DNA from: an uncultured Schlesneria sp.
GTDB taxonomy: Bacteria; Planctomycetota; Planctomycetia; Planctomycetales; Planctomycetaceae
Assembly: GCA_903834925.1 (NCBI GenBank)
Contig: CAILLA010000244.1
Coordinates: 1-64,000, forward strand
Direction: 5' to 3'
DNA length: 64,000 nt
Below the pieces are notes generated by a model, which made no database searches, was not told where the DNA came from, and was given only the letters and a program-made list of their open reading frames with translations. Both the position numbers and the translations under genes were made by a program. This document shows, piece by piece, positions 1 through 64,000 of this stretch. Positions within the stretch are counted from its first letter, which is position 1. Each line of letters begins with the position of its first letter.

Positions 1-163
1 ACGAAAACTGCGAAGAGCACTGCGTCGGAGAAGACTCCGATGCAGTGGCCCGTCATTTGTGCCACTAAATGACCGTCTTCGGTCACTCAGTGCTCTTTGA
101 ACCCAACGAAAACTGCGAAGAGCACTGCGTCGGAGAAGACTCCGATGCAGTGGCACGTCATTC
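1..163. repeat. Tandem REPIN-like hairpin repeats (105-bp period)
   Basis: Bases 1-58 recur almost exactly at 106-163, so at least one and a half units of a 105-bp tandem repeat are visible and the array may continue left of the window. The complete unit (59-156) starts GTGCCACT and ends AGTGGCAC. Its left half is a hairpin with loop TCTT and its right half an inverted hairpin with loop AAGA. Related single copies occur at 34794, 38671, 44179 and 61866. No gene is visible in this stretch. Confidence 0.85.
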
Positions 164-224
164 AGTACCGTTTTGAAAAATCCTGGCGTTGCCTGAAAGG
201 GAACATCAGGATTTTTCTTTGCCG

Positions 225-791
225 TCAACCGTCAACTGCAAGGCCGTTTTCCAGTCGGATGCGTCGGACTTCGGCGAGAACCTGGTCGATGAGATCGCTG
301 TTTCGTTCGAGTGCTTTGAATTCGAGCCAGTTTACGAACAGGTTGGCGGCAATGGTTGCAATGGCCACAAATGAATGAATCGCGCCCGGAGAATAGCCGC
401 CCCATCCTTTGGACTGCATCGGTGACGCAGGATCAGCAGCAGCGCCAAACGCTCCTGTGAACACAAGCATGGTGAAGCAAAGCACCATCAGGGGAATTGT
501 GCGGTATTTGATTGTCTGGCTTTGGGTATGAAGGTTGGGATCGAGCCGGTATGCACTGGAGGTCTCTTCAATCCATCGGCCTGTTCCCATGAAATACGTC
601 AGCACGATCGCATGGACAAGAGTTGCAAAGACCAACGCTGCCAGTGCCGCAAGAAAGTGGTATTGCACGCCAGCCTGAACGGCAATCGACCGTACTTTCG
701 GGTCTTCAATGGAAAAACCCAAACCCATCGCCAGTAACAACGATGCGGTACTCACAAACGCCAATGGCAGAAAAATACGAACCATATTCAT
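225..791 (-). CDS. Small four-helix membrane protein of unknown function
   Basis: A 188-residue protein that I do not recognise. Four hydrophobic segments are visible: near residues 5-25 (IFLPLAFVSTASLLLAMG), 45-70, 100-122 and 138-158. The last runs into a charged, probably coiled C-terminal tail (about residues 160-188). It is therefore an inner-membrane protein with short loops and a cytoplasmic or periplasmic helix. The ATG at 791 is chosen because GTGAGA lies directly before it; a GTG at 797 and an ATG at 785 are alternatives. It follows mcsB on the same strand about 160 bases downstream, separated by a 9-base tandem repeat, so co-transcription is possible but not shown. Confidence 0.6.
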   Translation of the reverse strand: MNMVRIFLPLAFVSTASLLLAMGLGFSIEDPKVRSIAVQAGVQYHFLAALAALVFATLVHAIVLTYFMGTGRWIEETSSAYRLDPNLHTQSQTIKYRTIPLMVLCFTMLVFTGAFGAAADPASPMQSKGWGGYSPGAIHSFVAIATIAANLFVNWLEFKALERNSDLIDQVLAEVRRIRLENGLAVDG

Positions 792-863
792 TCTCACGTT
801 CGCGGACGGTTGGGCACATCATAGCCCGTAAGTGGCCGACCAACATGCCATATGAGATTATTC

Positions 864-917
864 GTCCGATAGGTCCCATAAGTCTTATAGGTCTTATAGG
901 TCTTATAAGTCCCATTG
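864..917. repeat. Six tandem 9-mers, consensus GTCYYATAR
   Basis: Six back-to-back 9-base units run from 864 to 917 (GTCCGATAG, GTCCCATAA, GTCTTATAG twice, GTCTTATAA, GTCCCATTG). They lie between mcsB and the downstream membrane gene. They are too short and have no spacers, so this is a minisatellite rather than a CRISPR. Confidence 0.85.
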
Positions 918-951
918 TTTCTATCGATCCGACAATCGCCATCAAAGCCGT

Positions 952-2007
952 TCAATTCCGTTCGCTCAGGCGCTGTCGGATATAGTCAGCCCGCGCCACG
1001 TTGCGTTCCATGGTCTCGAGTTTTTCATGGCGGATCTTCTGAAGATGCGCTGGCTGCGTATGGATGAACAGTTCGTTGATCGTCGGGATTTCCAGATCAT
1101 CGATCAAGCCGAGGTTAATACCAAGCCGAACACTCGAAAGAAGGTCCATCGTCTCTTCCGAACTGATGGTTCGAGCCGTTTTCAGGATTCCATAGGCTCG
1201 TGAAACCTGATCGTGCAGGCCGCGTCGATTTTCGCTAACAAGTGCCTGGCGGACACGACGCTCGTATGAGACGATATTTGGCACGACATCCTGGATCGTT
1301 CGAATCAGGTGTTCTTCGCTTTTTCCCAGCGTGACCTGATTCGAAATCTGGTAGAAGTCGCCCATCGCCTGACTTCCTTCGCCGTATAACCCGCGTACGG
1401 CAAGATTGATTTTCTGCAGCGCTTGAAAGACTTTCTGGATCTCTTTCGTATGAACAAGAGCGGGAAGATGCATCAGTACGCTGACGCGAATTCCCGTTCC
1501 GCAATTCGTGGGGCAGGCGGTCAGGTAGCCCAGCCGATCGTTGAACGCATAGGTCCGGTCGGCTTCGATCGCGTCATCGATTGCGTCGATTTCAAGCCAG
1601 CAATCGTCAAGCGCGAAACCACTGCGCAAGACCTGAATCCGCAAATGATCTTCTTCGTTGATCATCACGCTGACATTTTCTTCGTCACTGATACCGACAC
1701 CGCGCTGACCGTGCGTTTCAGAATGCTCTCGGCTGATCAATTGGCGCTCGACAAGCATTTGACGGTCGATCGTATCCAGCGAACTGACCGAGATATAGTT
1801 CAGTTTGCGTCCGGCCGGATTCTTCGCGATCTGGCGTCTCAGCAGTTCTTCAATTTCCGCCCGAGCACGATCGTCAGCACGGCTGGGAAACGAAAAGTCT
1901 GCCAGGTTTCGGGCCAACCGAATCCGACTGGACATGACGATGTCGGAGTCTGGTCCGGTTGCTTTCAACCATTCGCCACTTGTACGTGTCAGGGACTCGA
2001 GGTCCAC
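952..2007 (-). CDS. mcsB: Protein-arginine kinase McsB (ATP:guanido phosphotransferase)
   Basis: McsB phosphorylates arginine side chains of proteins, which in Firmicutes marks them for ClpCP degradation. The 351 residues match the usual McsB length. The N-terminal ATP-site motif SSRIRLARNLADFSFPSR is present near residues 26-43, and the catalytic cysteine loop CPTNCGTGIR occurs near residue 167. Both are family signatures, and no key residue is missing. The start is a GTG with AAGGA six bases upstream. Its neighbour on the same strand, 100 bases upstream, encodes a McsA-like zinc protein, the usual activator. No clpC or ctsR is present nearby, so the Firmicute four-gene operon is reduced to the kinase and activator. 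Confidence 0.93.
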   Translation of the reverse strand: MDLESLTRTSGEWLKATGPDSDIVMSSRIRLARNLADFSFPSRADDRARAEIEELLRRQIAKNPAGRKLNYISVSSLDTIDRQMLVERQLISREHSETHGQRGVGISDEENVSVMINEEDHLRIQVLRSGFALDDCWLEIDAIDDAIEADRTYAFNDRLGYLTACPTNCGTGIRVSVLMHLPALVHTKEIQKVFQALQKINLAVRGLYGEGSQAMGDFYQISNQVTLGKSEEHLIRTIQDVVPNIVSYERRVRQALVSENRRGLHDQVSRAYGILKTARTISSEETMDLLSSVRLGINLGLIDDLEIPTINELFIHTQPAHLQKIRHEKLETMERNVARADYIRQRLSERN

Positions 2008-2107
2008 GTCTATTCCTTCAATTGTGTACTTGTTGAAAAGCGTCGATCAAAACATTGCTCAGCTCATTTTTCGCTGAAAGCGATGTGCTGCCGACAAATC
2101 CGTTTTC

Positions 2108-2629
2108 TCAATCGGGATCGTTCGATGTACGCCCTGACTCGGCCTTTGATCTAGTCTCTTCGATATGTCGGATCGAATCACGGATACGGGCAGCGTCTTC
2201 GTACCTCTCTTCTTCGACCGACGTTCTCAGTTCGTTACGAAGTTTGATCAATTGGAATTGCAATTGACTTGCTTGCGGCGATCTTTTGGGAATCTTTCCA
2301 GCATGAGTCGTTTCACCGTGAATGTTTTCGAGTAATGGCAAAAGTTCGTCTTCGAACACCACGTAATCGTGGGGACAACCCAGTCGCCCCTGAGCCCGAA
2401 ACTCTTTAAAAGAAATCCCGCAATTCGGGCAAAGCTTTTGATCGAGTTCTTCGAGAAGGGACGCTTCGCTTTCCGAATCCGAGTCGATCGCGGCATCCGC
2501 TTTGGAGGCTTGCGAATGACTAAGGTATTCTTTCGCACATCCCTCGCAGAGGTGAAGCGCTTGCACTTCTTTCTGGCGCACCTCGGTGATGTGTAACACA
2601 GCTGGTTTTGAGCAACGTCCGCATTTCAT
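2108..2629 (-). CDS. mcsA: McsA-like activator: CxxC zinc protein with UVR motif
   Basis: A protein of 173 residues with paired cysteine motifs: CGRC at the N-terminus, CEGC near residue 29 and CPNCG near residue 72. These are expected to hold zinc. A C-terminal UvrB/UvrC (UVR) motif lies around residues 128-160 ([20 protein letters not shown]). This is the architecture of McsA, which activates McsB by binding it. The ATG at 2629 (MKCGRC) is preferred over a GTG at 2638 because the family starts with the zinc motif. It lies directly upstream of mcsB on the same strand, which supports a kinase-activator pair. Confidence 0.85.
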
Positions 2630-2745
2630 GACTGACACGTGTGGCTAGGGCAATAGAAGTCGTACCACCTGGATTCTATGAGCGATTGACGGGAAAGGAA
2701 AGCACAGTTCGTCAGGCTCGGTGATTGGCGACGATTGCGTGACAT

Positions 2746-3636
2746 TCAGTTTCGAACCCGCTTGCGTTGCAAGGTCACCTCGTTGCCGGATGCATTGTAA
2801 TTGACTTCGTCCATGAAGGCTCGCATCAGCATCACGCCACGGCCAAATGGTCTTGCAAGATTCTCTGGATCGGTCGGATCGGGAAGCGTTGCCGGATCGA
2901 AGCCTTTACCATCATCGCGAATGACGAACGTCGCTTCGTGCGCGGTCAGCCTCAAGTTCACATGAATCCGTCGGTCGATCCACGGTGCCGCTTGCCGACG
3001 CTCTTCAGCCAACGCGTAAAATGCCTGATGATCCTGTTCTTTCAGTTCTGAACTGACCTCGAGATTGCCGTGATACATCGCGTTAAGCAGCGCTTCTTCC
3101 AGCGCGGTTCCTGTTCGTAATCGGTCGGTTCGATCAAGGCTCCAGACATCCGCCAGAACCGTCTGAAAATGTCTCGACATCGCCATCAGCAAATTGACGT
3201 CGTTTTCGAGGACAAAGTTTTCCGTACGTTCGCCGATTCGATTCATCAGTTCCGAATGCTTACGACTTTCGTGCATTGCGGCCAGTACCCGTCGAACGGT
3301 ATCGACCAGCATTGTCGCCAGCGATCGCTTTGGAACATAGCTTGAGGCCCCGGATTGAAGGGCTTCCACCGCAATTTCTTCGTTGCCGCGTGAAGTCATG
3401 AGGACGACGGGAACGTGTGAATGGCTCTTTCTCAGCGATGCAATCAGCTCCAAACCGGTCATACCCGGCATTTGCAGGTCCGTGACAATAATGTCCGGTG
3501 AGGAAGCCTTGATCACTTCGAGTGCCGCATTTCCATCAACGGCTTCAATGACATTCCAGCCGGATTCCTGCAATAACAGGCCATTAGCCAACTTCCTGTC
3601 GACGCTCGAATCGTCGACCACAAGGATGGTCGTCAT
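2746..3636 (-). CDS. Response regulator fused to an anti-sigma-type HATPase domain
   Basis: The 296-residue protein begins with a CheY-like receiver (residues 1-120), with the acidic pair DD at 8-9, phospho-acceptor D53 in DLQMPG and the conserved lysine near 104. It ends with a GHKL ATPase domain (about 160-290) with EEALLNAMYHGN and DDGKGFD boxes, as in RsbW/SpoIIAB anti-sigma kinases. The fusion suggests that phosphorylation of the receiver controls an anti-sigma or serine-kinase activity. The ATG at 3636 starts the receiver cleanly. The frame is open to 3777, with another ATG at 3702 preceded by AAAAGG, so a 22-residue extension is possible. No partner STAS protein is adjacent. Confidence 0.85.
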   Translation of the reverse strand: MTTILVVDDSSVDRKLANGLLLQESGWNVIEAVDGNAALEVIKASSPDIIVTDLQMPGMTGLELIASLRKSHSHVPVVLMTSRGNEEIAVEALQSGASSYVPKRSLATMLVDTVRRVLAAMHESRKHSELMNRIGERTENFVLENDVNLLMAMSRHFQTVLADVWSLDRTDRLRTGTALEEALLNAMYHGNLEVSSELKEQDHQAFYALAEERRQAAPWIDRRIHVNLRLTAHEATFVIRDDGKGFDPATLPDPTDPENLARPFGRGVMLMRAFMDEVNYNASGNEVTLQRKRVRN

Positions 3637-3859
3637 TAGAGGCTTTCGCAAAACGAGTGAAGATCTGAAATCATCAAACGACACCACCCTTCGGTCGATC
3701 ATGAAGCCTTTTAACGGAACGGGCTCAAGCCGACGTCGCGAAAAGGATACGGTCCAATTCGATCGGCGTGAAGTCAACGAGACATTTGGTTATCCTGATT
3801 GATAATTGTTTAAACAACATTGAAGCCCGGTTCGACTCCCAAAAACTGGAAAACAACGA

Positions 3860-4645
3860 ATGGTTACTCTGAAACAACGGCTGAAAAACAACGAATTCGT
3901 ACGGATTTGCGGCGTTGGACGAATGCCTCACCACAATTTGATCCATATTCTGGGGATGAGCGGAGGGTTTCATGGTGTCTGGCTCGACATGGAGCACGTC
4001 GGATTTTCCTCCCAGGAACTCGAGATTTTGACGATGGCCGCGCGCGAACACGGCCTTGATACGTTTTGCCGGGTTGCTCCGACAGACTACGCTACGGTGA
4101 CGCGGTGCCTTGAAGCGGGTTCAAGTGGCATTATGGCCGCTCAGATTTTCAGTGCTCAGCAGGCCGAAGAATTTGTCCGTTGGTCCAAATTCTCGCCGCG
4201 TGGCTGGCGCGGTCTGAATACCGGCGGATGGGACGCGAAATTTTCGATGATTCCTGCGGCCGAGTACACACGGAAGGCAAACGAAGAAACGTTTGTCGCC
4301 ATTCAAATCGAAACTCTAGCCGCGATCGACCAGTCTGAGGCCATCGCGGCGATCGATGGCGTTGACGCCCTCTTCGTCGGCCCTTCAGATCTGAGCCAAA
4401 GTCTGGGAGTGACAGGACAGTTCTTTCACGAGAAATGCCTTGAAGCCATCGACAAAGTCGCACAGGCCTGTCGCAACGCAGGAAAGCCCTGGGCTGCAGT
4501 GACGTTTAACCCGAAGCACGCCGAAATGCTGATCAGTAAAGGTTGCCAGATGCTCTCGCCGACGAACGATATTCGATTGGCTGTGGCGGGGGTCAATGCG
4601 GTCAAAAATGACTTCGCTGATCTTTTTTCCAAGACGTCGACATAA
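3860..4645 (+). CDS. HpcH/HpaI-family class II aldolase
   Basis: A 261-residue TIM-barrel aldolase of the HpcH/HpaI (2-keto-3-deoxy sugar acid or 4-hydroxy-2-oxoheptanedioate) family. It would cleave 2-keto-4-hydroxy acids to pyruvate and an aldehyde with a divalent metal. Visible signatures are VWLDMEH near residue 40, the arginine in FCRVAP near 70, the metal-ligand glutamate in QIET near 153 and the metal-ligand aspartate in FVGPSDLS near 175. The length is typical. It stands alone between divergent and unrelated genes, so the substrate cannot be read from context; 2-keto-3-deoxy-rhamnonate-type aldolases are one alternative within the family. Confidence 0.85.
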   Translation: MVTLKQRLKNNEFVRICGVGRMPHHNLIHILGMSGGFHGVWLDMEHVGFSSQELEILTMAAREHGLDTFCRVAPTDYATVTRCLEAGSSGIMAAQIFSAQQAEEFVRWSKFSPRGWRGLNTGGWDAKFSMIPAAEYTRKANEETFVAIQIETLAAIDQSEAIAAIDGVDALFVGPSDLSQSLGVTGQFFHEKCLEAIDKVAQACRNAGKPWAAVTFNPKHAEMLISKGCQMLSPTNDIRLAVAGVNAVKNDFADLFSKTST

Positions 4646-4776
4646 CGGAATTGCCAGCCTGAATCTCTGTAATTTGCTTGACCGGTGGAATTCATCAGTC
4701 ATAACATGGACAGGGTTGTTGCCGGGGTGGCGTGCGACTTTGTTTTGTTTTGAAATCCTGTCGAGGGGGCAGATTG

Positions 4777-5628
4777 ATGAGGTCGAAGTATCTTCGAGGT
4801 TGTTTCGCAATATTGTCGTTCACGAGTCTGGCATTATTCGTTTCCGAAGTTCAGGCATCTGGACCAGCTGTGGCTCAGCAAACTGCTGCGCAGGCTCAGT
4901 CGGCAATCTCCGATGCATCAATCGGTTGGCATCATGGTGGCTGGGGCGGCGGATGGGGTTGGGGTGGTGGATGGGGGCATCGCGGTTTTGGCTGGGGTGG
5001 TGGTTGGGGTTACGGCGGCTTGGGTTGGGGCGGCGGTTGGGGCTATGGCGGATTTGGATACCCGGCCTACGGTTATGCCGGTTACGGGTTTGTCCGCCCG
5101 GTGATTTACACTTACCCGGCATATACCTACGTCCGAGTTCGGGCACCTCGGTATTGCTGTGGATACAGCTATACGGTGCCAACAAGCTGCTGCAACAACA
5201 CGATTAACACCCCAGCGACATACACGTACACGGTCGCAGGCTCGACGTACCCAGCTCAGCCTGTTGCCTACACATCGAGCTATTCAGCTTCATCCATTGC
5301 AGCGAATGCACCGATTGCTTCGCCATCCAATGCGTCTCCGATTTACACGTCGGGCACCACGTATTCGGCGATCGTAAGTTCAAATCGATCGAGCTACGGA
5401 TCTGAGGTTTACACACCTTCGCTTTCATCTGTGAAGACGTCCACGGTGACGTCGCGACCATTGGCTCCTCCCGCGCCAGCAACTTATCCTGCTGCTCCTG
5501 TGGCATACGCCAAACCGGTTTCAGCGCCGCAGCCGGTCGCAAAGCGTACGATGTCCGTTCTTCATGCGGAATACCTTGCGGCTTCGGCTGCAGCGGAGGT
5601 TCCTCCCGCGAAAGTGGCACATCGCTGA
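4777..5628 (+). CDS. Secreted Gly/Trp/Tyr-rich repeat protein
   Basis: A 283-residue protein with an N-terminal signal peptide (hydrophobic residues about 10-27, then VQASG). A low-complexity block follows at about 50-95, made of repeated GGGWG, GGWGYGG and GFGW units. Next comes a short region with two CC pairs (YCCG, SCCN) and then a Ser/Thr/Ala/Pro-rich tail. It is most likely a surface or wall-associated structural protein; the function is unknown. The ATG at 4777 is chosen because GAGGGGG lies seven bases upstream. A ten-residue-longer reading from 4732 lacks a ribosome binding site. A perfect inverted repeat follows the stop codon. Confidence 0.7.
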   Translation: MRSKYLRGCFAILSFTSLALFVSEVQASGPAVAQQTAAQAQSAISDASIGWHHGGWGGGWGWGGGWGHRGFGWGGGWGYGGLGWGGGWGYGGFGYPAYGYAGYGFVRPVIYTYPAYTYVRVRAPRYCCGYSYTVPTSCCNNTINTPATYTYTVAGSTYPAQPVAYTSSYSASSIAANAPIASPSNASPIYTSGTTYSAIVSSNRSSYGSEVYTPSLSSVKTSTVTSRPLAPPAPATYPAAPVAYAKPVSAPQPVAKRTMSVLHAEYLAASAAAEVPPAKVAHR

Positions 5629-5643
5629 ATTGGCCGCAGAAAT

Positions 5644-5673
5644 CTCGTTCCCAAGCTGGAGCTTGGGAACGAG
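5644..5673. terminator. Perfect 14-bp inverted repeat between convergent genes
   Basis: CTCGTTCCCAAGCT is followed by GG and then its exact reverse complement. It lies between the stop of the Gly/Trp-rich gene and the stop of the leftward MATE gene, the expected place for a bidirectional terminator. There is no clear U-tract, so it may instead be a dispersed palindromic repeat. Confidence 0.6.
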
Positions 5674-5695
5674 GTACTTCGAGGCGCCGCGCGAT

Positions 5696-7096
5696 TCAGA
5701 CCTTCGTCTGAGTCCACTTGCCGGCGAGATATCGCCAGGAAATCAGGGTCGACCTGAGGATGTTATCCGCTCCCATTCCCATCCAGGCTCCCAGTAAACC
5801 CATTTGCAGATAGACACCACAGAAGTAGCCCACCGAGACTCGTACGACCACGTTTCCCAACAGCGAACAGTAAAGCGGAAATCGAGTATCACCAGCGCCC
5901 CTCAATGCGTTGACGTACACAATCAAGAAGGCGTTGGGGATCTGAAAGCCTGATAACAGGCGGAATGCGGGGACGCCAGCAGCAGCAACTGCGGGGTCAA
6001 AGTGCATGTTGGCGTAGATCTGTGGTGCAAACACAAAGAATATAACCGTCATCAATGCCGCGTACCAGACGCATTGACGCAGTGCTTCGTGACCCGCTGC
6101 TTTGGCTCGCTCAAACTGTCGAGCACCTAATGACTGACCAACGAGTGTTGCGGCGGCGATTCCGAACGCTTCAACTGGCAGGTACGAGAGTGCTTCAATT
6201 CGAACTCCAACAACATGTGCTGCGAACGTCGCTCCGTCAAAACCGGCTGGAGAAAGACGAGCGATCACCATCAAAAACGAAAAATGTCCGATGAAGGTAC
6301 AAAGACCACCGAGAGCCGCCGGTCCGCCAATTCGAAGGACTCGCCGAATGGTCTCTCGATGAAAGCCAAAATCAGCTCTTGTCACGTGCAGTCGCGAAGT
6401 CTTTGAAAAGAGCAGCCGAGTCATCAGCACGGCACCGCACAGGTGCGCAATCGTCGTCCCGATAACGATTCCCTTGACTCCCAAGGCAGGAACTATGGTC
6501 AACGCGGAATGTTGTACCGATAAACCGAACGTGCATGTCGTCGAGACAATAATATTAATCACGTTCGTCACTAACAAAACCCGTAACGGCGAAATCATGT
6601 CTCCTGAACCTCGAAACGCCGCCGACGCGATCAATGTCCAGCCTGCAAAAAACTGACCGCACGCATCAATTCGAAGAAATTCGACCGCAATCCGTAACTG
6701 CTCGCCTTCCATATTCAGCAGGCGAGGGAAACCAGCAGCCAGAAGCTGCAATATCGAAAAAACGAACAGGCCGATGATTGGCAACATCGACAGCGATCGA
6801 CCGGCAACTCGGCGTGCTTCGTCAAATCGGCCTGCGCCCCATTCACGGGCCACGACGGCCGACGTGCCAGTCCCGACGAGGCTGAAGATCATGGACGCCA
6901 GCCACGAAACATACGCGGACAGTCCAATCGCCGCCGTTTCGTTCTTTCCGAGACGGCCCGACAGATAAACGTCGAAGAAACCAACGCAAAACGTGAGCAT
7001 TTGCTCGCAGAGAACAGGGAGCGCCAGTAAAAACAACTGACGCCGCAGTCCGTCGGTCTCAGAAGAAATCGCGGCAGCGGGTTGATCGGCGAGCAT
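5696..7096 (-). CDS. MATE-family efflux transporter
   Basis: A polytopic membrane protein of 466 residues with about twelve hydrophobic segments in two halves, typical of MATE/NorM Na+- or H+-coupled drug exporters. Family features are the N-terminal LLALPVLCEQMLTFCVGF helix, VDVYLSGRLG-like residues after it (here FDVYLSGRLG), and the mid-protein GGPAALGG segment that begins the second half. The start ATG at 7096 has no strong ribosome binding site. It is divergent from pgm across a 259-base spacer. The substrate cannot be predicted. Confidence 0.9.
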   Translation of the reverse strand: MLADQPAAAISSETDGLRRQLFLLALPVLCEQMLTFCVGFFDVYLSGRLGKNETAAIGLSAYVSWLASMIFSLVGTGTSAVVAREWGAGRFDEARRVAGRSLSMLPIIGLFVFSILQLLAAGFPRLLNMEGEQLRIAVEFLRIDACGQFFAGWTLIASAAFRGSGDMISPLRVLLVTNVINIIVSTTCTFGLSVQHSALTIVPALGVKGIVIGTTIAHLCGAVLMTRLLFSKTSRLHVTRADFGFHRETIRRVLRIGGPAALGGLCTFIGHFSFLMVIARLSPAGFDGATFAAHVVGVRIEALSYLPVEAFGIAAATLVGQSLGARQFERAKAAGHEALRQCVWYAALMTVIFFVFAPQIYANMHFDPAVAAAGVPAFRLLSGFQIPNAFLIVYVNALRGAGDTRFPLYCSLLGNVVVRVSVGYFCGVYLQMGLLGAWMGMGADNILRSTLISWRYLAGKWTQTKV

Positions 7097-7355
7097 GCTT
7101 TTTCGATAAAGTGAGATTCGACGCGTAGGTCAATCGAATCGGGATGGTAAACGGGACGAGTAAACGTGTCAAAAGGCTTGGCGATCGATATCGTGTATAC
7201 TCAGCCCCCTGATGGTGGGAGTCATGACATCGAAAGAGTACCTTTGGTTCGCTTTATGAGTCCCGTGAATTCTGTCAGACGCTGCGAATCATGCGTTTGA
7301 GCCGCAACAATTCCTATTCGACATTATACGAGACAACAGTTTTTAAGGTTTGAAA

Positions 7356-9002
7356 ATGGCAGTTTCGCCACTGGCTGGATTACCCGCTCCTGCTGAAATG
7401 TTGATCGATACCGACAAGTTGATCGCCAATTATTTCGATCAAAAGCCTGATCCCGGCAATAAGTCTCAACAGGTCAGTTTTGGAACAAGCGGTCATCGCG
7501 GCACTTCGGCCGATGGGACGTTCACCGAATCGCACATTATCGCGATTACCCAGGCCCTGATCGAATACCGCGAAGCCAACAAGATCGATGGCCCGCTCTA
7601 TCTCGGTAAAGATACGCACGCTCTTTCGGCGCCTGCCGAGAGAACGGCAGTAGAAGTCTTGGCGGCGCATGGGGTCGAGACTGTCATTCAAAACGGAAAT
7701 GGGTTTACACCCACACCAACAATTTCGCGTGCCATTCTCTGTCATAATCGAAATCGAACCGAACACCTTGCTGACGGGATCGTGATTACGCCGTCGCATA
7801 ATCCCCCTGAGGATGGCGGGTTCAAGTACAACCCGCCAAACGGAGGACCGGCGGACACCGACATCACAGGCTGGGTCCAGAATCGCGCCAATGAATTGCT
7901 GAAAAGTGGCATCGAAAACACAAAACGTCTCAGTTATGAAGCGGCTCTCAAGGCGAGTTCAACCCATTCTCAAGACTTCGCCAAGGCGTATATCGACGAC
8001 CTGAAGCATGTGATCGATCTGGATGTCATCCGACACGCGGGTTTGAAGATCGGAGTCGATCCGCTGGGAGGTGCTGGCGTCGGGTACTGGCAACCGATTG
8101 CGGAAACCTATGGACTGAATATCACCGTTGTCAATCAGCAGGTTGATCCGAAATTCTCGTTCATGACAGTCGACCACGATGGCAAGATTCGTATGGATTG
8201 CTCGAGCCCCTATGCGATGGCCAGCCTCGTTCGCCTGAAAGATCAGTTTGATATCGCATTTGCGAATGATCCTGACACCGACCGGCACGGCATCGTCACG
8301 AAGTCATCCGGACTGATGAATCCCAATCATTACCTGGCCGTGGCAATTCGGTATCTCTTTCAAAATCGACTGAAATGGCCCGCCACTGCTGGTGTTGGAA
8401 AGACTTGCGTCAGCAGTCAGATGATCGACTGTGTCGCGGCATCAATCGGCCGGCCACTCTACGAAGTCCCCGTCGGTTTCAAATGGTTCGTCGACGGACT
8501 GTTTCATGGAACACTCGGTTTCGGTGGTGAAGAAAGCGCGGGTGCCAGCTTTCTAAGAATGGACGGAACCGCGTGGTCGACCGACAAGGATGGTATCATT
8601 CTGGCACTGCTTGCTGCCGAGATCACCGCCAAAACCGGACGCGATCCCGGTGCTCATTATCGAGATCTTGTGGCTCAGTTCGGTGATCGGTGCTACACGC
8701 GAATCGATCAGCGGATCACAGCGGAAGAAAAGGATCGCTTCAAGCGTCTGAACCCCGCTGCAATCACGTCGTCAACGTTGGCGGGTGAATTCATCACCGC
8801 CAAGCTGAGCGAAGCACCTGGAAACCATAAGGCGATTGGTGGAGTCAAAGTCGTAACCGACTGGGGCTGGTTTGCCGCCAGACCATCGGGGACCGAAGCC
8901 ATTTATAAACTGTATGCCGAAAGCTTTCGTGACGACGAACATCTGCAGCGGATCGTCGCCGAAGCCAAGGGAATTGTCGGTCGTGCGTTGAGTGCAATCT
9001 AA
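7356..9002 (+). CDS. pgm: Phosphoglucomutase (alpha-D-glucose phosphate-specific)
   Basis: Interconverts glucose-1-phosphate and glucose-6-phosphate. The 548 residues match the Pgm length in bacteria. The phosphoserine loop [15 protein letters not shown] carries the active serine near residue 147. The metal loop DPDTDRHG is near 305, the sugar-binding GGEESAGAS near 393, and the phosphate-binding [10 protein letters not shown] near the C-terminus. The ATG at 7356 has TAAGG seven bases upstream; a TTG two codons earlier is less likely. It is an isolated gene with a long upstream region. With pgi and fbp elsewhere in this window it links glycolysis/gluconeogenesis to glycogen or cell-surface sugar synthesis. 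Confidence 0.95.
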
Positions 9003-9098
9003 GCGTGTTAGAGCCGGGTTATTCATGCATTCTCCGAGATTCGACACACGATCATTATCAATCAAGAGTCAAACTATGATTACAAACAAAACGTGAAA

Positions 9099-9162
9099 CG
9101 TAAGCCCGACGCGCAAGCGACGGACAACAAAGCAAGACCCTCGCTTGTGCGTCGGGCTTACG
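9099..9162. repeat. 22-bp inverted repeat (CGTAAGCCCGACGC type)
   Basis: CGTAAGCCCGACGCGCAAGCGA (positions 9099-9120) is matched by its reverse complement at 9141-9162 with a single mismatch. The loop is 20 bases. It lies between pgm and pyrC and could terminate pgm, but the long exact arms look more like a dispersed palindromic repeat. Confidence 0.8.
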
Positions 9163-9214
9163 AATAAACTGGGTTAACGCCCATAATGAAAATAAAAATA
9201 AGTGAGGCCTCTTC

Positions 9215-10543
9215 GTGCGATTGCTGATCTCAGGTGCGACATGCGTTCTTCCTACGGGCAAGGCCCGGGTTGATTTGCTCATCGAAAACGGAAAGATTCT
9301 CGGGATCGATCCCCCTCAAGGTGCTCTGGTCGACGAAACAATTCGTGCGGATGATCTGGTTGTAATGCCTGGTGTCGTTGACGATCAGGTCCATTTCCGT
9401 GACCCCGGCCTGACCCACAAAGAGGATCTGCGGACGGCCACACGTGCCTGTGCCAAAGGGGGCGTGACCAGTTTTCTTGAAATGCCCAACACCAAGCCGA
9501 CGACAACCACACGCGAGCGCCTGGCCGAGAAACTAACTCTCGCTAGCGAAAAATGCCTTGTGAATTACGGTTTCTATATTGGTGCGACACCAGCGAATCT
9601 CGACGAGTTGAAGGTGGCGAAACGAACGCCCGGAATCAAGATTTTCATCGGCTCAAGCACGGGAGATCTGCTTGTCGATGACCAGCAGGCACTCGAAAAA
9701 ATCTTCGCCGAGACAACTCTGCCAATTTGTGCGCATTGTGAAGACGAAGCCACCGTCCGAGCGAACAGCCTGCGACTTGGTGGCGGTTCAAAGTATGAAG
9801 ATCATTCTCAGATTCGTGACGAAGCCGCTGCCGTCATCGCCACGAAACGAGCTTTGGATCTGGCCATTCGGCACCGGCATCGGTTCCACGTCCTGCACGT
9901 TTCAACGGCGGCGGAAACAGAATTGCTACGAGACCCACAGGGGCTGATCACCGCTGAAGCCTGCCCACATCATCTCTTCTTCAACGTCGACGACTACGAG
10001 CGTTTAGGCTCACTGGTTCAGATGAATCCGTCAATCAAAACGTCAGCCGATAACGAAGGACTTTGGCAAGCACTAAAGGACGGACGCATCCAGGTCATCG
10101 CCACCGATCATGCACCGCATACGCTTGAAGAAAAGCAGCAACCTTATCCGAAATCACCGTCGGGACTACCTGCGGTCGAAAATTCGCTCGCACTGATGCT
10201 CGACTGCGTCAATGCCGGCATCTGTTCATTGGAAAGCGTCGTTCACTGGATGTGCGATGCGCCAGCCCGAGTCTGGGATATGGTGGGAAAAGGTCGGATT
10301 GCTGAAGGCTACGACGCAGACCTGGTCATAGTCGATCTTGGCAAGAAACAAACCGTTCGGAATGAAAACCAGCAAACAAAATGTGCCTGGACTCCATGGG
10401 ATGGAGTCTCCCTGCAAGGCTGGCCAGTCCGGACGATCATCGGAGGAAAGACCGTCTTCCTGGACGGAAACTTCGACGAATCGATTCGCGGAACGGAAAT
10501 CACCTTCGATCATTCGAAAGGTGGCTACTGGGGCGGTTTGTAA
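9215..10543 (+). CDS. pyrC: Dihydroorotase (class I, with QxH in the first metal motif)
   Basis: Closes carbamoyl-aspartate to dihydroorotate in pyrimidine synthesis. The protein has 442 residues. The amidohydrolase core includes [16 protein letters not shown] near residue 55, FLEMPNTKP near 90, AHCEDE near 175, the HVLHVST strand near 227 and the catalytic aspartate in ATDHAPHT near 302. The canonical first motif is HxH; here the first histidine is glutamine (QVH), as I recall for a subset of Bacteroidetes-type enzymes, so activity is likely kept but metal binding may differ. The start is GTG with GTGAGG upstream. pyrE lies 51 kb away; no pyrB is adjacent. Confidence 0.9.
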
Positions 10544-10790
10544 TTTCTTCCAAAACTGATGTTGACACAAAATCCGTTTTCTACATTCCTGTATGGGCTG
10601 GCATTCCCAACGAAATCGTGAAATTGGCTGTTTTCATGCGATCTTCCAAAAATCCGAGACCTTGGAAATCGTATGGCATCGCGATTGCATTACTCTCGAT
10701 CCCATACGGCGGATCAATGTTGACCGCCACACATGAATGTCACAGCGAATCGGGAATCAGATTCGCTCGCGAACAAAAGGGATAGGAATC

Positions 10791-11096
10791 ATGCTTGTTC
10801 TCTCACGAAAGATTTCGGAATCGATTCAAATTGGCAACGACGTTGTGATCACGGTCAATCAGATTGCCGGAGGAAAGGTGAAACTCGGAATTCAAGCTCC
10901 AGCACATGTTCGGATTCTTCGAGGGGAGTTAACGAAATCTCCCGTCGCCACGCCGATCGTGATGATCGCAATGCATCAGGCAGAACCATCGGACATCGAC
11001 CAATCCGAGCAATTGAGGGACAAACCGCCCCTCGATTTCAGCACAGAATACGCGGCACAAATCGAAGATCAAATGCGTTGTGTAATGGCTGTCTGA
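10791..11096 (+). CDS. csrA: Carbon storage regulator CsrA with C-terminal extension
   Basis: CsrA is a dimeric RNA-binding protein that blocks translation by binding GGA motifs. The first 50 residues carry the complete fold (MLVLSRKISESIQIG, then GKVKLGIQAPAHVRILRGEL with the RNA-binding arginine). The protein is 101 residues, longer than the usual 60-75, because of an about 45-residue polar tail (PSDIDQSEQ and onwards) that I cannot assign. The ATG at 10791 follows AAAGGGATAGGAATC; the frame is open upstream, but that part is unlike CsrA. No fliW or flagellar gene is nearby. The sigma factor gene that follows is convergent. Confidence 0.92.
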   Translation: MLVLSRKISESIQIGNDVVITVNQIAGGKVKLGIQAPAHVRILRGELTKSPVATPIVMIAMHQAEPSDIDQSEQLRDKPPLDFSTEYAAQIEDQMRCVMAV

Positions 11097-11135
11097 CTTC
11101 GCCTAAGCCGGAGGTGGACAGGGTAACCGACGGCT

Positions 11136-12119
11136 TCAACTCAGTGCTTCAAATTCATCATAGCTCATCGACTCACGCAGTTTTAGTAATGAGTTCATCG
11201 CGATTTGACGGACTCGCTCTTTGCTCAAGCCGACTCGTCCAGCGATGTCCGCCAAGCTTTGACCGCTGGGCTGACCTTCCAACGCAAATCGCGCTGTGAC
11301 AATTTCCCGTTCTCGCTCGGAGAGTGATGACAACAATCTGCGAACGGCCATCATTCGCATTTCCTGAGCGGCTTCACTGGAGACGGTCGCAGACTCTCGG
11401 TCGGGAAGATTCTCCAATGCAAATGAAGGAGACTCTTCCCCCGACGAAACGTCCAATGTGCTCCGGGTACGTTTGATCCATCGTAACATCTGATTCCGTA
11501 CTGCCCACGTTGCGTAGGTGCTGAATCGGTTCCCCAGACTGATGTCGAAAAGCTCGACGGCTCGAATCAGCGGCGACATCCCCTCGCTGATCAGGTCGGA
11601 CATTTCTTCGAGCGACCCTGTCAACTTTTTCGAGAGAGCGATGATCAATCTGACATTGCCCTGAACAATATGATTCCGCGCTTGTAAGGCTTCTTCGATG
11701 TCGGCCTCAATCCGTGCAACCAGTTTCCGGTCGGGTTGACTGAGGTCGAGCAGTCTGCGGTTTCGCTCCGCCCGAAATTTCAAGAAGTTCATCCAGGTGA
11801 ACCAGTACCGCTCTTCTTCATGGGTCAAAAGCGGTGCTTTCACGAGCCCGGAAACGAAAGCCACGCCAGGTTCTGTTCGAGCATAAACAGGCGGATTATC
11901 CAACGATGATGGGCGAAGCTTTCGCATCACGGCGATGACATCCGCTCGTTCAAAGTCAGCGTGGGGAACAAATTCAATCGATTGTTCCATCAAATGGCGG
12001 ATACGATCGATTAATTCCTTTGGAAACCGAGGTTTACGAGATGGAACTGCAGACCCTAGTGAATCGAATTCCTTCCGAGCACCTTTGCAGGCCTTGGGGG
12101 CACTACGTGAACCGGCCAT
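11136..12119 (-). CDS. Sigma-70 family RNA polymerase sigma factor
   Basis: A 327-residue primary-like (group 2/3) sigma factor. A region 2 with NHIVQGNVRLIIALSKKL and STYATWAVRNQMLRWIKR is followed by region 3 and a region 4 helix-turn-helix near the C-terminus (SLADIAGRVGLSKERVRQIA). The N-terminal 70 residues are basic and unlike region 1.1 of RpoD. The ATG at 12119 is chosen because a strong AGGAGG lies nine bases upstream; the open frame to 12170 has no such site. It faces csrA tail to tail. It probably directs a stress or alternative regulon, which cannot be named from sequence. Confidence 0.88.
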   Translation of the reverse strand: MAGSRSAPKACKGARKEFDSLGSAVPSRKPRFPKELIDRIRHLMEQSIEFVPHADFERADVIAVMRKLRPSSLDNPPVYARTEPGVAFVSGLVKAPLLTHEEERYWFTWMNFLKFRAERNRRLLDLSQPDRKLVARIEADIEEALQARNHIVQGNVRLIIALSKKLTGSLEEMSDLISEGMSPLIRAVELFDISLGNRFSTYATWAVRNQMLRWIKRTRSTLDVSSGEESPSFALENLPDRESATVSSEAAQEMRMMAVRRLLSSLSEREREIVTARFALEGQPSGQSLADIAGRVGLSKERVRQIAMNSLLKLRESMSYDEFEALS

Positions 12120-12479
12120 GGAAAAACAACCTCCTGCGCGATTCGACGAACACGGAATTAAGCCCTCCATTTCTGGATGGCTCGCTCGTCATCAAGAAAG
12201 CATTTCGATCAGCTTTCAACTGGGGCACCAACAACAGACTGTCCGCACAGTGCTGCCACGTCGGTCTAACCGCAGCTTGAGTCGGAGATTAACGCGATCC
12301 CGGATTTCGTTTTAAGAATTTTTTCCGCAAATCCGAGGTGGTGACCACCGAGAAGATTCGGCGAACGAAAACTCCCCTCTGATCCCGGCTACCTGATTTG
12401 TTAAAGCATGTTTACACAACATTCACGAGCCTATTTGATCTTTTTAGGGTCAATAAATGTACTTGTGTTTACATTCTTT

Positions 12480-12837
12480 GGGTTCGTAACTTGAGTAGAT
12501 GAGTCAAGTTTCAGGATTTCTTCCACTGTAGCCATCATCGCTCCGCGTGATGAGCATGCGTCGGAAACGATTCGACCGTTGCCCTACCATCGGAACAAAT
12601 GCTTGGTTTAAATTTCTTAATTGAGAAACATGCGGATTGGAATTTGGTAGGCTCCAGAACAATGCTCATCACGCGGAGAGGTTGTCAGTTTTAGTAGTGT
12701 GGGCTTTAGCCCGCACAAGATGTTGTGTCGCACGGGCTGAAGCCCATGCTACGGGTTGTGGCTTACCATTCTCAACTTACAAAAACTGACAGCCTCGGAG
12801 CGATGATGGCGACTTTGGTACGAGGCGAAGCTTCGCT
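12480..12837 (-). mobile_element. 235-bp-class non-autonomous element, copy 1, interrupted
   Basis: This stretch is homologous along its whole length to the reverse complement of 38754-38988. It contains the same AACTTGA..TCAAGTT palindrome at one end, subterminal inverted repeats starting GTAGCCATCATCGCTCCGCG, and a small hairpin (CGAGGCGAAGCTTCG) at the other end. It is flanked by ACATTCTTT (12471-12479) and ACATCCCTT (12838-12846), a 7/9 match at exactly the positions where the other copy has a perfect 9-bp duplication. A 117-bp element with its 5-bp duplication interrupts it; without these it is 236 bp. No ORF of note is inside. Confidence 0.8.
12679..12795. mobile_element. 117-bp nested palindromic element with 5-bp target duplication
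   Basis: The element starts AGGTTGTCAGTTTTA and ends with the near-exact reverse complement (13 of 15 bases). It is flanked by CGGAG on both sides (12674-12678 and 12796-12800). Removing the insert and one CGGAG restores the arm seen intact in the 38.9-kb copy. Inside are two short hairpins (GTGGGCTTTAGCCCGCAC, and GGGCTGAAGCCC). It has no coding capacity, so it is MITE-like and needs an outside transposase. Confidence 0.85.
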
Positions 12838-13013
12838 ACATCCCTTAATGCGGCGAGTGACCCAACGGGAAGACAAAGATTCAAACGCTGACGTCGGTCA
12901 AACAGCTTGAGGAGAGCCGAAAACGAAGAAAGGAGAGATTGGAACACGAATCAGCACGAATTATCGCTAATCAGAAAAATCAGAATTCATTTCAAAGGGA
13001 ATTCCAAGGGACA
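12838..13013. other. Intergenic, degenerate repeat only
   Basis: I see no gene here. The stretch near 12928-12975 (GAAGAAAGGAGAG, then GAACACGAATCAGCACGAAT) resembles 47719-47760 and is probably a dispersed repeat. Confidence 0.5.
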
Positions 13014-13685
13014 TCATCCAGCTTCCGTGAGCAGCTGCTGGCGTCGATCGGTCAGAAAATCACACCACGCGGCGACTCCCTCACCCGTTAACGCCGAAAC
13101 GGGCATCACGGGGAGGCCAGCATGGACACGATGAGCATCCTCCTTCACAGCGTTCAGCGAAAACGGGACGTACGGCAACAGGTCGATTTTGTTGATCACG
13201 CAGGCCTGGCTGGTCCGAAACGCTTTGGGATATTTTCCCGGCTTGTCATCCCCCTCGGTGACACTCAGCACCACGACCCGAAGATGTTCGCCCAGATCGT
13301 GTGAAGCCGGACAAACCAGATTCCCAACGTTTTCAATGATCAGGAATTCGATTCCGTGCGAATTGAGTTGTTCCCAACCTGCCAGCACCAGCGGCAATTC
13401 CAGATGGCATGCACCACCCGTCGTCAGTTGTTTGACCGGAACAAAGGGAGCCAATCGCTGGGCATCGCGATCGGTCGCAATATCCCCGACAAGCACCGCC
13501 ATTCGCGGCCGATCCGCCCAATGTCTGGCCATCGCCTGCAGCAACGACGTCTTCCCTGCACCGGGCGACGAGATCATGTTCACACACAGGATACGACGGT
13601 CGGTCAACGACTGTCGCCACGCAGCCGCTTCCGCCCGCCGTCGACTTTGCAGATCAAGCGGAATCGGAATCGTTTCAATACTCAC
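13014..13685 (-). CDS. hypB: HypB-type nickel-insertion GTPase
   Basis: A SIMIBI-class GTPase that delivers nickel to [NiFe]-hydrogenase or urease precursors. The P-loop SSPGAGKT is near residue 40. VGDIATDRDA follows, then the metal/switch region LTTGGACHLE with the conserved cysteine and histidine, ENVGNLVCPASHDLGE and the guanine motif NKIDL. The histidine-rich N-terminal tail found in some HypB proteins is absent, so nickel storage is unlikely. The start is uncertain: a GTG at 13685 is used, a TTG at 13727 is possible, and neither has a good ribosome binding site. No hydrogenase structural or other hyp gene is nearby. Confidence 0.85.
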   Translation of the reverse strand: MSIETIPIPLDLQSRRRAEAAAWRQSLTDRRILCVNMISSPGAGKTSLLQAMARHWADRPRMAVLVGDIATDRDAQRLAPFVPVKQLTTGGACHLELPLVLAGWEQLNSHGIEFLIIENVGNLVCPASHDLGEHLRVVVLSVTEGDDKPGKYPKAFRTSQACVINKIDLLPYVPFSLNAVKEDAHRVHAGLPVMPVSALTGEGVAAWCDFLTDRRQQLLTEAG

Positions 13686-13891
13686 AGCAACACTCGCCAA
13701 GGTTTTCTTGAATCTTCGGCAAAACAACCAAACGATGTCAACAACTGAGCAGGAAATTCCCCCTCAAATCAGGCGACTCCGGTGGAATCATCCCCCGAAT
13801 TCTTCAACGCTTGGATTCAGGAAAATCATATGCAAAGCAGGACCAAAAAGTGAGAATATGATGTTATCCCCAATTTCTTGTCACCAAAACT

Positions 13892-13922
13892 GCTCCCGCC
13901 TGGACAAGCCCAGGCGGAAAGC
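13892..13922. repeat. GCTCCCRCC..GGCGGAAAGC palindromic repeat, copy 1
   Basis: GCTCCCGCCTGG is followed by ACAAGC and CCAGGCGGAAAGC. This hairpin recurs at 49262, 49340 and 49476 with changes in the stem. It sits in the about 270-base gap after hypB, which holds no visible gene. Confidence 0.7.
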
Positions 13923-13998
13923 AATTCACGTCGAATTTCCGGTTCGGCGCTGTTCGTAAAAAGATCGGAGGCTGGACACCTCCGCTACGAATCCGCAT

Positions 13999-14262
13999 TC
14001 ACACTCTTGCCATTTCGCACTGACCGCTGCGTCCCTGATCGTCGACCCAATAACCTTGCCAGGGATAAAACATGAAGGTCTGCTGGTAATAACGGATCAT
14101 AAATGACGACCCCACAACACAGATGAACGTTCCGACCATGTTGTTGGTCTGATCAACGACACTGCCAATCTGAACTGGGGAGTTGGGTCCGTAGCCGTTG
14201 AAATTCTGGCAACCAATCTGGAATGGTGGGCGGACTCCGTCTGAAATCTGGTAGACTGCCAT
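13999..14262 (-). CDS. Small hypothetical protein, aromatic-rich
   Basis: A possible 87-residue protein that I do not recognise. It begins MAVYQISDGVRPPFQIG and is rich in Tyr, Phe, Gln and Gly, with segments such as VGTFICVVGSSF and FYPWQGYWVDDQG. It could be a small beta-rich protein; no signal peptide or membrane helix is evident. GAAAG lies about ten bases before the ATG. It is the last ORF of a leftward series after the metallo-beta-lactamase and peptidase genes, about 200 bases downstream of the former, which makes a link possible but unproven. It could also be a chance ORF, though its composition looks protein-like. Confidence 0.45.
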   Translation of the reverse strand: MAVYQISDGVRPPFQIGCQNFNGYGPNSPVQIGSVVDQTNNMVGTFICVVGSSFMIRYYQQTFMFYPWQGYWVDDQGRSGQCEMARV

Positions 14263-14467
14263 AGTGAATTGACTTTCAATGAGATCGAATTTTAAAAACT
14301 TGGCGTCAAGATGGACTTCGCCGCCTGAGGAACGTCAGAAGAGTTTTGACCACGAATCTGACGAATCACACGAATAAAATCAAAAAGAATGCGTCAAACA
14401 TTATATACGTAGAGTGACCGCATACAAATATTCGGATCAGGAAATCTGATGTAGGCACAATGCACTG

Positions 14468-16030
14468 TCACTTGATCGTGTATTCAATGTAAAGTTTATC
14501 TACGACCAGATTCGCTTTGAATTCTTCCCATTCTGCGGGGCTCAGTTCTTTCGGCGCGTCGGTTTCAAGAGATTCCGGGGGGAAGTTGACGTCGGCAGAG
14601 ACCAACACACGGCCTTTGCACATTTGCTTCAGACGTTTGATCAATGGTGGATGAGGGATGCCGTTATAACATTTCTCTTTTTCGGGCATCATTGCGACAA
14701 GCTCTGGATGAGTCATCAACTCAAGCCCCTGATCTTTCACTGTCGCATTGTGGCTTCCATGATGACTGACTTTGTAGAGCACAGTGTTGTTAAGCAGGTC
14801 TGTTGCCGTGATGGTTTTGGTCTTGGAATCTCGCTTCACTTTCCATTCGTGCTGGTGCCAGCTTAGCCAACTGCCGACCTGCGCGTCACCTGGAAACAAG
14901 AGGACTTTCCCGGATTCTTCCAGTTCGATTGCCAGCACCAGGCTGGTGTTGTTGATGGCTCCGTCAAGCTGCAGGGCAAACTGTCCAGCGATATCCAGCC
15001 AGTTATTTTCGATCATCCTGTGCTGGTCTGCGTCAAAATAAAATTGCTGGAAATAGGATTTGGTTTTGGCGGCCTCAACAGAGATACCAACGCCATTACC
15101 AAACGGCTTTGAGTGATCGACTTGCAGCTTGCCAGTCTGTTCGGCATCCATTTGAAGGGCGCCGTCAATGAAACTGGTCAACCCTGAATGATCGATACCG
15201 AGGTAATTTTCGTGGCCGTGTCCGCGGGTCGGATTCGATTTGTTAATCAGCGCATTCTTGGGCGGACCGAGGACAAACACGTTGACGCCGGGTGGAACCC
15301 ACGCGCGATCGACCTGAGTACCTGGTGAAAAATATTTGATCCCATTTCCCTTTTTCCCCAATTCAACAATGTTTTCCATCGCAACGGCGGTTTCTACACT
15401 GGTCGCGTTTTTGTCTTTGTACTTGATACCACTTTCAGTGGTTTTCCTGAGCGCGGTGACACTGGTTTCTGTGATGGCTGTGACACCGTAAAAACCGAGC
15501 ACGTCTTCCAGCGACAGGTTAAATTGCTCGCGAGCGTCCGCCTCCGCCTGTTCGCCGACGTACATCCCTTTCGACTGAGGCTTTTTCTTCGGCAGCGTGT
15601 TTTTTAGTTTCCTGGCGGCGTTCTTTAGCGCTGCGGCACCTTGACGTAATCTGGAGTTGATCCTGAGTGCTTCTTCATCTTCCGGGTTCTCGGTCCAGGC
15701 CAACCACACTTGCCTGATCTCAAATTGAGAGAAAAAGTTGGGGCTTTTCGTCGGATGAAAAAACGAAATATGATCCCAGTGTTCGTGGGTCGCGACGAGT
15801 ACGTCGATGACCGGCTTGCCTCCGCCGACGGGTTTTAGCGTTCCCAAAAGATCCTTGATGACATCCTCGATCGGAACGTCGTCGGATTTCGTATTGTGCT
15901 TGATGCCACAGTCGATCAGCATCGAAAAGACGCGAGTTTTGCCTCGACAGAACGACAACAGAAAGCAATCGCCGAAGCCATGTCGGTACATTCTGACCTT
16001 GACCGAGTTAACCTGTTTTTCAGTGGCCAT
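14468..16030 (-). CDS. ComEC/Rec2-like metallo-beta-lactamase-fold hydrolase
   Basis: A 520-residue soluble protein. Near the N-terminus it has GFGDCFLLSF and SMLIDCG, then the metal motif THEHWDH at residues 81-87 (HxHxDH). The C-terminal half has LLFPGDAQVGSW, with the metal-bridging aspartate, and VSHHGSHN. This order matches the beta-lactamase domain of ComEC/Rec2, a likely nuclease or phosphodiesterase fold, but without the ComEC membrane channel. A low-complexity Lys-rich insert (about 140-170) and a large middle insertion are unusual. Its ATG overlaps the end of the upstream peptidase gene by 11 bases, so the two are almost certainly co-translated. Confidence 0.8.
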   Translation of the reverse strand: MATEKQVNSVKVRMYRHGFGDCFLLSFCRGKTRVFSMLIDCGIKHNTKSDDVPIEDVIKDLLGTLKPVGGGKPVIDVLVATHEHWDHISFFHPTKSPNFFSQFEIRQVWLAWTENPEDEEALRINSRLRQGAAALKNAARKLKNTLPKKKPQSKGMYVGEQAEADAREQFNLSLEDVLGFYGVTAITETSVTALRKTTESGIKYKDKNATSVETAVAMENIVELGKKGNGIKYFSPGTQVDRAWVPPGVNVFVLGPPKNALINKSNPTRGHGHENYLGIDHSGLTSFIDGALQMDAEQTGKLQVDHSKPFGNGVGISVEAAKTKSYFQQFYFDADQHRMIENNWLDIAGQFALQLDGAINNTSLVLAIELEESGKVLLFPGDAQVGSWLSWHQHEWKVKRDSKTKTITATDLLNNTVLYKVSHHGSHNATVKDQGLELMTHPELVAMMPEKEKCYNGIPHPPLIKRLKQMCKGRVLVSADVNFPPESLETDAPKELSPAEWEEFKANLVVDKLYIEYTIK

Positions 16031-18110
16031 GACGGTCTCCGTTCTCAGCAGAGTGCGAGTGCATAAAGGCGAACGGGCCGGCGAGAGCGTTCATGGTCTT
16101 GCTGGCGAAATAGGTCCCCGAGTCTTGGTCGAGAAATCCCTTCTCAAATTGGAACTGGCGAATCATTCGGTCTTTGTCGTCGATGTCCTTCTTGATGGCG
16201 TACCGCAGTCGAAGTGAATCGAGGTCGAACACCAGTGTGCAGCCACCACCAAAAATGATGTGTTTGTCACCCCAGGGTTTGCTTTTCGGGTCATCGGGAA
16301 CAAAGTAACCGTCTTCATCGACCGTGGCATCTTTGACATCACCCATGAACCGGACGCCTCGTTTTTGGATCAAGGTGATAATGATGTGATTAACAATAAT
16401 GCCGTCCGGCGTAACACGATTAGCCAGCGACACATTCCCCACGACAAACGAGGCAGTCTCTTTTGTCAGGTACCCCCATTCCAGCCCCTCTTTCTCAGTC
16501 TCGGTCCGATCACCGGGAAATAAGAGTCCTGTCAGCTCTGAGAACAAGTCCTCGTCGGCGCCGGAAATGAATTTTGCTTCAATCCTGCTCAGCAGTCCCT
16601 CTTTCCCATGCATCAGTTCATTTGTTTTTTTGTAGAGTTCCTCACGATCCGTGAGATAACCGACGTTGTTCTTCAGATCTCGGAGGAAGTTTCCCAGTTC
16701 CGTTTCTTCTTTTTCGTTGAGCTTACTTGGATAAAGTGGATACATCAGGTCTTCGACCGCCATGCTTTTGATCCCAGCGGCGCTGATCCCTCGTTTCTGG
16801 AAGGCTTCGACAAATGCGACTCGGTAGCCCTGAAGATCCTCGGCCATCATGTCGAAATCGGCAGTGATCAACGCCCGAAGATAATCCCCATAAGTCAGAT
16901 CCATCGGCGGGCAATAGTCCAAGGCTCGGATGCAGGTTCGCAAGACGTCACTGGCTGTCCTGGCTGCGGTGTTCGCCATTTCGTCCACAAGGTCGGGATG
17001 AATATCGCCAGCAGGCAGGATCCCCGTTCCTCCCGTGGCAATCCTCAAGAGTTTCTGTGCACGAGCCTGATAGATATTCAAGAATGCGTCAAATACGGCC
17101 CCGACGAGAATCGCACCTCGCTTATGGCATTCCATTTCGTTGGCGTAGTCTGCTGGATCGGGGAAGTTTGGCGTCCAGTTTCCCGCGTCGTCAAAATCTC
17201 CAATCGCATCTCGCAGACTTCCGTAGCCTCCAATCGCCTGACCAAACTGTTGTGCTAATTGGCCCAGCAGATTCTGACGTTTGAGATCTCCACGCGTCAT
17301 AGCGATCTGGTGTCTTAAGACCTCGGGAAACGAAAAATGCTGAAACAGAGCGACGATATCCGCGAAGGCTTCATGGAACGCCCTGGTGTCGGGGTGAGTC
17401 GCTCGCGTATATCGCCGATGAATCCCGTCAAGAATTGCATGAGTTGTTTCATGCGCAATAATATCATGACTCAGGCAGGTAAAGACGGTGGCACCGGGCA
17501 ATTGTAATTGCGCATTGACTGGTGTTGCGCTGAAGTACCCGAAAAGCAGGGCTTTCTTGAGTGGGTCGTAAAAAGCGTTCGCCTGTCGAAGTGCGTGAGG
17601 ATAAACCCGCAGTCTCTGCACGAATTCAAATACATACTTCTTTCGTGTCGTACCTTCTATGAATTCCCCAGTGTCCCGAATATTCTCGGCCCAGAGAATC
17701 TTGCGTCCGAGCGCCTGTTCGAAATTTTTGATCGTGGTCATGATCACGGCGTAGACCATCTGCTGATGGAACTGCGGATTACTGACGCTTGGGGCGTAGC
17801 CATCCTGGGCGAGTAGATGCGGATCGTCCAGATTGATGGGTTCGTAGAACAGTGACGACGCAGGGTCGTAGTCGACAATCTCCAGGTATTCGCCGACGGG
17901 GTACGAACCTTGCAACTCGTCCTCGTCGTTTCGATTGTCGACTGGAGTCTGCTCGTCTTTTTTGTCATTGGCCCTTAGCTCGAGCTCTTCCCATTTTACT
18001 TTGTAGACAAGGTCGTTCACTTGTCTTGTCGACAGCGAGATACTGAGGCTTGGGTCGATTGCATAACCACGCAGCTTGCGAAACGGCGGCGTCGGAATCT
18101 TTGACGGCAT
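16020..18110 (-). CDS. Thermolysin-like (gluzincin) zinc metallopeptidase
   Basis: A 696-residue protein without a signal peptide. The zinc motif HETTH is at residues 220-224 and the third ligand glutamate lies in FHEAFADI near 247, the HExxH...E arrangement of M4-type gluzincins (thermolysin has NEAxSD at that place). The region before it (ATVFTCLSHDIIA) resembles the M4 active-site strand. The N-terminal 100 and C-terminal 350 residues are not recognised. It is probably intracellular, unlike most M4 enzymes. The ATG at 18110 has AAGGG seven bases upstream; a TTG at 18170 is the alternative. It overlaps the metallo-beta-lactamase gene downstream by 11 bases. Confidence 0.75.
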   Translation of the reverse strand: MPSKIPTPPFRKLRGYAIDPSLSISLSTRQVNDLVYKVKWEELELRANDKKDEQTPVDNRNDEDELQGSYPVGEYLEIVDYDPASSLFYEPINLDDPHLLAQDGYAPSVSNPQFHQQMVYAVIMTTIKNFEQALGRKILWAENIRDTGEFIEGTTRKKYVFEFVQRLRVYPHALRQANAFYDPLKKALLFGYFSATPVNAQLQLPGATVFTCLSHDIIAHETTHAILDGIHRRYTRATHPDTRAFHEAFADIVALFQHFSFPEVLRHQIAMTRGDLKRQNLLGQLAQQFGQAIGGYGSLRDAIGDFDDAGNWTPNFPDPADYANEMECHKRGAILVGAVFDAFLNIYQARAQKLLRIATGGTGILPAGDIHPDLVDEMANTAARTASDVLRTCIRALDYCPPMDLTYGDYLRALITADFDMMAEDLQGYRVAFVEAFQKRGISAAGIKSMAVEDLMYPLYPSKLNEKEETELGNFLRDLKNNVGYLTDREELYKKTNELMHGKEGLLSRIEAKFISGADEDLFSELTGLLFPGDRTETEKEGLEWGYLTKETASFVVGNVSLANRVTPDGIIVNHIIITLIQKRGVRFMGDVKDATVDEDGYFVPDDPKSKPWGDKHIIFGGGCTLVFDLDSLRLRYAIKKDIDDKDRMIRQFQFEKGFLDQDSGTYFASKTMNALAGPFAFMHSHSAENGDRHGH

Positions 18111-18453
18111 GGTCGCCCTTCGAATTGTACGAACGGATCGCTGTTCAGGTTTCTGTGACTCAGAAGCCAATGCATTAAGCGCGTCTTGAAACGAAAATTA
18201 TCGTGCGCAGGATTGTCGACGAGCGAATCATCGACGTCAAATGAGTACTGGAATTTATCGATCCGCCCGCCATGACTTCGACCGTTTGGGGTTTGGCGTA
18301 ATTGTAGCAGTCAGCATGAAATGCGAGGTTTGCCCGGCAATTGAACACGCGAGTTTCGTTGATGTGATTGTCAAATGCATTGATCTTTTGCAGCTGCTGG
18401 TGGAAGCTTCACCAGCGGCTGTTTATTTTTCGTAACAGACAATCTGGAAATCC
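18111..18453. other. Divergent intergenic region
   Basis: A 343-base spacer between the leftward peptidase gene and the rightward TIM-barrel gene. It must hold promoters for both. I see no convincing gene or repeat in it. Confidence 0.5.
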
Positions 18454-19404
18454 ATGAAATCGCCCATCACAAGACGAGTGTTTTGTCGTTCGATGGGGAG
18501 CGGCTTCGCTTTTGCCGCCCTACCCCAAACGTTCGCACAAGTTCTCAAAGATCGTCCGGAAGGTTTGTCTCTGGGGATCGGCAATTACGGCATGCAGTCG
18601 TACAAGGCCAACGAGGCAATCCGTTTGATTGCGGACCTGAAGTATGACGCAATCGAATTGACCGTTATGCCGGAATGGGATTCTTCGCCGGACAAGCTGA
18701 CGGGCGAACGACGTCGCACAGTGCGTCGGATGCTGGCTGATACCGGACTTGCTTTAACTTCGCTGATGGAAAACCTGACACCATCGGTAACAGATGCCGA
18801 ACACCAGAAGACTCTTGAGCGTCTTAAGCTGGCGGCAGAACTGGGGCAGGATCTTGCACCGGATTCGCCTCCCTTGATTCAGACGGTTTTAGGGGGTGGT
18901 GATTGGAGTGAAAAGAAAGAGCTCTTCCGTGATCGACTGGGGGATTGGCGGCGGATTGCCGAGTCGACAAAAACGGTGATCGCGATCAAACCTCATCGTA
19001 GCGGCGCGATGTCGCAACCCGAACAGGCGGCGTGGCTGCTTGAGCAATTGGGATCGTCGCCCTGGATGGGAATGATCTACGATTACAGTCACTACGCGAT
19101 GCGGGGGCTTTCGGTTGCCGAGACGGTCAAAGCGGCCTTTCCGACAACGGTTCAGATTGTCGTGAAAGACGTGATGAAAAAAGGAGATCAGTTCGAGTTT
19201 GCTCTTCCTGGCGAAGCAAACACGTTCGACCATGCAGAAATTCTGACCGCCTTTTACAAGTCGGGTTATCGTCGAAGTGTCTGTTGTGAAGTGAGTTCCC
19301 AGGTCTTTCGACGTCCAGTTTACGATGCCGCCGCAGCAGCCAAATCCTGTTACGACTTTATGAGCCGCATTTTCGAGAAGGCGGGAATTCCGCGCCCGCG
19401 ATAA
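18454..19404 (+). CDS. Secreted xylose-isomerase-like TIM barrel protein
   Basis: A 316-residue sugar phosphate isomerase/epimerase-family protein. The N-terminus TRRVFCRSMGSGFAFAALP is a twin-arginine-type signal, so export as a folded protein is likely. The barrel begins at LSLGIGNYGMQSY. Metal- and substrate-region motifs are YDAIELTV near residue 67, AIKPH near 176 (where many family members have ENH), GMIYDYSHYA near 207 and CCEVSS near 275. The change of E to K in the AIKPH strand suggests a non-standard metal site. Planctomycetes carry many such proteins in sugar catabolism. It is monocistronic, with a repeat-containing spacer downstream. Confidence 0.75.
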   Translation: MKSPITRRVFCRSMGSGFAFAALPQTFAQVLKDRPEGLSLGIGNYGMQSYKANEAIRLIADLKYDAIELTVMPEWDSSPDKLTGERRRTVRRMLADTGLALTSLMENLTPSVTDAEHQKTLERLKLAAELGQDLAPDSPPLIQTVLGGGDWSEKKELFRDRLGDWRRIAESTKTVIAIKPHRSGAMSQPEQAAWLLEQLGSSPWMGMIYDYSHYAMRGLSVAETVKAAFPTTVQIVVKDVMKKGDQFEFALPGEANTFDHAEILTAFYKSGYRRSVCCEVSSQVFRRPVYDAAAAAKSCYDFMSRIFEKAGIPRPR

Positions 19405-19497
19405 CTTCTATCGGCTGGGCCACAACTTTCAAACGAACTCATTTTACAATAGGCAAAACAATCTCACTGGACAGGATCAGTACACCGACAAGAAGCC

Positions 19498-19893
19498 TTA
19501 TTCTTCTCTCCAAGGTCGAACAGATTCAATATCATCGATTGAAAAGGGGCCGAATTCTGTCGATTTGGCAGCAAGAGAGTCGTAACCCCAGAGGATCAAT
19601 TGTCCGCGTTGACTTTTTCGCGAATCGGGGAATCCTTGAAACCTGCGACCATCCTTGAGCAGTACTTCGACTTCGGTGGTTTCTTCGATACCGAGGCTTT
19701 CGTGGACCAGATCGGGAAATCTGGCCCAGGCCCAGGCCCACAGCGTTTTGTTGGCGTCGACTTTGCCGGCGATATCAACCCAGTCAGGCTCGGCCTTGAT
19801 AAGGTCCGCACGACGGGCCTGCTGGCACCAGGGTCTCAGGACATCGTTTAGCCAACTCTTGCGAGATGTCACAAGTTCTTCGAACGAAATCAT
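19498..19893 (-). CDS. Conserved-looking hypothetical protein
   Basis: A 131-residue soluble protein that I do not recognise. It is rich in tryptophan and charged residues (DWVDIAGKVDANKTLWAWAW, then TTEVEVLLKDGRRFQGFPD and GQLILWGYDSL). The later part reads like a small beta-barrel or SH3-like domain. The ATG at 19893 (MISFEELV) follows GAAAG; the open frame to 19956 is probably not translated. It is divergent from the PSD1 gene, with a repeat-rich spacer between. Confidence 0.6.
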   Translation of the reverse strand: MISFEELVTSRKSWLNDVLRPWCQQARRADLIKAEPDWVDIAGKVDANKTLWAWAWARFPDLVHESLGIEETTEVEVLLKDGRRFQGFPDSRKSQRGQLILWGYDSLAAKSTEFGPFSIDDIESVRPWREE

Positions 19894-19957
19894 GAAGTTT
19901 TCTTTCAACGGACATTTATCGACGGAAATTAGAACTAGGTGGCACTTTTCATTCACA

Positions 19958-19989
19958 AAGAATCCGGGGACTGAGGTCGCCCGACTCGC
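19958..19989. repeat. AAGAATCCGGGGACT..GTCGCCCG repeat, copy 1
   Basis: AAGAATCCGGGGACT followed by GTCGCCCGACTCGC recurs at 49671-49702 with few changes, and its second half again at 49771-49792. The function is unknown; it lies in the divergent promoter region between the hypothetical gene and the PSD1 gene. Confidence 0.6.
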
Positions 19990-20009
19990 ATGGAACGATA
20001 CTTAAAACC

Positions 20010-20043
20010 GGGGTCTGGCGTTAAAATTTTAACACACGACCCC
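20010..20043. repeat. GGGGTC..GACCCC palindrome with GTTAAAATTTTAAC core
   Basis: GGGGTC (20010-20015) pairs with GACCCC (20038-20043), and between them lies the perfect palindrome GTTAAAATTTTAAC. It ends 25 bases before the PSD1 start codon, so it could affect that gene's 5' leader. It resembles a palindrome that I recall as widespread near REP-type tyrosine transposases. Confidence 0.65.
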
Positions 20044-20068
20044 AGAACAATCAGCGAGGAATCTGTAG

Positions 20069-23000
20069 ATGTCTTTTCCAATCCAAAAGAAATCGAAATC
20101 CCCTTTCCATGTCGTGGCGCTCCTACTCGGCCTCTACTTTTGGACCGATTGCCAAGGTGGGGCCATAGCCGCCGACAAATCCCTGACCTACGACAAAGAT
20201 ATCCGGCCGATCCTGTCACAATTCTGCTTCAAGTGTCATGGCCCCGACGACGGGCAGCGTCAGGCGGGATTGAGACTCGACACGCGCGACGGTGCGACAT
20301 TACCGGTGGATTCGGGCCACCAGGCGATCGTGCCGGGTAACCTCGATAAAAGCGAACTTGTCCGTCGAATCCTGTCCGAGGACGGCGAAATTCGAATGCC
20401 GCCGCCGTCCACGAAGTTCGTGCTGACGGAAGCCCAAAAAACAACGCTGAAGCAATGGATCGCTTCCGGTGCGGCTTACACCCCACATTGGGCTTTTGTT
20501 CTACCGAAGCGGCCTGTCAGTCCCATCGTCGCTCGAAACCTGGATCAATCGTCAGTGCTTTCGCCGATTGACGCCTTTATTGTGAATCGACTGAATACCG
20601 AACAATTGACGTTATCGCCGTCGGCCGACCGTTACACATTAATTCGCCGAGCGTCGCTCGATCTGATCGGGCTCCCTCCCACGCCCGAAGAGTCCGACGA
20701 GTTCGTTGGTGATCCGTCGCCCGATGCCTACGAAAAGCTGCTCGACCGATTGCTGGCTTCACCTCACTATGGAGAACGCTGGGGCCGAAAGTGGCTCGAT
20801 CTGGCTCGCTATGCCGATACGAACGGCTATGAAAAAGATCGAAAGAGAACGGTCTGGCCTTACCGCGACTGGGTTATCAACGCGATCAATGCCGATCTTC
20901 CCTATGATCAGTTTACGATCGAGCAACTCGCCGGCGATATGCTTCCTGAAGCATCCATCGACCAACGGATCGCGACAGGATTTCATCGAAACACGATGCT
21001 CAACGAAGAAGGGGGAATCGATCCTCTCGAGTTTCGCTTCTATGCGATGACCGATCGTGTGAGCACCACAGCAACAACGTGGTTGGGACTGACACTTGGC
21101 TGCGCCCAGTGCCACACTCACAAGTATGACCCGATCACACATCGCGACTATTACGGATTTTTCGCGTTGCTCAACAATGCCGACGAACCCGAAATGGAAA
21201 TTGTCCCTCCGGCGCTCGCATCGAAACGCGCCGAAATTCAACAGCAAATCGAGAAGTTCGAAGCCGACTTGCCAAATCGGTTTCCACTTCCGGACGAATA
21301 CGAATGGAAACCCGCGAAACCGATCCAGGCAACGTCCGGCAGAGGAGCGACGATGGAAATCAAATCCGACTTTTCGGTCCTTGTCAGCGGCGAAACACCT
21401 GATACCGATGTTTATCAGATCACACTTGAAGACAGCCTGCCCGACGTGTCTGCGATTCGATTCGAAGCACTGACCGACCCCAGCCTGCCGAACACAGGAC
21501 CTGGTCGAACTCCACACGGGAATTTTGTGTTGTCGGAGATCTTCATCGCACAGTTCGACGCAGATCGACCGAGTGAATCGCATCCGTTGAAATTCACTCG
21601 TGCCACCGCTGATTTCTCACAGAAGAATTATCCTGTCGAAAAAGCGATCGACGGTGATGTCGAGGCGAAAGCCGGGTGGGCCATTGCTACTGAAACTGGC
21701 CGATTGAATTTAGATCGAACGTCGTACTTCTATCTCGATCAACCTGCAAAAACGGATACCGCCAAACCACGGTTCGTGATTTCGCTTGCTCAACAATTCG
21801 GAAGTCAGCACACAATCGGCAGATTGCGAATCAGCCTCGGTCGGCGGCGACCATCGGGTGGCTTGTCCGAGGCGGAACAGCGTAAGGCACATTTTGCTGA
21901 GAAATTTCATCAATGGCGAAGTCGTGAGAAAGACCGACTCGTAACTTGGACCCCGCTTCATCCCGTTTCAGCAACGAGCAATCTGCCGTTACTGACAATC
22001 CTTGAGGATGGCTCGATTCTCGCCAGCGGCGATCAATCCAAACGCGACATTTACGAAGTCTGTCTGGCGAATACTATCCACTGCGTGACCGCTCTGAGGA
22101 TTGAAGTGATGCCCGATCCAAGCCTTCCAAAAAACGGGCCGGGACGCGTTTATTATGAAGGACCATTCGGTGACTTTTTCTTAAGCGAAGTTTCACTGGC
22201 GGCGCAGGGCGGTCCAATAAAACTTGTCCACGCGTCACACAGTTTTGCCAGCGGCCCGGGAGCGTCTGCGTGTCTCGACGGCAATCAGCAAACAGGTTGG
22301 TCGATCGATGGAGGACAAGGGAAATCGCACGTCGCCGTCTTTCGATTTGACAAACCGATCACTCAAGTCAAACAGTTCGACCTCACGCTGTTATTTGAAA
22401 AATACTACGCAGCGGGGTTGGGACGATTTCGAGTTTCGGTGACAGACGATTCCAGAGACGTGGAAGCCAGCCCACTTCCGACAAACCTCGAATCGCTGAT
22501 TCGGCAAAGCACTGCAGACGGTTCGCAGCCACTCGAATTAATTCGGCATTTCTGCAGTATCGCGCCCGAGTTAACTGCGGAACGCAAGCCGATCGACGAC
22601 TTGAAAAAACAGGCCATGTCAGCAACAACGGCCCTGGTGATGAGCGAACGACCCGCCAACAATCCCCGACAGACGTTCCGTTACCATCGGGGTGAATTCC
22701 TGCAGCCCAGGGAACCCGTTTCCCCCGCCGGGCTGTCGATGCTGCCCGCACTACGATCCGATCGCCCCTTCAATCGGCTATCGTTGGCGCAATGGCTGGT
22801 CAGTGCCGACAACCCCTTGTCAGCGCGAGTCACGGTCAATCGTCACTGGGCAACCTTGTTTGGACGCGGAATTGTTCGCACGACGGAAGATTTCGGTAGC
22901 CAGGGAGCCAGTCCGACTCATCCAGAACTGCTCGACTGGCTCGCCATTCACTTATCGGGCGGTTCGGATGCAGGTCCGAACGACATTCATCCATCTCCCC

Positions 23001-23728
23001 AAGCGTGGTCGATCAAGCGATTGCACCGACTTTTGACATCGAGTGCCACGTACCGGCAATCATCGCATGTGTCGCCTGAACTGCTCGCGAAAGATCCGTC
23101 AAACGAACTTCTTGCGCGAGGGCCACGGTTCCGGTTGGAAGCGGAACTGATCCGCGACCTCGCACTGAGGGTCAGCGGGGTCTTGTCCGAGAAGATCGGT
23201 GGACCTAGCGTCTTTCCACCTCAGCCAGCAAGTGTGACGACGGAAGGAACCTACGGCTCGCTGGCATGGACTGTCAGTGTCGGTGAAGACCGGTACCGAA
23301 GATCGTTGTATACGTTCTCAAAACGTACTTCCCCGTATGCAATGTTCATGACCTTCGACGGTCCCAGCGGTGAAGCCTGTATTGCGAGGCGCGAAGTGAC
23401 CAATACACCGCTCCAGGCCCTGACGATGTTGAACGACACGGTCCTGGTCGAAGCGGCACAGTCTCTGGGTCGCGAGTTTGCGAGTCGAGTTGAATCCGAT
23501 TCTGAAAAACTGAAATACCTCTTCCGCCGTTGTGTGACTCGCCCTCCCAACGATGAAGAATTGCCCCTGTTACAGCGATTCTTACAGGATCTTTCTGCGC
23601 GACTCGATAGAAAAGAACTGGACCCCGTTGCGATCGCTGGCCCCGGCGAGAACGCTATCAAGCGAGCCACCTGGACCTTGGTCGCACGCGCTTTATTGAA
23701 TCTGGACGAAACAATTACACGAGATTGA
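20069..23728 (+). CDS. PSD1-type planctomycete cytochrome c / DUF1549-DUF1553 protein
   Basis: A 1219-residue exported protein of the planctomycete-specific family. A signal peptide (about residues 12-35) precedes the cytochrome-like domain with haem motif CFKCH at 53-57. DUF1549 follows (about 150-370), with [25 protein letters not shown]-like sequence and a second motif [11 protein letters not shown] near 348. Two related discoidin-like beta modules occupy 430-800 (each with SLPNTGPGR or SLPKNGPGR). DUF1553 is C-terminal ([15 protein letters not shown] to the end). The start has GAGGA eight bases upstream. Such genes usually sit beside a DUF1501 partner; here the next gene is an Uma2 protein, so it is an orphan. 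It is thought to act in extracellular polysaccharide breakdown. Confidence 0.9.
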   Translation: [1219 protein letters not shown]

Positions 23729-23891
23729 ACCTCACAAATCAGGCTGTCGTCACGACCTGGCATGCCTTGCAACGTTACTATTCATTTTGGATTTGGCACT
23801 CCCCAAACGACGGACGTTTTGGCAAAATACGAAAAGCCTGCGGTCCTCGGTTATCGTTAGGGTTAGAAACATCGCTTTTCGGAGCTATTCA

Positions 23892-24560
23892 ATGATCGGT
23901 CGAGGAGCTGTCCCCGAAAACCGCGAGATGTTCCAATCAGGACGGATTTCGCAGCGCGGTGAGCCGTCGTGGGAGGTCGCCTATTGCTTTCCGCGACAGG
24001 GGGAATGGACCGACGAAGACTTTCTGGCATTTGAATCATCGAATTTTCCTGTAGAACTCGTCGATGGTTGTGTGGAGTTCCTACCGATGCCGACATACAG
24101 CCATCAAAGGTTGGTCCGCTTTCTGTTTCTGCAACTTGACCGAGCCGCGCAATTGACCCGTCGTGGGCAAGCCTCGTTTGCACCGTGCCCCATCCGCCTG
24201 TGGGAGTCACGCTTTCGCGAGCCCGATGTTTTCTTTCTGAGTGCCGATCGGGTTGCCCGGCGCGAGGACCCGCCACAGGGAGCTGAGATTGTGATCGAAG
24301 TTCTCAGCCAAGGTCAGACGAATCGAGAGCGAGATCTGATCAGCAAACGGAATGACTATGCGAGAGCGCAGATCCCCGAGTATTGGATTGTCGACCCCGA
24401 AGAATTGACTGTCACAGTGCTGGTCCTCGCTCAAGAACAGTACGTCGTTTTTGGGGAATTCAATTCAGGGACAACTGCGTCCTCAGTATTTTTGCCCGAA
24501 TTCTCAGTAAGCGTCACCGACCTCTTTGCTTCAGCCCAAACGGATGCTGAAGGGCACTGA
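23892..24560 (+). CDS. Uma2-family (DUF820) restriction-endonuclease-like protein
   Basis: A 222-residue protein of the Uma2 family, which has a PD-(D/E)XK nuclease fold. Expected features are visible: a WTDEDFLAFE helix, VELVDGCVEFLPMPTYSHQ near 55-75, the acidic residue in REPDVFFLS near 113, and the E-x-L core VIEVLSQGQTNRERDLISKR near 135, followed by YWIVDPE. The role of the family is unknown, though it is abundant in planctomycetes and cyanobacteria. The ATG at 23892 has GGAG seven bases upstream; an ATG at 23927 is an alternative. It is monocistronic and convergent with aroA. Confidence 0.82.
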   Translation: MIGRGAVPENREMFQSGRISQRGEPSWEVAYCFPRQGEWTDEDFLAFESSNFPVELVDGCVEFLPMPTYSHQRLVRFLFLQLDRAAQLTRRGQASFAPCPIRLWESRFREPDVFFLSADRVARREDPPQGAEIVIEVLSQGQTNRERDLISKRNDYARAQIPEYWIVDPEELTVTVLVLAQEQYVVFGEFNSGTTASSVFLPEFSVSVTDLFASAQTDAEGH

Positions 24561-24854
24561 ACTTAAAACATGCACCGCAGTCGTGTCGTCTATTTGGCGT
24601 CGTTCTGATGTGATTCAATCTCGACCGGATCAGGCGATGTGAGCCAATTGGTAATCACCGGGTAATCTTCCCGGTTATGGCTGACAACGCTCGAATGTCT
24701 TCGAGAATGTGTACGTCGATGTTCTTCGTCGTCATCATTGTTATCGGCGTACGCCGGGACCTTTTCAAAGATTCAAGCTATTGCGCTTCTGTACGATTAC
24801 ATTCAAGAAAGGAAGCATCGATTCTTTAGAAAAAGTGATGATCCACTGCCGATT
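24561..24854. other. Intergenic, no supported gene
   Basis: A 294-base gap between the convergent Uma2 and aroA genes. On the minus strand short in-frame pieces (about 24598-24740) resemble a decayed PIN-like gene but are too short to call. Confidence 0.4.
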
Positions 24855-26141
24855 TCACAGGTTCGCGGACGAGCACAGTCGATTCAGGTCTTCAAAATAA
24901 TTTGGATAGGTTTTTGACGTACATTCAGGATCGGCAATGACGATCCCTGGAACTCGCAGACCGAGAAGTGCAAAACTCATCGCCATGCGATGATCGTCGT
25001 AAGTGGCAACTGTGCCGCCGTGCAAAGTCCCTGGATGAATCGACATTCCATCCGGGTGTTCATCGACGGTTAATCCGAGTCGTTGCAGCTCTGTTACGAC
25101 TGCCGATACACGATCTGTTTCTTTCAGCCGCATGTGAGCCACATTGCGGATTCGCGTCGGCCCCGTTGCAAATGGTGCCACACAGGCCAGCGTTTGAGCC
25201 GTATCACTGATGGCATTCATATCGATGTCGATTCCGCGGAGCGGGCCCCCACGGACAGTCACGCTGTCCGCATTCCACGTAACCTGACAGCCCATCTGTT
25301 CGAGTGCCCGCACAAACTGAATATCACCCTGGAGCGCATTCTGATGTAAACCTTCAACCGTAATAGCCCCTCCCGTAACAGCAGCAAGGGCAAAAAAATA
25401 ACTCGCTGCAGACGCGTCTGGCTCGATGTCAAAATCGACCGCACGATATGTTTGAGGAGTCGATCGAAACATGCCAGGCAGAGGCCGGTCGATTGAGACA
25501 CCAAACTGTTTCATTGCTTCCAATGTCATCTCGACGTAAGGCTCGGAAACCATTTCTCCTGCCAATCGAATTTCGACCGGTTCCTCAGCGCACGGCGCGG
25601 CCATCAGAACGGCGCTGAGGAATTGACTCGACAAATTCGCGTTGATCGAAATCGTGCCACCTTTCAGGCCGCCGCCCGTAACAATCACGGGCGGGCAGTC
25701 ATTACCCAATTCGCAATCGACCGGGATCCCAAATTGTCGCAGTGCCGTGACAAGATCCCCAATCGGCCGTTCACGCATGCGAGTGTTGCCATCCAAGCGG
25801 AATCGCCCATGTCCCAGTGCACACAAGGCCGTGAGAAACCGAATGCTGGTTCCACTATTTTCCAGCCACAAGTCTGCCTGCGTCACAGGAGGCCGACCAT
25901 TGCAGCCTTCAATTCTGACGGTCCGATCAACCGTCGATTGTTCAACAGCCAGCCCCAATCTCTTCAAGCTGTCAATCATGACCTGAGTGTCGCGACTATC
26001 CAAGACGCCGGTCAGTAGTGACGTCCCTTTTGCCAATGCAGCGATCACCAGTGCCCGATTGGTAAGACTTTTGGAACCTGGGGGTCGAATCGAACCAATT
26101 ACGGGACCGGAAACGGGTTGAATTTCGCAAACAGTCGTCAT
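24855..26141 (-). CDS. aroA: EPSP synthase (3-phosphoshikimate 1-carboxyvinyltransferase)
   Basis: Transfers enolpyruvyl from PEP to shikimate-3-phosphate in aromatic amino acid synthesis. The 428 residues match the family. The signature [18 protein letters not shown] with the PEP-binding lysine is near residue 22. [16 protein letters not shown] is near 92, [13 protein letters not shown] near 118, [18 protein letters not shown] near 235, LKETDRVSA near 345 and [12 protein letters not shown] near 380. All the expected catalytic residues are present. The ATG at 26141 (MTTVCEIQP) is used, with GGAG eleven bases upstream. No other aro gene is adjacent. Confidence 0.95.
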
Positions 26142-26217
26142 TATCAATGAGGCTCCAAAAATCTACTTAACTTTTTCTCCTGGCGAAATGCTGATTCCCC
26201 GGGCGAAATGCTGAAAT

Positions 26218-27168
26218 TTACCGCCTGGCGATCCGCGTGCGACTATTGCCCCGGGTCTGCATGCGGACACGAATAATTTCCGGCAGCGCTGTTTCCAATG
26301 GTGTGTCGGTGCTCATGCGATGGTAAACCAGGCCCAGTCTGGCACAGATTCCTTCGATTGACTTGAGGTGCTCGCCAAACCGTAACAGGTATTCTTTTCG
26401 AATCGCTGACGGATCAACGTATAGCCGACGATCGGTTTCGAGATCGACGAACAGTTCCGGCGCACCGAATTGAAACTTAAGCTCTTCAGGATCGAGTACG
26501 TGGAACACGACCACATCCTGTCCACGAACCGTCAGGCTTCCCAAGCTTAACTCCAATGTTTCCAATGGAGCCAGCAAGTCGGAAATCAGGACCAGCATCC
26601 CTCGCTTATTCAGACGTTCAGCAATTTGTTCGAGGGGTTTGGCAAGATGCGTGGCATTACCATCAGCGTTCCGTTCCAGCGAAACCATCAGTCGCCGTAG
26701 ATGACCCGCTCGAAACCGGGGCGGAATGAAATCTTCAATTTCCGCAGCAAACGTCGCCAGACCGACAGCATCTCGCTGATTCGACAGGAAATAGGCAAAC
26801 GTTGCGGCGAGCGTCTTGGCATAGTCCGATTTCGTATAACCGATCGAACCGAAGTTCATCGACCTGCTGGCGTCAAGCAACAAAAGGCACCGCAAGTTCG
26901 TTTCGTCTTCGAATCGTTTGATGTAATACCGATCCGTCCGTGCGAACAGCTTCCAGTCCAGATGGCGCAGGTCGTCCCCTTGCGTATATTGTCGATATTC
27001 CGTGAATTCAACGGAGAATCCATGATACGGGCTTCGATTCAACCCGGTCATGAATCCCTGCACAACATGCTTGGCCCGCAATTCGAGCGACTTCAATTGC
27101 ATCAACGTCGCGGGGTCGATGTAACCCTCGGCCGCCGGGTTTGTTTTTGCAGGAACAGTTGAATTCAC
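26218..27168 (-). CDS. DUF58 / vWA-like protein
   Basis: A 316-residue DUF58 protein. The N-terminal signature HGFSVEFTEYRQYTQGDDLR followed by HLDWKLFARTDRYYIKRFE is classical. A vWA-like domain follows, with a modified metal site LLLDASRSMNFG (D-x-S-x-S) near residue 98 and LVLISDLL near 205. Such proteins normally pair with a MoxR AAA+ ATPase for maturing other proteins, but no MoxR is adjacent; the only MoxR in the window is 24 kb away in a different system. The start is GTG with AAAGG seven bases upstream. No membrane anchor is seen. Confidence 0.88.
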   Translation of the reverse strand: MNSTVPAKTNPAAEGYIDPATLMQLKSLELRAKHVVQGFMTGLNRSPYHGFSVEFTEYRQYTQGDDLRHLDWKLFARTDRYYIKRFEDETNLRCLLLLDASRSMNFGSIGYTKSDYAKTLAATFAYFLSNQRDAVGLATFAAEIEDFIPPRFRAGHLRRLMVSLERNADGNATHLAKPLEQIAERLNKRGMLVLISDLLAPLETLELSLGSLTVRGQDVVVFHVLDPEELKFQFGAPELFVDLETDRRLYVDPSAIRKEYLLRFGEHLKSIEGICARLGLVYHRMSTDTPLETALPEIIRVRMQTRGNSRTRIARR

Positions 27169-27673
27169 GGTCAGACCTTTTCGTTATTTGCGATCGACTC
27201 TTGGCTCGCCGAACAACATGACTCCCCCCTCGGATTCTTTAGGGCTAGAGTATCTGATACGAACTTCCGCGACGACCATTTGGGAGGAAAGTTGGTACCG
27301 GCGACAAGAAATTCGTCGAGATTCTTCAAAAACAAAACGGGCGAATCCTGATTGGATTCGTAGGACCATACGTGGAGGTGACCACCGGAAAGCCAAAGCG
27401 ATGGAGCTTGAAAAGTATACACACGATCACTACCCAGAAGCCTTAAAGGCATCGAAGGAGCAGAAATTAGCCGTGATTTTTCGCGTGAAGGAAGCGAGTC
27501 AACTTGACTCGCCGTTATTTGCCGCTACAAGTTGTGTCATAGTTATGCACCTCGGTTTTCGGGTGCTGTTAAGTAGAGAGGCGTTCGTCATCTTGCATCG
27601 AAGTTTAGTTAACACCAATTGATTGCTCGGGCATTACCGTGAACGTCCTGTTTCGTAATTGAGACGATTCCAA
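27169..27673. other. About 500-base stretch without a supported gene
   Basis: ORFs exist on both strands, but none has protein-like composition or a convincing start. The region separates two divergent genes and presumably holds their promoters. It may carry decayed coding sequence. Confidence 0.4.
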
Positions 27674-28279
27674 ATGGGCACTGGAAACCGCGCACAGACT
27701 CTCGACGATTCAACTCTGGCAACCGCTCCCGGCCAGATCCGTCTTTCTCACGACAAACTTCGAGTACTTCGCCCGGAATTGTACGGGATTCGCGGCATCT
27801 GGAACACCGCTCTTGCGTTCTTTCGCCTCGGCTGGCCGCAACGAACTTATATTGAAGAACAATTAGAATGTGGCGATAGCCGCGCTGCTGTCGTAATTTC
27901 AACGTCGCCGCTTTTGATCGCGGCCTACACCGATGAGCTGGATTGCATCGCCATGCTCCGTTTTCCTGATAAATTTGTCAGTCAATATCATTTATCGAAA
28001 GGGTCTCGACTTCTCACGGTGAATTGTTACGGCAATCTGCCAGATTACGATCCCGATCTGGTCCTCGGCCCAAAGCTGATCCAGCGATGGACGGGATTCC
28101 ATCCCGTGATTGCGGATTTCCTCACGGATGATGGCGACCGTGTTGATGCGCTGAAAAATCAAATCACCGAAGGCGAATGGGAACGAGCCCTCGCGATGGG
28201 GACAGAATATGCCAGACGTTACCCAAATGTCGCACGCGATGGACGGCCCGTGTATTCCGCGACACCTGCCCACGTTTAA
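27674..28279 (+). CDS. Hypothetical protein, probably planctomycete-specific
   Basis: A 201-residue soluble protein that I do not recognise. It has a central segment RAAVVISTSPLLIAAYTDELDCIAMLRFP and ends with a polar helix region. No signal peptide, membrane segment or known catalytic motif is visible. The ATG at 27674 (MGTGNRAQ) is used; the upstream extension to a TTG at 27659 is unlikely. Codon usage looks like that of real genes. It is convergent with pgi; a 10-bp inverted repeat follows it. Confidence 0.6.
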   Translation: MGTGNRAQTLDDSTLATAPGQIRLSHDKLRVLRPELYGIRGIWNTALAFFRLGWPQRTYIEEQLECGDSRAAVVISTSPLLIAAYTDELDCIAMLRFPDKFVSQYHLSKGSRLLTVNCYGNLPDYDPDLVLGPKLIQRWTGFHPVIADFLTDDGDRVDALKNQITEGEWERALAMGTEYARRYPNVARDGRPVYSATPAHV

Positions 28280-28304
28280 CGGGATTTTAGGTAAAGATTT
28301 GAAG

Positions 28305-28336
28305 AGCACTGGCGAGCGAAGACGCACGCCAGTGCT
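28305..28336. terminator. 10-bp perfect inverted repeat between convergent genes
   Basis: AGCACTGGCG is repeated in reverse complement after 12 bases. It lies 26 bases after one stop and 62 before the other. It could be a terminator or a single REP-like hairpin. Confidence 0.5.
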
Positions 28337-28398
28337 ACACGCAGACCAATGCCCATGTTTTCCTGTCGAAACGTCCTTCACGGCGAAGGGAAATGGGG

Positions 28399-29985
28399 CT
28401 AACCGACGGTTCGAAATTTGGCCAGGGCGGGAGAATCGCCGGTCGTTTGGACGATGCCCCGCTCAACATTCGCCTTGAGATGTTGCAGGATTTTGTAGAC
28501 CCATTCGATCTTGTCCGGAAGACCAAGGGAAACCGCCAATTGTTCTGCAGTTTGCGGTTCCGTTGAGGCATGCAATTGTGCGATCACTTTTGACTGGAGA
28601 TCGAGGACAGCGGCGGCCGCTTTCTTGCCCGCTTCCACGCCAGGCTGATGATAAGCGTTAACGTTGATCAGTTCGGCGTACAGACCGACGGCTCGTTCGT
28701 ACAATGCAATCAACGCACCGACACTTCGGCCGTCAACCGTGTCGATCGTGATGGTAATCGTGTCCCGCCGATTATCTCCTAATGCTTCTCGCGTCCCGAG
28801 AAACAGGCCGCTCAGATAGTCGCCCGATGTGACACCGGGTTCAACTTCGATCGACGGTTCATTGCGATCTTTCAGCACCTCGATGAACGTCGCGAAGAAG
28901 TTGGCAATACCATCACGCAATTGCTGAACATAGGCGTGCTGATCAGTCGAACCCTTATTCCCGTAAACGGCGATTCCCTGGTGGACGACGTTTCCTTGCC
29001 GGTCGAGTTCTTTCCCGAGCGATTCCATCACAAGTTGTTGCAGGTAACGACTGAAGAGACAGAGTCGATCCTTGTAAGGAAGAATGACCATGTCCTTTTC
29101 GCCTTTCCCGTTTCCAATGTGATACCAGATCATCGCGAGTAGCCCCGCCGGATTCTTCCACGGATCGGTCGTCCGAGTGAGTCGATCCATTGCAGCGGCT
29201 CCGGCGAGCAAATCGTCGGTCGAAATCCCTTGCAACGCGGCTGGAAGTAATCCTACTGCCGAGAGAACCGATGTCCGCCCGCCAACCCAGTCCCACATGG
29301 GAAATGTCTTTAGCCAACCATCCTTGGTCGCGGTTTTATCCAGCTTGCTACCAACCTGGGTGATGGCAACGGCATGTTCCGCGAAGTTCAGTTCGGCTGC
29401 TTTATAGGCTCTTTCGACTTCCAGCATTCCATTTCGCGTTTCAGGAGTTCCCCCGGACTTTGAAATGACCAGTACCAGCGTTTTACCGAGTTGTCCGTCG
29501 AGCTCTCCCAGGATCTGATCGATACCATCTGGATCGGTGTTATCGACGAAGAAGGGAAGAATCTCGTCGAGTGGCGAACCGAGTGCCTGTGCCACGAATT
29601 GGGGGCCGAGTGCAGATCCTCCGATACCGACTAAGAGCAAGAACTGGAATCGACCGTCCGCCCCTTGAATCACCCCGTCGTGAATCTGCTTGGCAAATTC
29701 AACGATGCTTGCCTGAGTCTGACGAATTTCCGCAGCAATCTCTTGCGTCGGAGCCAGTTCCGGGGCGCGAAGCCAATAGTGGCCCACCATCCTGTTTTCA
29801 TCAATGTTGGCGATCGCACCTCGTTCCAGTTCTTCCATCGCTCCAAGAGCAGTGGTAACCCGAGAGACAAGCGATGAGAGATCTGAATCGGAAAACCGCA
29901 CACGGCTGATATCGAGCGAAAAACCAAGTTGACGATCGGCGATCAGGTACTGGCAATAACGAGACCAGGAAGACGGGGCTGTCAT
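28399..29985 (-). CDS. pgi: Glucose-6-phosphate isomerase
   Basis: Interconverts glucose-6-phosphate and fructose-6-phosphate. The 528-residue protein carries the SIS sugar-isomerase fold: [18 protein letters not shown] near residue 138, [16 protein letters not shown] near 195, [20 protein letters not shown] near 245 (the family PS00765-type region) and the helix with [20 protein letters not shown] near 345 (active-site lysine/histidine region). The C-terminal extension (about 450-528) is a small helical region with [17 protein letters not shown], longer than the shortest Pgi forms. GAGGAG lies nine bases before the ATG. It is divergent from the sugar ABC genes. Confidence 0.95.
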
Positions 29986-30249
29986 CGAAAAGAACTCCTC
30001 AACATAATTCAGGTATAGCGGACGATTGGCAGGAGATTGTACTGAAATCTACGCTCAACCGCGCGTCGGTTTTGAAAACCGATGCACTGTTGAAACAAAC
30101 GAGTTTCCCGCCAGCTTTGCAATCGTTTTCCGTTACGAATACTCTCGTCAGAAATAGACCGTCGTTCGGCAAGTCCGTTTTGGCTCTGCCATTTCGGTTG
30201 CCAAACGCAACATCGTTTTCCTGCCGCAAAGTCACTCGAGAAACAGATC
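29986..30249. promoter_or_regulatory. Divergent promoter region of pgi and the sugar ABC genes
   Basis: A 264-base spacer shared by two divergent sugar-related units, so it must contain both promoters. I see no clear operator palindrome. Confidence 0.4.
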
Positions 30250-31245
30250 ATGATTCGGCTTTCCGCAATTGTTCTTTTTGTTTTCGGCATCGCAATCACG
30301 GGTTGCAGCGACTCGAACCGTAAAACCACAACTCCGGACGCCCCAAAAACCAACGACGTGGTGAAGAGCAAGGGAACGATCGGGTTTTCGGCCCTGACGT
30401 TGACAAATCCCTTTTTCAAGGTGATCGCAGACAATATGAAGGCTGAGGCCGAAAAACATGGGTACGATTTGATCGTCGTTTCGGCAGAACGCGATGTGAA
30501 GACGCAAGCCGATCAGGTGAACGAATTCATTGTGAAAGGGGTTGCCGCGATCGTCCTGAATCCCTGCGATTCGCAATCCATCGGCCCCGCCATCCAGAAG
30601 GCAAATAAAGCTGGTATCCCCGTCTTTACGAACGACTTGAAGTACGACGGCAACGAAGGAAAAGTGGTTTGTCACGTCGCAACCGAAAACTATCAGGGAG
30701 GCAAACTCGCTGGTGAAGCGATGGTCAAGCTACTCAAGGGGACTGGGGGGAAGGTTGCAATCATCCATTTCCCGCAAGCTGAATCCTGTCAATTGCGAGT
30801 GAAAGGCTTCACGGAAATTGTGAACGCTCACAATACATTTTCCAACGGAGATAAAATAGAGATTGTTTCCACGCTGGATGGCGGCGGTGCTCGCGACGAG
30901 GGATTCAAAGCCGCCAAGGATGCAATCGAAGCAAACCCCGATCTCGCGGCCATTTTTGCCATCAACGACCCTTCAGGATTAGGTGCTCGATCGGCTCTGG
31001 AAAGTGTGGCAAAACAAGATCAGGTCACGATCATCGCATTTGACGGGCAGTTGATCGGCAAACAAGCGATCCGCGACGGCAAGATCTTATGCGACCCGAT
31101 TCAATTTCCGGATCGGATTGGACGCTCAACCGTCCAACAGATTCTTAAACACTTTAATGGTGATGAAGTTCCGGCAGAAATCCTGATCCCCTCGGAGCTT
31201 TATTACAAAGCGGATGCAGACAAAGATCCTGAGCTGAAACAGTAA
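30250..31245 (+). CDS. Sugar-binding lipoprotein of an ABC transporter (RbsB-like)
   Basis: A 331-residue periplasmic binding protein. A lipoprotein signal ends at AITGC, so it is probably membrane-anchored. The type I periplasmic-binding fold begins at GTIGFSALTLTNPFFKVI near 43, followed by VKGVAAIVLNPCDSQSIG near 98, GGKVAIIHFP near 170 and AIFAINDPSGLGA near 237; these are the ribose/xylose-type motifs (NPFF, NPxxS, INDxxxLG). The sugar is not determined. It is followed 18 bases later by the permease gene, so they form one unit. Confidence 0.9.
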   Translation: MIRLSAIVLFVFGIAITGCSDSNRKTTTPDAPKTNDVVKSKGTIGFSALTLTNPFFKVIADNMKAEAEKHGYDLIVVSAERDVKTQADQVNEFIVKGVAAIVLNPCDSQSIGPAIQKANKAGIPVFTNDLKYDGNEGKVVCHVATENYQGGKLAGEAMVKLLKGTGGKVAIIHFPQAESCQLRVKGFTEIVNAHNTFSNGDKIEIVSTLDGGGARDEGFKAAKDAIEANPDLAAIFAINDPSGLGARSALESVAKQDQVTIIAFDGQLIGKQAIRDGKILCDPIQFPDRIGRSTVQQILKHFNGDEVPAEILIPSELYYKADADKDPELKQ

Positions 31246-31262
31246 AGTGTGAACAAATCGTT

Positions 31263-32597
31263 ATGAGTTCAAATCGACGCACTCGGCTCATCGACAACCT
31301 GTTGATCCGAGACTACGGCATGATCTTCGTCTTGCTGGTTCTCGCCGGTCTGTTCAGCATTTTGACGTTGAAACAGCAGCATCCCACGGGTGAGGCGGCA
31401 GGTCGGCAGGTCGCTGATTTCATTCTCTCGCGCTACGGGCGTCAGGCCCGCGTACTCATTGTGACCCGAAATACGGGCGAAGACATCGCATTTGCAAATG
31501 TTGTTGCGATCCGCTTGAAAGACGCTGGTGCGAAGGTTCTCGACAACGTCAACGGTGCTGCACCGGACGCACGACGAGCGATCGACTCCATTCTTGCTTC
31601 GGGCGGAGAAATTGATGCGATCGCAGCCAATGATGTGACTTCGAAGTGGCCGGTCTACGATCGTTACCCGAACGTCGGCTCGGGCAAATGTGTCGTTCCC
31701 TCATCGTACTTGTGGCCCGACTTCCTTAAGGTCAGCAACCTGTTGGGTGTGGCCAATCAAACCGCGATCTACGCGATGATCGCGATCGGTATGACGATGG
31801 TCATCATCACGGGTGGAATCGATCTGTCGGTCGGCTCGCTGGTCGCCCTGGCATCCGTTGGTACAGCCATCATGATTCGTGATGGTGGCGGCGGGGCAAA
31901 CGCGGGACTTGTCACGGTCGTTGGAGCCGCCGTCGCCGGAATCGGTATCTGCGCATTGGCTGGTGCGTTTAATGGATTCATGATCACAGCGTTTCAGATT
32001 CCCCCTTTTATCGTAACGCTCTCAATGATGATGATGGCGAGCGGGCTGTCGTATCGCTTGTCATCTGGTCGGTCGATTCCAGAACTGCCGACGTCATTCT
32101 TCTGGCTCGGTCGAGGCGAAACAGTGGGGATACCCAATCCGATCCTGTTGATGATTGTGCTGTACATCATTGCTCACGTCGTCATGTCGCGGACGGTGTT
32201 TGGCCGCTACGTCTATGCAATCGGCGGCAACTCAGAAGCGGCGCGGCTATCAGGAGTGCCGGTCAACCGAATCCTGATGTCGGTCTACACGATCTGCGGA
32301 GCACTTGCTGGTCTTGGCGGTATTGTTCTGACATCACAACTCTCGGCCGGCGATCCGAAATTCGGGTTGATGTATGAGCTGGAAGTCATCGCTGCCGTTG
32401 TTGTCGGCGGAACGTCTCTGATGGGGGGCCGAGGGAAAATCTTCGGCACACTGATTGGGGCCTTTATCATTGCAATCATCAAAAATGGGATGAACCTGAA
32501 GGACGTCGATCCTTTCAATCAAAAGATCGTGTTGGGAGCGGTTTTGATGTTGGCGGTCCTGTTCGATACGCTGAAGCGACGGAATTCTCGCGTATGA
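31263..32597 (+). CDS. Sugar ABC permease (RbsC family) with a periplasmic insertion
   Basis: A 444-residue permease, about 110 residues longer than RbsC. Hydrophobic helix 1 (about 18-37) is followed by a soluble insertion at about 40-155 with VLIVTRNTGEDIAFANVVAI and AIDSILASGGEIDAIAAND. This looks like part of a periplasmic-binding domain. The classical RbsC part starts at YAMIAIGMTMVIITGGIDLS near 175, then GAFNGFMITAFQIPPFIVTL near 235, and GGRGKIFGTLIGAF near 385. No ATPase (RbsA) gene follows; the next gene is fbp. So the transporter needs an ATPase encoded elsewhere. Confidence 0.88.
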   Translation: MSSNRRTRLIDNLLIRDYGMIFVLLVLAGLFSILTLKQQHPTGEAAGRQVADFILSRYGRQARVLIVTRNTGEDIAFANVVAIRLKDAGAKVLDNVNGAAPDARRAIDSILASGGEIDAIAANDVTSKWPVYDRYPNVGSGKCVVPSSYLWPDFLKVSNLLGVANQTAIYAMIAIGMTMVIITGGIDLSVGSLVALASVGTAIMIRDGGGGANAGLVTVVGAAVAGIGICALAGAFNGFMITAFQIPPFIVTLSMMMMASGLSYRLSSGRSIPELPTSFFWLGRGETVGIPNPILLMIVLYIIAHVVMSRTVFGRYVYAIGGNSEAARLSGVPVNRILMSVYTICGALAGLGGIVLTSQLSAGDPKFGLMYELEVIAAVVVGGTSLMGGRGKIFGTLIGAFIIAIIKNGMNLKDVDPFNQKIVLGAVLMLAVLFDTLKRRNSRV

Positions 32598-32764
32598 CGA
32601 CATTCCTTTTACGAACAGTTTTTTTGCTTGGCTTGTTGCACCACTTGCAGTCAACGATTCATTCTGATCTGAAAAACAAGTAGTCTGACAAGATCATGGA
32701 ATCACAATCAAAGAATCGCAAAAGTGTTTTTCACTGTGTTTTACAAGGAAGCCGCTAGATACCG

Positions 32765-34768
32765 ATGACATTAACGCCTCATGAAAAACCAAGCGGCGAA
32801 CGGGGAGTTCGCGAAGAAAAGCCCCGCCGTTATGAATTGACTCTTTTGCGAGCGCTCGCAACTCAGTTTCCCAACATCGATTCGGCTCTCGCCGAAATCG
32901 CCCGACTTTCTGCCGTGTTGACGCTTCCCAAAGGGACGGTTCACGTCATCAGTGATATCCACGGCGAAGATAAGAAACTGCGCCATGTCATCAACAATGC
33001 TTCAGGGACCCTACGGCCTTTGGTCGAGCGGCTTTTCAAGGATCGGATGAACCCGAAGGAATTCTCGGAATTCCTGACGTTGATCTTTTATCCCGCCGAA
33101 GTCACCGAACGTTTGGAAAAAACGCTGGCGGACGTCGAAGAGTTACGGACGTTTGCTCGCCGAACACTGAAGCACCAGTTTGAACTGGTACGTGTCCTGG
33201 CATCAAATTACAGTTTGAAACGAACGATGCAGGTCTTTCCTCGCGAATACGCCAATCTGTTTACGGAAATGTTGCATGAACGTTCGGACGAACGGGGCAA
33301 GGGATTCACTGATGCGGTCGTGGACGAACTTGTCCCTCGCGGCCGTGCCCTGCACTTAATTCACATTACTGGCCGGTTGATCCGAAATCTCGCGATTTAC
33401 GAACTGATTATCGGTGGTGATTGCTGGGATCGCGGACCGCGAGGAGATCGGGTTGTTGACTACCTGCGAGATCAGCCAAACGTTTCATTCATCTGGGGCA
33501 ACCATGATGTCGCATGGCTGGGTGCCGGATTGGGACATGAAGCGCTGATCTGTCACGTCTTGCGAGTTTCACTCAGATACCGACGCCTGGGTCAGCTCGA
33601 CGAGGGCTATAGCATCCCGCTGACACCCCTTGAACATCTGGCTCGAACCGTTTACGCGGACGATCCTGCGTCGAACTTCATGCCGAAGTCCAGCGGGATG
33701 AGATCCGACGTTATCATCGCACGCATGCAGAAAGCTGCTGCGATCATGCAGTTTAAACTGGAAGGTCAGATGATCGCTCGAAATCCCGATTGGGATCTGG
33801 ACCATCGCCGCCTGCTGCATCAAATCGATCAAAAACGGGGGACCGTTACCGTTGATGGTGTCGAATATTCGTTGAAAGACGGCCTTTTGCCGACGGTGGA
33901 CCCGGATCGACCGTATGAACTCAGTCCTCAGGAAGAGGTCTGTCTGACCCGGCTACGGCATTCGTTTCTCAACAGCCAGAAACTGGGCGAGCACCTGCGG
34001 TATCTGGTCAGCCACGGCGCGATGTATCTGCGACGCGATGAGCACCTGATCTTTCACGGATGCGTCCCTTGCGATCACGACGGGACGTTCCTGCCGATGC
34101 CGATTAATGGAAAGTGGTTGGCGGGTCGAGCCATGTTCGATGCCGTCGAACGCGTCGTTGCCTGGGCGTTTGAGCAGCGTCAGCAGCAACATTTGGATTT
34201 ACTGTGGTATCTGTGGTGCGGGCCAAGATCACCTCTGTTTGGCAAGGATCGGATCGCAACTTTTGAACGTGACTTCATCGCAGATAAGACCCCACATCAC
34301 GAGACGAAAGATCCGTATTTTTCGCTGTTGAACGAAGCCTGGTTTTGTGAAAAAGTGCTGGCAGAGTTCGGAGTCGATAGTCAGAACGGGCTGATTGTCA
34401 ACGGCCATGTTCCCGTCAAAATCGACGCGTCCGAATCGCCGCTAAAACCAAGCGGTAAAGCCATCGTGATCGACGGGGCCTTTTCTGAAGCGTATGGCGA
34501 TCACGGATACACGCTGGTCATGGGGCCTGACAAAACGCTACTGGCGAAACATCACCATTTCGACTCCGTTCACTCAGCTGTCAGGGACGGGATCGATATT
34601 GTCCCCAGTGTCTCGGTCATCCGCGAATGGGGTCGCACGCGCCTGATGGCAGACACTGAACGGGGCGAGCAGTTTCGTTGTGATATCGAAATGCTTGAAC
34701 GCTTGATTGAACTCTACCGCAATAATGAACTGGCTCAGGATGAATGGCGTGCAAAGATACGTTCCTAG
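32765..34768 (+). CDS. fbp: Class III fructose-1,6-bisphosphatase
   Basis: Hydrolyses fructose-1,6-bisphosphate to fructose-6-phosphate in gluconeogenesis. The 667 residues match the large Firmicute-type (FBPase_2) enzyme. Calcineurin-like metal motifs are visible: VISDIHGEDKKLRHVI near 60, GGDCWDRGPRGD near 220, and WGNHDVAWLG near 243, with a distal NGHVPV near 545. The start is the ATG at 32765. It is the only FBPase in the window and stands between the ABC permease and the GH32 gene on the same strand. A REPIN begins 26 bases after its stop, suggesting separate transcription of the next gene. Confidence 0.93.
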   Translation: MTLTPHEKPSGERGVREEKPRRYELTLLRALATQFPNIDSALAEIARLSAVLTLPKGTVHVISDIHGEDKKLRHVINNASGTLRPLVERLFKDRMNPKEFSEFLTLIFYPAEVTERLEKTLADVEELRTFARRTLKHQFELVRVLASNYSLKRTMQVFPREYANLFTEMLHERSDERGKGFTDAVVDELVPRGRALHLIHITGRLIRNLAIYELIIGGDCWDRGPRGDRVVDYLRDQPNVSFIWGNHDVAWLGAGLGHEALICHVLRVSLRYRRLGQLDEGYSIPLTPLEHLARTVYADDPASNFMPKSSGMRSDVIIARMQKAAAIMQFKLEGQMIARNPDWDLDHRRLLHQIDQKRGTVTVDGVEYSLKDGLLPTVDPDRPYELSPQEEVCLTRLRHSFLNSQKLGEHLRYLVSHGAMYLRRDEHLIFHGCVPCDHDGTFLPMPINGKWLAGRAMFDAVERVVAWAFEQRQQQHLDLLWYLWCGPRSPLFGKDRIATFERDFIADKTPHHETKDPYFSLLNEAWFCEKVLAEFGVDSQNGLIVNGHVPVKIDASESPLKPSGKAIVIDGAFSEAYGDHGYTLVMGPDKTLLAKHHHFDSVHSAVRDGIDIVPSVSVIREWGRTRLMADTERGEQFRCDIEMLERLIELYRNNELAQDEWRAKIRS

Positions 34769-34793
34769 TGCGATGTCAAAGCGAAAGATTCGC

Positions 34794-34890
34794 GTGCCAC
34801 TGGATGACCGTCTTCGGTCACCCAGTGCTCTTCGTTTGCCTGACAAATAGAGAAGACACTGCGTCGGAGAAGACTCCGATGCAGTGGCAC
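34794..34890. repeat. REPIN-like hairpin pair
   Basis: A 97-bp element between fbp and the GH32 gene. It begins GTGCCACTGGATGACCG and ends TCCGATGCAGTGGCAC. Hairpin 1 is a 13-bp stem with loop TCTT; hairpin 2 is inverted, with loop AAGA. Confidence 0.85.
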
Positions 34891-34950
34891 AGAACCCGAA
34901 CTTTGAGTCTTGATAACGCACGAGTCAGACACACCCAATGGAGCATAGTT

Positions 34951-37104
34951 TTGAAATCTTCACTACCTTTTATCGCATTCGTGATCATCACGGCCAATTC
35001 CATCAGAGCATCCGAAACGATTGTGATCACCGACTTTGAAGGGACGGATTACGGCACTTGGAAAACGACGGGAACGGCGTTTGGGAAGGGTCCTGCCCAA
35101 GGCAAACTTGGCGGTCAAATGCCCGTCGAAGGATTTCAAGGCCAAGGACTCGTGAATTCGTTCCTGGGAGGTGATGACGCCGTCGGTACACTCACCTCGC
35201 CAACGTTTAAGATCGAACGGAAATTCATCACGTTTCTGATCGGGGGTGGCGGATGGGCGGACGAAACTTGCATGAATCTGATCGTCGATGGCAAAGTTGT
35301 CCGCACAGCAGCGGGACCCAATACAATCTCCGGTGGCAGCGAACGATTGGAACCGGCTGCCTGGGACGTCCACGAGTTTGCAGGTCGCGAGGCGACGCTC
35401 GCGATTGTGGATCAACGCCAAGGTAGTTGGGGGCACATCAATGTCGATCAGATCGTAATGACCGATGACCGAGGTTCAGTTCCGATCGTCGTTCCACCCG
35501 CTCCCGTCGCCAGGAATGTGACAAGGGAACTGACGGTCGAAAAGAAGTTGCTCCATTTTCCCGTCAAGACAGGAGCGAAGCCCCGCGTCGTGACCGTCAG
35601 CGTCGATGGGAAAGCGGTTCGACGATTTGATATCGAGTTGGCTGACGACAACGCCCAGTGGTGGGCACCACTGGATGTCAGCGAATGGGCAGGCAAGAAA
35701 TTAACGATTGTCGCCGACGTTCTGCCGGTCACATCCAAGGCCCTGGATTCACTTCGCCAATCAGACACGTTACTCGACGCCGAAAATCTTTACCGGGAAA
35801 CACTCCGTTCCCAGCTTCATTTCTCCCCCAAACGTGGTTGGACAAACGACCCCAACGGGCTGGTTTATTACAACGGCGAATATCATCTTTTCTACCAGCA
35901 CAACCCATACGGGTGGAACTGGGGGAACATGCACTGGGGCCATGCCACCAGCCCCGATCTAGTCCACTGGCAAGAACACTCTGAAGCCCTTTATCCCGAC
36001 GAGCAGGGGCCGATGTTCAGCGGCAGTGCGGTCGTGGATTGGAACAATACCAGCGGATTTGGAAAAGACGGTAAACCGCCACTGGTCCTGATCTACACGG
36101 CTGCGGGTAATCCAACCGTTCAATCAATCGCCTCTAGCTCAGACGGTCGGACCTTCAAGAAGTATGCTCAAAATCCGGTGATCAAAGAGATTTCGGGCGG
36201 CAACCGCGACCCGAAAGTCTTCTGGCACGAACCCACAAAACAATGGGTGCTGGTGCTTTACGTGGAAACCCCAGGAAAACAGCACACGATCCATTTTTTT
36301 AATTCGCCAAACCTGCGTGACTGGAAATTGGCAAGCGTCACAAAGGGTGGAATCGACGGTGACAAATACCTGTTTGAATGCCCCGACTTTTTTGAGCTTG
36401 CTGTTGATGGCAATCTTTCCAGAAAAAAATGGGTACTGACTGCAGCAAACAGTCAATATGCCATTGGAACCTTCGATGGAGCAACGTTTACTCCAGAACT
36501 TTCGCGGCTGACTGACGTTCGCGGAATCGGCTTCTATGCGGCCCAGACATTCAGCGATATCCCCGATCATCGCAGGATTCAGATCGGTTGGAGTCAGGCT
36601 CCGTCACCCGGCATGTCATTCAATCAATTACAGACACTTCCCTGCGAGTTGATGCTACGAACAACTCCGGATGGCGTACGACTTCGCCGTGAACCAGTCA
36701 AAGAACTCGTGGCACTACGCGACGGACCTGACCAGGCGAGTTCGCTCGAAAAATTCCGGGCCGAGCTGATTGAATTGCGAGCGGAAATCGAACCCGGTCA
36801 GGCAACGAAGTTCGAGTTCAATCTGCGTGGAGCTAAGATCGCTTATGACCCAAAGACACAAGAAATCATCGTCAATGGTCATCGCGCACCTGCTCCCCTG
36901 GTGAACGGGAAACAGAAACTGACGGTCTTTGTCGATCGAACGATGTTCGAAGTCTTTGCGAGTGACGGCCTCACGTACGTCCCAATACCGTTTATCCCGA
37001 AACCCGATGACCTGTCTGTCTCGGTCAATGTCCAAGGGGGCGGTGACGCCACAAAGCAATTCCTTCAGGTTTATCAGCTGAAATCCTCGTGGATTGAGAA
37101 GTAG
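34951..37104 (+). CDS. Secreted GH32 fructan hydrolase (levanase/inulinase type)
   Basis: A 717-residue exported glycosidase for fructose polymers or sucrose. A signal peptide (FIAFVIITANSIRAS) is followed by a jelly-roll-like module (about 30-170), then the five-blade GH32 domain. The nucleophile motif WTNDPNGLVYY is near 298, the transition-state motif RDPKVFW near 418 and the acid/base FECPDF near 475. The C-terminal beta-sandwich starts near 590. The start is taken as TTG at 34951, with GGAG seven bases upstream; an open frame upstream contains a repeat and is not translated. The exported enzyme fits fructan use together with the nearby sugar ABC and FBPase genes, but that link is only inferred. 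Confidence 0.88.
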   Translation: MKSSLPFIAFVIITANSIRASETIVITDFEGTDYGTWKTTGTAFGKGPAQGKLGGQMPVEGFQGQGLVNSFLGGDDAVGTLTSPTFKIERKFITFLIGGGGWADETCMNLIVDGKVVRTAAGPNTISGGSERLEPAAWDVHEFAGREATLAIVDQRQGSWGHINVDQIVMTDDRGSVPIVVPPAPVARNVTRELTVEKKLLHFPVKTGAKPRVVTVSVDGKAVRRFDIELADDNAQWWAPLDVSEWAGKKLTIVADVLPVTSKALDSLRQSDTLLDAENLYRETLRSQLHFSPKRGWTNDPNGLVYYNGEYHLFYQHNPYGWNWGNMHWGHATSPDLVHWQEHSEALYPDEQGPMFSGSAVVDWNNTSGFGKDGKPPLVLIYTAAGNPTVQSIASSSDGRTFKKYAQNPVIKEISGGNRDPKVFWHEPTKQWVLVLYVETPGKQHTIHFFNSPNLRDWKLASVTKGGIDGDKYLFECPDFFELAVDGNLSRKKWVLTAANSQYAIGTFDGATFTPELSRLTDVRGIGFYAAQTFSDIPDHRRIQIGWSQAPSPGMSFNQLQTLPCELMLRTTPDGVRLRREPVKELVALRDGPDQASSLEKFRAELIELRAEIEPGQATKFEFNLRGAKIAYDPKTQEIIVNGHRAPAPLVNGKQKLTVFVDRTMFEVFASDGLTYVPIPFIPKPDDLSVSVNVQGGGDATKQFLQVYQLKSSWIEK

Positions 37105-37343
37105 TTGACTTCGACAGGGATCATGCGTAGATCAATGGCGCGCATTAATTTCCAGGTTCCAGGCGAACGTCTGCGAAGTCGTGGCGATAGATCTGCCATA
37201 ATCGGCAAACTCGCTTGAGCGATACGATCAAGCCTGAAATAGGAGTTTTTCCGTTCCGCGTCACTTTTCCGAAGATGCGGCAAATTTGTTGAGTTTCCTG
37301 TCGCTGAAGCCGAACCAAATCATCAGAGTCGAACTTCGACGAA

Positions 37344-38627
37344 ATGATTGAGTTGATTCAGCGGGTGATCCCTATGTTTTACGTTGTTGTCGCAATCCTG
37401 ATCGGAACCATCGGATTCACAATTTCTCAAGCGTGGTTGATTCGTCGACTTCGCAATCATTATTCCCGACCGCTCCCCGCGTGGCCGACGGATAAACCGT
37501 GGCCGAAGGCTGCCGTCATTTTGTCACTGCGGGGAAATGACCCGTTTCTGGAGTCTTGCCTTCGGAATCTCATCCGACAGGACTATCCAAACTTCTTTGT
37601 CCAGATTGTGATCGATTCCGATTCCGACCCGGCTTGGGGTGCGATCCGAGCCGTTCAATCCGAATGCGGACCGACTCGTCTTCGAGTCACGACGCTCCAA
37701 CACCGAAGTTCCAATTGCAGCCTAAAAAACAGCTCCATCATTCAGGCCATTAACAGCTTGCCCCAAGAGACCGAAGTCGTCGCGTTTGTGGATGCGGATG
37801 CAATTACGCACTCAACCTGGTTGCGAAGCCTTGTCGCTCCGCTCGCAGATCCCGAAACCGGTTGCACGACCGGAATTCGCTGGTTCGCTCCTACTGACAA
37901 CACCTTCGCCACCCGATTGCGCTGCTTCTGGAACCTGATCGCTGCATCCGGGATCTTTCATTCAAGTACCCCTTGGGGTGGATCGATGGTCGTACGCCGC
38001 CAACTATTGGATACGGGCCTGGCAGAAGAATGGTCGCACATGTTTTGCGAGGACGTTCACACTCTGAATCACCTGCAACGACGTCATCTAAAACTCGTAT
38101 GCGTTCCACAGGCAACGGTCGTCAATCGCGAATCGACCACGGTCATGGGATGCCTGCGATTTGTCAATCGGCAGATGTTAATCCTTCGGCTGTATCATCC
38201 TCAGTGGTGGTCTGCGGTCGCGTTGATCGCGTTTACCGCCGTACTCCGATCGTCCCATTACTTTTTCATCTGCAAAACGTTCGTGTATGGTGAATGGCTA
38301 AGCTGCCTGGCATTACTGTTGATCCGCCCGATCAATCTCTATGTCACGCGTTTCGAAGCGAATCGCCTGGATCAGGCCGTTCGGCAAATGGTGGTCAACA
38401 ACGGTCAGGAAATCTCGCCAAACCCAGTTCCCGATTTCGTCGGATACTTATGCGCCGAGGCGATGTTTTTGACTTCGATGCTGTATGCACTCGGTGCCCG
38501 TTTCGTGAATTGGCGAGGGATTACGTACAAAGTCAAAGGTCCCAGCAACATCAAAATGCTGGCTTATCGTCCATTTCTCGAAACAATCGCTTCGACAGGT
38601 TTGTCCAAACGTTCCAGCGTCGTTTGA
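37344..38627 (+). CDS. Family 2 glycosyltransferase with membrane anchors
   Basis: A 427-residue membrane-bound glycosyltransferase. An N-terminal helix (about 8-32) precedes the GT-A fold. AVILSLRGNDPFLESCLRNL is near 52 and the metal motif VVAFVDADA near 150. CEDVHTL (ED acid motif) is near 234 and FVNRQMLILRLYHPQWW near 272, a (Q/R)-x-x-R-W-type acceptor motif. Two to three helices follow (about 285-330 and 375-395). This resembles ceramide glucosyltransferase (GT21) or HpnI-type glycolipid enzymes, so a lipid acceptor is plausible. It has no close partner; a REPIN follows. Confidence 0.82.
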   Translation: MIELIQRVIPMFYVVVAILIGTIGFTISQAWLIRRLRNHYSRPLPAWPTDKPWPKAAVILSLRGNDPFLESCLRNLIRQDYPNFFVQIVIDSDSDPAWGAIRAVQSECGPTRLRVTTLQHRSSNCSLKNSSIIQAINSLPQETEVVAFVDADAITHSTWLRSLVAPLADPETGCTTGIRWFAPTDNTFATRLRCFWNLIAASGIFHSSTPWGGSMVVRRQLLDTGLAEEWSHMFCEDVHTLNHLQRRHLKLVCVPQATVVNRESTTVMGCLRFVNRQMLILRLYHPQWWSAVALIAFTAVLRSSHYFFICKTFVYGEWLSCLALLLIRPINLYVTRFEANRLDQAVRQMVVNNGQEISPNPVPDFVGYLCAEAMFLTSMLYALGARFVNWRGITYKVKGPSNIKMLAYRPFLETIASTGLSKRSSVV

Positions 38628-38670
38628 AAACGGTCGGCGAACGGGACCCTTTTTAAAGCGAAAGATTCAT

Positions 38671-39009
38671 GTGCCACTGGATGACCGTCTTCGGTCATCC
38701 AGTGCTCTTCGATTGCGGCGAAAAATCGAAGGCACTGCGTCGGAGAAGACTCCAACGAGGCTTTGCCTCAGACCAAAGTAGCCATCATCGCTCCGCGTGA
38801 TGAGCATTGTTCGAAAACTTACCAAACTACATTCCGCATGTTCTCAAATCAGAAAGTCGGTCAGAATATCTGCTCCAATGCGTCGGCAACGCTTGAATCG
38901 TTTCCGACGCATGCTCATCACGCGGAGCGATGATGGCTACGTTGGCAGAGATGCTAGAACTTGACTCCATGAGTCAAGTTCCGGACCTGAAGACTCCGAT
39001 GCAGTGGCA
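38671..39009. repeat. REPIN-like hairpin pair split by a 235-bp element
   Basis: The left part (38671-38753) carries hairpin 1 and the first arm of hairpin 2. The right part (38989-39009) continues GAAGACTCC then GATGCAGTGGCA. Between them lies a 235-bp element. Removing the element and one GAAGACTCC restores an intact REPIN of the same kind as at 34794. Confidence 0.85.
38754..38988 (+). mobile_element. 235-bp non-autonomous element, copy 2, with 9-bp duplication
   Basis: The element has no ORF of note. Inside it is a 163-bp core (38778-38940) with perfect 30-bp inverted repeats that start GTAGCCATCATCGCTCCG. One edge is a small hairpin (CGAGGCTTTGCCTC) and the other a palindrome AACTTGACTC..GAGTCAAGTT (38959-38980). 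GAAGACTCC flanks it on both sides (38745-38753 and 38989-38997). It is homologous end to end with 12480-12837 in inverted orientation. A transposase acting in trans is needed; its family is unknown. Confidence 0.85.
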
Positions 39010-39058
39010 AACAACCCGAAATACTTCGGCTTTCACCTCGCGCTGATACGTCAATTGA

Positions 39059-39877
39059 TCACACCGGGTTAACCGCAAAGCAACGCTGAAGTTCTTTTTT
39101 GAACTCAGCGATCAACCGAATGTCGAGCTGCAAAGTTCGATCGGCACCGCGACAAGCGGCGGAACGAATCGCGATGACATCGGCATTCGTATTTGATAAC
39201 AAAGGAAGCGATTCGCGATTGAGTCGACCAGCGAGCGCCAAAAACAATCCCGCCTGGTGACAAGTCTCTGCAAGTTTCATGAGAGCTGTCGCGCCGACTT
39301 CGTCGTTCAGCCTGCGGCCATCTTTCGTAAATGTGTCGATCAACAGTCCCGAACAGTCGGTCTCGATTGCAGCAGTCAAGACGTCATTAATATCAGGCGA
39401 TTTGGCCTGATGCGAATCGGCATAGGCGACGGCCACCCAGCGGAGTGTCGACAATGACCTCTCCTGGATTGTTGTGCGGACACGCATCCATTCCGCTCGC
39501 CAGTTCTGGTCGTTGGCACATTCGCTCAGGCCCAGTTTTGCGAACGTGATGCCATGAGGCAATTCCGGAAATCTCACCTCCTGTGACCAGTCACGGACTT
39601 CACCCAAAGCGACACTCAGGGGAATTGTACCGGAGACAATTTCGGCGGCACGCGCAATCTCTGTAATGTGATCAATGCCGGCCATGCCAAGCGAGCCGAG
39701 TGACGGCTCCTTAACATCAAGAACGTCGACACCAGCAGAGATTGCACAATCCGCTTCACTTCGTGATCGAACGCTAACGAGCAGTTTTGGAGATTCCGCA
39801 GTGCGGCAGACGATCGACTTTCGATCATCGGATCGAGACGGGTGGAAATCCCGCTTCTTACTCAAGTCAGTCGTCAT
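39059..39877 (-). CDS. mfnB: (5-formylfuran-3-yl)methyl phosphate synthase, MfnB-like
   Basis: A 272-residue protein of the DUF556/MfnB family, which makes the furan ring of methanofuran from glyceraldehyde-3-phosphate. The signature LLVSVRSRSEADCAISAGVD then DVKEPSLGSLGMAG is near residues 30-65, with the likely Schiff-base lysine in DVKEP. Further motifs are FAKLGLSE near 130 and GLLIDTFTKDGR near 183. Planctomycetes carry H4MPT/methanofuran C1 genes, so this fits. The start ATG overlaps the stop of the upstream DUF2079 gene by 4 bases (ATGA), so translation is coupled. Confidence 0.85.
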   Translation of the reverse strand: MTTDLSKKRDFHPSRSDDRKSIVCRTAESPKLLVSVRSRSEADCAISAGVDVLDVKEPSLGSLGMAGIDHITEIARAAEIVSGTIPLSVALGEVRDWSQEVRFPELPHGITFAKLGLSECANDQNWRAEWMRVRTTIQERSLSTLRWVAVAYADSHQAKSPDINDVLTAAIETDCSGLLIDTFTKDGRRLNDEVGATALMKLAETCHQAGLFLALAGRLNRESLPLLSNTNADVIAIRSAACRGADRTLQLDIRLIAEFKKELQRCFAVNPV

Positions 39878-41982
39878 TCGGAATCCTTGGTCTTGCGCTT
39901 GATCACGATGAAAACGCCTGAGGTCTTGTCGGGGACTAATGCCCAGCGGTCAGGGTGATCTCTCAACTCAGGTACTTCCTTCGGCTGTTTGATCTTTGAG
40001 TACTTATGGTCGGTATCGATAACAAGGTATTCCGTATCATCGGGAATCCGTTTTCCCTCACCTGCGACTTTTCGCCAATAGTCGCTGTAATCGTACGAAC
40101 GCTCATAATGAGTGAATCTCGGATGGACAAAGTCGGTCGAAGCGACTCGGGCAGTCGTGGGGATCAAGTTCTCAATTCGAGCAAACATTTCGGCCCGGTG
40201 TGTCGAACCGTAAAGCCGTCGCCAATACCAACTCGACCCCGTATCCCAAAACGGCATTCCCATCGGCCCCAGGCTGAAAAACAAACCGGTCGCGAGGGAG
40301 CTGGTTAAGACCAGTCGCCGCAAGATTGGCGATCCGTTGTCGTTCCCATTAAGCGGTTTCGATGAAAAACGTCGGATGATCGCGCGACCAACCTCAGAGG
40401 CATGCGGTAAAGCAGCGGCGAGCGACCAGAAAATGACCGCGACAAGCGGTGCATGAAACTGATGTTGCGGCGTACGTGACCCCTCCAACTCGTTCATGCA
40501 CAGAATCGCAAACAGTGGCATCCCGACAGCAAGTCGAGTCGGTGCAAGAAGAGGCAAAAATGCCAGGGGAGCCAATAGCGCGATCGCGTATAAAGCCGTT
40601 TCTGTCGTCAACAGTACTTCAACCACGGATAACGGATGGGTCAACCATGTATGAAGAATCTCTTCTGGCGTCTTCCCAAACCGGGAAAAATAGCTGGCGT
40701 AATGGACTTCGTCACCCGATCGAAACCAGGGCATGACGACCCGCGTTGCAAGCCACAAGTACCCGACACTGAAGAGGCTCAGCAATAGCCCGCCAAGGAT
40801 TTGAGACTTCGGTTTAGGCGTCCCTGAGCTCAAAGATGACGTTGCAAGATCTGGCTCTGTGAAATGACGCAGTGCAATCCAAACCCCAAGCGGTCCAAAG
40901 ATCAGCGTATAGTCTTCCTTGACGGTCAAGCACAGGCCGATCCCAAGCAGCGTTCCCACAAGATTCTTTCGATCGAGTTGGTCCAAGGTCATCAGCAGTA
41001 GCGGGATGCCAAATGACTCGGGCCGAAACGTCTTTAAATCAATTTCGATGTCAAGAAACTGCATCGGGAAGTAGACCAGATAAGCAATCGCCACAGCCAA
41101 TGCGGTTCGATCCGATCCCGTATGCCGACGAGTCATCCAGTACACCGGAAATGCCCCGAGCGCCAGCGCGATGGAACTGCATGCTTCCAGCAGCAGATGT
41201 GATGGCCACAGTATGTAAAAAGGCAATAGGAGCAGATGCACGAACTGAATGTGCTCGCCCAGAAACATGCCTCGATCGAGATAACTTCGAAATCCCTTCC
41301 CGTGCAAGAGATTCCAGAGGTGTTCTTCATACATGACCGAATCGCCGTGGGGCACCAGCAGGTTAAAGTACAGCCTCCAGTTCATGGTCGTAAAAATGAG
41401 GATATACAATCCGCATGCCAGCCAGAGCGATCGCGTTCGCACGAACTGAGTCTCTATTTCATCGGATGACTGCGGGCTGTTATTGAGAGTTAGCCAAGTC
41501 GTCATCCAACCAGCCAGGCAACCCGCCAGCCAGAACTGCGGTGTCACTGACAATAACCCCGCCAAGCTCGAAAGACCAACAGTTCCAGCGGCAATCCAAA
41601 GCCACTCCCACAAATCGACCAGGCACCACCACACCCAGCCGTACCACCCCCATTGGATAAGAGCTTCAGCCCAAGTCATGTTTCGTCTCATGACCAGCCA
41701 GGTTGTTCCAGCGAGCCAAGTAACTGCTGCAACGAAGGTACAAGGAATGAGCGTCAGCCATAGGGGAAGATTGATCAGTTCCGGATTGGCGGTCGACATT
41801 CCAGACCGAGGCAATGAACTTGCCAAATTGAACCAGGTCGAAGGGCTGATAAAATTGGACGCGAGCAGGCGCGAAGACAGCCATGTCTGCATGCATGTCG
41901 AGGCCAAAAGGATACCAAAGGCGACGAGGACTAAGGTTCCCAGCAATCGGGTTAAAATTGAGTTCGATGGTGGAGCGATCAT
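39874..41982 (-). CDS. DUF2079 polytopic membrane protein
   Basis: A 702-residue membrane protein of the DUF2079 family, which looks like GT-C glycosyltransferases. There are around twelve hydrophobic segments. Near residue 210 is NWRLYFNLLVPHGDSVMYEE, with the acidic residues of a typical GT-C first loop, followed by LHGKGFRSYLDRGMFLGEH. A C-terminal soluble part has STDFVHPRFTHYERSYDYSD. It probably transfers a sugar or handles a lipid-linked substrate, but no substrate is known. The ATG at 41982 begins the first helix; the open frame to 42153 runs into the divergent glycosylase gene's leader. Its stop overlaps mfnB. Confidence 0.82.
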   Translation of the reverse strand: MIAPPSNSILTRLLGTLVLVAFGILLASTCMQTWLSSRLLASNFISPSTWFNLASSLPRSGMSTANPELINLPLWLTLIPCTFVAAVTWLAGTTWLVMRRNMTWAEALIQWGWYGWVWWCLVDLWEWLWIAAGTVGLSSLAGLLSVTPQFWLAGCLAGWMTTWLTLNNSPQSSDEIETQFVRTRSLWLACGLYILIFTTMNWRLYFNLLVPHGDSVMYEEHLWNLLHGKGFRSYLDRGMFLGEHIQFVHLLLLPFYILWPSHLLLEACSSIALALGAFPVYWMTRRHTGSDRTALAVAIAYLVYFPMQFLDIEIDLKTFRPESFGIPLLLMTLDQLDRKNLVGTLLGIGLCLTVKEDYTLIFGPLGVWIALRHFTEPDLATSSLSSGTPKPKSQILGGLLLSLFSVGYLWLATRVVMPWFRSGDEVHYASYFSRFGKTPEEILHTWLTHPLSVVEVLLTTETALYAIALLAPLAFLPLLAPTRLAVGMPLFAILCMNELEGSRTPQHQFHAPLVAVIFWSLAAALPHASEVGRAIIRRFSSKPLNGNDNGSPILRRLVLTSSLATGLFFSLGPMGMPFWDTGSSWYWRRLYGSTHRAEMFARIENLIPTTARVASTDFVHPRFTHYERSYDYSDYWRKVAGEGKRIPDDTEYLVIDTDHKYSKIKQPKEVPELRDHPDRWALVPDKTSGVFIVIKRKTKDSE

Positions 41983-42163
41983 TTCACTATCGTAATTGTT
42001 GATTGACCGATGGTCGATCCACTTGTGATCAGTTTGGGTCGATATGAAACCCTTTCTGACCGCAGTGAAGGTCAAATGTTGCAATTTCTCTGCTACACTT
42101 TGACATACCGATTTGCACGGCGCGGTGTCGTGAATCGAAGCATCCGTTTTCAAAGCCTGACCG

Positions 42164-42817
42164 ATGTCGATTTCCTCCGATAAAATTAAGGCCGCAATTC
42201 AACATCTGAAATCGGTCGATCCTGTGATGGGTAACCTGATCAATCGGGCAGGGCCATTCACTCTCAAACTGGATCGGAACCGGTTTGGGATGTTGGTCCG
42301 ATCCATTCTCTCGCAACAGATCTCTACGAAGGCGGCGAGGTCGATACGCATGAGGCTCGATCAGTTGCTCGATCCGCATCCGCTGAGTGCCCAGGCGATT
42401 CACGAACGGAGCGACGAGGAACTTCGTTCGGTTGGTTTATCGCGCCAAAAGACGGCTTATTTAAAAGACCTTTCGGCTCGAGTTCTCGACGAGCGGTTGC
42501 AATTGAATCGGATCGGACGACTCACGGACGAAGAGGCGATCGAGCATCTCGTCCAGGTGAAAGGAATCGGCCGCTGGACGGCGCAAATGTTTTTGATCTT
42601 TTCGCTTGGACGCCTTGACGTTTTTCCCCACGATGACTTGGTCGTCCGGTCTTCGATCAAAGCACTTTATGGACTTGAGGAATTACCGAACAAGCAGCAG
42701 AGCCACGCAATTGCCGCTCCCTGGAAGCCGTATTCCACGATCGCATCCTGGTATTGCTGGCGATTGATCGACGCCAAAAACGATCTCACGATGGACTCCA
42801 GTGAATATCCGGCCTGA
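42164..42817 (+). CDS. DNA-3-methyladenine glycosylase (AlkA-like, HhH-GPD)
   Basis: A 217-residue base-excision repair glycosylase that would remove alkylated purines. Residues in order are the LVRSILSQQISTKAA helix near 45, a helix-hairpin-helix with HLVQVKGIGRWTAQMFLIFSLG near 128, and the catalytic aspartate in LGRLDVFPHDDLVVR near 150. The C-terminus APWKPYSTIASWYCWRL is the usual AlkA end motif. The length fits the short AlkA form without the N-terminal domain. It is divergent from the DUF2079 gene and followed by an RND operon on the same strand. Confidence 0.9.
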   Translation: MSISSDKIKAAIQHLKSVDPVMGNLINRAGPFTLKLDRNRFGMLVRSILSQQISTKAARSIRMRLDQLLDPHPLSAQAIHERSDEELRSVGLSRQKTAYLKDLSARVLDERLQLNRIGRLTDEEAIEHLVQVKGIGRWTAQMFLIFSLGRLDVFPHDDLVVRSSIKALYGLEELPNKQQSHAIAAPWKPYSTIASWYCWRLIDAKNDLTMDSSEYPA

Positions 42818-42976
42818 TTGATGGGAAAAGCGAAATCACTCTCCTAGAATTTGAGTGACCATTCGGTCAAGATCGGGGGGTGTTGGATCTTGCGTTGGAC
42901 ATCATGATGACCACGCCGATCCCCAACCTCGCGTTGACTGTTGAGAATCGTTCCAGAATCTCGTTTCGGGTGAATT

Positions 42977-44161
42977 ATGATAATCCGTCCCCTTTCGTTT
43001 TGGCCGTCGTGGACTCTCTGTTGCGGTCTTGTCGTCTCCTTCGCGGGCTGCGGCACTCCCAAGATGCCTTCCCCCGCCGCAGCCGGACCGGTCGCTGTCA
43101 TCGTGACAGAGCCAGTGGAAAAGGAATTGGCGGACTTTGCTGAATTCACAGGCCGAACCGATGCGGTCGAATCCGTGGAGATCCGAGCCCGAGTCAGTGG
43201 TTATCTCAACAAGATACTCTACAAACCAGGTAGCGAAGTCGAGGCGGGTACACCGCTATTCGAGATCGATTCGCGTCCCTATGACGCAATACTGGAACAA
43301 AACCTGGGGACTTTGGCGACTTCCGAAGCAAGTTTAAAACAAGCCAGGGCGGATATGGCTCGCGCCCAGGATCTGCACGACAAAAAGATCAGTACTCAAT
43401 CGGATTATGACAAAGCCGTTGCCGATCTCGCACATGCCGAAGCCTCGGTCCAGTCGTCGACAGCAAACGTCGCTCAGGCAAAACTCAATCAAGACTTTAC
43501 CCATGTAACGGCTCCAGTTGCCGGTCGGACGAGCCGCGAATTAATCACCATCGGCAACCTGGTCAACGCCGATACAACGGCCTTAACCACGATTGTCTCG
43601 ATCGATCCGATCTATGCCTACTTTGATGTCGATGAACGGACGCTTCTCGATATCCAGAAGCGAATCCGTGAAAAAAAGATGGAGTCGGCGCGTGAACGCG
43701 ATGACGTTCCGATCTACCTCGGTCTGGCCAATGAAACCGGGTTTCCGCACGCGGGCACGATTGACGTGGTCGACAATCGTGTTGATTCCGGTACCGGAAC
43801 AATGCAGATTCGGGGACGATTCGACAACGCGGATCGTGTTCTGACACCGGGACTATTCGTACGGATTCAGTTTCAGATGGGTCCGGCACGACCCCGGTTG
43901 CTCGTTCCCGAACAGGCGCTGGCTCAGCAGCAGGGACAGCGGTATGTGTACGTTGTCACTCCGGAAAAAAAGATCGATCGGCGGAATGTCACAGTTGGGC
44001 GTCTTGACGGTTCAATGCGAGTGATCGAAACCGGACTTAAGCCGGGTGAAAGCGTCGTTGTGAAAGGACAGCAACGCGTACGGCCCGGGAGCGAAGTCAA
44101 AATCGAGACGGAAAAGACAACTGTTGGTCAATCCGAGCCGGCTACGAAAAAACCGCATTAG
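42977..44161 (+). CDS. RND efflux periplasmic adaptor lipoprotein
   Basis: A 394-residue membrane-fusion protein. A lipoprotein signal ends at VVSFAGC. The order of parts is typical: a first beta-barrel strand EFTGRTDAVESVEIRARVSGY near 50, a lipoyl-like region, a coiled-coil hairpin (about 105-165, with RAQDLHDKKISTQSDYDKAV), then FTHVTAPVAGRTSRELITIGN. The remaining C-terminal barrel ends with GLKPGESVVVKGQQRVRPG. It would bridge the inner-membrane pump (next gene) to an outer-membrane channel. No TolC-type gene is nearby. A REPIN separates it from the pump gene by about 170 bases. Confidence 0.92.
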   Translation: MIIRPLSFWPSWTLCCGLVVSFAGCGTPKMPSPAAAGPVAVIVTEPVEKELADFAEFTGRTDAVESVEIRARVSGYLNKILYKPGSEVEAGTPLFEIDSRPYDAILEQNLGTLATSEASLKQARADMARAQDLHDKKISTQSDYDKAVADLAHAEASVQSSTANVAQAKLNQDFTHVTAPVAGRTSRELITIGNLVNADTTALTTIVSIDPIYAYFDVDERTLLDIQKRIREKKMESARERDDVPIYLGLANETGFPHAGTIDVVDNRVDSGTGTMQIRGRFDNADRVLTPGLFVRIQFQMGPARPRLLVPEQALAQQQGQRYVYVVTPEKKIDRRNVTVGRLDGSMRVIETGLKPGESVVVKGQQRVRPGSEVKIETEKTTVGQSEPATKKPH

Positions 44162-44178
44162 GTGTTGGGGTCGACTTC

Positions 44179-44277
44179 GTGCCACTGCTTGACGGTCTTC
44201 CGTCAAGCAGTGCCGAGCTGCAAAACGAATGCTGATGTCGAGACACTGCTTCTCCGAGGACTCCGAAGCAGTGGCAC
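44179..44277. repeat. REPIN-like hairpin pair with compensatory changes
   Basis: A 99-bp element between the RND adaptor and pump genes. It begins GTGCCACTGCTTGACGG and ends GAAGCAGTGGCAC. Stem bases differ from the other copies on both arms, so pairing is kept (CACTGCTTGACGG pairs with CCGTCAAGCAGTG). Confidence 0.85.
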
Positions 44278-44334
44278 ATTCAAATGAAGTCCGAAGAAAA
44301 ATCCTTCACGGCGTTGACCGCCAGGGGTTCTTGA

Positions 44335-47300
44335 ATGCTAGCCCGCTTTTTTATTGACCGGCCTGTCTTCGCGATTGTCATTTCGCTGGTCATCGTCTTT
44401 GCCGGCATAACTGCATACTTCACGCTACCGATCGCCCAATATCCGGAGATCACACCTCCCACTGTGGAAGTTTCTTGCAGCTACCCGGGCGCGAGTGCCA
44501 AAGTTGTGCAAGAAACGATTGCGGCACCTATCGAACAGGAAGTCAACGGCGTCGAGAAGATGCTGTATATGTCCTCTCAAAGTACCAATGACGGCGGTTA
44601 CAAGTTAAGCGTCACGTTTAAGCTTGGCACCAATCTCGATATGGCTCAGGTTCTGGTACAAAACCGCGTCGCGCTCGCTCTTCCGAAATTACCAGATGTT
44701 GTCAAAACGACCGGCGTCAGTACCAAGAAAAAATCCCCCAGCATCCTGCTGGTGGTAAACCTGTATTCCGACGTGGACGAGTCAACCGGACAACCCAAGT
44801 TCAACCAGTTGTTCCTTAGCAACTATGCCACGATTCAGATGCGAGACGACCTGCTGCGTATCGATGGCGTGGGGGATGTGACTTATCTGGGCCAGCAGGA
44901 TTACAGCATGCGAGCCTGGCTGGACCCCGAAAAAATGGCGTCACGTAATCTGACGGCAGGTGACGTTGTCAATGCGCTAAAAGAACAGAACGTTCAGGTG
45001 GCGGCGGGTCGAGTTGGCCAGCCACCCGCTCCTCAGGGGATCGATTTTCAGTACACACTGACAACACTTGGTCGACTGATTGAACCCGCCGAATTCGGCC
45101 AGATCATCGTCAAAACAGGCAGTACCGGACAGCCAACTCGCCTTGGTGAAATTGCCCGACTGGAACTGGGTGCCAAAAACGAAGATACGTTATGCACGCT
45201 CGACGGAAAACCGTCAGTCGGTATGGCCATCTTTCAGATGCCCGGTTCCAACGCCCTGGAAACCGCGAAACGGATCAGGAAAAAAGTCGCCGAACTGGAA
45301 ACCCGTTTCTTCGACGGAATGCACTCGGCCATCGTCTATGACACGACTCCTTTCATCGAAGAATCAGTCAACGAAGTTTTCAAAGCACTGCGTGACGCGG
45401 TCATCCTGGTGGCCATCGTCGTCCTGCTGTTCCTACAGGACTGGAAGTCGATGACCCTGCCGATGATCGATGTTCCCGTTTCCTTGATCGGAACCATGGC
45501 CGTCATGTGGTTGATGGGATTCACCCTGAACAACCTGACGCTATTCGGTCTCGTTCTGGCAATCGGTATCGTGGTGGATGATGCGATTGTCGTGCTGGAG
45601 GGGATCGAACGCTGGCTCGAAAAGGGGTGTGATGCGAAAACGGCAACCATCAATGCCATGAATGAACTGACCGGCCCCATAATCGCCATCACTCTGGTAC
45701 TCAGTTCCGTATTTCTCCCCAGTGCCTTGCTGCCAGGGATCAGCGGACAGTTCTATCGTCAGTTCGCATTGACGATCTCGGTCTCGATGATCATCTCGGC
45801 CATCAACGCTCTGACGATGACCCCGTCTCGTGCAGTCCAGATCTTCAAGAACCGGCACCACGGGCACGACGACCGCGAAGCTCTGCCGTGGTGGGGTTAC
45901 GTGGGACTATTCGGTTGGGCGAGTGCCTCATGGCTGAAACCGATCGTCGAGCCGATGTTGCATCTGGCTGACGATGAATTTCTCAGTTGGGGCGTCTGGA
46001 TACTTCTTTTCCTGCCGGGTGCCATCGTTGGCTGGATGATTGCAAAATGGTCAAACCGTTTCCTGTCGAGTTGTTTTAAACTGTTCAATCGAGGTTTCGA
46101 CGCGGTCACGCGGCTTTATGGTCGAGTCGTCACGGGCATGCTGCGAGTCAGCACATTGGTCATGCTGGTTTATGGCGGATTGCTCGCACTGACTTACATG
46201 GGACTCACACGAACCCCGATCGGGTTTATCCCCTCGCAGGACAAGGGCTATCTGCTCGTCAACATGCAATTACCTGACTCCGCATCGCTCGAACGTTCAA
46301 TCGATGTGCTGAAACGAGTGGAAAAGATCGCTCAGGAAACGGACGGAGTCAAACACACCACCGGAATCGCCGGGCAGTCGATTGTCCTCAATGCGGTCGG
46401 TTCCAGCTTCGGTTCGATGTTTGTGATTCTCGATGAATTCCATCATCGACGCAGTCCAACGTTGAGTGCCAATGCGATCGCCGCTCAATTGAGAAAGCGA
46501 ATGTTCAATGAAATCCTCGACGCTCAGGTGGCCGTGTTCGGCGCTCCACCCGTCGATGGACTCGGTTCTGCTGGCGGCTTTAAGTTGATGATCCAGGATC
46601 GAGGGGATCAAGGTCTATTCGAATTGCAGGATCGAGCCGACCAGGTGGCGTTTCAGGGAAATCGTCAACCCGGAATTGTCGGGATGTTTAACAGCTTTCG
46701 GTCGGATACGCCTCAGCTTTATATCGATATCGATCGAACCAAGTGTAAGTCATTAGGTGTTCCGCTGAATGACGCCTTTCAAACGCTACAGACTTATCTC
46801 GGGGGTTATTACGTCAACGACTTTAATCAGTTCGGTCGAACATGGCAGGTGAATCTTCAAGCGGATGCACGGTTCCGTATGCACGCCGAAGATATTCGCT
46901 CACTGAAAGTCCGGAACAATGAAGGGAAAATGGTCCCCTTGGGGACTCTGGCCACCGTGGAAGACATCGGCGGGCCGGTCATGATCAATCGTTACAACAT
47001 GTTCCCAGCTGCACCCATTAACGGCGGCTCGCTCCCTGGAGTCAGCTCGGGAGATATGATCGCCGCCGTCGAACGAGCGACGAGTTCCGAACTGAGCGGA
47101 ACAATGACGCATGAATGGACCGAGTTAACCTACCTGCAATTGCAGGAGGGGAGTGCAGCTTTATATGCCTTCGTAGGCGCGATCATTCTGGTCTTCCTGG
47201 TCCTTGCCGCACAGTACGAAAGCTGGTCAATGCCGATGGCGGTGCTGCTGGTGGTTCCGATGTGCCTGCTGAGTGCCGTGATCGGGCTGTGGATGACTCA

Positions 47301-47715
47301 TCTGGACATCAACATCTTCGTACAGGTCGGTTTCATTGTGCTGGTGGGACTGGCCGCGAAGAATGCAATCCTGATCGTGGAAACGGCGCGTGAACGGCGT
47401 CACACGGGAATGTCCGTTTACGATGCCGCCGCCGAAGCCGCCAAAGAACGATTGCGACCGATCGTGATGACGTCGCTGGCCTTCATCCTGGGAGTTGCTC
47501 CGCTAGTCATTTCGCACGGAGCCGGTGCGGAAATGCGACAGACACTCGGCATCGCTGTCTTTTCCGGTATGCTGGGAGTCACCCTGTTCGGAATTTTCCT
47601 TACACCCGTATTTTACAGCGTCATTGAACGATTTGGCGGAAAAACACATGCTGCGACAACAGCACCAACAACAGCCCCGATCGAAACCGTTGCCCCGGAA
47701 GGGACTGGCCACTAA
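44335..47715 (+). CDS. RND multidrug efflux transporter (HAE1/AcrB type)
   Basis: A 1126-residue inner-membrane proton/drug antiporter. It begins MLARFFIDRPVFAIVISLVI, as the family does. Expected features are LPIAQYPEITPPTVEVSCSY near 30-50, the periplasmic loop 1, and VVDDAIVVLEGIERW near 415, which holds the paired aspartates of proton relay. There is a second half with FLVLAAQYESWSMP near 960 and LVGLAAKNAILIVE near 1005. An extra segment of about 75 residues (about 510-590) sits between the halves, with additional hydrophobic stretches. A low-complexity Thr/Ala tail ends the protein. AGGGG lies just before the ATG. It partners with the adaptor gene upstream. Confidence 0.93.
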   Translation: MLARFFIDRPVFAIVISLVIVFAGITAYFTLPIAQYPEITPPTVEVSCSYPGASAKVVQETIAAPIEQEVNGVEKMLYMSSQSTNDGGYKLSVTFKLGTNLDMAQVLVQNRVALALPKLPDVVKTTGVSTKKKSPSILLVVNLYSDVDESTGQPKFNQLFLSNYATIQMRDDLLRIDGVGDVTYLGQQDYSMRAWLDPEKMASRNLTAGDVVNALKEQNVQVAAGRVGQPPAPQGIDFQYTLTTLGRLIEPAEFGQIIVKTGSTGQPTRLGEIARLELGAKNEDTLCTLDGKPSVGMAIFQMPGSNALETAKRIRKKVAELETRFFDGMHSAIVYDTTPFIEESVNEVFKALRDAVILVAIVVLLFLQDWKSMTLPMIDVPVSLIGTMAVMWLMGFTLNNLTLFGLVLAIGIVVDDAIVVLEGIERWLEKGCDAKTATINAMNELTGPIIAITLVLSSVFLPSALLPGISGQFYRQFALTISVSMIISAINALTMTPSRAVQIFKNRHHGHDDREALPWWGYVGLFGWASASWLKPIVEPMLHLADDEFLSWGVWILLFLPGAIVGWMIAKWSNRFLSSCFKLFNRGFDAVTRLYGRVVTGMLRVSTLVMLVYGGLLALTYMGLTRTPIGFIPSQDKGYLLVNMQLPDSASLERSIDVLKRVEKIAQETDGVKHTTGIAGQSIVLNAVGSSFGSMFVILDEFHHRRSPTLSANAIAAQLRKRMFNEILDAQVAVFGAPPVDGLGSAGGFKLMIQDRGDQGLFELQDRADQVAFQGNRQPGIVGMFNSFRSDTPQLYIDIDRTKCKSLGVPLNDAFQTLQTYLGGYYVNDFNQFGRTWQVNLQADARFRMHAEDIRSLKVRNNEGKMVPLGTLATVEDIGGPVMINRYNMFPAAPINGGSLPGVSSGDMIAAVERATSSELSGTMTHEWTELTYLQLQEGSAALYAFVGAIILVFLVLAAQYESWSMPMAVLLVVPMCLLSAVIGLWMTHLDINIFVQVGFIVLVGLAAKNAILIVETARERRHTGMSVYDAAAEAAKERLRPIVMTSLAFILGVAPLVISHGAGAEMRQTLGIAVFSGMLGVTLFGIFLTPVFYSVIERFGGKTHAATTAPTTAPIETVAPEGTGH

Positions 47716-48185
47716 GACGAAGAAAGAAGAGGTTAGAACACTAATCTGCACTAATCAGAGAAGCTTTAGTGGACAGTTTATTTTCACGATCAGGCCGTAA
47801 TGCGGCACTCATAGGACATAAAGGACACGAAGCCGCATTGCAGTATCAAAAATAAAGCCGTGTGCGGTTACCGCCCACGGCCTTTTGCATAAATGTTTGT
47901 AATCATACGCAGCCCACAATCCCGAGAGAGGACGTTTTCATTAACAAACATTTGTTCGCGACTTAAAATTGATCGCCTCCCCCACGTCTTTTGTCCATCA
48001 CTGACTTGAATTTGCGTATTCGGCTAATTAAATTCACTTCGAGTTTTCAACTGCCACGTCGCAGCCATTGATGTTTCGCGGCGTCGCCAGTGCGAAAGCG
48101 GTATCGCCAACCTCGCTCGAATCTGTTTTCGAGAAATTCGGCATTGGCGTCCAAATGAGACCTGTGGAAGAGAGAAGGACTTCTG
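47716..48185. other. 470-base intergenic region with a repeated hairpin module
   Basis: I see no gene. The main content is a module at 47855-47932 that recurs at 49002. Elsewhere there is only a weak repeat (47719-47763) resembling 12928. Confidence 0.5.
47855..47932. repeat. Hairpin-plus-tail module upstream of the PEP-CTERM gene, copy A
   Basis: A strong stem (GCCGTG..GCGG, TTA, CCGC..CACGGC) is followed by a T-rich run (CCTTTTGC), then about 45 bases ending CCCGAGAGAGGA. A second copy with the same order and spacing lies at 49002-49080. The stem plus T-run could end transcription from the RND genes. The conserved tail after the T-run is not explained by a terminator. Confidence 0.7.
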
Positions 48186-48881
48186 ATGAGAATCTGTCTG
48201 TGTGTTTGCCTGTCTGTGATTGTCATGGCATCTAGTGCCGGTTCGGCATCGGCCGGTCTGGTGATTTCCACACCAACGGGGCTTAACCCCGGCGATCATT
48301 TCCGAATCCTGTTTATCACCTCCGGTACCACTACTGCGACGTCGTCAGTGATCAGCAATTATGACACTTTTGTTAATACCGACGCCAACGGTGCGACTTA
48401 TAACGGGTCAGTGATCTCTTGGAAGGCCATCGTTTCGACCCCCACCGTCAACGCCATCGACCATATTGGTGTCACGGGTGATGCGGTCTATCTCGTTGAC
48501 GGGACAGAAGTGTCTTCCACTGACGGAACATCGGGCTTATGGTCAGGCGGATTGGCTAACCCACCCAACGAGTACCTGGACGGGACATCACCAAGTGCCA
48601 CAATCTGGACAGGCACCAACCCAGATGGATCCGGAGACGGTTCTCATGCTTTGGGCGGTAGTGATCCCAACAACATCACGGTTGGCTACAGCGCGCTCGC
48701 AGATTATGGTTGGATTTCCAACGACTATGCTACCCCTTCCAGCACCTTCAGTCTTTACGGGATTAGTAGTGACCTCGTCGTGCCTGGCGCAACCACCGTC
48801 CCCGAACCATCGACCGCCGTACTGGCAGCACTCGGTGCCCTGGCCGGCCTGACATATTCATTCGCTCGCAAGCGGAAGTAA
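48186..48881 (+). CDS. PEP-CTERM sorting-signal protein
   Basis: A 231-residue secreted protein. It has a signal peptide (VIVMASSAGSASAG) and a C-terminal sorting tag near 210-231: VPEPSTAVLAALGALAG followed by a helix and the basic end ARKRK. Such proteins are processed by an exosortase (EpsH-like) and are often exopolysaccharide-associated. The middle is Ser/Thr/Gly-rich (GLNPGDHFRILFITSG, then SGLWSGGLANPPNEYL). AAGGA is six bases before the ATG. No exosortase is in this window. Similar hairpin modules lie on both sides. Confidence 0.88.
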   Translation: MRICLCVCLSVIVMASSAGSASAGLVISTPTGLNPGDHFRILFITSGTTTATSSVISNYDTFVNTDANGATYNGSVISWKAIVSTPTVNAIDHIGVTGDAVYLVDGTEVSSTDGTSGLWSGGLANPPNEYLDGTSPSATIWTGTNPDGSGDGSHALGGSDPNNITVGYSALADYGWISNDYATPSSTFSLYGISSDLVVPGATTVPEPSTAVLAALGALAGLTYSFARKRK

Positions 48882-49001
48882 AAACGGCTGACAACGGCCT
48901 GCCGGAAGACGCCTCGAAGTATTTTTCTTCGAGAGAACCGCAACGCCAAAAACGCTCGTTGAATCCTCGAGACAAAATGACGCATCGCGATGGTCAGAAT
49001 C

Positions 49002-49080
49002 AAGCCGGGGGCGGTTACCGCTTCCGGCTTTTGTGCATGAATGATTGCGAAAAGCCCCAGTCCGCAACCCCGAGAGAGGA
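49002..49080. repeat. Hairpin-plus-tail module, copy B
   Basis: AAGCCG then GCGGTTACCGC, a matching arm CCGGC, a T-run, and a tail ending CCCGAGAGAGGA. It aligns along its length with 47855-47932, at about 80 bases each. It begins about 120 bases after the PEP-CTERM stop. Confidence 0.7.
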
Positions 49081-49261
49081 AATTCACGCGCGGTCAAGTA
49101 CCGTAACGGACATCCCAAATCAACATCTTCTTCCGGACCAAACGTTCATCCATTCAAAATCCAGTCGATCCACCTGCGTTTTAATCACGTCGTGGGTTGC
49201 GATGGCACCGGGTTGATTGACGGCGGCCTCGCGCTGTTTGGCTTCAGCCAGCACTCGTTTT

Positions 49262-49298
49262 GCTTTCCACTATGGCTTGTCCAAGTGGAAGCGAATTT
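49262..49298. repeat. GCTTTCCAC..GCGAATTT palindromic repeat
   Basis: GCTTTCCACTATGGCTTG then TCCAAGTGGAAGCGAATTT. It recurs at 49340-49376 and, inverted, at 49476-49511, with a shorter copy at 13892. Confidence 0.65.
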
Positions 49299-49339
49299 GG
49301 GAACCAGACACCCACGCTCGTTTCATTGCCATTCGTCTT

Positions 49340-49376
49340 GCTTTCCACCTTGGCTTGCCCAGGTGGGAGCGAATTT
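49340..49376. repeat. GCTTTCCACC..GCGAATTT palindromic repeat
   Basis: Second copy: GCTTTCCACCTTGGCTTGCC then CAGGTGGGAGCGAATTT. Its stem CCACCT/AGGTGG is perfect. Confidence 0.65.
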
Positions 49377-49439
49377 CGTCTCGCAACTTTCGAGTTATTC
49401 CACCAAATCTGGTTACCACAAAGACAAGCTCGGCGGAAT

Positions 49440-49464
49440 GCGGTTTTGCAATCTGCAAAACCGC
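49440..49464. repeat. 11-bp perfect inverted repeat
   Basis: GCGGTTTTGCA, then ATC, then its exact reverse complement TGCAAAACCGC. It stands just before the third palindromic repeat copy. Confidence 0.7.
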
Positions 49465-49475
49465 TTCTGGTTTTC

Positions 49476-49511
49476 AAATTTGCTCCCACCGGGCGAGCCA
49501 GGGTGGAAAGC
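49476..49511. repeat. Inverted copy of the GCTTTCCACC repeat
   Basis: Reads AAATTTGCTCCCACC then GGGCGAGCCAGGGTGGAAAGC, the inverted form of the two copies 100-250 bases upstream. Confidence 0.65.
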
Positions 49512-49670
49512 TTGTCAACCAACCTCTACGCGAATCTGACGTTTTCGAAATCTGACCTACTGAAAATATCGACCGTAAAAAATGAATTCGCCGACTTCTC
49601 GGTTCCCCGTATTTGTTTCGTATTACTAACGTCTGATTTCTTGGCTGTGCGCGAAGACTCTCTTGAAGAA

Positions 49671-49792
49671 AAGAATCCGGGGACTTACGTCGCCCGGCTC
49701 GCTTCGATCAACGCGAGAACGATTTTACTATTCTGAACCCGTCTCGCGACGCGCATGTACCGGCTGTGCCGGGCTTACGTCGCCCGGCTCGC
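49671..49792. repeat. CTTACGTCGCCCGGCTCGC repeats
   Basis: AAGAATCCGGGGACTTAC then GTCGCCCGGCTCGC (49671-49702); the second half recurs at 49771-49792. The same string occurs in a modified form at 19958. Confidence 0.55.
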
Positions 49793-50007
49793 CTCGACTG
49801 TTTTTTTCGTGTTTTTCGTGGTTCAAATTCTTCTCCAGATTGGGTTGCAGGCGAAGCCGGCGCTGGGTACTTCGCGCAATTCATCAATTTCGTTCTCTTT
49901 GCCCGACACATCGTCGCTTGAAAGAGTCGGTTCGTCTGAGGATAGTCATTGAAGTTCGCTCGACCGAAACCGTCTGGTTTAATGACCGCATTTCAGGTTT
50001 GTCTCTC

Positions 50008-50676
50008 ATGACCGTTGCCCGATTCGTTGAGTCACTTTTTAAGGAGGGGCGGGTACGCGTCGGTGAATCGGTTGGCCGTGACGGTCAATTGCGTCAGCCC
50101 ACTGCTGACGACTTGCAGGAAACGAAAGCGATTTTGAAGGAATTCGAATTATCCTATCGGGCCGATCTTTCCGGAGATCCGCCGGCGGTTTCCGACAAAG
50201 CCTTGCTTTGGGGGGCCGTCACCACATTTTATGCCAGCAGTTTTCTCGCTTACCGGGATGCGGGCGAGGATGCCATTCGTCTGGCCTTGTCTGTGCCGTG
50301 CGCTGAAGCGTCTTCACCTTCTGTCTGTTACGCCGTCGATTTAACACTTCGATTTCTGCCTGATCTTTTCCGACTGGCCAGGGCCGCTTCCCCAAACGAT
50401 CCGTTAGTCAGCGTTCTGAGGGAACTCGCGCACCAGTGGCCGTTGTCGTCTGTGGGGATTGCGGGTGTCGAACCGGTCGATCTGTCCTCTTTTCGGGACA
50501 ATGCGTGCCTGTTACAGCTCTATATCGATCGGATCATTGCCACGAAGGATCGATCACGGCTTAATGAACCACTGATCTGCGATAAGATTCGTGCCGCAAT
50601 CGGTCTCCATTCCGAACTGGCTCCTGAATTGTCATCCTATTTAATCACAACAAATCCCCAAACTGGAACTGAATAA
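50008..50676 (+). CDS. First gene of a MoxR-vWA-beta-propeller cluster, unknown helical protein
   Basis: A 222-residue protein starting MTVARFVESLFKEGRVRVGE. It is mostly helical, with no membrane segment or motif I know. A long hydrophobic-polar middle (KALLWGAVTTFYASSFLAYRD) and the C-terminal CDKIRAAIGLHSELAPELSS are visible. Its stop TAA shares its last base with the ATG of the MoxR gene, so they are co-translated. It is therefore part of the MoxR unit, but its role (adaptor or inhibitor) is inferred only from position. The start is uncertain: the open frame reaches back to 49663 but the upstream part is repeat DNA, and the ATG at 50008 lacks a clear ribosome binding site. Confidence 0.75.
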   Translation: MTVARFVESLFKEGRVRVGESVGRDGQLRQPTADDLQETKAILKEFELSYRADLSGDPPAVSDKALLWGAVTTFYASSFLAYRDAGEDAIRLALSVPCAEASSPSVCYAVDLTLRFLPDLFRLARAASPNDPLVSVLRELAHQWPLSSVGIAGVEPVDLSSFRDNACLLQLYIDRIIATKDRSRLNEPLICDKIRAAIGLHSELAPELSSYLITTNPQTGTE

Positions 50677-51866
50677 TGTCATCGGACGGTGAACCGTCGT
50701 CATACAAACTCGGCCAGCGCTTGAACGATGAAGTTCTCGGGCCGATCAAAGCCAGCTTTGTCGGCAAAGACGAAGTCGTCGACCTGCTGGGGATCTGTCT
50801 CGTCGGGGGCGAGAATCTTTTCATTCTTGGCCCGCCAGGAACCGCAAAAAGCGCGCTGGTTCAAGAGTTGGCTGTTCGACTACACGGCCAGATGTTCGAC
50901 TATCTTTTGACCCGGTTCACAGAACCGAACGAGTTGTTCGGCCCGTTCGATATCCGACGCCTGCGAGATGGCGATCTGGTAACGAATACCGAGGGGATGC
51001 TTCCGCGGGCCGATTTTGTCTTCCTGGACGAACTTCTCAATGCCAACAGCGCGATCCTGAACAGTTTACTGATGGTCCTGAACGAGAGAGTTTTTCGACG
51101 TGGTCGTGAAACGTTTTCATTGCCGACGTTAATGGTCGTGGGGGCCAGCAACAGCCTGCCGGAGGATGATGCTCTGGCGGCCTTGTTCGACCGATTCCTG
51201 TTGCGAGTGCGGTGCGACAACGTTCCGACCGAGCGGCTGAGCGACGTGCTTCGCGCCGGCTGGAACCGGGAATTGCAGGGACGTGATCGACCTGTCGGCA
51301 TGCATGTTGACCTGGTCCGTGAACTGCAAAAGCAATTGCGTGACGTGTCGTTGGAAGAGACTCAACCCGTCTATGTTGAACTGGTTCGACGGTTGCGACT
51401 GGCGGGAATCAAGGTCTCGGATCGCCGCGCGGTGAAACTTCAACGGATGGTGGCGGCAAGCGCACTGCTTTGCGGACGAACCAAAACGATCCCCTCGGAT
51501 CTCTGGGTCATGCGCTACATCTGGGATTCGGAAGAACAGCAGGAGGTAATTGCTGCATTGGTCAATAACGCGATCCAAGCAGCTGGAAATACGGATCAAG
51601 CGGGAAGTCATCCGCGCGCCAAAGGCGAGGATGCACCCAACCCGGAATTGATCGCTGTCGATTTGCAACGCATCGCGGGTCGACTGAACGAACAATCGCT
51701 TTCTGATATCGACCGAGCTCAACTTCGTGATGAACTCGGGTTACTGGCATCTCGGTGTGAATGGGTTTCTAACAGTCACCAGAGGGAATTTCTGCGGAAA
51801 GAGATTGAAACGCTGTGGCAGCAAATTGACCAGTCTACGAGTGCGGGATCACCAACGAGGAATTAA
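50676..51866 (+). CDS. MoxR-family AAA+ ATPase of a bpX ternary system
   Basis: A 396-residue AAA+ ATPase. The Walker A motif GPPGTAKS is at residues 52-59, Walker B VFLDELLNANS near 118, sensor 1 GASNSLPEDDALAALFDRF near 160, and the lid follows to about 310. The tail (about 320-396) is helical. This is the MoxR clade that acts with vWA proteins to remodel partners. It is the second gene of a five-gene cluster: overlap of one base with the gene before, six bases to the next. In the predicted conflict systems that I recall, the ATPase, vWA and propeller proteins form the core. The ATPase motifs are intact. Confidence 0.92.
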   Translation: MSSDGEPSSYKLGQRLNDEVLGPIKASFVGKDEVVDLLGICLVGGENLFILGPPGTAKSALVQELAVRLHGQMFDYLLTRFTEPNELFGPFDIRRLRDGDLVTNTEGMLPRADFVFLDELLNANSAILNSLLMVLNERVFRRGRETFSLPTLMVVGASNSLPEDDALAALFDRFLLRVRCDNVPTERLSDVLRAGWNRELQGRDRPVGMHVDLVRELQKQLRDVSLEETQPVYVELVRRLRLAGIKVSDRRAVKLQRMVAASALLCGRTKTIPSDLWVMRYIWDSEEQQEVIAALVNNAIQAAGNTDQAGSHPRAKGEDAPNPELIAVDLQRIAGRLNEQSLSDIDRAQLRDELGLLASRCEWVSNSHQREFLRKEIETLWQQIDQSTSAGSPTRN

Positions 51867-51872
51867 TTCGCC

Positions 51873-52592
51873 ATGCCCGCCGAACCGAAATCGCCGTGGA
51901 CCGTTTGCCTTCCCATTGAGGATGCCGAACACATGGGCAAGCTAAGGCTGATCAAAGGTCTCAGCATTCTCGTTGACGGAACTTCGGTCTGGTTGCGTGG
52001 CGACTACCTGGATGATGAACTGGACCAACGGATTCGGTCCATTCCGAATGCCGTGCGGTTTATGATCCAGGCCAATCGACAATTAACTCGGCCTGGTGAA
52101 ACCGTTCCCTGCGCACAATTGCCTGACGGACTATGGCAGCCCTTGCGAGCCTGGCTGTCAACGAAACTGCCGGTTGCCGGGTTCGCCGCTGAAGCGGGCT
52201 CTGGCGTCATGCTCAAACTCGTTCGTTCATCGAAAAACAGACAGGCGAACCTGATGCTGTCCTCATGGGAACGCTGGCGTGCCTATGCAATCCAGGCACC
52301 TGCGGTTCGGCTGAGTCGATTGGGATTTGCCGTCTCTGAGAATGCTGATGTTCTGATACGCGGAACGCCGTTGCCGCCGATTCCCGGCCATCGATTTATT
52401 GAAGACCATGGTATCATCATCCCGATCGGCTGGCAGTTTGAACCGAATGTCGGATCGGTCATCGTCCGGCAAGTGTTGAAATTGGACGAGACGGTAAAAG
52501 CTCTGTTTTCTGAGGATGGGTCGTTTGAACTTGTACCTGATACGGCGTTTGTTCAAGCGACTCGATCAGCCGTGAGGATGACTCATGGATAA
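51873..52592 (+). CDS. Third gene of the MoxR cluster, small partner protein
   Basis: A 239-residue soluble protein. It contains SVWLRGDYLDDELDQRIRSI near 45, then LTRPGETVPCAQLPDGLWQP near 72. Later come WERWRAYAIQAPAVRLSRL and an isolated PIPGHRFIEDHGIIIPIGW near 170. These features match my memory of the accessory genes found with bpX systems, though I cannot name the exact bpX class. It overlaps the next gene by eight bases, so translation is coupled. No enzymatic motif is visible; it may form a scaffold or regulate the ATPase. Confidence 0.7.
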   Translation: MPAEPKSPWTVCLPIEDAEHMGKLRLIKGLSILVDGTSVWLRGDYLDDELDQRIRSIPNAVRFMIQANRQLTRPGETVPCAQLPDGLWQPLRAWLSTKLPVAGFAAEAGSGVMLKLVRSSKNRQANLMLSSWERWRAYAIQAPAVRLSRLGFAVSENADVLIRGTPLPPIPGHRFIEDHGIIIPIGWQFEPNVGSVIVRQVLKLDETVKALFSEDGSFELVPDTAFVQATRSAVRMTHG

Positions 52593-55467
52593 GAATTTCG
52601 AAGACGCGCTTCGGTATCTGATGCCACCGATTGGTTCATTCTGGCGGTGGGACGATCAAGGGTCGGTCGTTGTCTGGTCGAGCGGTTCAACCATCGCGTT
52701 TCGAGAAGAGTTAGCCAAGGTCTTGAAGCGACTGGCTCCAGGTGGACTTCCGGCGATTGACGCCGTTCTCCTGCTGATCGCAGCGACTCGGGCTTACTGG
52801 GAAACCGATTCCGTCAAACTGCGACAATATCTTTCTCAAAGTGTTACGTTACCGATGCAGGGAGTCTCTATTGATCCTTCGGCAATCCTTTTTAACGGAC
52901 TGGATCGGGTTCACAAATTTCCCGAGCGACTGACCCGAACCCCCGATGCCAAAGGGGACATCGCGGCCATCGTCTTTGAAACCGCTCCACGCTGGGTTTC
53001 CGCTGAAGTTGCACATGTCGTTTGTGAGGTACTCGATAAAAAACTCAACTACGCGATTCCCAGCTTGCCACGATCGGGGAACGCCCGAGATCAAACGACA
53101 AATTCGTTGCTGCATGACTGTGAGCCCTTGAAACAAGGGTTGCATGGATTGACGGAAGAGGCGATTGATTTATGGCGACGAACAGGTCTGTTGTCTGAGC
53201 CGAAACCGGAATTGGTTGACGCGCCGGTCGATCATCTGTCGACTCGGTCATTGCTTTTGCAATTGGCCAACGACGATGAATACGCAGGTTTATCGCGACT
53301 GGCTCGCAATCTGGCGGCTGTTGTCCATTTGCCACGCACGATCACCGAGACCGACGAACTTCCCATGGGAGGCGTTTCCGACATTACCAATCGCGGCACA
53401 CTTGATCGGTTGCTGTTGAGTGAACTGGCTCACGACGATTTGATGCTGGCAACACGACTGGCGTTGAACGAGGCTCTTTATCTGCGGCGCGAGACACCTC
53501 CTGCTTTTCCCCCTAAACAGCGTCACGTTCTCATTGACTGTGGGTTGAGAATGTGGGGCGTGCCACGCCTGTTTTCGGCGGCGGTTGCGCTGTCATTTGC
53601 CGCGACAACAGAACAGGGGGCTGCACTTTGGGCCTATCGAGCCTCGGGGACCGAAATCATCCCAATCGACCTGTCGTCTCGCGAAGGACTGGTTGCTCAT
53701 CTGGAATCACTCGAAACTGACGTTCACCCTGGTCGTTCGCTTGATGAATTTTTCCAGCACGTACGGCAATCAGAATTGTCAGGCGATGTTGTGCTTGTCA
53801 CGACCGAAACCGTTTTGGGTGACCCCGATTTTCAACAGAAGCTCAACGATGCCGATGCTCCCCCGCTCTACCTGGCGACCGTTGATCGAGAGGGGCGATT
53901 TCAGCTCTGGTCCCGTAGCCTACGAGGACGCAAGTGTCATTCGAATTTACAACTTGACCTGGATGTGTTGTTTGAGCCTCCGCCACGTCCATCGAAGAAG
54001 TTGATTCAGTCAGAAATTGACCCAAATCTGCCGGCGATTTTTCACGTCAAACCGTTTCCCTTTCGGTTTCCCTATGGGAACGGTAACGGTTTCAAAAACG
54101 AAGTTCTTTGGAATGTGGCGCTTCGGCAACCCAGCGACTTTGATCCATTTGGCTACGATGAAGAATTCACAACGACTTCTTTGCACATGGACGTTGACCG
54201 ACCCACACGCAAAAAGCTGGAGCGGGGCGTCTTCTTTCTCACCCGAGATCACACGTTACTGCTGTTTGATGAAGCTGATCGAGGTGCATTGCAGATTGGT
54301 GAGAAATTGCCATTTGGTAAATGTCTTTATTCGTGGTCTGGTGATGAAAAGGGATTTTCCTATGCGTTAATTTATCGCGAATCCGACGCCGTGATTTATT
54401 TGTTTTCCATCAACCTGATGAAAAGCGAAGTTCAAGCAGACCCGTTGCCTTCCAGCTATCTCAAACCCGGGGGTTCCCGATCCCCGGTGTTGGGCGCTGT
54501 GGCAAATGGCTCGGTCGTGTTCGTCATCTATCAATCCACGATCGAAGCGTTTGATATCACCACGAAATGCCTGCTCAACCAGACGCACTGCGAAATGGCT
54601 TATAAGGGCCTCAAACAGCGATTCTTTTTTAATTCAGCGATGTGTCACGGCGATGCATGGAACATCCTTTCCTATGATGGCTCTACAATTCAGCTGCAAT
54701 ATGTTCCCCTCGGAAAATTCTTGTCGCAAAGTTCAAAGCTCGCTCTTTTTTATCGCAAAGGGCACGATGGTCCTTTTGCGATTTCAAAAGGGTCCATTAT
54801 CAACCTGACCGAACAGACCGAACGAGTGTTTTTGAACGAGCCGTTTTGGAACCTGGAGGTGTTGGACATTGATGCCAATGGTCGACGTGCCTTGATCAGG
54901 TTTTTTCAGGTAAACAATTCCGTTCCTGGTTATCGGATTGTTGACACGAAAACCTCGCTAACGAAGGTGGTTTCCGTGGCTGATTCGCTTGCCCATTACG
55001 ATGCCCAGCAAACGAACGGTGGATTGATGCCAATGCGTCGCATCACACGTGCGTATGTCGAGGAGGGGCATTTGTGTATCGTCAGCAACCGACATATGCG
55101 GTGGAAATTCGAGGTCAGTAATGACCGCCTGTTTCTGGTAACGTCGTCGAGCACACAGAAGCACAACTTGTCTCAGGAATTTGAGCCCATCAAGCAGGCT
55201 GAGCCTGGGTACTCGTTACGTGTCGCCAAGTGGGCTGATGGAAGTCGACTGTGGATTGATTCACGCGGGCTGATGCATCTCCAAAGTTCGGATCAACTGA
55301 TTCCTGAAGCGACTTTTATGCTCAACGTGAGCGGAGTGGCTGTCTGGACGAGCGATGGGACAATGCATGGTTCGCCTTATTATATTGATCCTTCCCGTCC
55401 ATCAATCTCGGCTGAACAGGTACGTGATTTGATTCTTACGCCATTCATCGAGCGGTTGCGCGAATAG
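52585..55467 (+). CDS. Degenerate vWA domain fused to a beta-propeller
   Basis: A 960-residue soluble protein. The N-terminal 300 residues are unassigned; a conserved-looking segment MGGVSDITNRGTLDRLLLSE then LALNEALYLRRE precedes a vWA-like domain at about 310-450. Its metal site reads LIDCGLRMWG at 317-326, where a normal vWA has DxSxS, so metal binding is doubtful. From about 460 to the end lie repeated beta blades (for example FLTRDHTLLLFDEADRGALQ near 550). The gene overlaps its predecessor by eight bases and ends six bases before the next reading frame. In MoxR-vWA systems the vWA subunit presents the client to the ATPase. Confidence 0.8.
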   Translation: MDKNFEDALRYLMPPIGSFWRWDDQGSVVVWSSGSTIAFREELAKVLKRLAPGGLPAIDAVLLLIAATRAYWETDSVKLRQYLSQSVTLPMQGVSIDPSAILFNGLDRVHKFPERLTRTPDAKGDIAAIVFETAPRWVSAEVAHVVCEVLDKKLNYAIPSLPRSGNARDQTTNSLLHDCEPLKQGLHGLTEEAIDLWRRTGLLSEPKPELVDAPVDHLSTRSLLLQLANDDEYAGLSRLARNLAAVVHLPRTITETDELPMGGVSDITNRGTLDRLLLSELAHDDLMLATRLALNEALYLRRETPPAFPPKQRHVLIDCGLRMWGVPRLFSAAVALSFAATTEQGAALWAYRASGTEIIPIDLSSREGLVAHLESLETDVHPGRSLDEFFQHVRQSELSGDVVLVTTETVLGDPDFQQKLNDADAPPLYLATVDREGRFQLWSRSLRGRKCHSNLQLDLDVLFEPPPRPSKKLIQSEIDPNLPAIFHVKPFPFRFPYGNGNGFKNEVLWNVALRQPSDFDPFGYDEEFTTTSLHMDVDRPTRKKLERGVFFLTRDHTLLLFDEADRGALQIGEKLPFGKCLYSWSGDEKGFSYALIYRESDAVIYLFSINLMKSEVQADPLPSSYLKPGGSRSPVLGAVANGSVVFVIYQSTIEAFDITTKCLLNQTHCEMAYKGLKQRFFFNSAMCHGDAWNILSYDGSTIQLQYVPLGKFLSQSSKLALFYRKGHDGPFAISKGSIINLTEQTERVFLNEPFWNLEVLDIDANGRRALIRFFQVNNSVPGYRIVDTKTSLTKVVSVADSLAHYDAQQTNGGLMPMRRITRAYVEEGHLCIVSNRHMRWKFEVSNDRLFLVTSSSTQKHNLSQEFEPIKQAEPGYSLRVAKWADGSRLWIDSRGLMHLQSSDQLIPEATFMLNVSGVAVWTSDGTMHGSPYYIDPSRPSISAEQVRDLILTPFIERLRE

Positions 55468-55487
55468 GAAGATTGCGTGGTTTCACA

Positions 55488-58406
55488 ATGCAACTTAAAT
55501 TAAAGCTTGTCCCTTTCCATTCAAACACACCTCGACGCGAGACTGTGGCGTGGTTTGTCCGCGGGAACAATCCGCAACAGTGGCTGAGCGAACTAAACGG
55601 CTGGGAAATCCCGCTGGAATCGCTGGACTTGCGCGTGATCCCACAATCGTTTGAGGAGCCAACTCCCATTGGCGTCCTCGTCACACTGAAGGCTGACACA
55701 GTCAATCCTCGATCGAGGACGGGGCATTCATTTCAACCGTCCATTCGGCATGGACAACCCTATGGTCGTGTAGCGGGTCGACTATTTGTTCCAGTCGATG
55801 CCGGTTTTTTTCCTGACGTCAATGCCAACGATCTGTTTTCACTTTTACCTCCCGACGATAGCGAATTCGTGTGGCATCCGTCAGCCGGTCTGTTTCGGAT
55901 TGAACCACTGGAACGACTTCGGATCGTCGATTTGCTGACTGCACCGCCACAGCGACAAACGGATTGGAACTATGCCGCAGCGGGGATTTCGTTTAGTTCG
56001 CGTTTAATCTCGGTCGAACCGAATGCTGCTATAACAGAGAACGACCTCTTCAAAGAAGAGGCCAAAGACATCGGCTCAAAGCCAGATGCGTTGGGCGACT
56101 TGCCACCGACATCTGACGAATGGTTCGGTGGAAAACTGAGCGACTGGACGAAGCCATTGCGAGACGCGATGAAGTCGTTGAAGTCACCGCGCAAACCCCA
56201 GGCACCGGACGATCCGAACAAAGCTGCTCTGACTGGAACATCGGGGTCTGGCAATTCTGTCGCCAACTGGGCCGGTCAAGCGTTTGGCCTGATTGCGGCC
56301 GCCGCCTCACTAGCGGGTAAGGGCCTGGGTGTTGCACTGCTGCCTCTGGTAGCCGCCGGTTCCGTCGCCGGGAAAGCGATGTCAGCGATGGGAGTTCGTT
56401 CGTTTATCGACCAGGTGGCTCGCAATCGAGAGATTGATCGGCTGTTGAATCTCTTAAAGCTTGATCCTGATCGAGCTTTAAGATTCGCAATCTCAATGGG
56501 CGGCGGTGGTGGCCTACATCGCGGAACAGCCAATCCGTCAAACAAACTTGTTGGTCACAATGTTGGTTTTCAATTGGGTCGACTTTCCGGTGGTGTTCCC
56601 GTTGATCGATGGGACATTCCAGCCGTTCAGCAGTACCAGCTGATCCAGCAGTATCGCGAATTGGCTGCGCGGGAAATCCGACTTGGAAGGCATCGACGTG
56701 CGGCCTACATCTATGCTGAACTATTGGGGGATCTCGTTTCCGCTGCCGGCGCGCTGGAGAGTGGACATCATTATCGTGAGGCGGCGATTCTCTACCGCGA
56801 CAAGCTGAAACGGCCTCTCGATGCCGCGAAATGTCTCGAACGAGGGGGGTTGCTGGAAGAAGCTGCCAGCTTGTACCTGGAAATCGGCAAGGTCGAGAAA
56901 GCTGCCGATATCTACGTTCGGCTGGAACAACACGAAAAAGCGGAGCAACTTTTAAGACAGTGCGCAGCGGACTTCGTCTTTCACCGCGATTTTATCAACG
57001 CCAGCCGAGTTCTCTATGACAAGTTAAATGACGTTGATTGTGCAATATCGACGTTGGCGCTCGGCTGGCCCTCGTCTCCCAGCGCACTGATTTGTCTCGA
57101 ACGAATATTTGAACTTCAGGGAAAGCACGCCAGACACGAAGAGGCTCGCACCCTGATCGCGAAATTGCAAAACGAGCCCGTTGAACGACGCATCACAAAA
57201 CTTCTTTCCAAAGGATTATCTGGAGTTGCGATCAACTATCCTGATATCACCGTTCGTGACACAGCCAGCGACGCGACGCGAATCGTTGTAGCGCGTGTTC
57301 TGGCAACTGCTGATCCAACGGAAGCCAACGAATTGTTGGGTGCGATTCGCAAGTTAGCACATCAAGACCGACTCCTCTCACGTGACTGCGATCGATTTGT
57401 TAGAGTACTCACATCGAGACTAAACACAAAACCACAGACAACATCACGGGGAATCAGGCCAACCAATTCGTATTCGTTATCGCTTTACGGCATCAAGTGG
57501 CGAATTGCCAGGGTTGCTGCAAATACTGTCTATGTAGCCGGGTTTGGAAACGATTCACTCGTTCTCCAGCGTTTGAAATGGGACAACCCGCAGGATCAAT
57601 CTCATCGGATAGCGTGGCCGAGTGCCAGAACGGCAACAGACGTGATCCTCGAACCGTTTCCGGACGGCAACAGCCCTGTCATCATCCACCCGATTGGCGT
57701 CGACGTTGAACATCTCCGAGCTCCGAAAAAGATTCTTCAGATGTTTCCGGCCGGCTCACCCGCTTGGGCAACGGCAAACACGGTTGCATTGGCATACTCG
57801 GAAGGGGGCTTTGGCTGGCGAATTGAACAAAATTCCGCGAGTCTGGAAATCGCCTGTTTCAGCCCGCGTGGCGAACCTTTAAATTCGAGACTTATTCCGT
57901 TTCCGCTTTCGATACTCGGAGATTGGAATTCACGCGTCGCATTACTTGTCGTCGAAAACAGGGTGAGAATCGGTCTTGGCAAATATCTTCTCTCAAACAA
58001 AGAGAACCAGCTATTCTCCGGCCCAAAAAATGGTTTTGAGAATTGGGGGCAGTTGAAAGGGGCACTCAAGCTGGAAGCAGCCATTCAAACTTTGATCGGT
58101 TCTCCAAACGGTCTTATGATCGCGTTGTTTGAAACAGGTGGACTCTTAATGGCGGATCACGACCATTCGCGCATTGCGGGGAATCTTGAGGCACCGAAGG
58201 GAACTTTTTTGAGTGACGATCGATTTGTCATCGCAGGGATTGGAGAAGTCCAAGCCTACGAAGTGATCAACTCTCGCCCCGAACTCATCGGCAAACATGA
58301 GCTTGGCTTTGTGCCGATCTCGGTCACAAAAACCGACAAACTGAGCGAGTTTGCCGTTTTCGGCGAGTATGGCGAGATCGAAACGTTTGTGGTTGAATCG
58401 GGTTGA
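55488..58406 (+). CDS. Large bpX-type protein: unknown N-domain, Ala/Gly-rich hydrophobic stretch, solenoid, beta-propeller
   Basis: A 972-residue protein. Residues 1-190 form an unassigned domain with VTLKADTVNPRSRTGHSF and FFPDVNANDLFSLLPP. About 262-302 is a Gly/Ala-rich hydrophobic segment (FGLIAAAASLAGKGLGVALL then PLVAAGSVAGKAM), possibly membrane-active. A TPR-like helical solenoid covers about 390-560, with repeats such as RRAAYIYAELLGDLVSAAGA, YREAAILYRDKLKRPLDAAK and LEEAASLYLEIGKVEKAADI. The end (about 640-972) is a beta-propeller. The ATG at 55488 is used; a TTG at 55473 is an alternative with AGGAAG too close. It is the last gene of the cluster. Confidence 0.78.
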   Translation: MQLKLKLVPFHSNTPRRETVAWFVRGNNPQQWLSELNGWEIPLESLDLRVIPQSFEEPTPIGVLVTLKADTVNPRSRTGHSFQPSIRHGQPYGRVAGRLFVPVDAGFFPDVNANDLFSLLPPDDSEFVWHPSAGLFRIEPLERLRIVDLLTAPPQRQTDWNYAAAGISFSSRLISVEPNAAITENDLFKEEAKDIGSKPDALGDLPPTSDEWFGGKLSDWTKPLRDAMKSLKSPRKPQAPDDPNKAALTGTSGSGNSVANWAGQAFGLIAAAASLAGKGLGVALLPLVAAGSVAGKAMSAMGVRSFIDQVARNREIDRLLNLLKLDPDRALRFAISMGGGGGLHRGTANPSNKLVGHNVGFQLGRLSGGVPVDRWDIPAVQQYQLIQQYRELAAREIRLGRHRRAAYIYAELLGDLVSAAGALESGHHYREAAILYRDKLKRPLDAAKCLERGGLLEEAASLYLEIGKVEKAADIYVRLEQHEKAEQLLRQCAADFVFHRDFINASRVLYDKLNDVDCAISTLALGWPSSPSALICLERIFELQGKHARHEEARTLIAKLQNEPVERRITKLLSKGLSGVAINYPDITVRDTASDATRIVVARVLATADPTEANELLGAIRKLAHQDRLLSRDCDRFVRVLTSRLNTKPQTTSRGIRPTNSYSLSLYGIKWRIARVAANTVYVAGFGNDSLVLQRLKWDNPQDQSHRIAWPSARTATDVILEPFPDGNSPVIIHPIGVDVEHLRAPKKILQMFPAGSPAWATANTVALAYSEGGFGWRIEQNSASLEIACFSPRGEPLNSRLIPFPLSILGDWNSRVALLVVENRVRIGLGKYLLSNKENQLFSGPKNGFENWGQLKGALKLEAAIQTLIGSPNGLMIALFETGGLLMADHDHSRIAGNLEAPKGTFLSDDRFVIAGIGEVQAYEVINSRPELIGKHELGFVPISVTKTDKLSEFAVFGEYGEIETFVVESG

Positions 58407-58632
58407 TTCAGCAGCGTTCACCGATGAATCTGTCGCCATCGTTTAATCTGCAGCCGAAGGCACAGGCGGATTCACATTCAGCTGATCACTTCAAATGTCA
58501 TTGTGCCCACCTGACGCCAATCCACTAACGAGAAATGACGCCCCGGCTGACGGCAAACCCGCCGCTCAACTCCCGCTTCTCTTCGAGGCGCGGTGAAACG
58601 CTGGCGAAAGCCAAAAAGGGAGCGTTTGCTTG

Positions 58633-58661
58633 TTGCTGGCAGGTCGTGTCGCTCCTATAAT
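58633..58661 (+). promoter_or_regulatory. Sigma-70-like promoter of the PAS-GAF-receiver gene
   Basis: TTGCTG (58633-58638) and TATAAT (58656-58661) are separated by 17 bases. The GTG at 58704 follows at 42 bases. This is a near-consensus promoter and supports the GTG start rather than an upstream reading at 58593. Confidence 0.65.
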
Positions 58662-58703
58662 CTTGTCTGGTTTCATGTGAGTGAGCAGGGAGAGCTACGC
58701 CTC

Positions 58704-60419
58704 GTGTCCACGACTCCTCGGATATTGGTACTCGGCGCGAAAGAAGACGTCGGCCGTTTGGTGTGGGAGTCGGTGCGGACATCCGAATCCCTCGTTTGGG
58801 CGGGTGACGACGCTTCGTGGCTGACCAAATCTCACGAGACCGATTTTGCCGCAGCGATCGTGCTGGGCGAGTCTCTGCAACATCTGCCGACACTGCTTGC
58901 ACTGGAAAGTGTGGTCAAGCATCTCCCGGAAGGGATCGCGGTTCTGGATGTCGAATTGAAAATCGAGTGGTGCAATGATCGGTTCACCGAACTCACTGGT
59001 CGTACGGCTCAGGGGCTTCCGGCACCGATCGGGTTAGGTTTCGACGAAGCATTCGCCAATCCGCGGATCGTTGGACCTGATTTTGCACCTTTCCACACGG
59101 CGATCGGGTCAGGCATGACCTCTCGGACAAAGTATCGGACGGGAGAATCAACTTACATTGATGTTGTAGCGGCCCCGGTCTATGCCTCGGGTGGCGAATT
59201 TCCATCGATGGTCGTGGTAACGGTTCGTGACGTTTCGGTCGAGCATCAGCAGGGCGAAAAGTTGACCGCCATCCATGAAGCAGGCCAGGATCTCGGCGAC
59301 ATTGCTCCTGAAGATCTGGTCACGATGTCAGTCGACGCTCGAAAAATGTTGCTTCGCGAAAAGATCATTCTCTACACCAAAGATGTTTTGAATTTTGAAA
59401 CGATCGAAGTCCGTTTGCTCAACGAAAAGACGAATCGGCTTGAACCGTTGCTGAACGTTGGAATGTTGGCTGAAGCGGCCGAGCGAGAGCTGACGGCTTC
59501 ACCGACCGGCAATGGCGTCACCGGCTATGTCGCTGCGACCGGCAACAGTTATCTTTGCCGGGATACATCAAACGATCCGTTGTATATCATGGGTGTCGCG
59601 GGGGCGAGAAGCTCCCTGACCGTTCCCATCAAGCGGCACGAACGTGTGCTGGGAACATTCAACGTTGAAAGCACGCACGCCAACGCCTTTTCGGAACAGG
59701 ATCAGCAGTTCTTGGAATTGTTCTGCCGTGATCTGGCGGTCGCGCTCAACACGCTGGAGTTGCTGGTATTTGAACGGGCAACCGTCGCATCGGAAAGTGC
59801 GACCGTTTTGCTGCGTGAAGCGGCACGACCTGTGGATGAGATTTTAAATGACATCGCCTGGCTCAAAAATAAATTCGTCGGGTTCGATCCTCAGGCGACT
59901 GAGCGACTGCAACGAATGCTGATGCAGACTCGTACGATTCGACAATTGATTTTCGGAATCGGCGAGAAAGTTGCGCCCCAGGTTTCAGCCCCGATGGCAG
60001 CGCTTTCTCCGTCAAATCCAAAACTTCGTGGCAAGCGGGTTCTGATTGCCGACGGCGACGAATCGGTTCGAGCCGCAGGTCACGAATTGCTGGCAAGGTT
60101 CGGCTGTGAGGTCGAGACCGCCCATACGGGCGAAGAAGCGATACTGATGATTCGCAGTTTTCACTATGACGTCGTCCTTTACGATGCGGAAATGACGGAT
60201 ATTCACCTGATTGACGCACTCGGAATGATTCGAGCGATTAATACGGATATTCCGGTCATTCTGATGAAGGGGTTTGGTTACGACGGTGCGCACCGGATGG
60301 TGAAGGCTCGCCAAATGGGATTCAAACTGGCGCTCTATAAACCGTTTCGTCTGGATCTTTTGCTAACGGAATTAGACAAGGCGTTTACTCCGCCGGGCGA
60401 AACCCCATCACCAGGTTGA
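58704..60419 (+). CDS. PAS-GAF-receiver regulator with a degenerate kinase core
   Basis: A 571-residue sensor protein. A short N-terminal receiver-like stretch (RILVLGAKEDVGRLV) is followed by a PAS domain (about 80-200: VVKHLPEGIAVLDVELKIEW) and a GAF domain (about 225-390: TGNGVTGYVAATGNSYLCRD). A helical hairpin with LLREAARPVDEILNDIAWL near 405 stands where a histidine kinase has its phosphorylated His; no His and no ATPase domain are present. A C-terminal receiver follows (about 445-565), with ADGDE, the phospho-acceptor in LYDAEM and a KP lysine; the usual Thr is replaced by Lys in ILMKG. So it senses and receives phosphate but cannot itself be a kinase. A promoter precedes it. Confidence 0.8.
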   Translation: MSTTPRILVLGAKEDVGRLVWESVRTSESLVWAGDDASWLTKSHETDFAAAIVLGESLQHLPTLLALESVVKHLPEGIAVLDVELKIEWCNDRFTELTGRTAQGLPAPIGLGFDEAFANPRIVGPDFAPFHTAIGSGMTSRTKYRTGESTYIDVVAAPVYASGGEFPSMVVVTVRDVSVEHQQGEKLTAIHEAGQDLGDIAPEDLVTMSVDARKMLLREKIILYTKDVLNFETIEVRLLNEKTNRLEPLLNVGMLAEAAERELTASPTGNGVTGYVAATGNSYLCRDTSNDPLYIMGVAGARSSLTVPIKRHERVLGTFNVESTHANAFSEQDQQFLELFCRDLAVALNTLELLVFERATVASESATVLLREAARPVDEILNDIAWLKNKFVGFDPQATERLQRMLMQTRTIRQLIFGIGEKVAPQVSAPMAALSPSNPKLRGKRVLIADGDESVRAAGHELLARFGCEVETAHTGEEAILMIRSFHYDVVLYDAEMTDIHLIDALGMIRAINTDIPVILMKGFGYDGAHRMVKARQMGFKLALYKPFRLDLLLTELDKAFTPPGETPSPG

Positions 60420-60663
60420 ATCGGGGTTTTGAAATCGGATTTCCGAAACCGACACCCATTTTGCAATGCGAAAAACCTTAAGGCTCATTCAGAACCGGAA
60501 CCGTTTGTTGAACTGTTGCGAACGAGTGATATACTTGGATCGTGGAGCCGAAAAGATCTTCATTGGAAGCGTTTTCGACGAGGAAACTTGATTGAGCAGC
60601 TTTTGTCGGGCTGCATCCCCACACGCCTATCAGTACCTGGTCGCCTTGCGAGTGAGACCGTCA

Positions 60664-61839
60664 ATGACTGCCGCTGTAACTGCTTCTACTTCTGCCTCGG
60701 ACAAAGAAGCCTCCGCCGACAAAACGGCGGCGCGTGGATTAAAGGGCATCATCGCCGCAGACACCAAGATCTGCGATGTGGACGGCGACCTTGGGAAACT
60801 GATCTATCGTGGCTACAACATCCACGATCTTGCTAAAAACAGCTCGTTTGAAGAAACGGCTTATTTGTTGTTCAAGGGGGAATTGCCCAGTTCAAGCGAA
60901 CTGGCTGAATTCAACAAGGTCCTGGTTCATCATCGCGAAATCGAACCGCCGGTTCTCGCATTTCTGAAAACACTTCCCAAAACAACTCCGCCGATGACCG
61001 CGCTCCGGTCAGCGGTCTCGATGTCAGGGGTTTACGATCCCATCGCTGAAGACGATTCGCCCGAAGCGAACTTCGAAAAATCAATTCGATTGACAGCCGA
61101 AATGACGACAATTGTCGCCGCCATTCAACGAATTCAGGCAGGACTTGAGCCAATCGCTCCGCGTCAGGATCTCAGCCATGCTGCCAACTTCATGTATATG
61201 CTGAACGACAAAGTTCCATCGAAAGACGCCGAAAAAGCGATGGACCTGATTCTGATTCTTCACGCCGAGCATGCATTAAACGCCAGTACGTTCGCTGCTC
61301 GAGTCATTGCCGCCACACTCTCCGACATTTACTCGGCAGTGACGGGAGCCATCGGTGCCTTGAAAGGACCGCTGCACGGAGGTGCCAATACCGAAGTTCT
61401 CAAAACCCTGATCGAAGTTGGCGATGTCAAAAACGTCGTTCCCTGGGTCGAAGCGGTCCGAGCCAAGAAGGGGAAATTCATGGGGTTCGGACATGCGGTC
61501 TACAAAGTCGAAGACCCTCGTGCGATTCATCTGAAAGATCTCTCGCGTCGGTTAGGTCTCGAAACCGGAGACACCAAGCTTTACGACATTTCGATCGCCA
61601 TGGAACAGGCCGTCATCTCGTCCATCCACAAGAACTGTAACGTCGATTTCTATTCCGCCAGCTTGCAACACTACATGGGAATCCCGGGAGACATGTTCAC
61701 ATGCGTGTTTGCCGCGAGCCGCATCGTCGGCTGGTGTGCTCATATTCTCGAGCAACTGAGCGACAACAAAATCATTCGCCCATCGTCAAACTACATCGGC
61801 CCCGCAGAACGTCCCTATCTTGCTGTCGATAAACGATAG
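60664..61839 (+). CDS. gltA: Citrate synthase
   Basis: Condenses oxaloacetate and acetyl-CoA. A 391-residue protein of the short (Gram-positive or archaeal-type) group. It has catalytic residues His in PLHGGANTEVL near 236 and FGHAVYKVEDPRA near 278, and Asp in NVDFYSASLQHYMGIP near 330. IRGYNIHDL-like residues (YRGYNIHDLA) lie near 42. The ATG at 60664 (MTAAVTAS) is used; the N-terminal 25 residues are low-complexity. An alternative start at 60592 lacks a ribosome binding site. A REPIN sits in the spacer to pyrE. Confidence 0.95.
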   Translation: MTAAVTASTSASDKEASADKTAARGLKGIIAADTKICDVDGDLGKLIYRGYNIHDLAKNSSFEETAYLLFKGELPSSSELAEFNKVLVHHREIEPPVLAFLKTLPKTTPPMTALRSAVSMSGVYDPIAEDDSPEANFEKSIRLTAEMTTIVAAIQRIQAGLEPIAPRQDLSHAANFMYMLNDKVPSKDAEKAMDLILILHAEHALNASTFAARVIAATLSDIYSAVTGAIGALKGPLHGGANTEVLKTLIEVGDVKNVVPWVEAVRAKKGKFMGFGHAVYKVEDPRAIHLKDLSRRLGLETGDTKLYDISIAMEQAVISSIHKNCNVDFYSASLQHYMGIPGDMFTCVFAASRIVGWCAHILEQLSDNKIIRPSSNYIGPAERPYLAVDKR

Positions 61840-61865
61840 AGCTTTGCCTCGGCTCGTTATTTCCT

Positions 61866-61958
61866 GTGCCACTGTATGACCGTCTTCGGTCATGCAGTGT
61901 TCTTGGAACGGTAGAAGGAAAAGACACTGCGTCTCCGAAATCTCCGATGAAATGGCAC
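61866..61958. repeat. REPIN-like hairpin pair
   Basis: A 93-bp element between gltA and pyrE. It begins GTGCCACTGTATGACCG and ends ATGGCAC. Hairpin 1 has the TCTT loop; hairpin 2 is degenerate in this copy (TCTCCGAAATCTCCGATG). Confidence 0.8.
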
Positions 61959-61983
61959 CGAATCCTAATTGAGAAGAAACCTA

Positions 61984-62541
61984 ATGACTGACCGCCAGCG
62001 ATTGATCGAACTGTTTCTTGCTCGCGCTTTGAAATTTGGCGACTTCACACTCGCGTCAGGCAAAAAATCGACTTATTACCTGGATGGAAAGCAGATTTCC
62101 CTGCATTCAACGGGACTGCGTCTGGTCAGCCAGGGGCTGTTCGACCTGTTGAGCGATGTGGACTACTCGGCAATTGGCGGAATGACAATTGGAGCCGATC
62201 CCATTATCGGTGGAGTCCTTGTCGTCGCTGGGGAAAAAGGCCGCTCGCTCGATGGGTTCCTCGTGCGGAAAGAGCCAAAGGGGCACGGGACACAGCGTTA
62301 CATCGAAGGTCCGGTTGTGCCTGGTTCAAAAGTTGTCGTGATTGATGACGTTGTGACGACGGGTGGTAGCGCTTTGCAGGCGATTGAGCGCATTGAAGAG
62401 TTCGGTTGCCAGGTCGTTTGTGTCGTCGGGATCGTTGACCGAAAAGAAGGTGGTGCTGCCAACTTCGCGGCCAAGGGAGTGCCGTTTCGATCACTCTTAA
62501 CGATTGAAGATTTTGGAATCGCTCCCCCGGCTGGTCATTAA
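61984..62541 (+). CDS. pyrE: Orotate phosphoribosyltransferase
   Basis: Joins orotate and PRPP to orotidine-5'-phosphate. The protein has 185 residues, the usual length. Type I PRTase features are visible: FTLASGKKSTYYLDGKQISL near 20, GMTIGADPIIGGVLVVAG near 68 and the PRPP loop VVIDDVVTTGGSALQ near 121. The ATG at 61984 (MTDRQRLIELF) is preferred to the TTG at 61969, which lies in the repeat flank. The next gene starts 51 bases after its stop on the same strand. Confidence 0.95.
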   Translation: MTDRQRLIELFLARALKFGDFTLASGKKSTYYLDGKQISLHSTGLRLVSQGLFDLLSDVDYSAIGGMTIGADPIIGGVLVVAGEKGRSLDGFLVRKEPKGHGTQRYIEGPVVPGSKVVVIDDVVTTGGSALQAIERIEEFGCQVVCVVGIVDRKEGGAANFAAKGVPFRSLLTIEDFGIAPPAGH

Positions 62542-62592
62542 TAGCTGAAAAATTCCTCTCGAACCCAATTCAGTAACGTTCAAGGGGGACGA

Positions 62593-64000
62593 TTGGCAAA
62601 TTCTGTCGACCCCCGCGATGATGCAGACAAGTCGGCGACTCAAAACGAGTCCCGTCCTGAGCTTTCGACGCTTGATTCGATGTTGATCAACGGGGATCTG
62701 GACCAGGTCCCTTTTGCCGATATCGACTTGAATTCAGCCGAGTTCGTGGAACAGGTCATTCCCAATGCCGATCGATCCAATGCCCGATCGACAAGCCAGC
62801 AGTCGCCTGGAAACACTCTCGAAAGTCGGCCTCCCGCCTCGCCCCATCGAATTGTCCCCCCGCCGATTCGATCCAGGCAACTGGTGTTGATTGGTGCCGG
62901 TGAGACTCATCTTCAAGTCTTGAAATGGTGGCGACGCAATCCCATCCGGCGAGTCAATCTGACTCTCGTTTCGGCCTTCGATCACGTGGTTCATCCAGGA
63001 ATGCTGCCCGGCACACTGGCGGGTTTCTATCGTCCCGAGGAAACAAGAATCGATCTGGTGAAATTCTGTCAGCAATGCGGTGTTCGGCTGATTGTTGACC
63101 GGGCGAATTTGCTCGATCCGTACACGCGCGAGATCGAGTTCGCGCACCAGCCGATGCTTCGATTTGATCTCGTTTCGATCAACATCGGGTCGGTCCCCTC
63201 GGCCGAACCGTTATGGCAATCGCATCGCATGATGGTCAGTACCAAACCGAGTTCAACATTTCTCGATCGATTTCGTGCACGATTTCAGGAGATCGTCGAT
63301 CAATGGAATCGGGCACCAGGGCCGGAAATGCTGCAAGTGGCCGTCGTCGGCGCTGGGGCGACCGGTGTCGAGCTGGCTTTCAGTCTTGAGCAATGCCGGC
63401 ATGATCTTGAGCTTCCGATCGACGTCCGTGTGATTGACGGAAATTCAGAGATCCTCCCCAGGTTTCCGCGCGCGACAATTCGCCGGGTCAAACGCCTATT
63501 TAAAAAACGGGGGATTGAGACCAGCCTTGGCTCACGGGTCGTCAACGTGGACGACTCGGGACCCTCAACACTGCGGCTGGAAAATGGTCAAATGATTCGA
63601 GCCGACCTCGTGGTCTGGGCCACGGACGCGGCACCGCCAATGTCGCTTGCGGGATTTCGACTGCCGAAATCGGCTCAAGGTTTTCTTAACACTCGTTCGA
63701 CGTTTCAATCAATCGAGGATGTACCGGTCTTCATTGTCGGTGATGTCGCTGATTTTGCAGGCCAGACGATTTCCAATGCAGAAACGTCAGCGGTCCGGCG
63801 AGCATCCGCATTGCAGGAAAACCTTGTTCGCTGGTTCGACGATCAACCATTGGTGGAATACCGACCCAAAAAATCAGCGATGACGATTTTGGGCTGTGGA
63901 GATCAGACGGCAATCCTCAGCTATCATGGATTTTGCCTCTATGGCAGTTGGGTCTGGTGGCTGAAAGACACCATCGACCGACGTTGGATTCGACAGTTTC
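62593..64000 (+). CDS. FAD-dependent oxidoreductase (NDH-2/SelD-N-terminal type), truncated by the window
   Basis: The frame is open from a TTG at 62593 (GGGGG about six bases upstream) to the window end, so at least 469 residues. After an about 100-residue acidic, low-complexity leader, the FAD fingerprint LVLIGAGETHLQVLKWW appears near 98. VNLTLVSAFDHVVHPGMLPG follows and resembles the oxidoreductase half of SelD fusions. The second Rossmann motif VAVVGAGATGVELAFSLE is near 250 and VFIVGDVADFAG near 380. Alternatives are a type II NADH dehydrogenase or a SelD fusion; the missing C-terminus decides. It probably shares a unit with pyrE. Confidence 0.8.
   Translation, partial: MANSVDPRDDADKSATQNESRPELSTLDSMLINGDLDQVPFADIDLNSAEFVEQVIPNADRSNARSTSQQSPGNTLESRPPASPHRIVPPPIRSRQLVLIGAGETHLQVLKWWRRNPIRRVNLTLVSAFDHVVHPGMLPGTLAGFYRPEETRIDLVKFCQQCGVRLIVDRANLLDPYTREIEFAHQPMLRFDLVSINIGSVPSAEPLWQSHRMMVSTKPSSTFLDRFRARFQEIVDQWNRAPGPEMLQVAVVGAGATGVELAFSLEQCRHDLELPIDVRVIDGNSEILPRFPRATIRRVKRLFKKRGIETSLGSRVVNVDDSGPSTLRLENGQMIRADLVVWATDAAPPMSLAGFRLPKSAQGFLNTRSTFQSIEDVPVFIVGDVADFAGQTISNAETSAVRRASALQENLVRWFDDQPLVEYRPKKSAMTILGCGDQTAILSYHGFCLYGSWVWWLKDTIDRRWIRQF

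What the first reader, a model, noticed from the sequence alone, without database searches (positions are those of the whole stretch)
50008..58406. Five-gene MoxR-vWA-beta-propeller (bpX) ternary system
Seen in sequence: five leftmost-to-rightmost genes with overlaps of 1 and 8 bases and gaps of 6 to 20, encoding a small helical protein, a MoxR AAA+ ATPase, a small partner, a vWA+propeller protein and a solenoid+propeller protein. Established knowledge: computational work predicts ternary conflict systems that combine MoxR, vWA and bpX propeller proteins in bacteria with complex life styles, including planctomycetes. Inference: this unit is such a system and would act as an NTP-driven checkpoint that releases an effector after a stress or invader signal. 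No obvious nuclease or toxin is present, so the large solenoid protein, or something elsewhere, may be the effector. I know of no experimental role.
Basis: partly seen in the sequence, partly recalled or inferred. Interest (0 to 1): 0.8.

Follow-up and report, generated by a model that had tools for sequence, protein, structure and literature searches.

The report
Five-gene MoxR-vWA beta-propeller cassette
A planctomycete carries a complete copy of a published but experimentally untested five-gene machine, an ATP-driven motor with propeller-shaped partner proteins, whose exact gene order is kept across several bacterial phyla although many close relatives have lost it.

Summary
Pfam assigns bpX4, bpMoxR, bpX2, bpX0+bpX1 and bpX3. 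This is the published beta-propeller MoxR-vWA system (Kaur et al. 2020, PMC7159879), so it is a new member of a known kind, with no experimental role found. New here: (i) the core is five genes, not three: 43 of 48 roomy loci among the 80 best bpMoxR relatives keep the same five-gene order and strand. (ii) It is accessory: 9/15 genomes of the genus, 28/377 good planctomycete genomes; it is inherited mostly vertically and lost repeatedly. (iii) The vWA-like domain has no Pfam match and no MIDAS site: Asp is kept in 68/68, but Arg/Lys replaces the second Ser in 65/68. (iv) No effector, no recurring neighbour family; the N-terminal domain of the third component is not hypervariable here. Best reading: a RavA-ViaA/NorQ-NorD-like ATP-driven remodelling machine with its own scaffold client (bpX3). 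The conflict-system reading is possible, but nothing found here specifically supports it.

The parts
49908..50007 (+). Conserved leader of the cassette with a sigma-70-like promoter match TTGAAA-17-GATAGT (49918-49946)
   Evidence: nucleotide homology to three other species of the genus starts at 49908/49911, upstream sequence differs; promoter-like match (a consensus match only).
50008..50676 (+). bpX4 protein, 222 aa; invariant WPLS motif
   Evidence: Pfam PF19920 4.4e-53; alignment.
50676..51866 (+). bpMoxR AAA+ ATPase, 396 aa; P-loop GPPGTAKS, Walker B FLDEL
   Evidence: Pfam PF20030 2.3e-96, AAA_5, AAA_lid_8; nearest solved structure RavA 1.4e-55.
51873..52592 (+). bpX2 protein, 239 aa
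   Evidence: Pfam PF19918 1.3e-61; present in 75 of 76 roomy loci.
52585..55467 (+). vWA-like/propeller protein, 960 aa
   Evidence: bpX0 and bpX1; AlphaFold model pLDDT 87.
52684..53169 (+). bpX0 domain (residues 34-195)
   Evidence: Pfam PF19915 2.5e-13.
53290..53502 (+). Most conserved segment of the protein (residues 236-306, GGVSDITNRG.LDRLLLSELA.DD...EALYLRRE)
   Evidence: omega 0.035-0.052.
53518..53952 (+). vWA-like alpha/beta domain (residues 312-456) with degenerate MIDAS (D318, G320, R322) and a C-terminal beta-hairpin with invariant G437
   Evidence: Topology; residue counts; weak profile match to 13 true vWA domains, E 0.0018, probability 15%; no Pfam vWA match for the window protein.
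54103..55194 (+). Beta-propeller (residues about 507-870)
   Evidence: VIA-align Z 12.4, rmsd 5.0, 251 aligned.
55219..55458 (+). bpX1 domain (residues 879-958)
   Evidence: Pfam PF19917 1e-18.
55488..58406 (+). bpX3 solenoid/propeller protein, 972 aa
   Evidence: Pfam PF19919 7.8e-36; AlphaFold model pLDDT 82.
55497..55943 (+). bpX3 N-terminal alpha/beta domain (residues 4-152)
   Evidence: no solved relative by sequence profile.
56088..56393 (+). Low-confidence Gly/Ala-rich hydrophobic linker (residues 201-302), borderline membrane segment
   Evidence: Kyte-Doolittle 1.69; a segment over 1.6 occurs in 16 of 53 aligned proteins.
56622..57425 (+). Helical TPR-like solenoid (residues 379-646)
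   Evidence: its first half is the most conserved part of bpX3.
57450..58400 (+). WD40-like beta-propeller (residues 655-971)
   Evidence: VIA-align Z 24.1, rmsd 3.1, 280 aligned.

Best explanation
This is a complete chromosomal copy of the published beta-propeller MoxR-vWA system. Most likely it makes a five-protein remodelling machine of the RavA-ViaA / NorQ-NorD kind. Inferred steps: (1) bpMoxR forms an ATP-driven ring; (2) the vWA-like domain of the 960-aa protein docks on the ring, possibly by its C-terminal beta-hairpin (residues 428-456, invariant Gly437), as proposed for the 'finger' of MoxR-associated vWA domains; (3) its degenerate MIDAS cannot hold a metal in the usual way, and a conserved Arg/Lys in place of the second serine, or the attached propeller, takes over client binding; (4) the dedicated client is the co-encoded bpX3 protein (alpha/beta domain + linker + TPR-like solenoid + WD40-like propeller), a scaffold that is loaded, opened or released by ATP hydrolysis, in some species at a membrane; (5) bpX4 and bpX2 are obligatory partners of the motor half. 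Shown: gene content, families, predicted folds of the large proteins, conserved order, conserved residues, accessory distribution. Not shown: complex formation, ATPase activity, the client and the biological purpose.
For: System-specific Pfam families in all five proteins; P-loop variant described for the system; RavA as nearest solved relative of bpMoxR; 43 of 48 roomy loci with identical five-gene order and strand; bpX2 in 75/76 and bpX4 in 60/68 loci with room; folds of the two large proteins; D318, W324, G325 and G437 in 68/68, R/K322 in 65/68; the split copy in G012 breaks at the bpX2/vWA border and keeps both halves, [bpX4-bpMoxR-bpX2] and [vWA-bpX3], which suggests two working modules; literature on MoxR/vWA motors: PMC9976466, PMC9489729.
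Against: No direct evidence that the five proteins bind each other or that bpX3 is the client. The vWA assignment is weak by sequence and my fold searches were filled by the propellers, so the vWA part was barely tested by structure. Genome G020 has bpMoxR and bpX3 on separate contigs, and G007 keeps only vWA-bpX3 with a truncated vWA N-terminus.
Confidence: 0.55

Rival explanations
1. Conflict (immune) checkpoint, as predicted by Kaur et al. 2020 and the first reader: the MoxR-vWA motor holds an effector in check and releases it on an invader or stress signal; bpX3, with its N-terminal domain and membrane segment, would be the effector.
For: Published prediction by analogy with VMAP and other ternary systems (PMC7159879); patchy presence: 9/15 genomes in the genus, 28/377 good genomes in the phylum; decay products; a TM-like segment in some bpX3 orthologues.
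Against: [quoted passage not shown] A TM-like segment is in only 16/53. No PADLOC match of weight, no recurring defence neighbours (no formal control), no full-length relative in phages and one in plasmids. The set of five is fixed, where conflict systems usually swap effectors.
Confidence: 0.28
2. Maturation chaperone for a client encoded elsewhere in the genome (as NorQ-NorD or CbbQ-CbbO), with bpX3 as an adaptor rather than the client.
For: Known MoxR-vWA pairs serve an enzyme or membrane complex (PMC9976466; PMC9489729); slow evolution and mainly vertical inheritance with loss.
Against: Known pairs are often encoded beside their client (own knowledge), and no neighbour gene family recurs next to the cassette across taxa.
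Confidence: 0.25
3. Membrane-coat or scaffold module: bpX3 (solenoid plus propeller) polymerises on membranes and the motor assembles or strips it, in analogy with coat proteins that combine propellers and solenoids.
For: Architecture of bpX3 and fold matches of its propeller to IFT and BBSome-type propellers among many others.
Against: WD40-like propellers match everything of that fold; the domain order is solenoid then propeller; a membrane segment is not general.
Confidence: 0.1

Closest known systems
Beta-propeller-containing MoxR-vWA ternary system (Kaur, Burroughs, Iyer, Aravind, eLife 2020, subsystem 4, PMC7159879; Pfam bpMoxR, bpX0-bpX4)
   Same: All components: MoxR with GXXXTAKS P-loop, vWA-propeller protein with N-terminal helical and C-terminal beta domain, third component with TPR and propeller, extra helical and mixed alpha/beta proteins.
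   Different: Here and in 43/48 of the best-matching loci the two 'additional' proteins (bpX4, bpX2) are constant parts, the N-terminal domain of the third component is not hypervariable, and a membrane segment is optional.
RavA-ViaA (E. coli MoxR ATPase and vWA partner; PMC9489729)
   Same: bpMoxR is nearest in sequence to RavA among solved structures; MoxR plus vWA pair.
   Different: ViaA has no propeller and there are no bpX proteins (own knowledge); the vWA-like domain here matches no vWA family in the window protein.
NorQ-NorD (MoxR/vWA chaperone of nitric oxide reductase; PMC9976466)
   Same: ATP-driven MoxR ring with a vWA partner, proposed finger insertion into the pore.
   Different: NorD uses an intact MIDAS to bind its client; here the MIDAS is lost.
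FtsH-type MoxR-vWA ternary system (Kaur et al. 2020, subsystem 3)
   Same: Divergent vWA, propellers and the same P-loop variant are described for both.
   Different: No FtsH-like two-domain AAA+ protein, no ubiquitin-like conjugation genes in this cassette.
Rea1/Midasin with Ytm1 and Rsa4 (PMC6624252)
   Same: An AAA+ motor with a MIDAS domain pulls on assembly factors that are WD40-propeller proteins (own knowledge; abstract).
   Different: Eukaryotic single-chain motor; its ligands are UBL domains bound by an intact MIDAS. I found no evidence of a UBL in bpX3 (one search gave no match). Analogy only.

Membership tests
Beta-propeller MoxR-vWA system (Kaur et al. 2020) | MoxR ATPase of the bpMoxR family | tested here: met
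   PF20030 2.3e-96, 321 bits against cut-off 27. Ordinary MoxR proteins also pass the cut-off, but at 60 bits or less in this genome.
Beta-propeller MoxR-vWA system (Kaur et al. 2020) | P-loop variant GXXXTAKS in the MoxR | tested here: met
   GPPGTAKS in P0002; G52..K58 invariant in 16 homologues; feature described.
Beta-propeller MoxR-vWA system (Kaur et al. 2020) | vWA domain followed by a beta-propeller in one protein | tested here: inconclusive
   Propeller met. vWA: right topology in the model and weak profile match E 0.0018, probability 15%, but no Pfam vWA match in the window protein and no vWA in the PDB profile search.
Beta-propeller MoxR-vWA system (Kaur et al. 2020) | N-terminal helical and C-terminal beta domain on the vWA component (about 62% of members) | tested here: met
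   bpX0 and bpX1, helices over 1-310 and strands to 922.
Beta-propeller MoxR-vWA system (Kaur et al. 2020) | Third component with TPR and propeller | tested here: met
   bpX3 family, helical repeats 379-646 and propeller 655-971.
Beta-propeller MoxR-vWA system (Kaur et al. 2020) | Highly variable N-terminal region of the third component (described as a mark of conflict systems, not as a strict requirement) | tested here: not met
   Residues 1-200 keep 69-71% identity in close and 28-43% in distant relatives, more than the propeller, omega 0.17-0.19.
Beta-propeller MoxR-vWA system (Kaur et al. 2020) | Membrane-spanning segment in the third component | tested here: inconclusive
   Window copy borderline (1.69); over 1.6 in 16 of 53 aligned proteins.
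Anti-phage defence / conflict system | Match to known defence proteins | tested here: not met
   No PADLOC match at E below 0.01 for the five proteins; the library may not hold this system, so this is weak.
Anti-phage defence / conflict system | Sits among other defence genes | tested here: inconclusive
   Of 190 flanking genes only a few match PADLOC models, mostly kinase-like or SWIM/WGR/HEAT-type; none recurs across taxa; no formal control set.
Anti-phage defence / conflict system | Protects against an invader | not testable with these tools
   Needs a challenge experiment.
Classical vWA with MIDAS (DxSxS...T...D) | MIDAS residues | tested here: not met
   Asp 68/68, first Ser position G37/T23/S6, second Ser position R50/K15, late Asp position D in 9/68.

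The most novel reading that the evidence does not exclude
The vWA-like domain is a metal-free clutch: an Arg/Lys conserved in 65/68 orthologues sits where MIDAS holds Mg, so the motor grips an acidic client, perhaps bpX3, by a built-in cation instead of a metal; and the system is a fixed five-part machine made of two separable modules, not an effector-swapping ternary conflict system.
Probability: 0.25. Interest if true: 0.55.

Novelty: new member of a known kind. Interest (0 to 1): 0.4.

Why it matters
The five-gene set is kept in strict order across Planctomycetota, Bacteroidota, Verrucomicrobiota and others, yet no experiment is known to me or was found in the library. The comparison makes its role testable: it gives the constant gene set, cultured hosts (Hymenobacter, Chitinophaga, Pedobacter), the residues to mutate (P-loop, D318, R322, G437) and natural presence/absence pairs (G012 with, G011 without). 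It also weakens two points used to call it a conflict system.

Tried and rejected
Known vWA relation by sequence: Pfam scan of 68 domains gave one weak VWA_3 hit at 0.11; PDB profile search gave only chance matches. PDB profile searches with bpX2, bpX4 and the bpX3 N-terminus found no relative, so a UBL-like N-terminus as in Rea1 clients stays a guess. Fold searches of the two whole models were filled by propellers, so the vWA, bpX0 and bpX3-N parts were barely tested. A sixth conserved gene: flanking ORFs of 57 complete cassettes show no family recurring broadly (at most 7 loci, by single-linkage clusters); the strand of the next genes is near random. Recent mobility as a cassette: dS of the cassette (0.78-0.97) is close to that of the neighbouring core RND gene (0.75) for window versus G002, and the cassette tree broadly follows a core-gene tree, so recent transfer in this clade is unlikely. 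bpMoxR as a marker of the system was rejected because ordinary MoxR proteins pass its cut-off (control genomes ring); bpX2 was used instead (control genomes: 0 hits).
Full report
Observation. Searches confirm five + strand genes at 50008-50676, 50676-51866, 51873-52592, 52585-55467 and 55488-58406, with overlap 1, gap 6, overlap 8 and gap 20. Pfam gives bpX4, bpMoxR, bpX2, bpX0 plus bpX1, and bpX3, each far above its cut-off. NCBIfam adds only a sub-threshold RavA match for the ATPase and PADLOC nothing of weight. The nearest genomes with names are Schlesneria (Planctomycetaceae).

Known kind. The gene set is subsystem 4 of Kaur et al. 2020 (PMC7159879): MoxR, vWA protein with a C-terminal propeller, third component with TPR and propeller, with further helical and mixed alpha/beta proteins in a subset. 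That paper predicts a role in conflict and states that no conventional effector is present. No experimental paper on the bpX system turned up. 'bpX' names the flanking and accessory domains of the system; the propellers are separate parts of genes 4 and 5.

Distribution and order. bpMoxR relatives were fetched from GTDB genomes (best 80 of at least 499, so biased to near relatives). Own profiles for the five proteins show that 43 of 48 loci with enough room hold all five genes in the same order and strand; three lack only a recognisable bpX4, one has bpMoxR-bpX2 only and one bpMoxR only. They span Planctomycetota, Bacteroidota, Verrucomicrobiota, Wallbacteria and single Krumholzibacteria and Acidobacteria bins; the bpMoxR tree follows phyla closely (7 changes against a least possible 5 and 34 by chance). 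bpX2, which rings in none of 14 control genomes, is in 9 of 15 genomes of the genus and 28 of 377 good planctomycete genomes, one copy each.

How it is inherited. In four close species the DNA homology of the unit runs from 49908/49911 to 58446 (in one of them the aligned stretch ends earlier), starting at a conserved promoter-like leader, while the flanks differ in at least one of them. Synonymous divergence of the cassette (0.78-0.97) matches that of the neighbouring core RND pump (0.75) for window versus G002, and omega is 0.05-0.28 for whole genes. A core response-regulator tree and the cassette tree agree in outline. G012 carries [bpX4-bpMoxR-bpX2] and [vWA-bpX3] on two contigs, G007 only a vWA-bpX3 remnant with a truncated vWA N-terminus, and G011, the sister of G012, neither bpX2 nor bpX3. 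The simplest reading is old, mainly vertical inheritance with repeated loss.

Anatomy. bpMoxR is nearest to RavA among solved structures (1.4e-55) and keeps P-loop GPPGTAKS and Walker B. The 960-aa protein (model pLDDT 87) has a helical N-terminal part, an alpha/beta domain of vWA topology at 312-456, a propeller at about 507-870 and bpX1. The vWA-like domain is not found by Pfam in the window protein; a profile comparison with 13 true vWA domains of the same genome is weak (E 0.0018, probability 15%) but colinear, with D318 on the first MIDAS Asp. Over 68 orthologues D318, W324, G325 and G437 are invariant; the two MIDAS serines are mostly G/T and R/K, and the late Asp is mostly gone. The segment 236-306 just before it is the most conserved. 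The 972-aa protein (pLDDT 82) has a bpX3 alpha/beta domain, a poorly ordered Gly/Ala-rich linker, a TPR-like solenoid and a clear WD40-like propeller (Z 24.1). Its N-terminal domain is not hypervariable and a TM-like segment is present in only 16 of 53 aligned proteins.

Surroundings. In the window the cassette lies between an RND efflux pump with a PEP-CTERM gene and a GAF/response-regulator, citrate synthase and phosphoribosyltransferase block. In G001 and G002 that downstream block is next to genes that lie at 18.4-20.0 kb in the window, so the window is rearranged here. Around other cassettes no gene family recurs widely, and PADLOC matches are few and scattered. bpMoxR has one full-length relative in plasmid records (Hymenobacter) and none in phage records.

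Mechanism. From NorQ-NorD (PMC9976466) a MoxR ring is proposed to take a vWA 'finger' in its pore while MIDAS holds the client; RavA-ViaA acts at the inner membrane (PMC9489729). By analogy the cassette would be a motor with bpX3 as its dedicated client or adaptor. The loss of MIDAS with a conserved Arg/Lys means that client binding must differ; a built-in cation is one possibility. All of this is inference; the conflict reading remains open at about 0.28.

Noticed in passing
window 49252-49376 and 49681-49797: Intergenic repeats upstream of the cassette: two 47-nt copies (85% alike) with inverted partners near 49491, and two 27-nt copies (93%).
   Followed up: partly
L052:11956-12012, 12153-12228, 12648-12708 (genome G012, next to its split cassette): Short intergenic sequences with dozens of similar copies across G011 and G012, like a REP or MITE family; possible agents of the cassette split.
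   Followed up: no
window 48186-48881: Protein with a PEP-CTERM sorting motif between the RND pump and the cassette.
   Followed up: no
window 18454-19956 and 58593-62541: These two blocks are neighbours in genomes G001 and G002 but nearly 40 kb apart in the window, so a segment with the RND pump and the cassette lies between them here.
   Followed up: partly
L213:7676-13408 (G012), L215:7662-13337 (G007): vWA-bpX3 halves without the motor genes beside them; in G007 the vWA gene matches only from residue 102 on and the genome has no bpX2.
   Followed up: yes
L051:4233-7240 (G014): bpX3 is split over two frames between solenoid and propeller: decay or sequencing error.
   Followed up: no
L081:17503-21035 and L093:17576-21114: Two co-directional genes directly behind bpX3 in two related planctomycete loci; the first (611-612 aa) has no Pfam match in either locus, nor has the second (567 aa) in L081 (the second gene of L093 was not scanned alone). 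A possible lineage-specific extension of the cassette.
   Followed up: partly
L142:17025-18278: A gene with a PycTM-like 2TM effector domain follows bpX3 in the same direction in a Saprospiraceae bin; the only effector-like neighbour seen.
   Followed up: no
downstream flanks in alignment A13 (members not resolved): Two flanking genes match SWIM/WGR/HEAT '_XIII' PADLOC models, recalled from memory as part of another MoxR-vWA gene cluster.
   Followed up: partly
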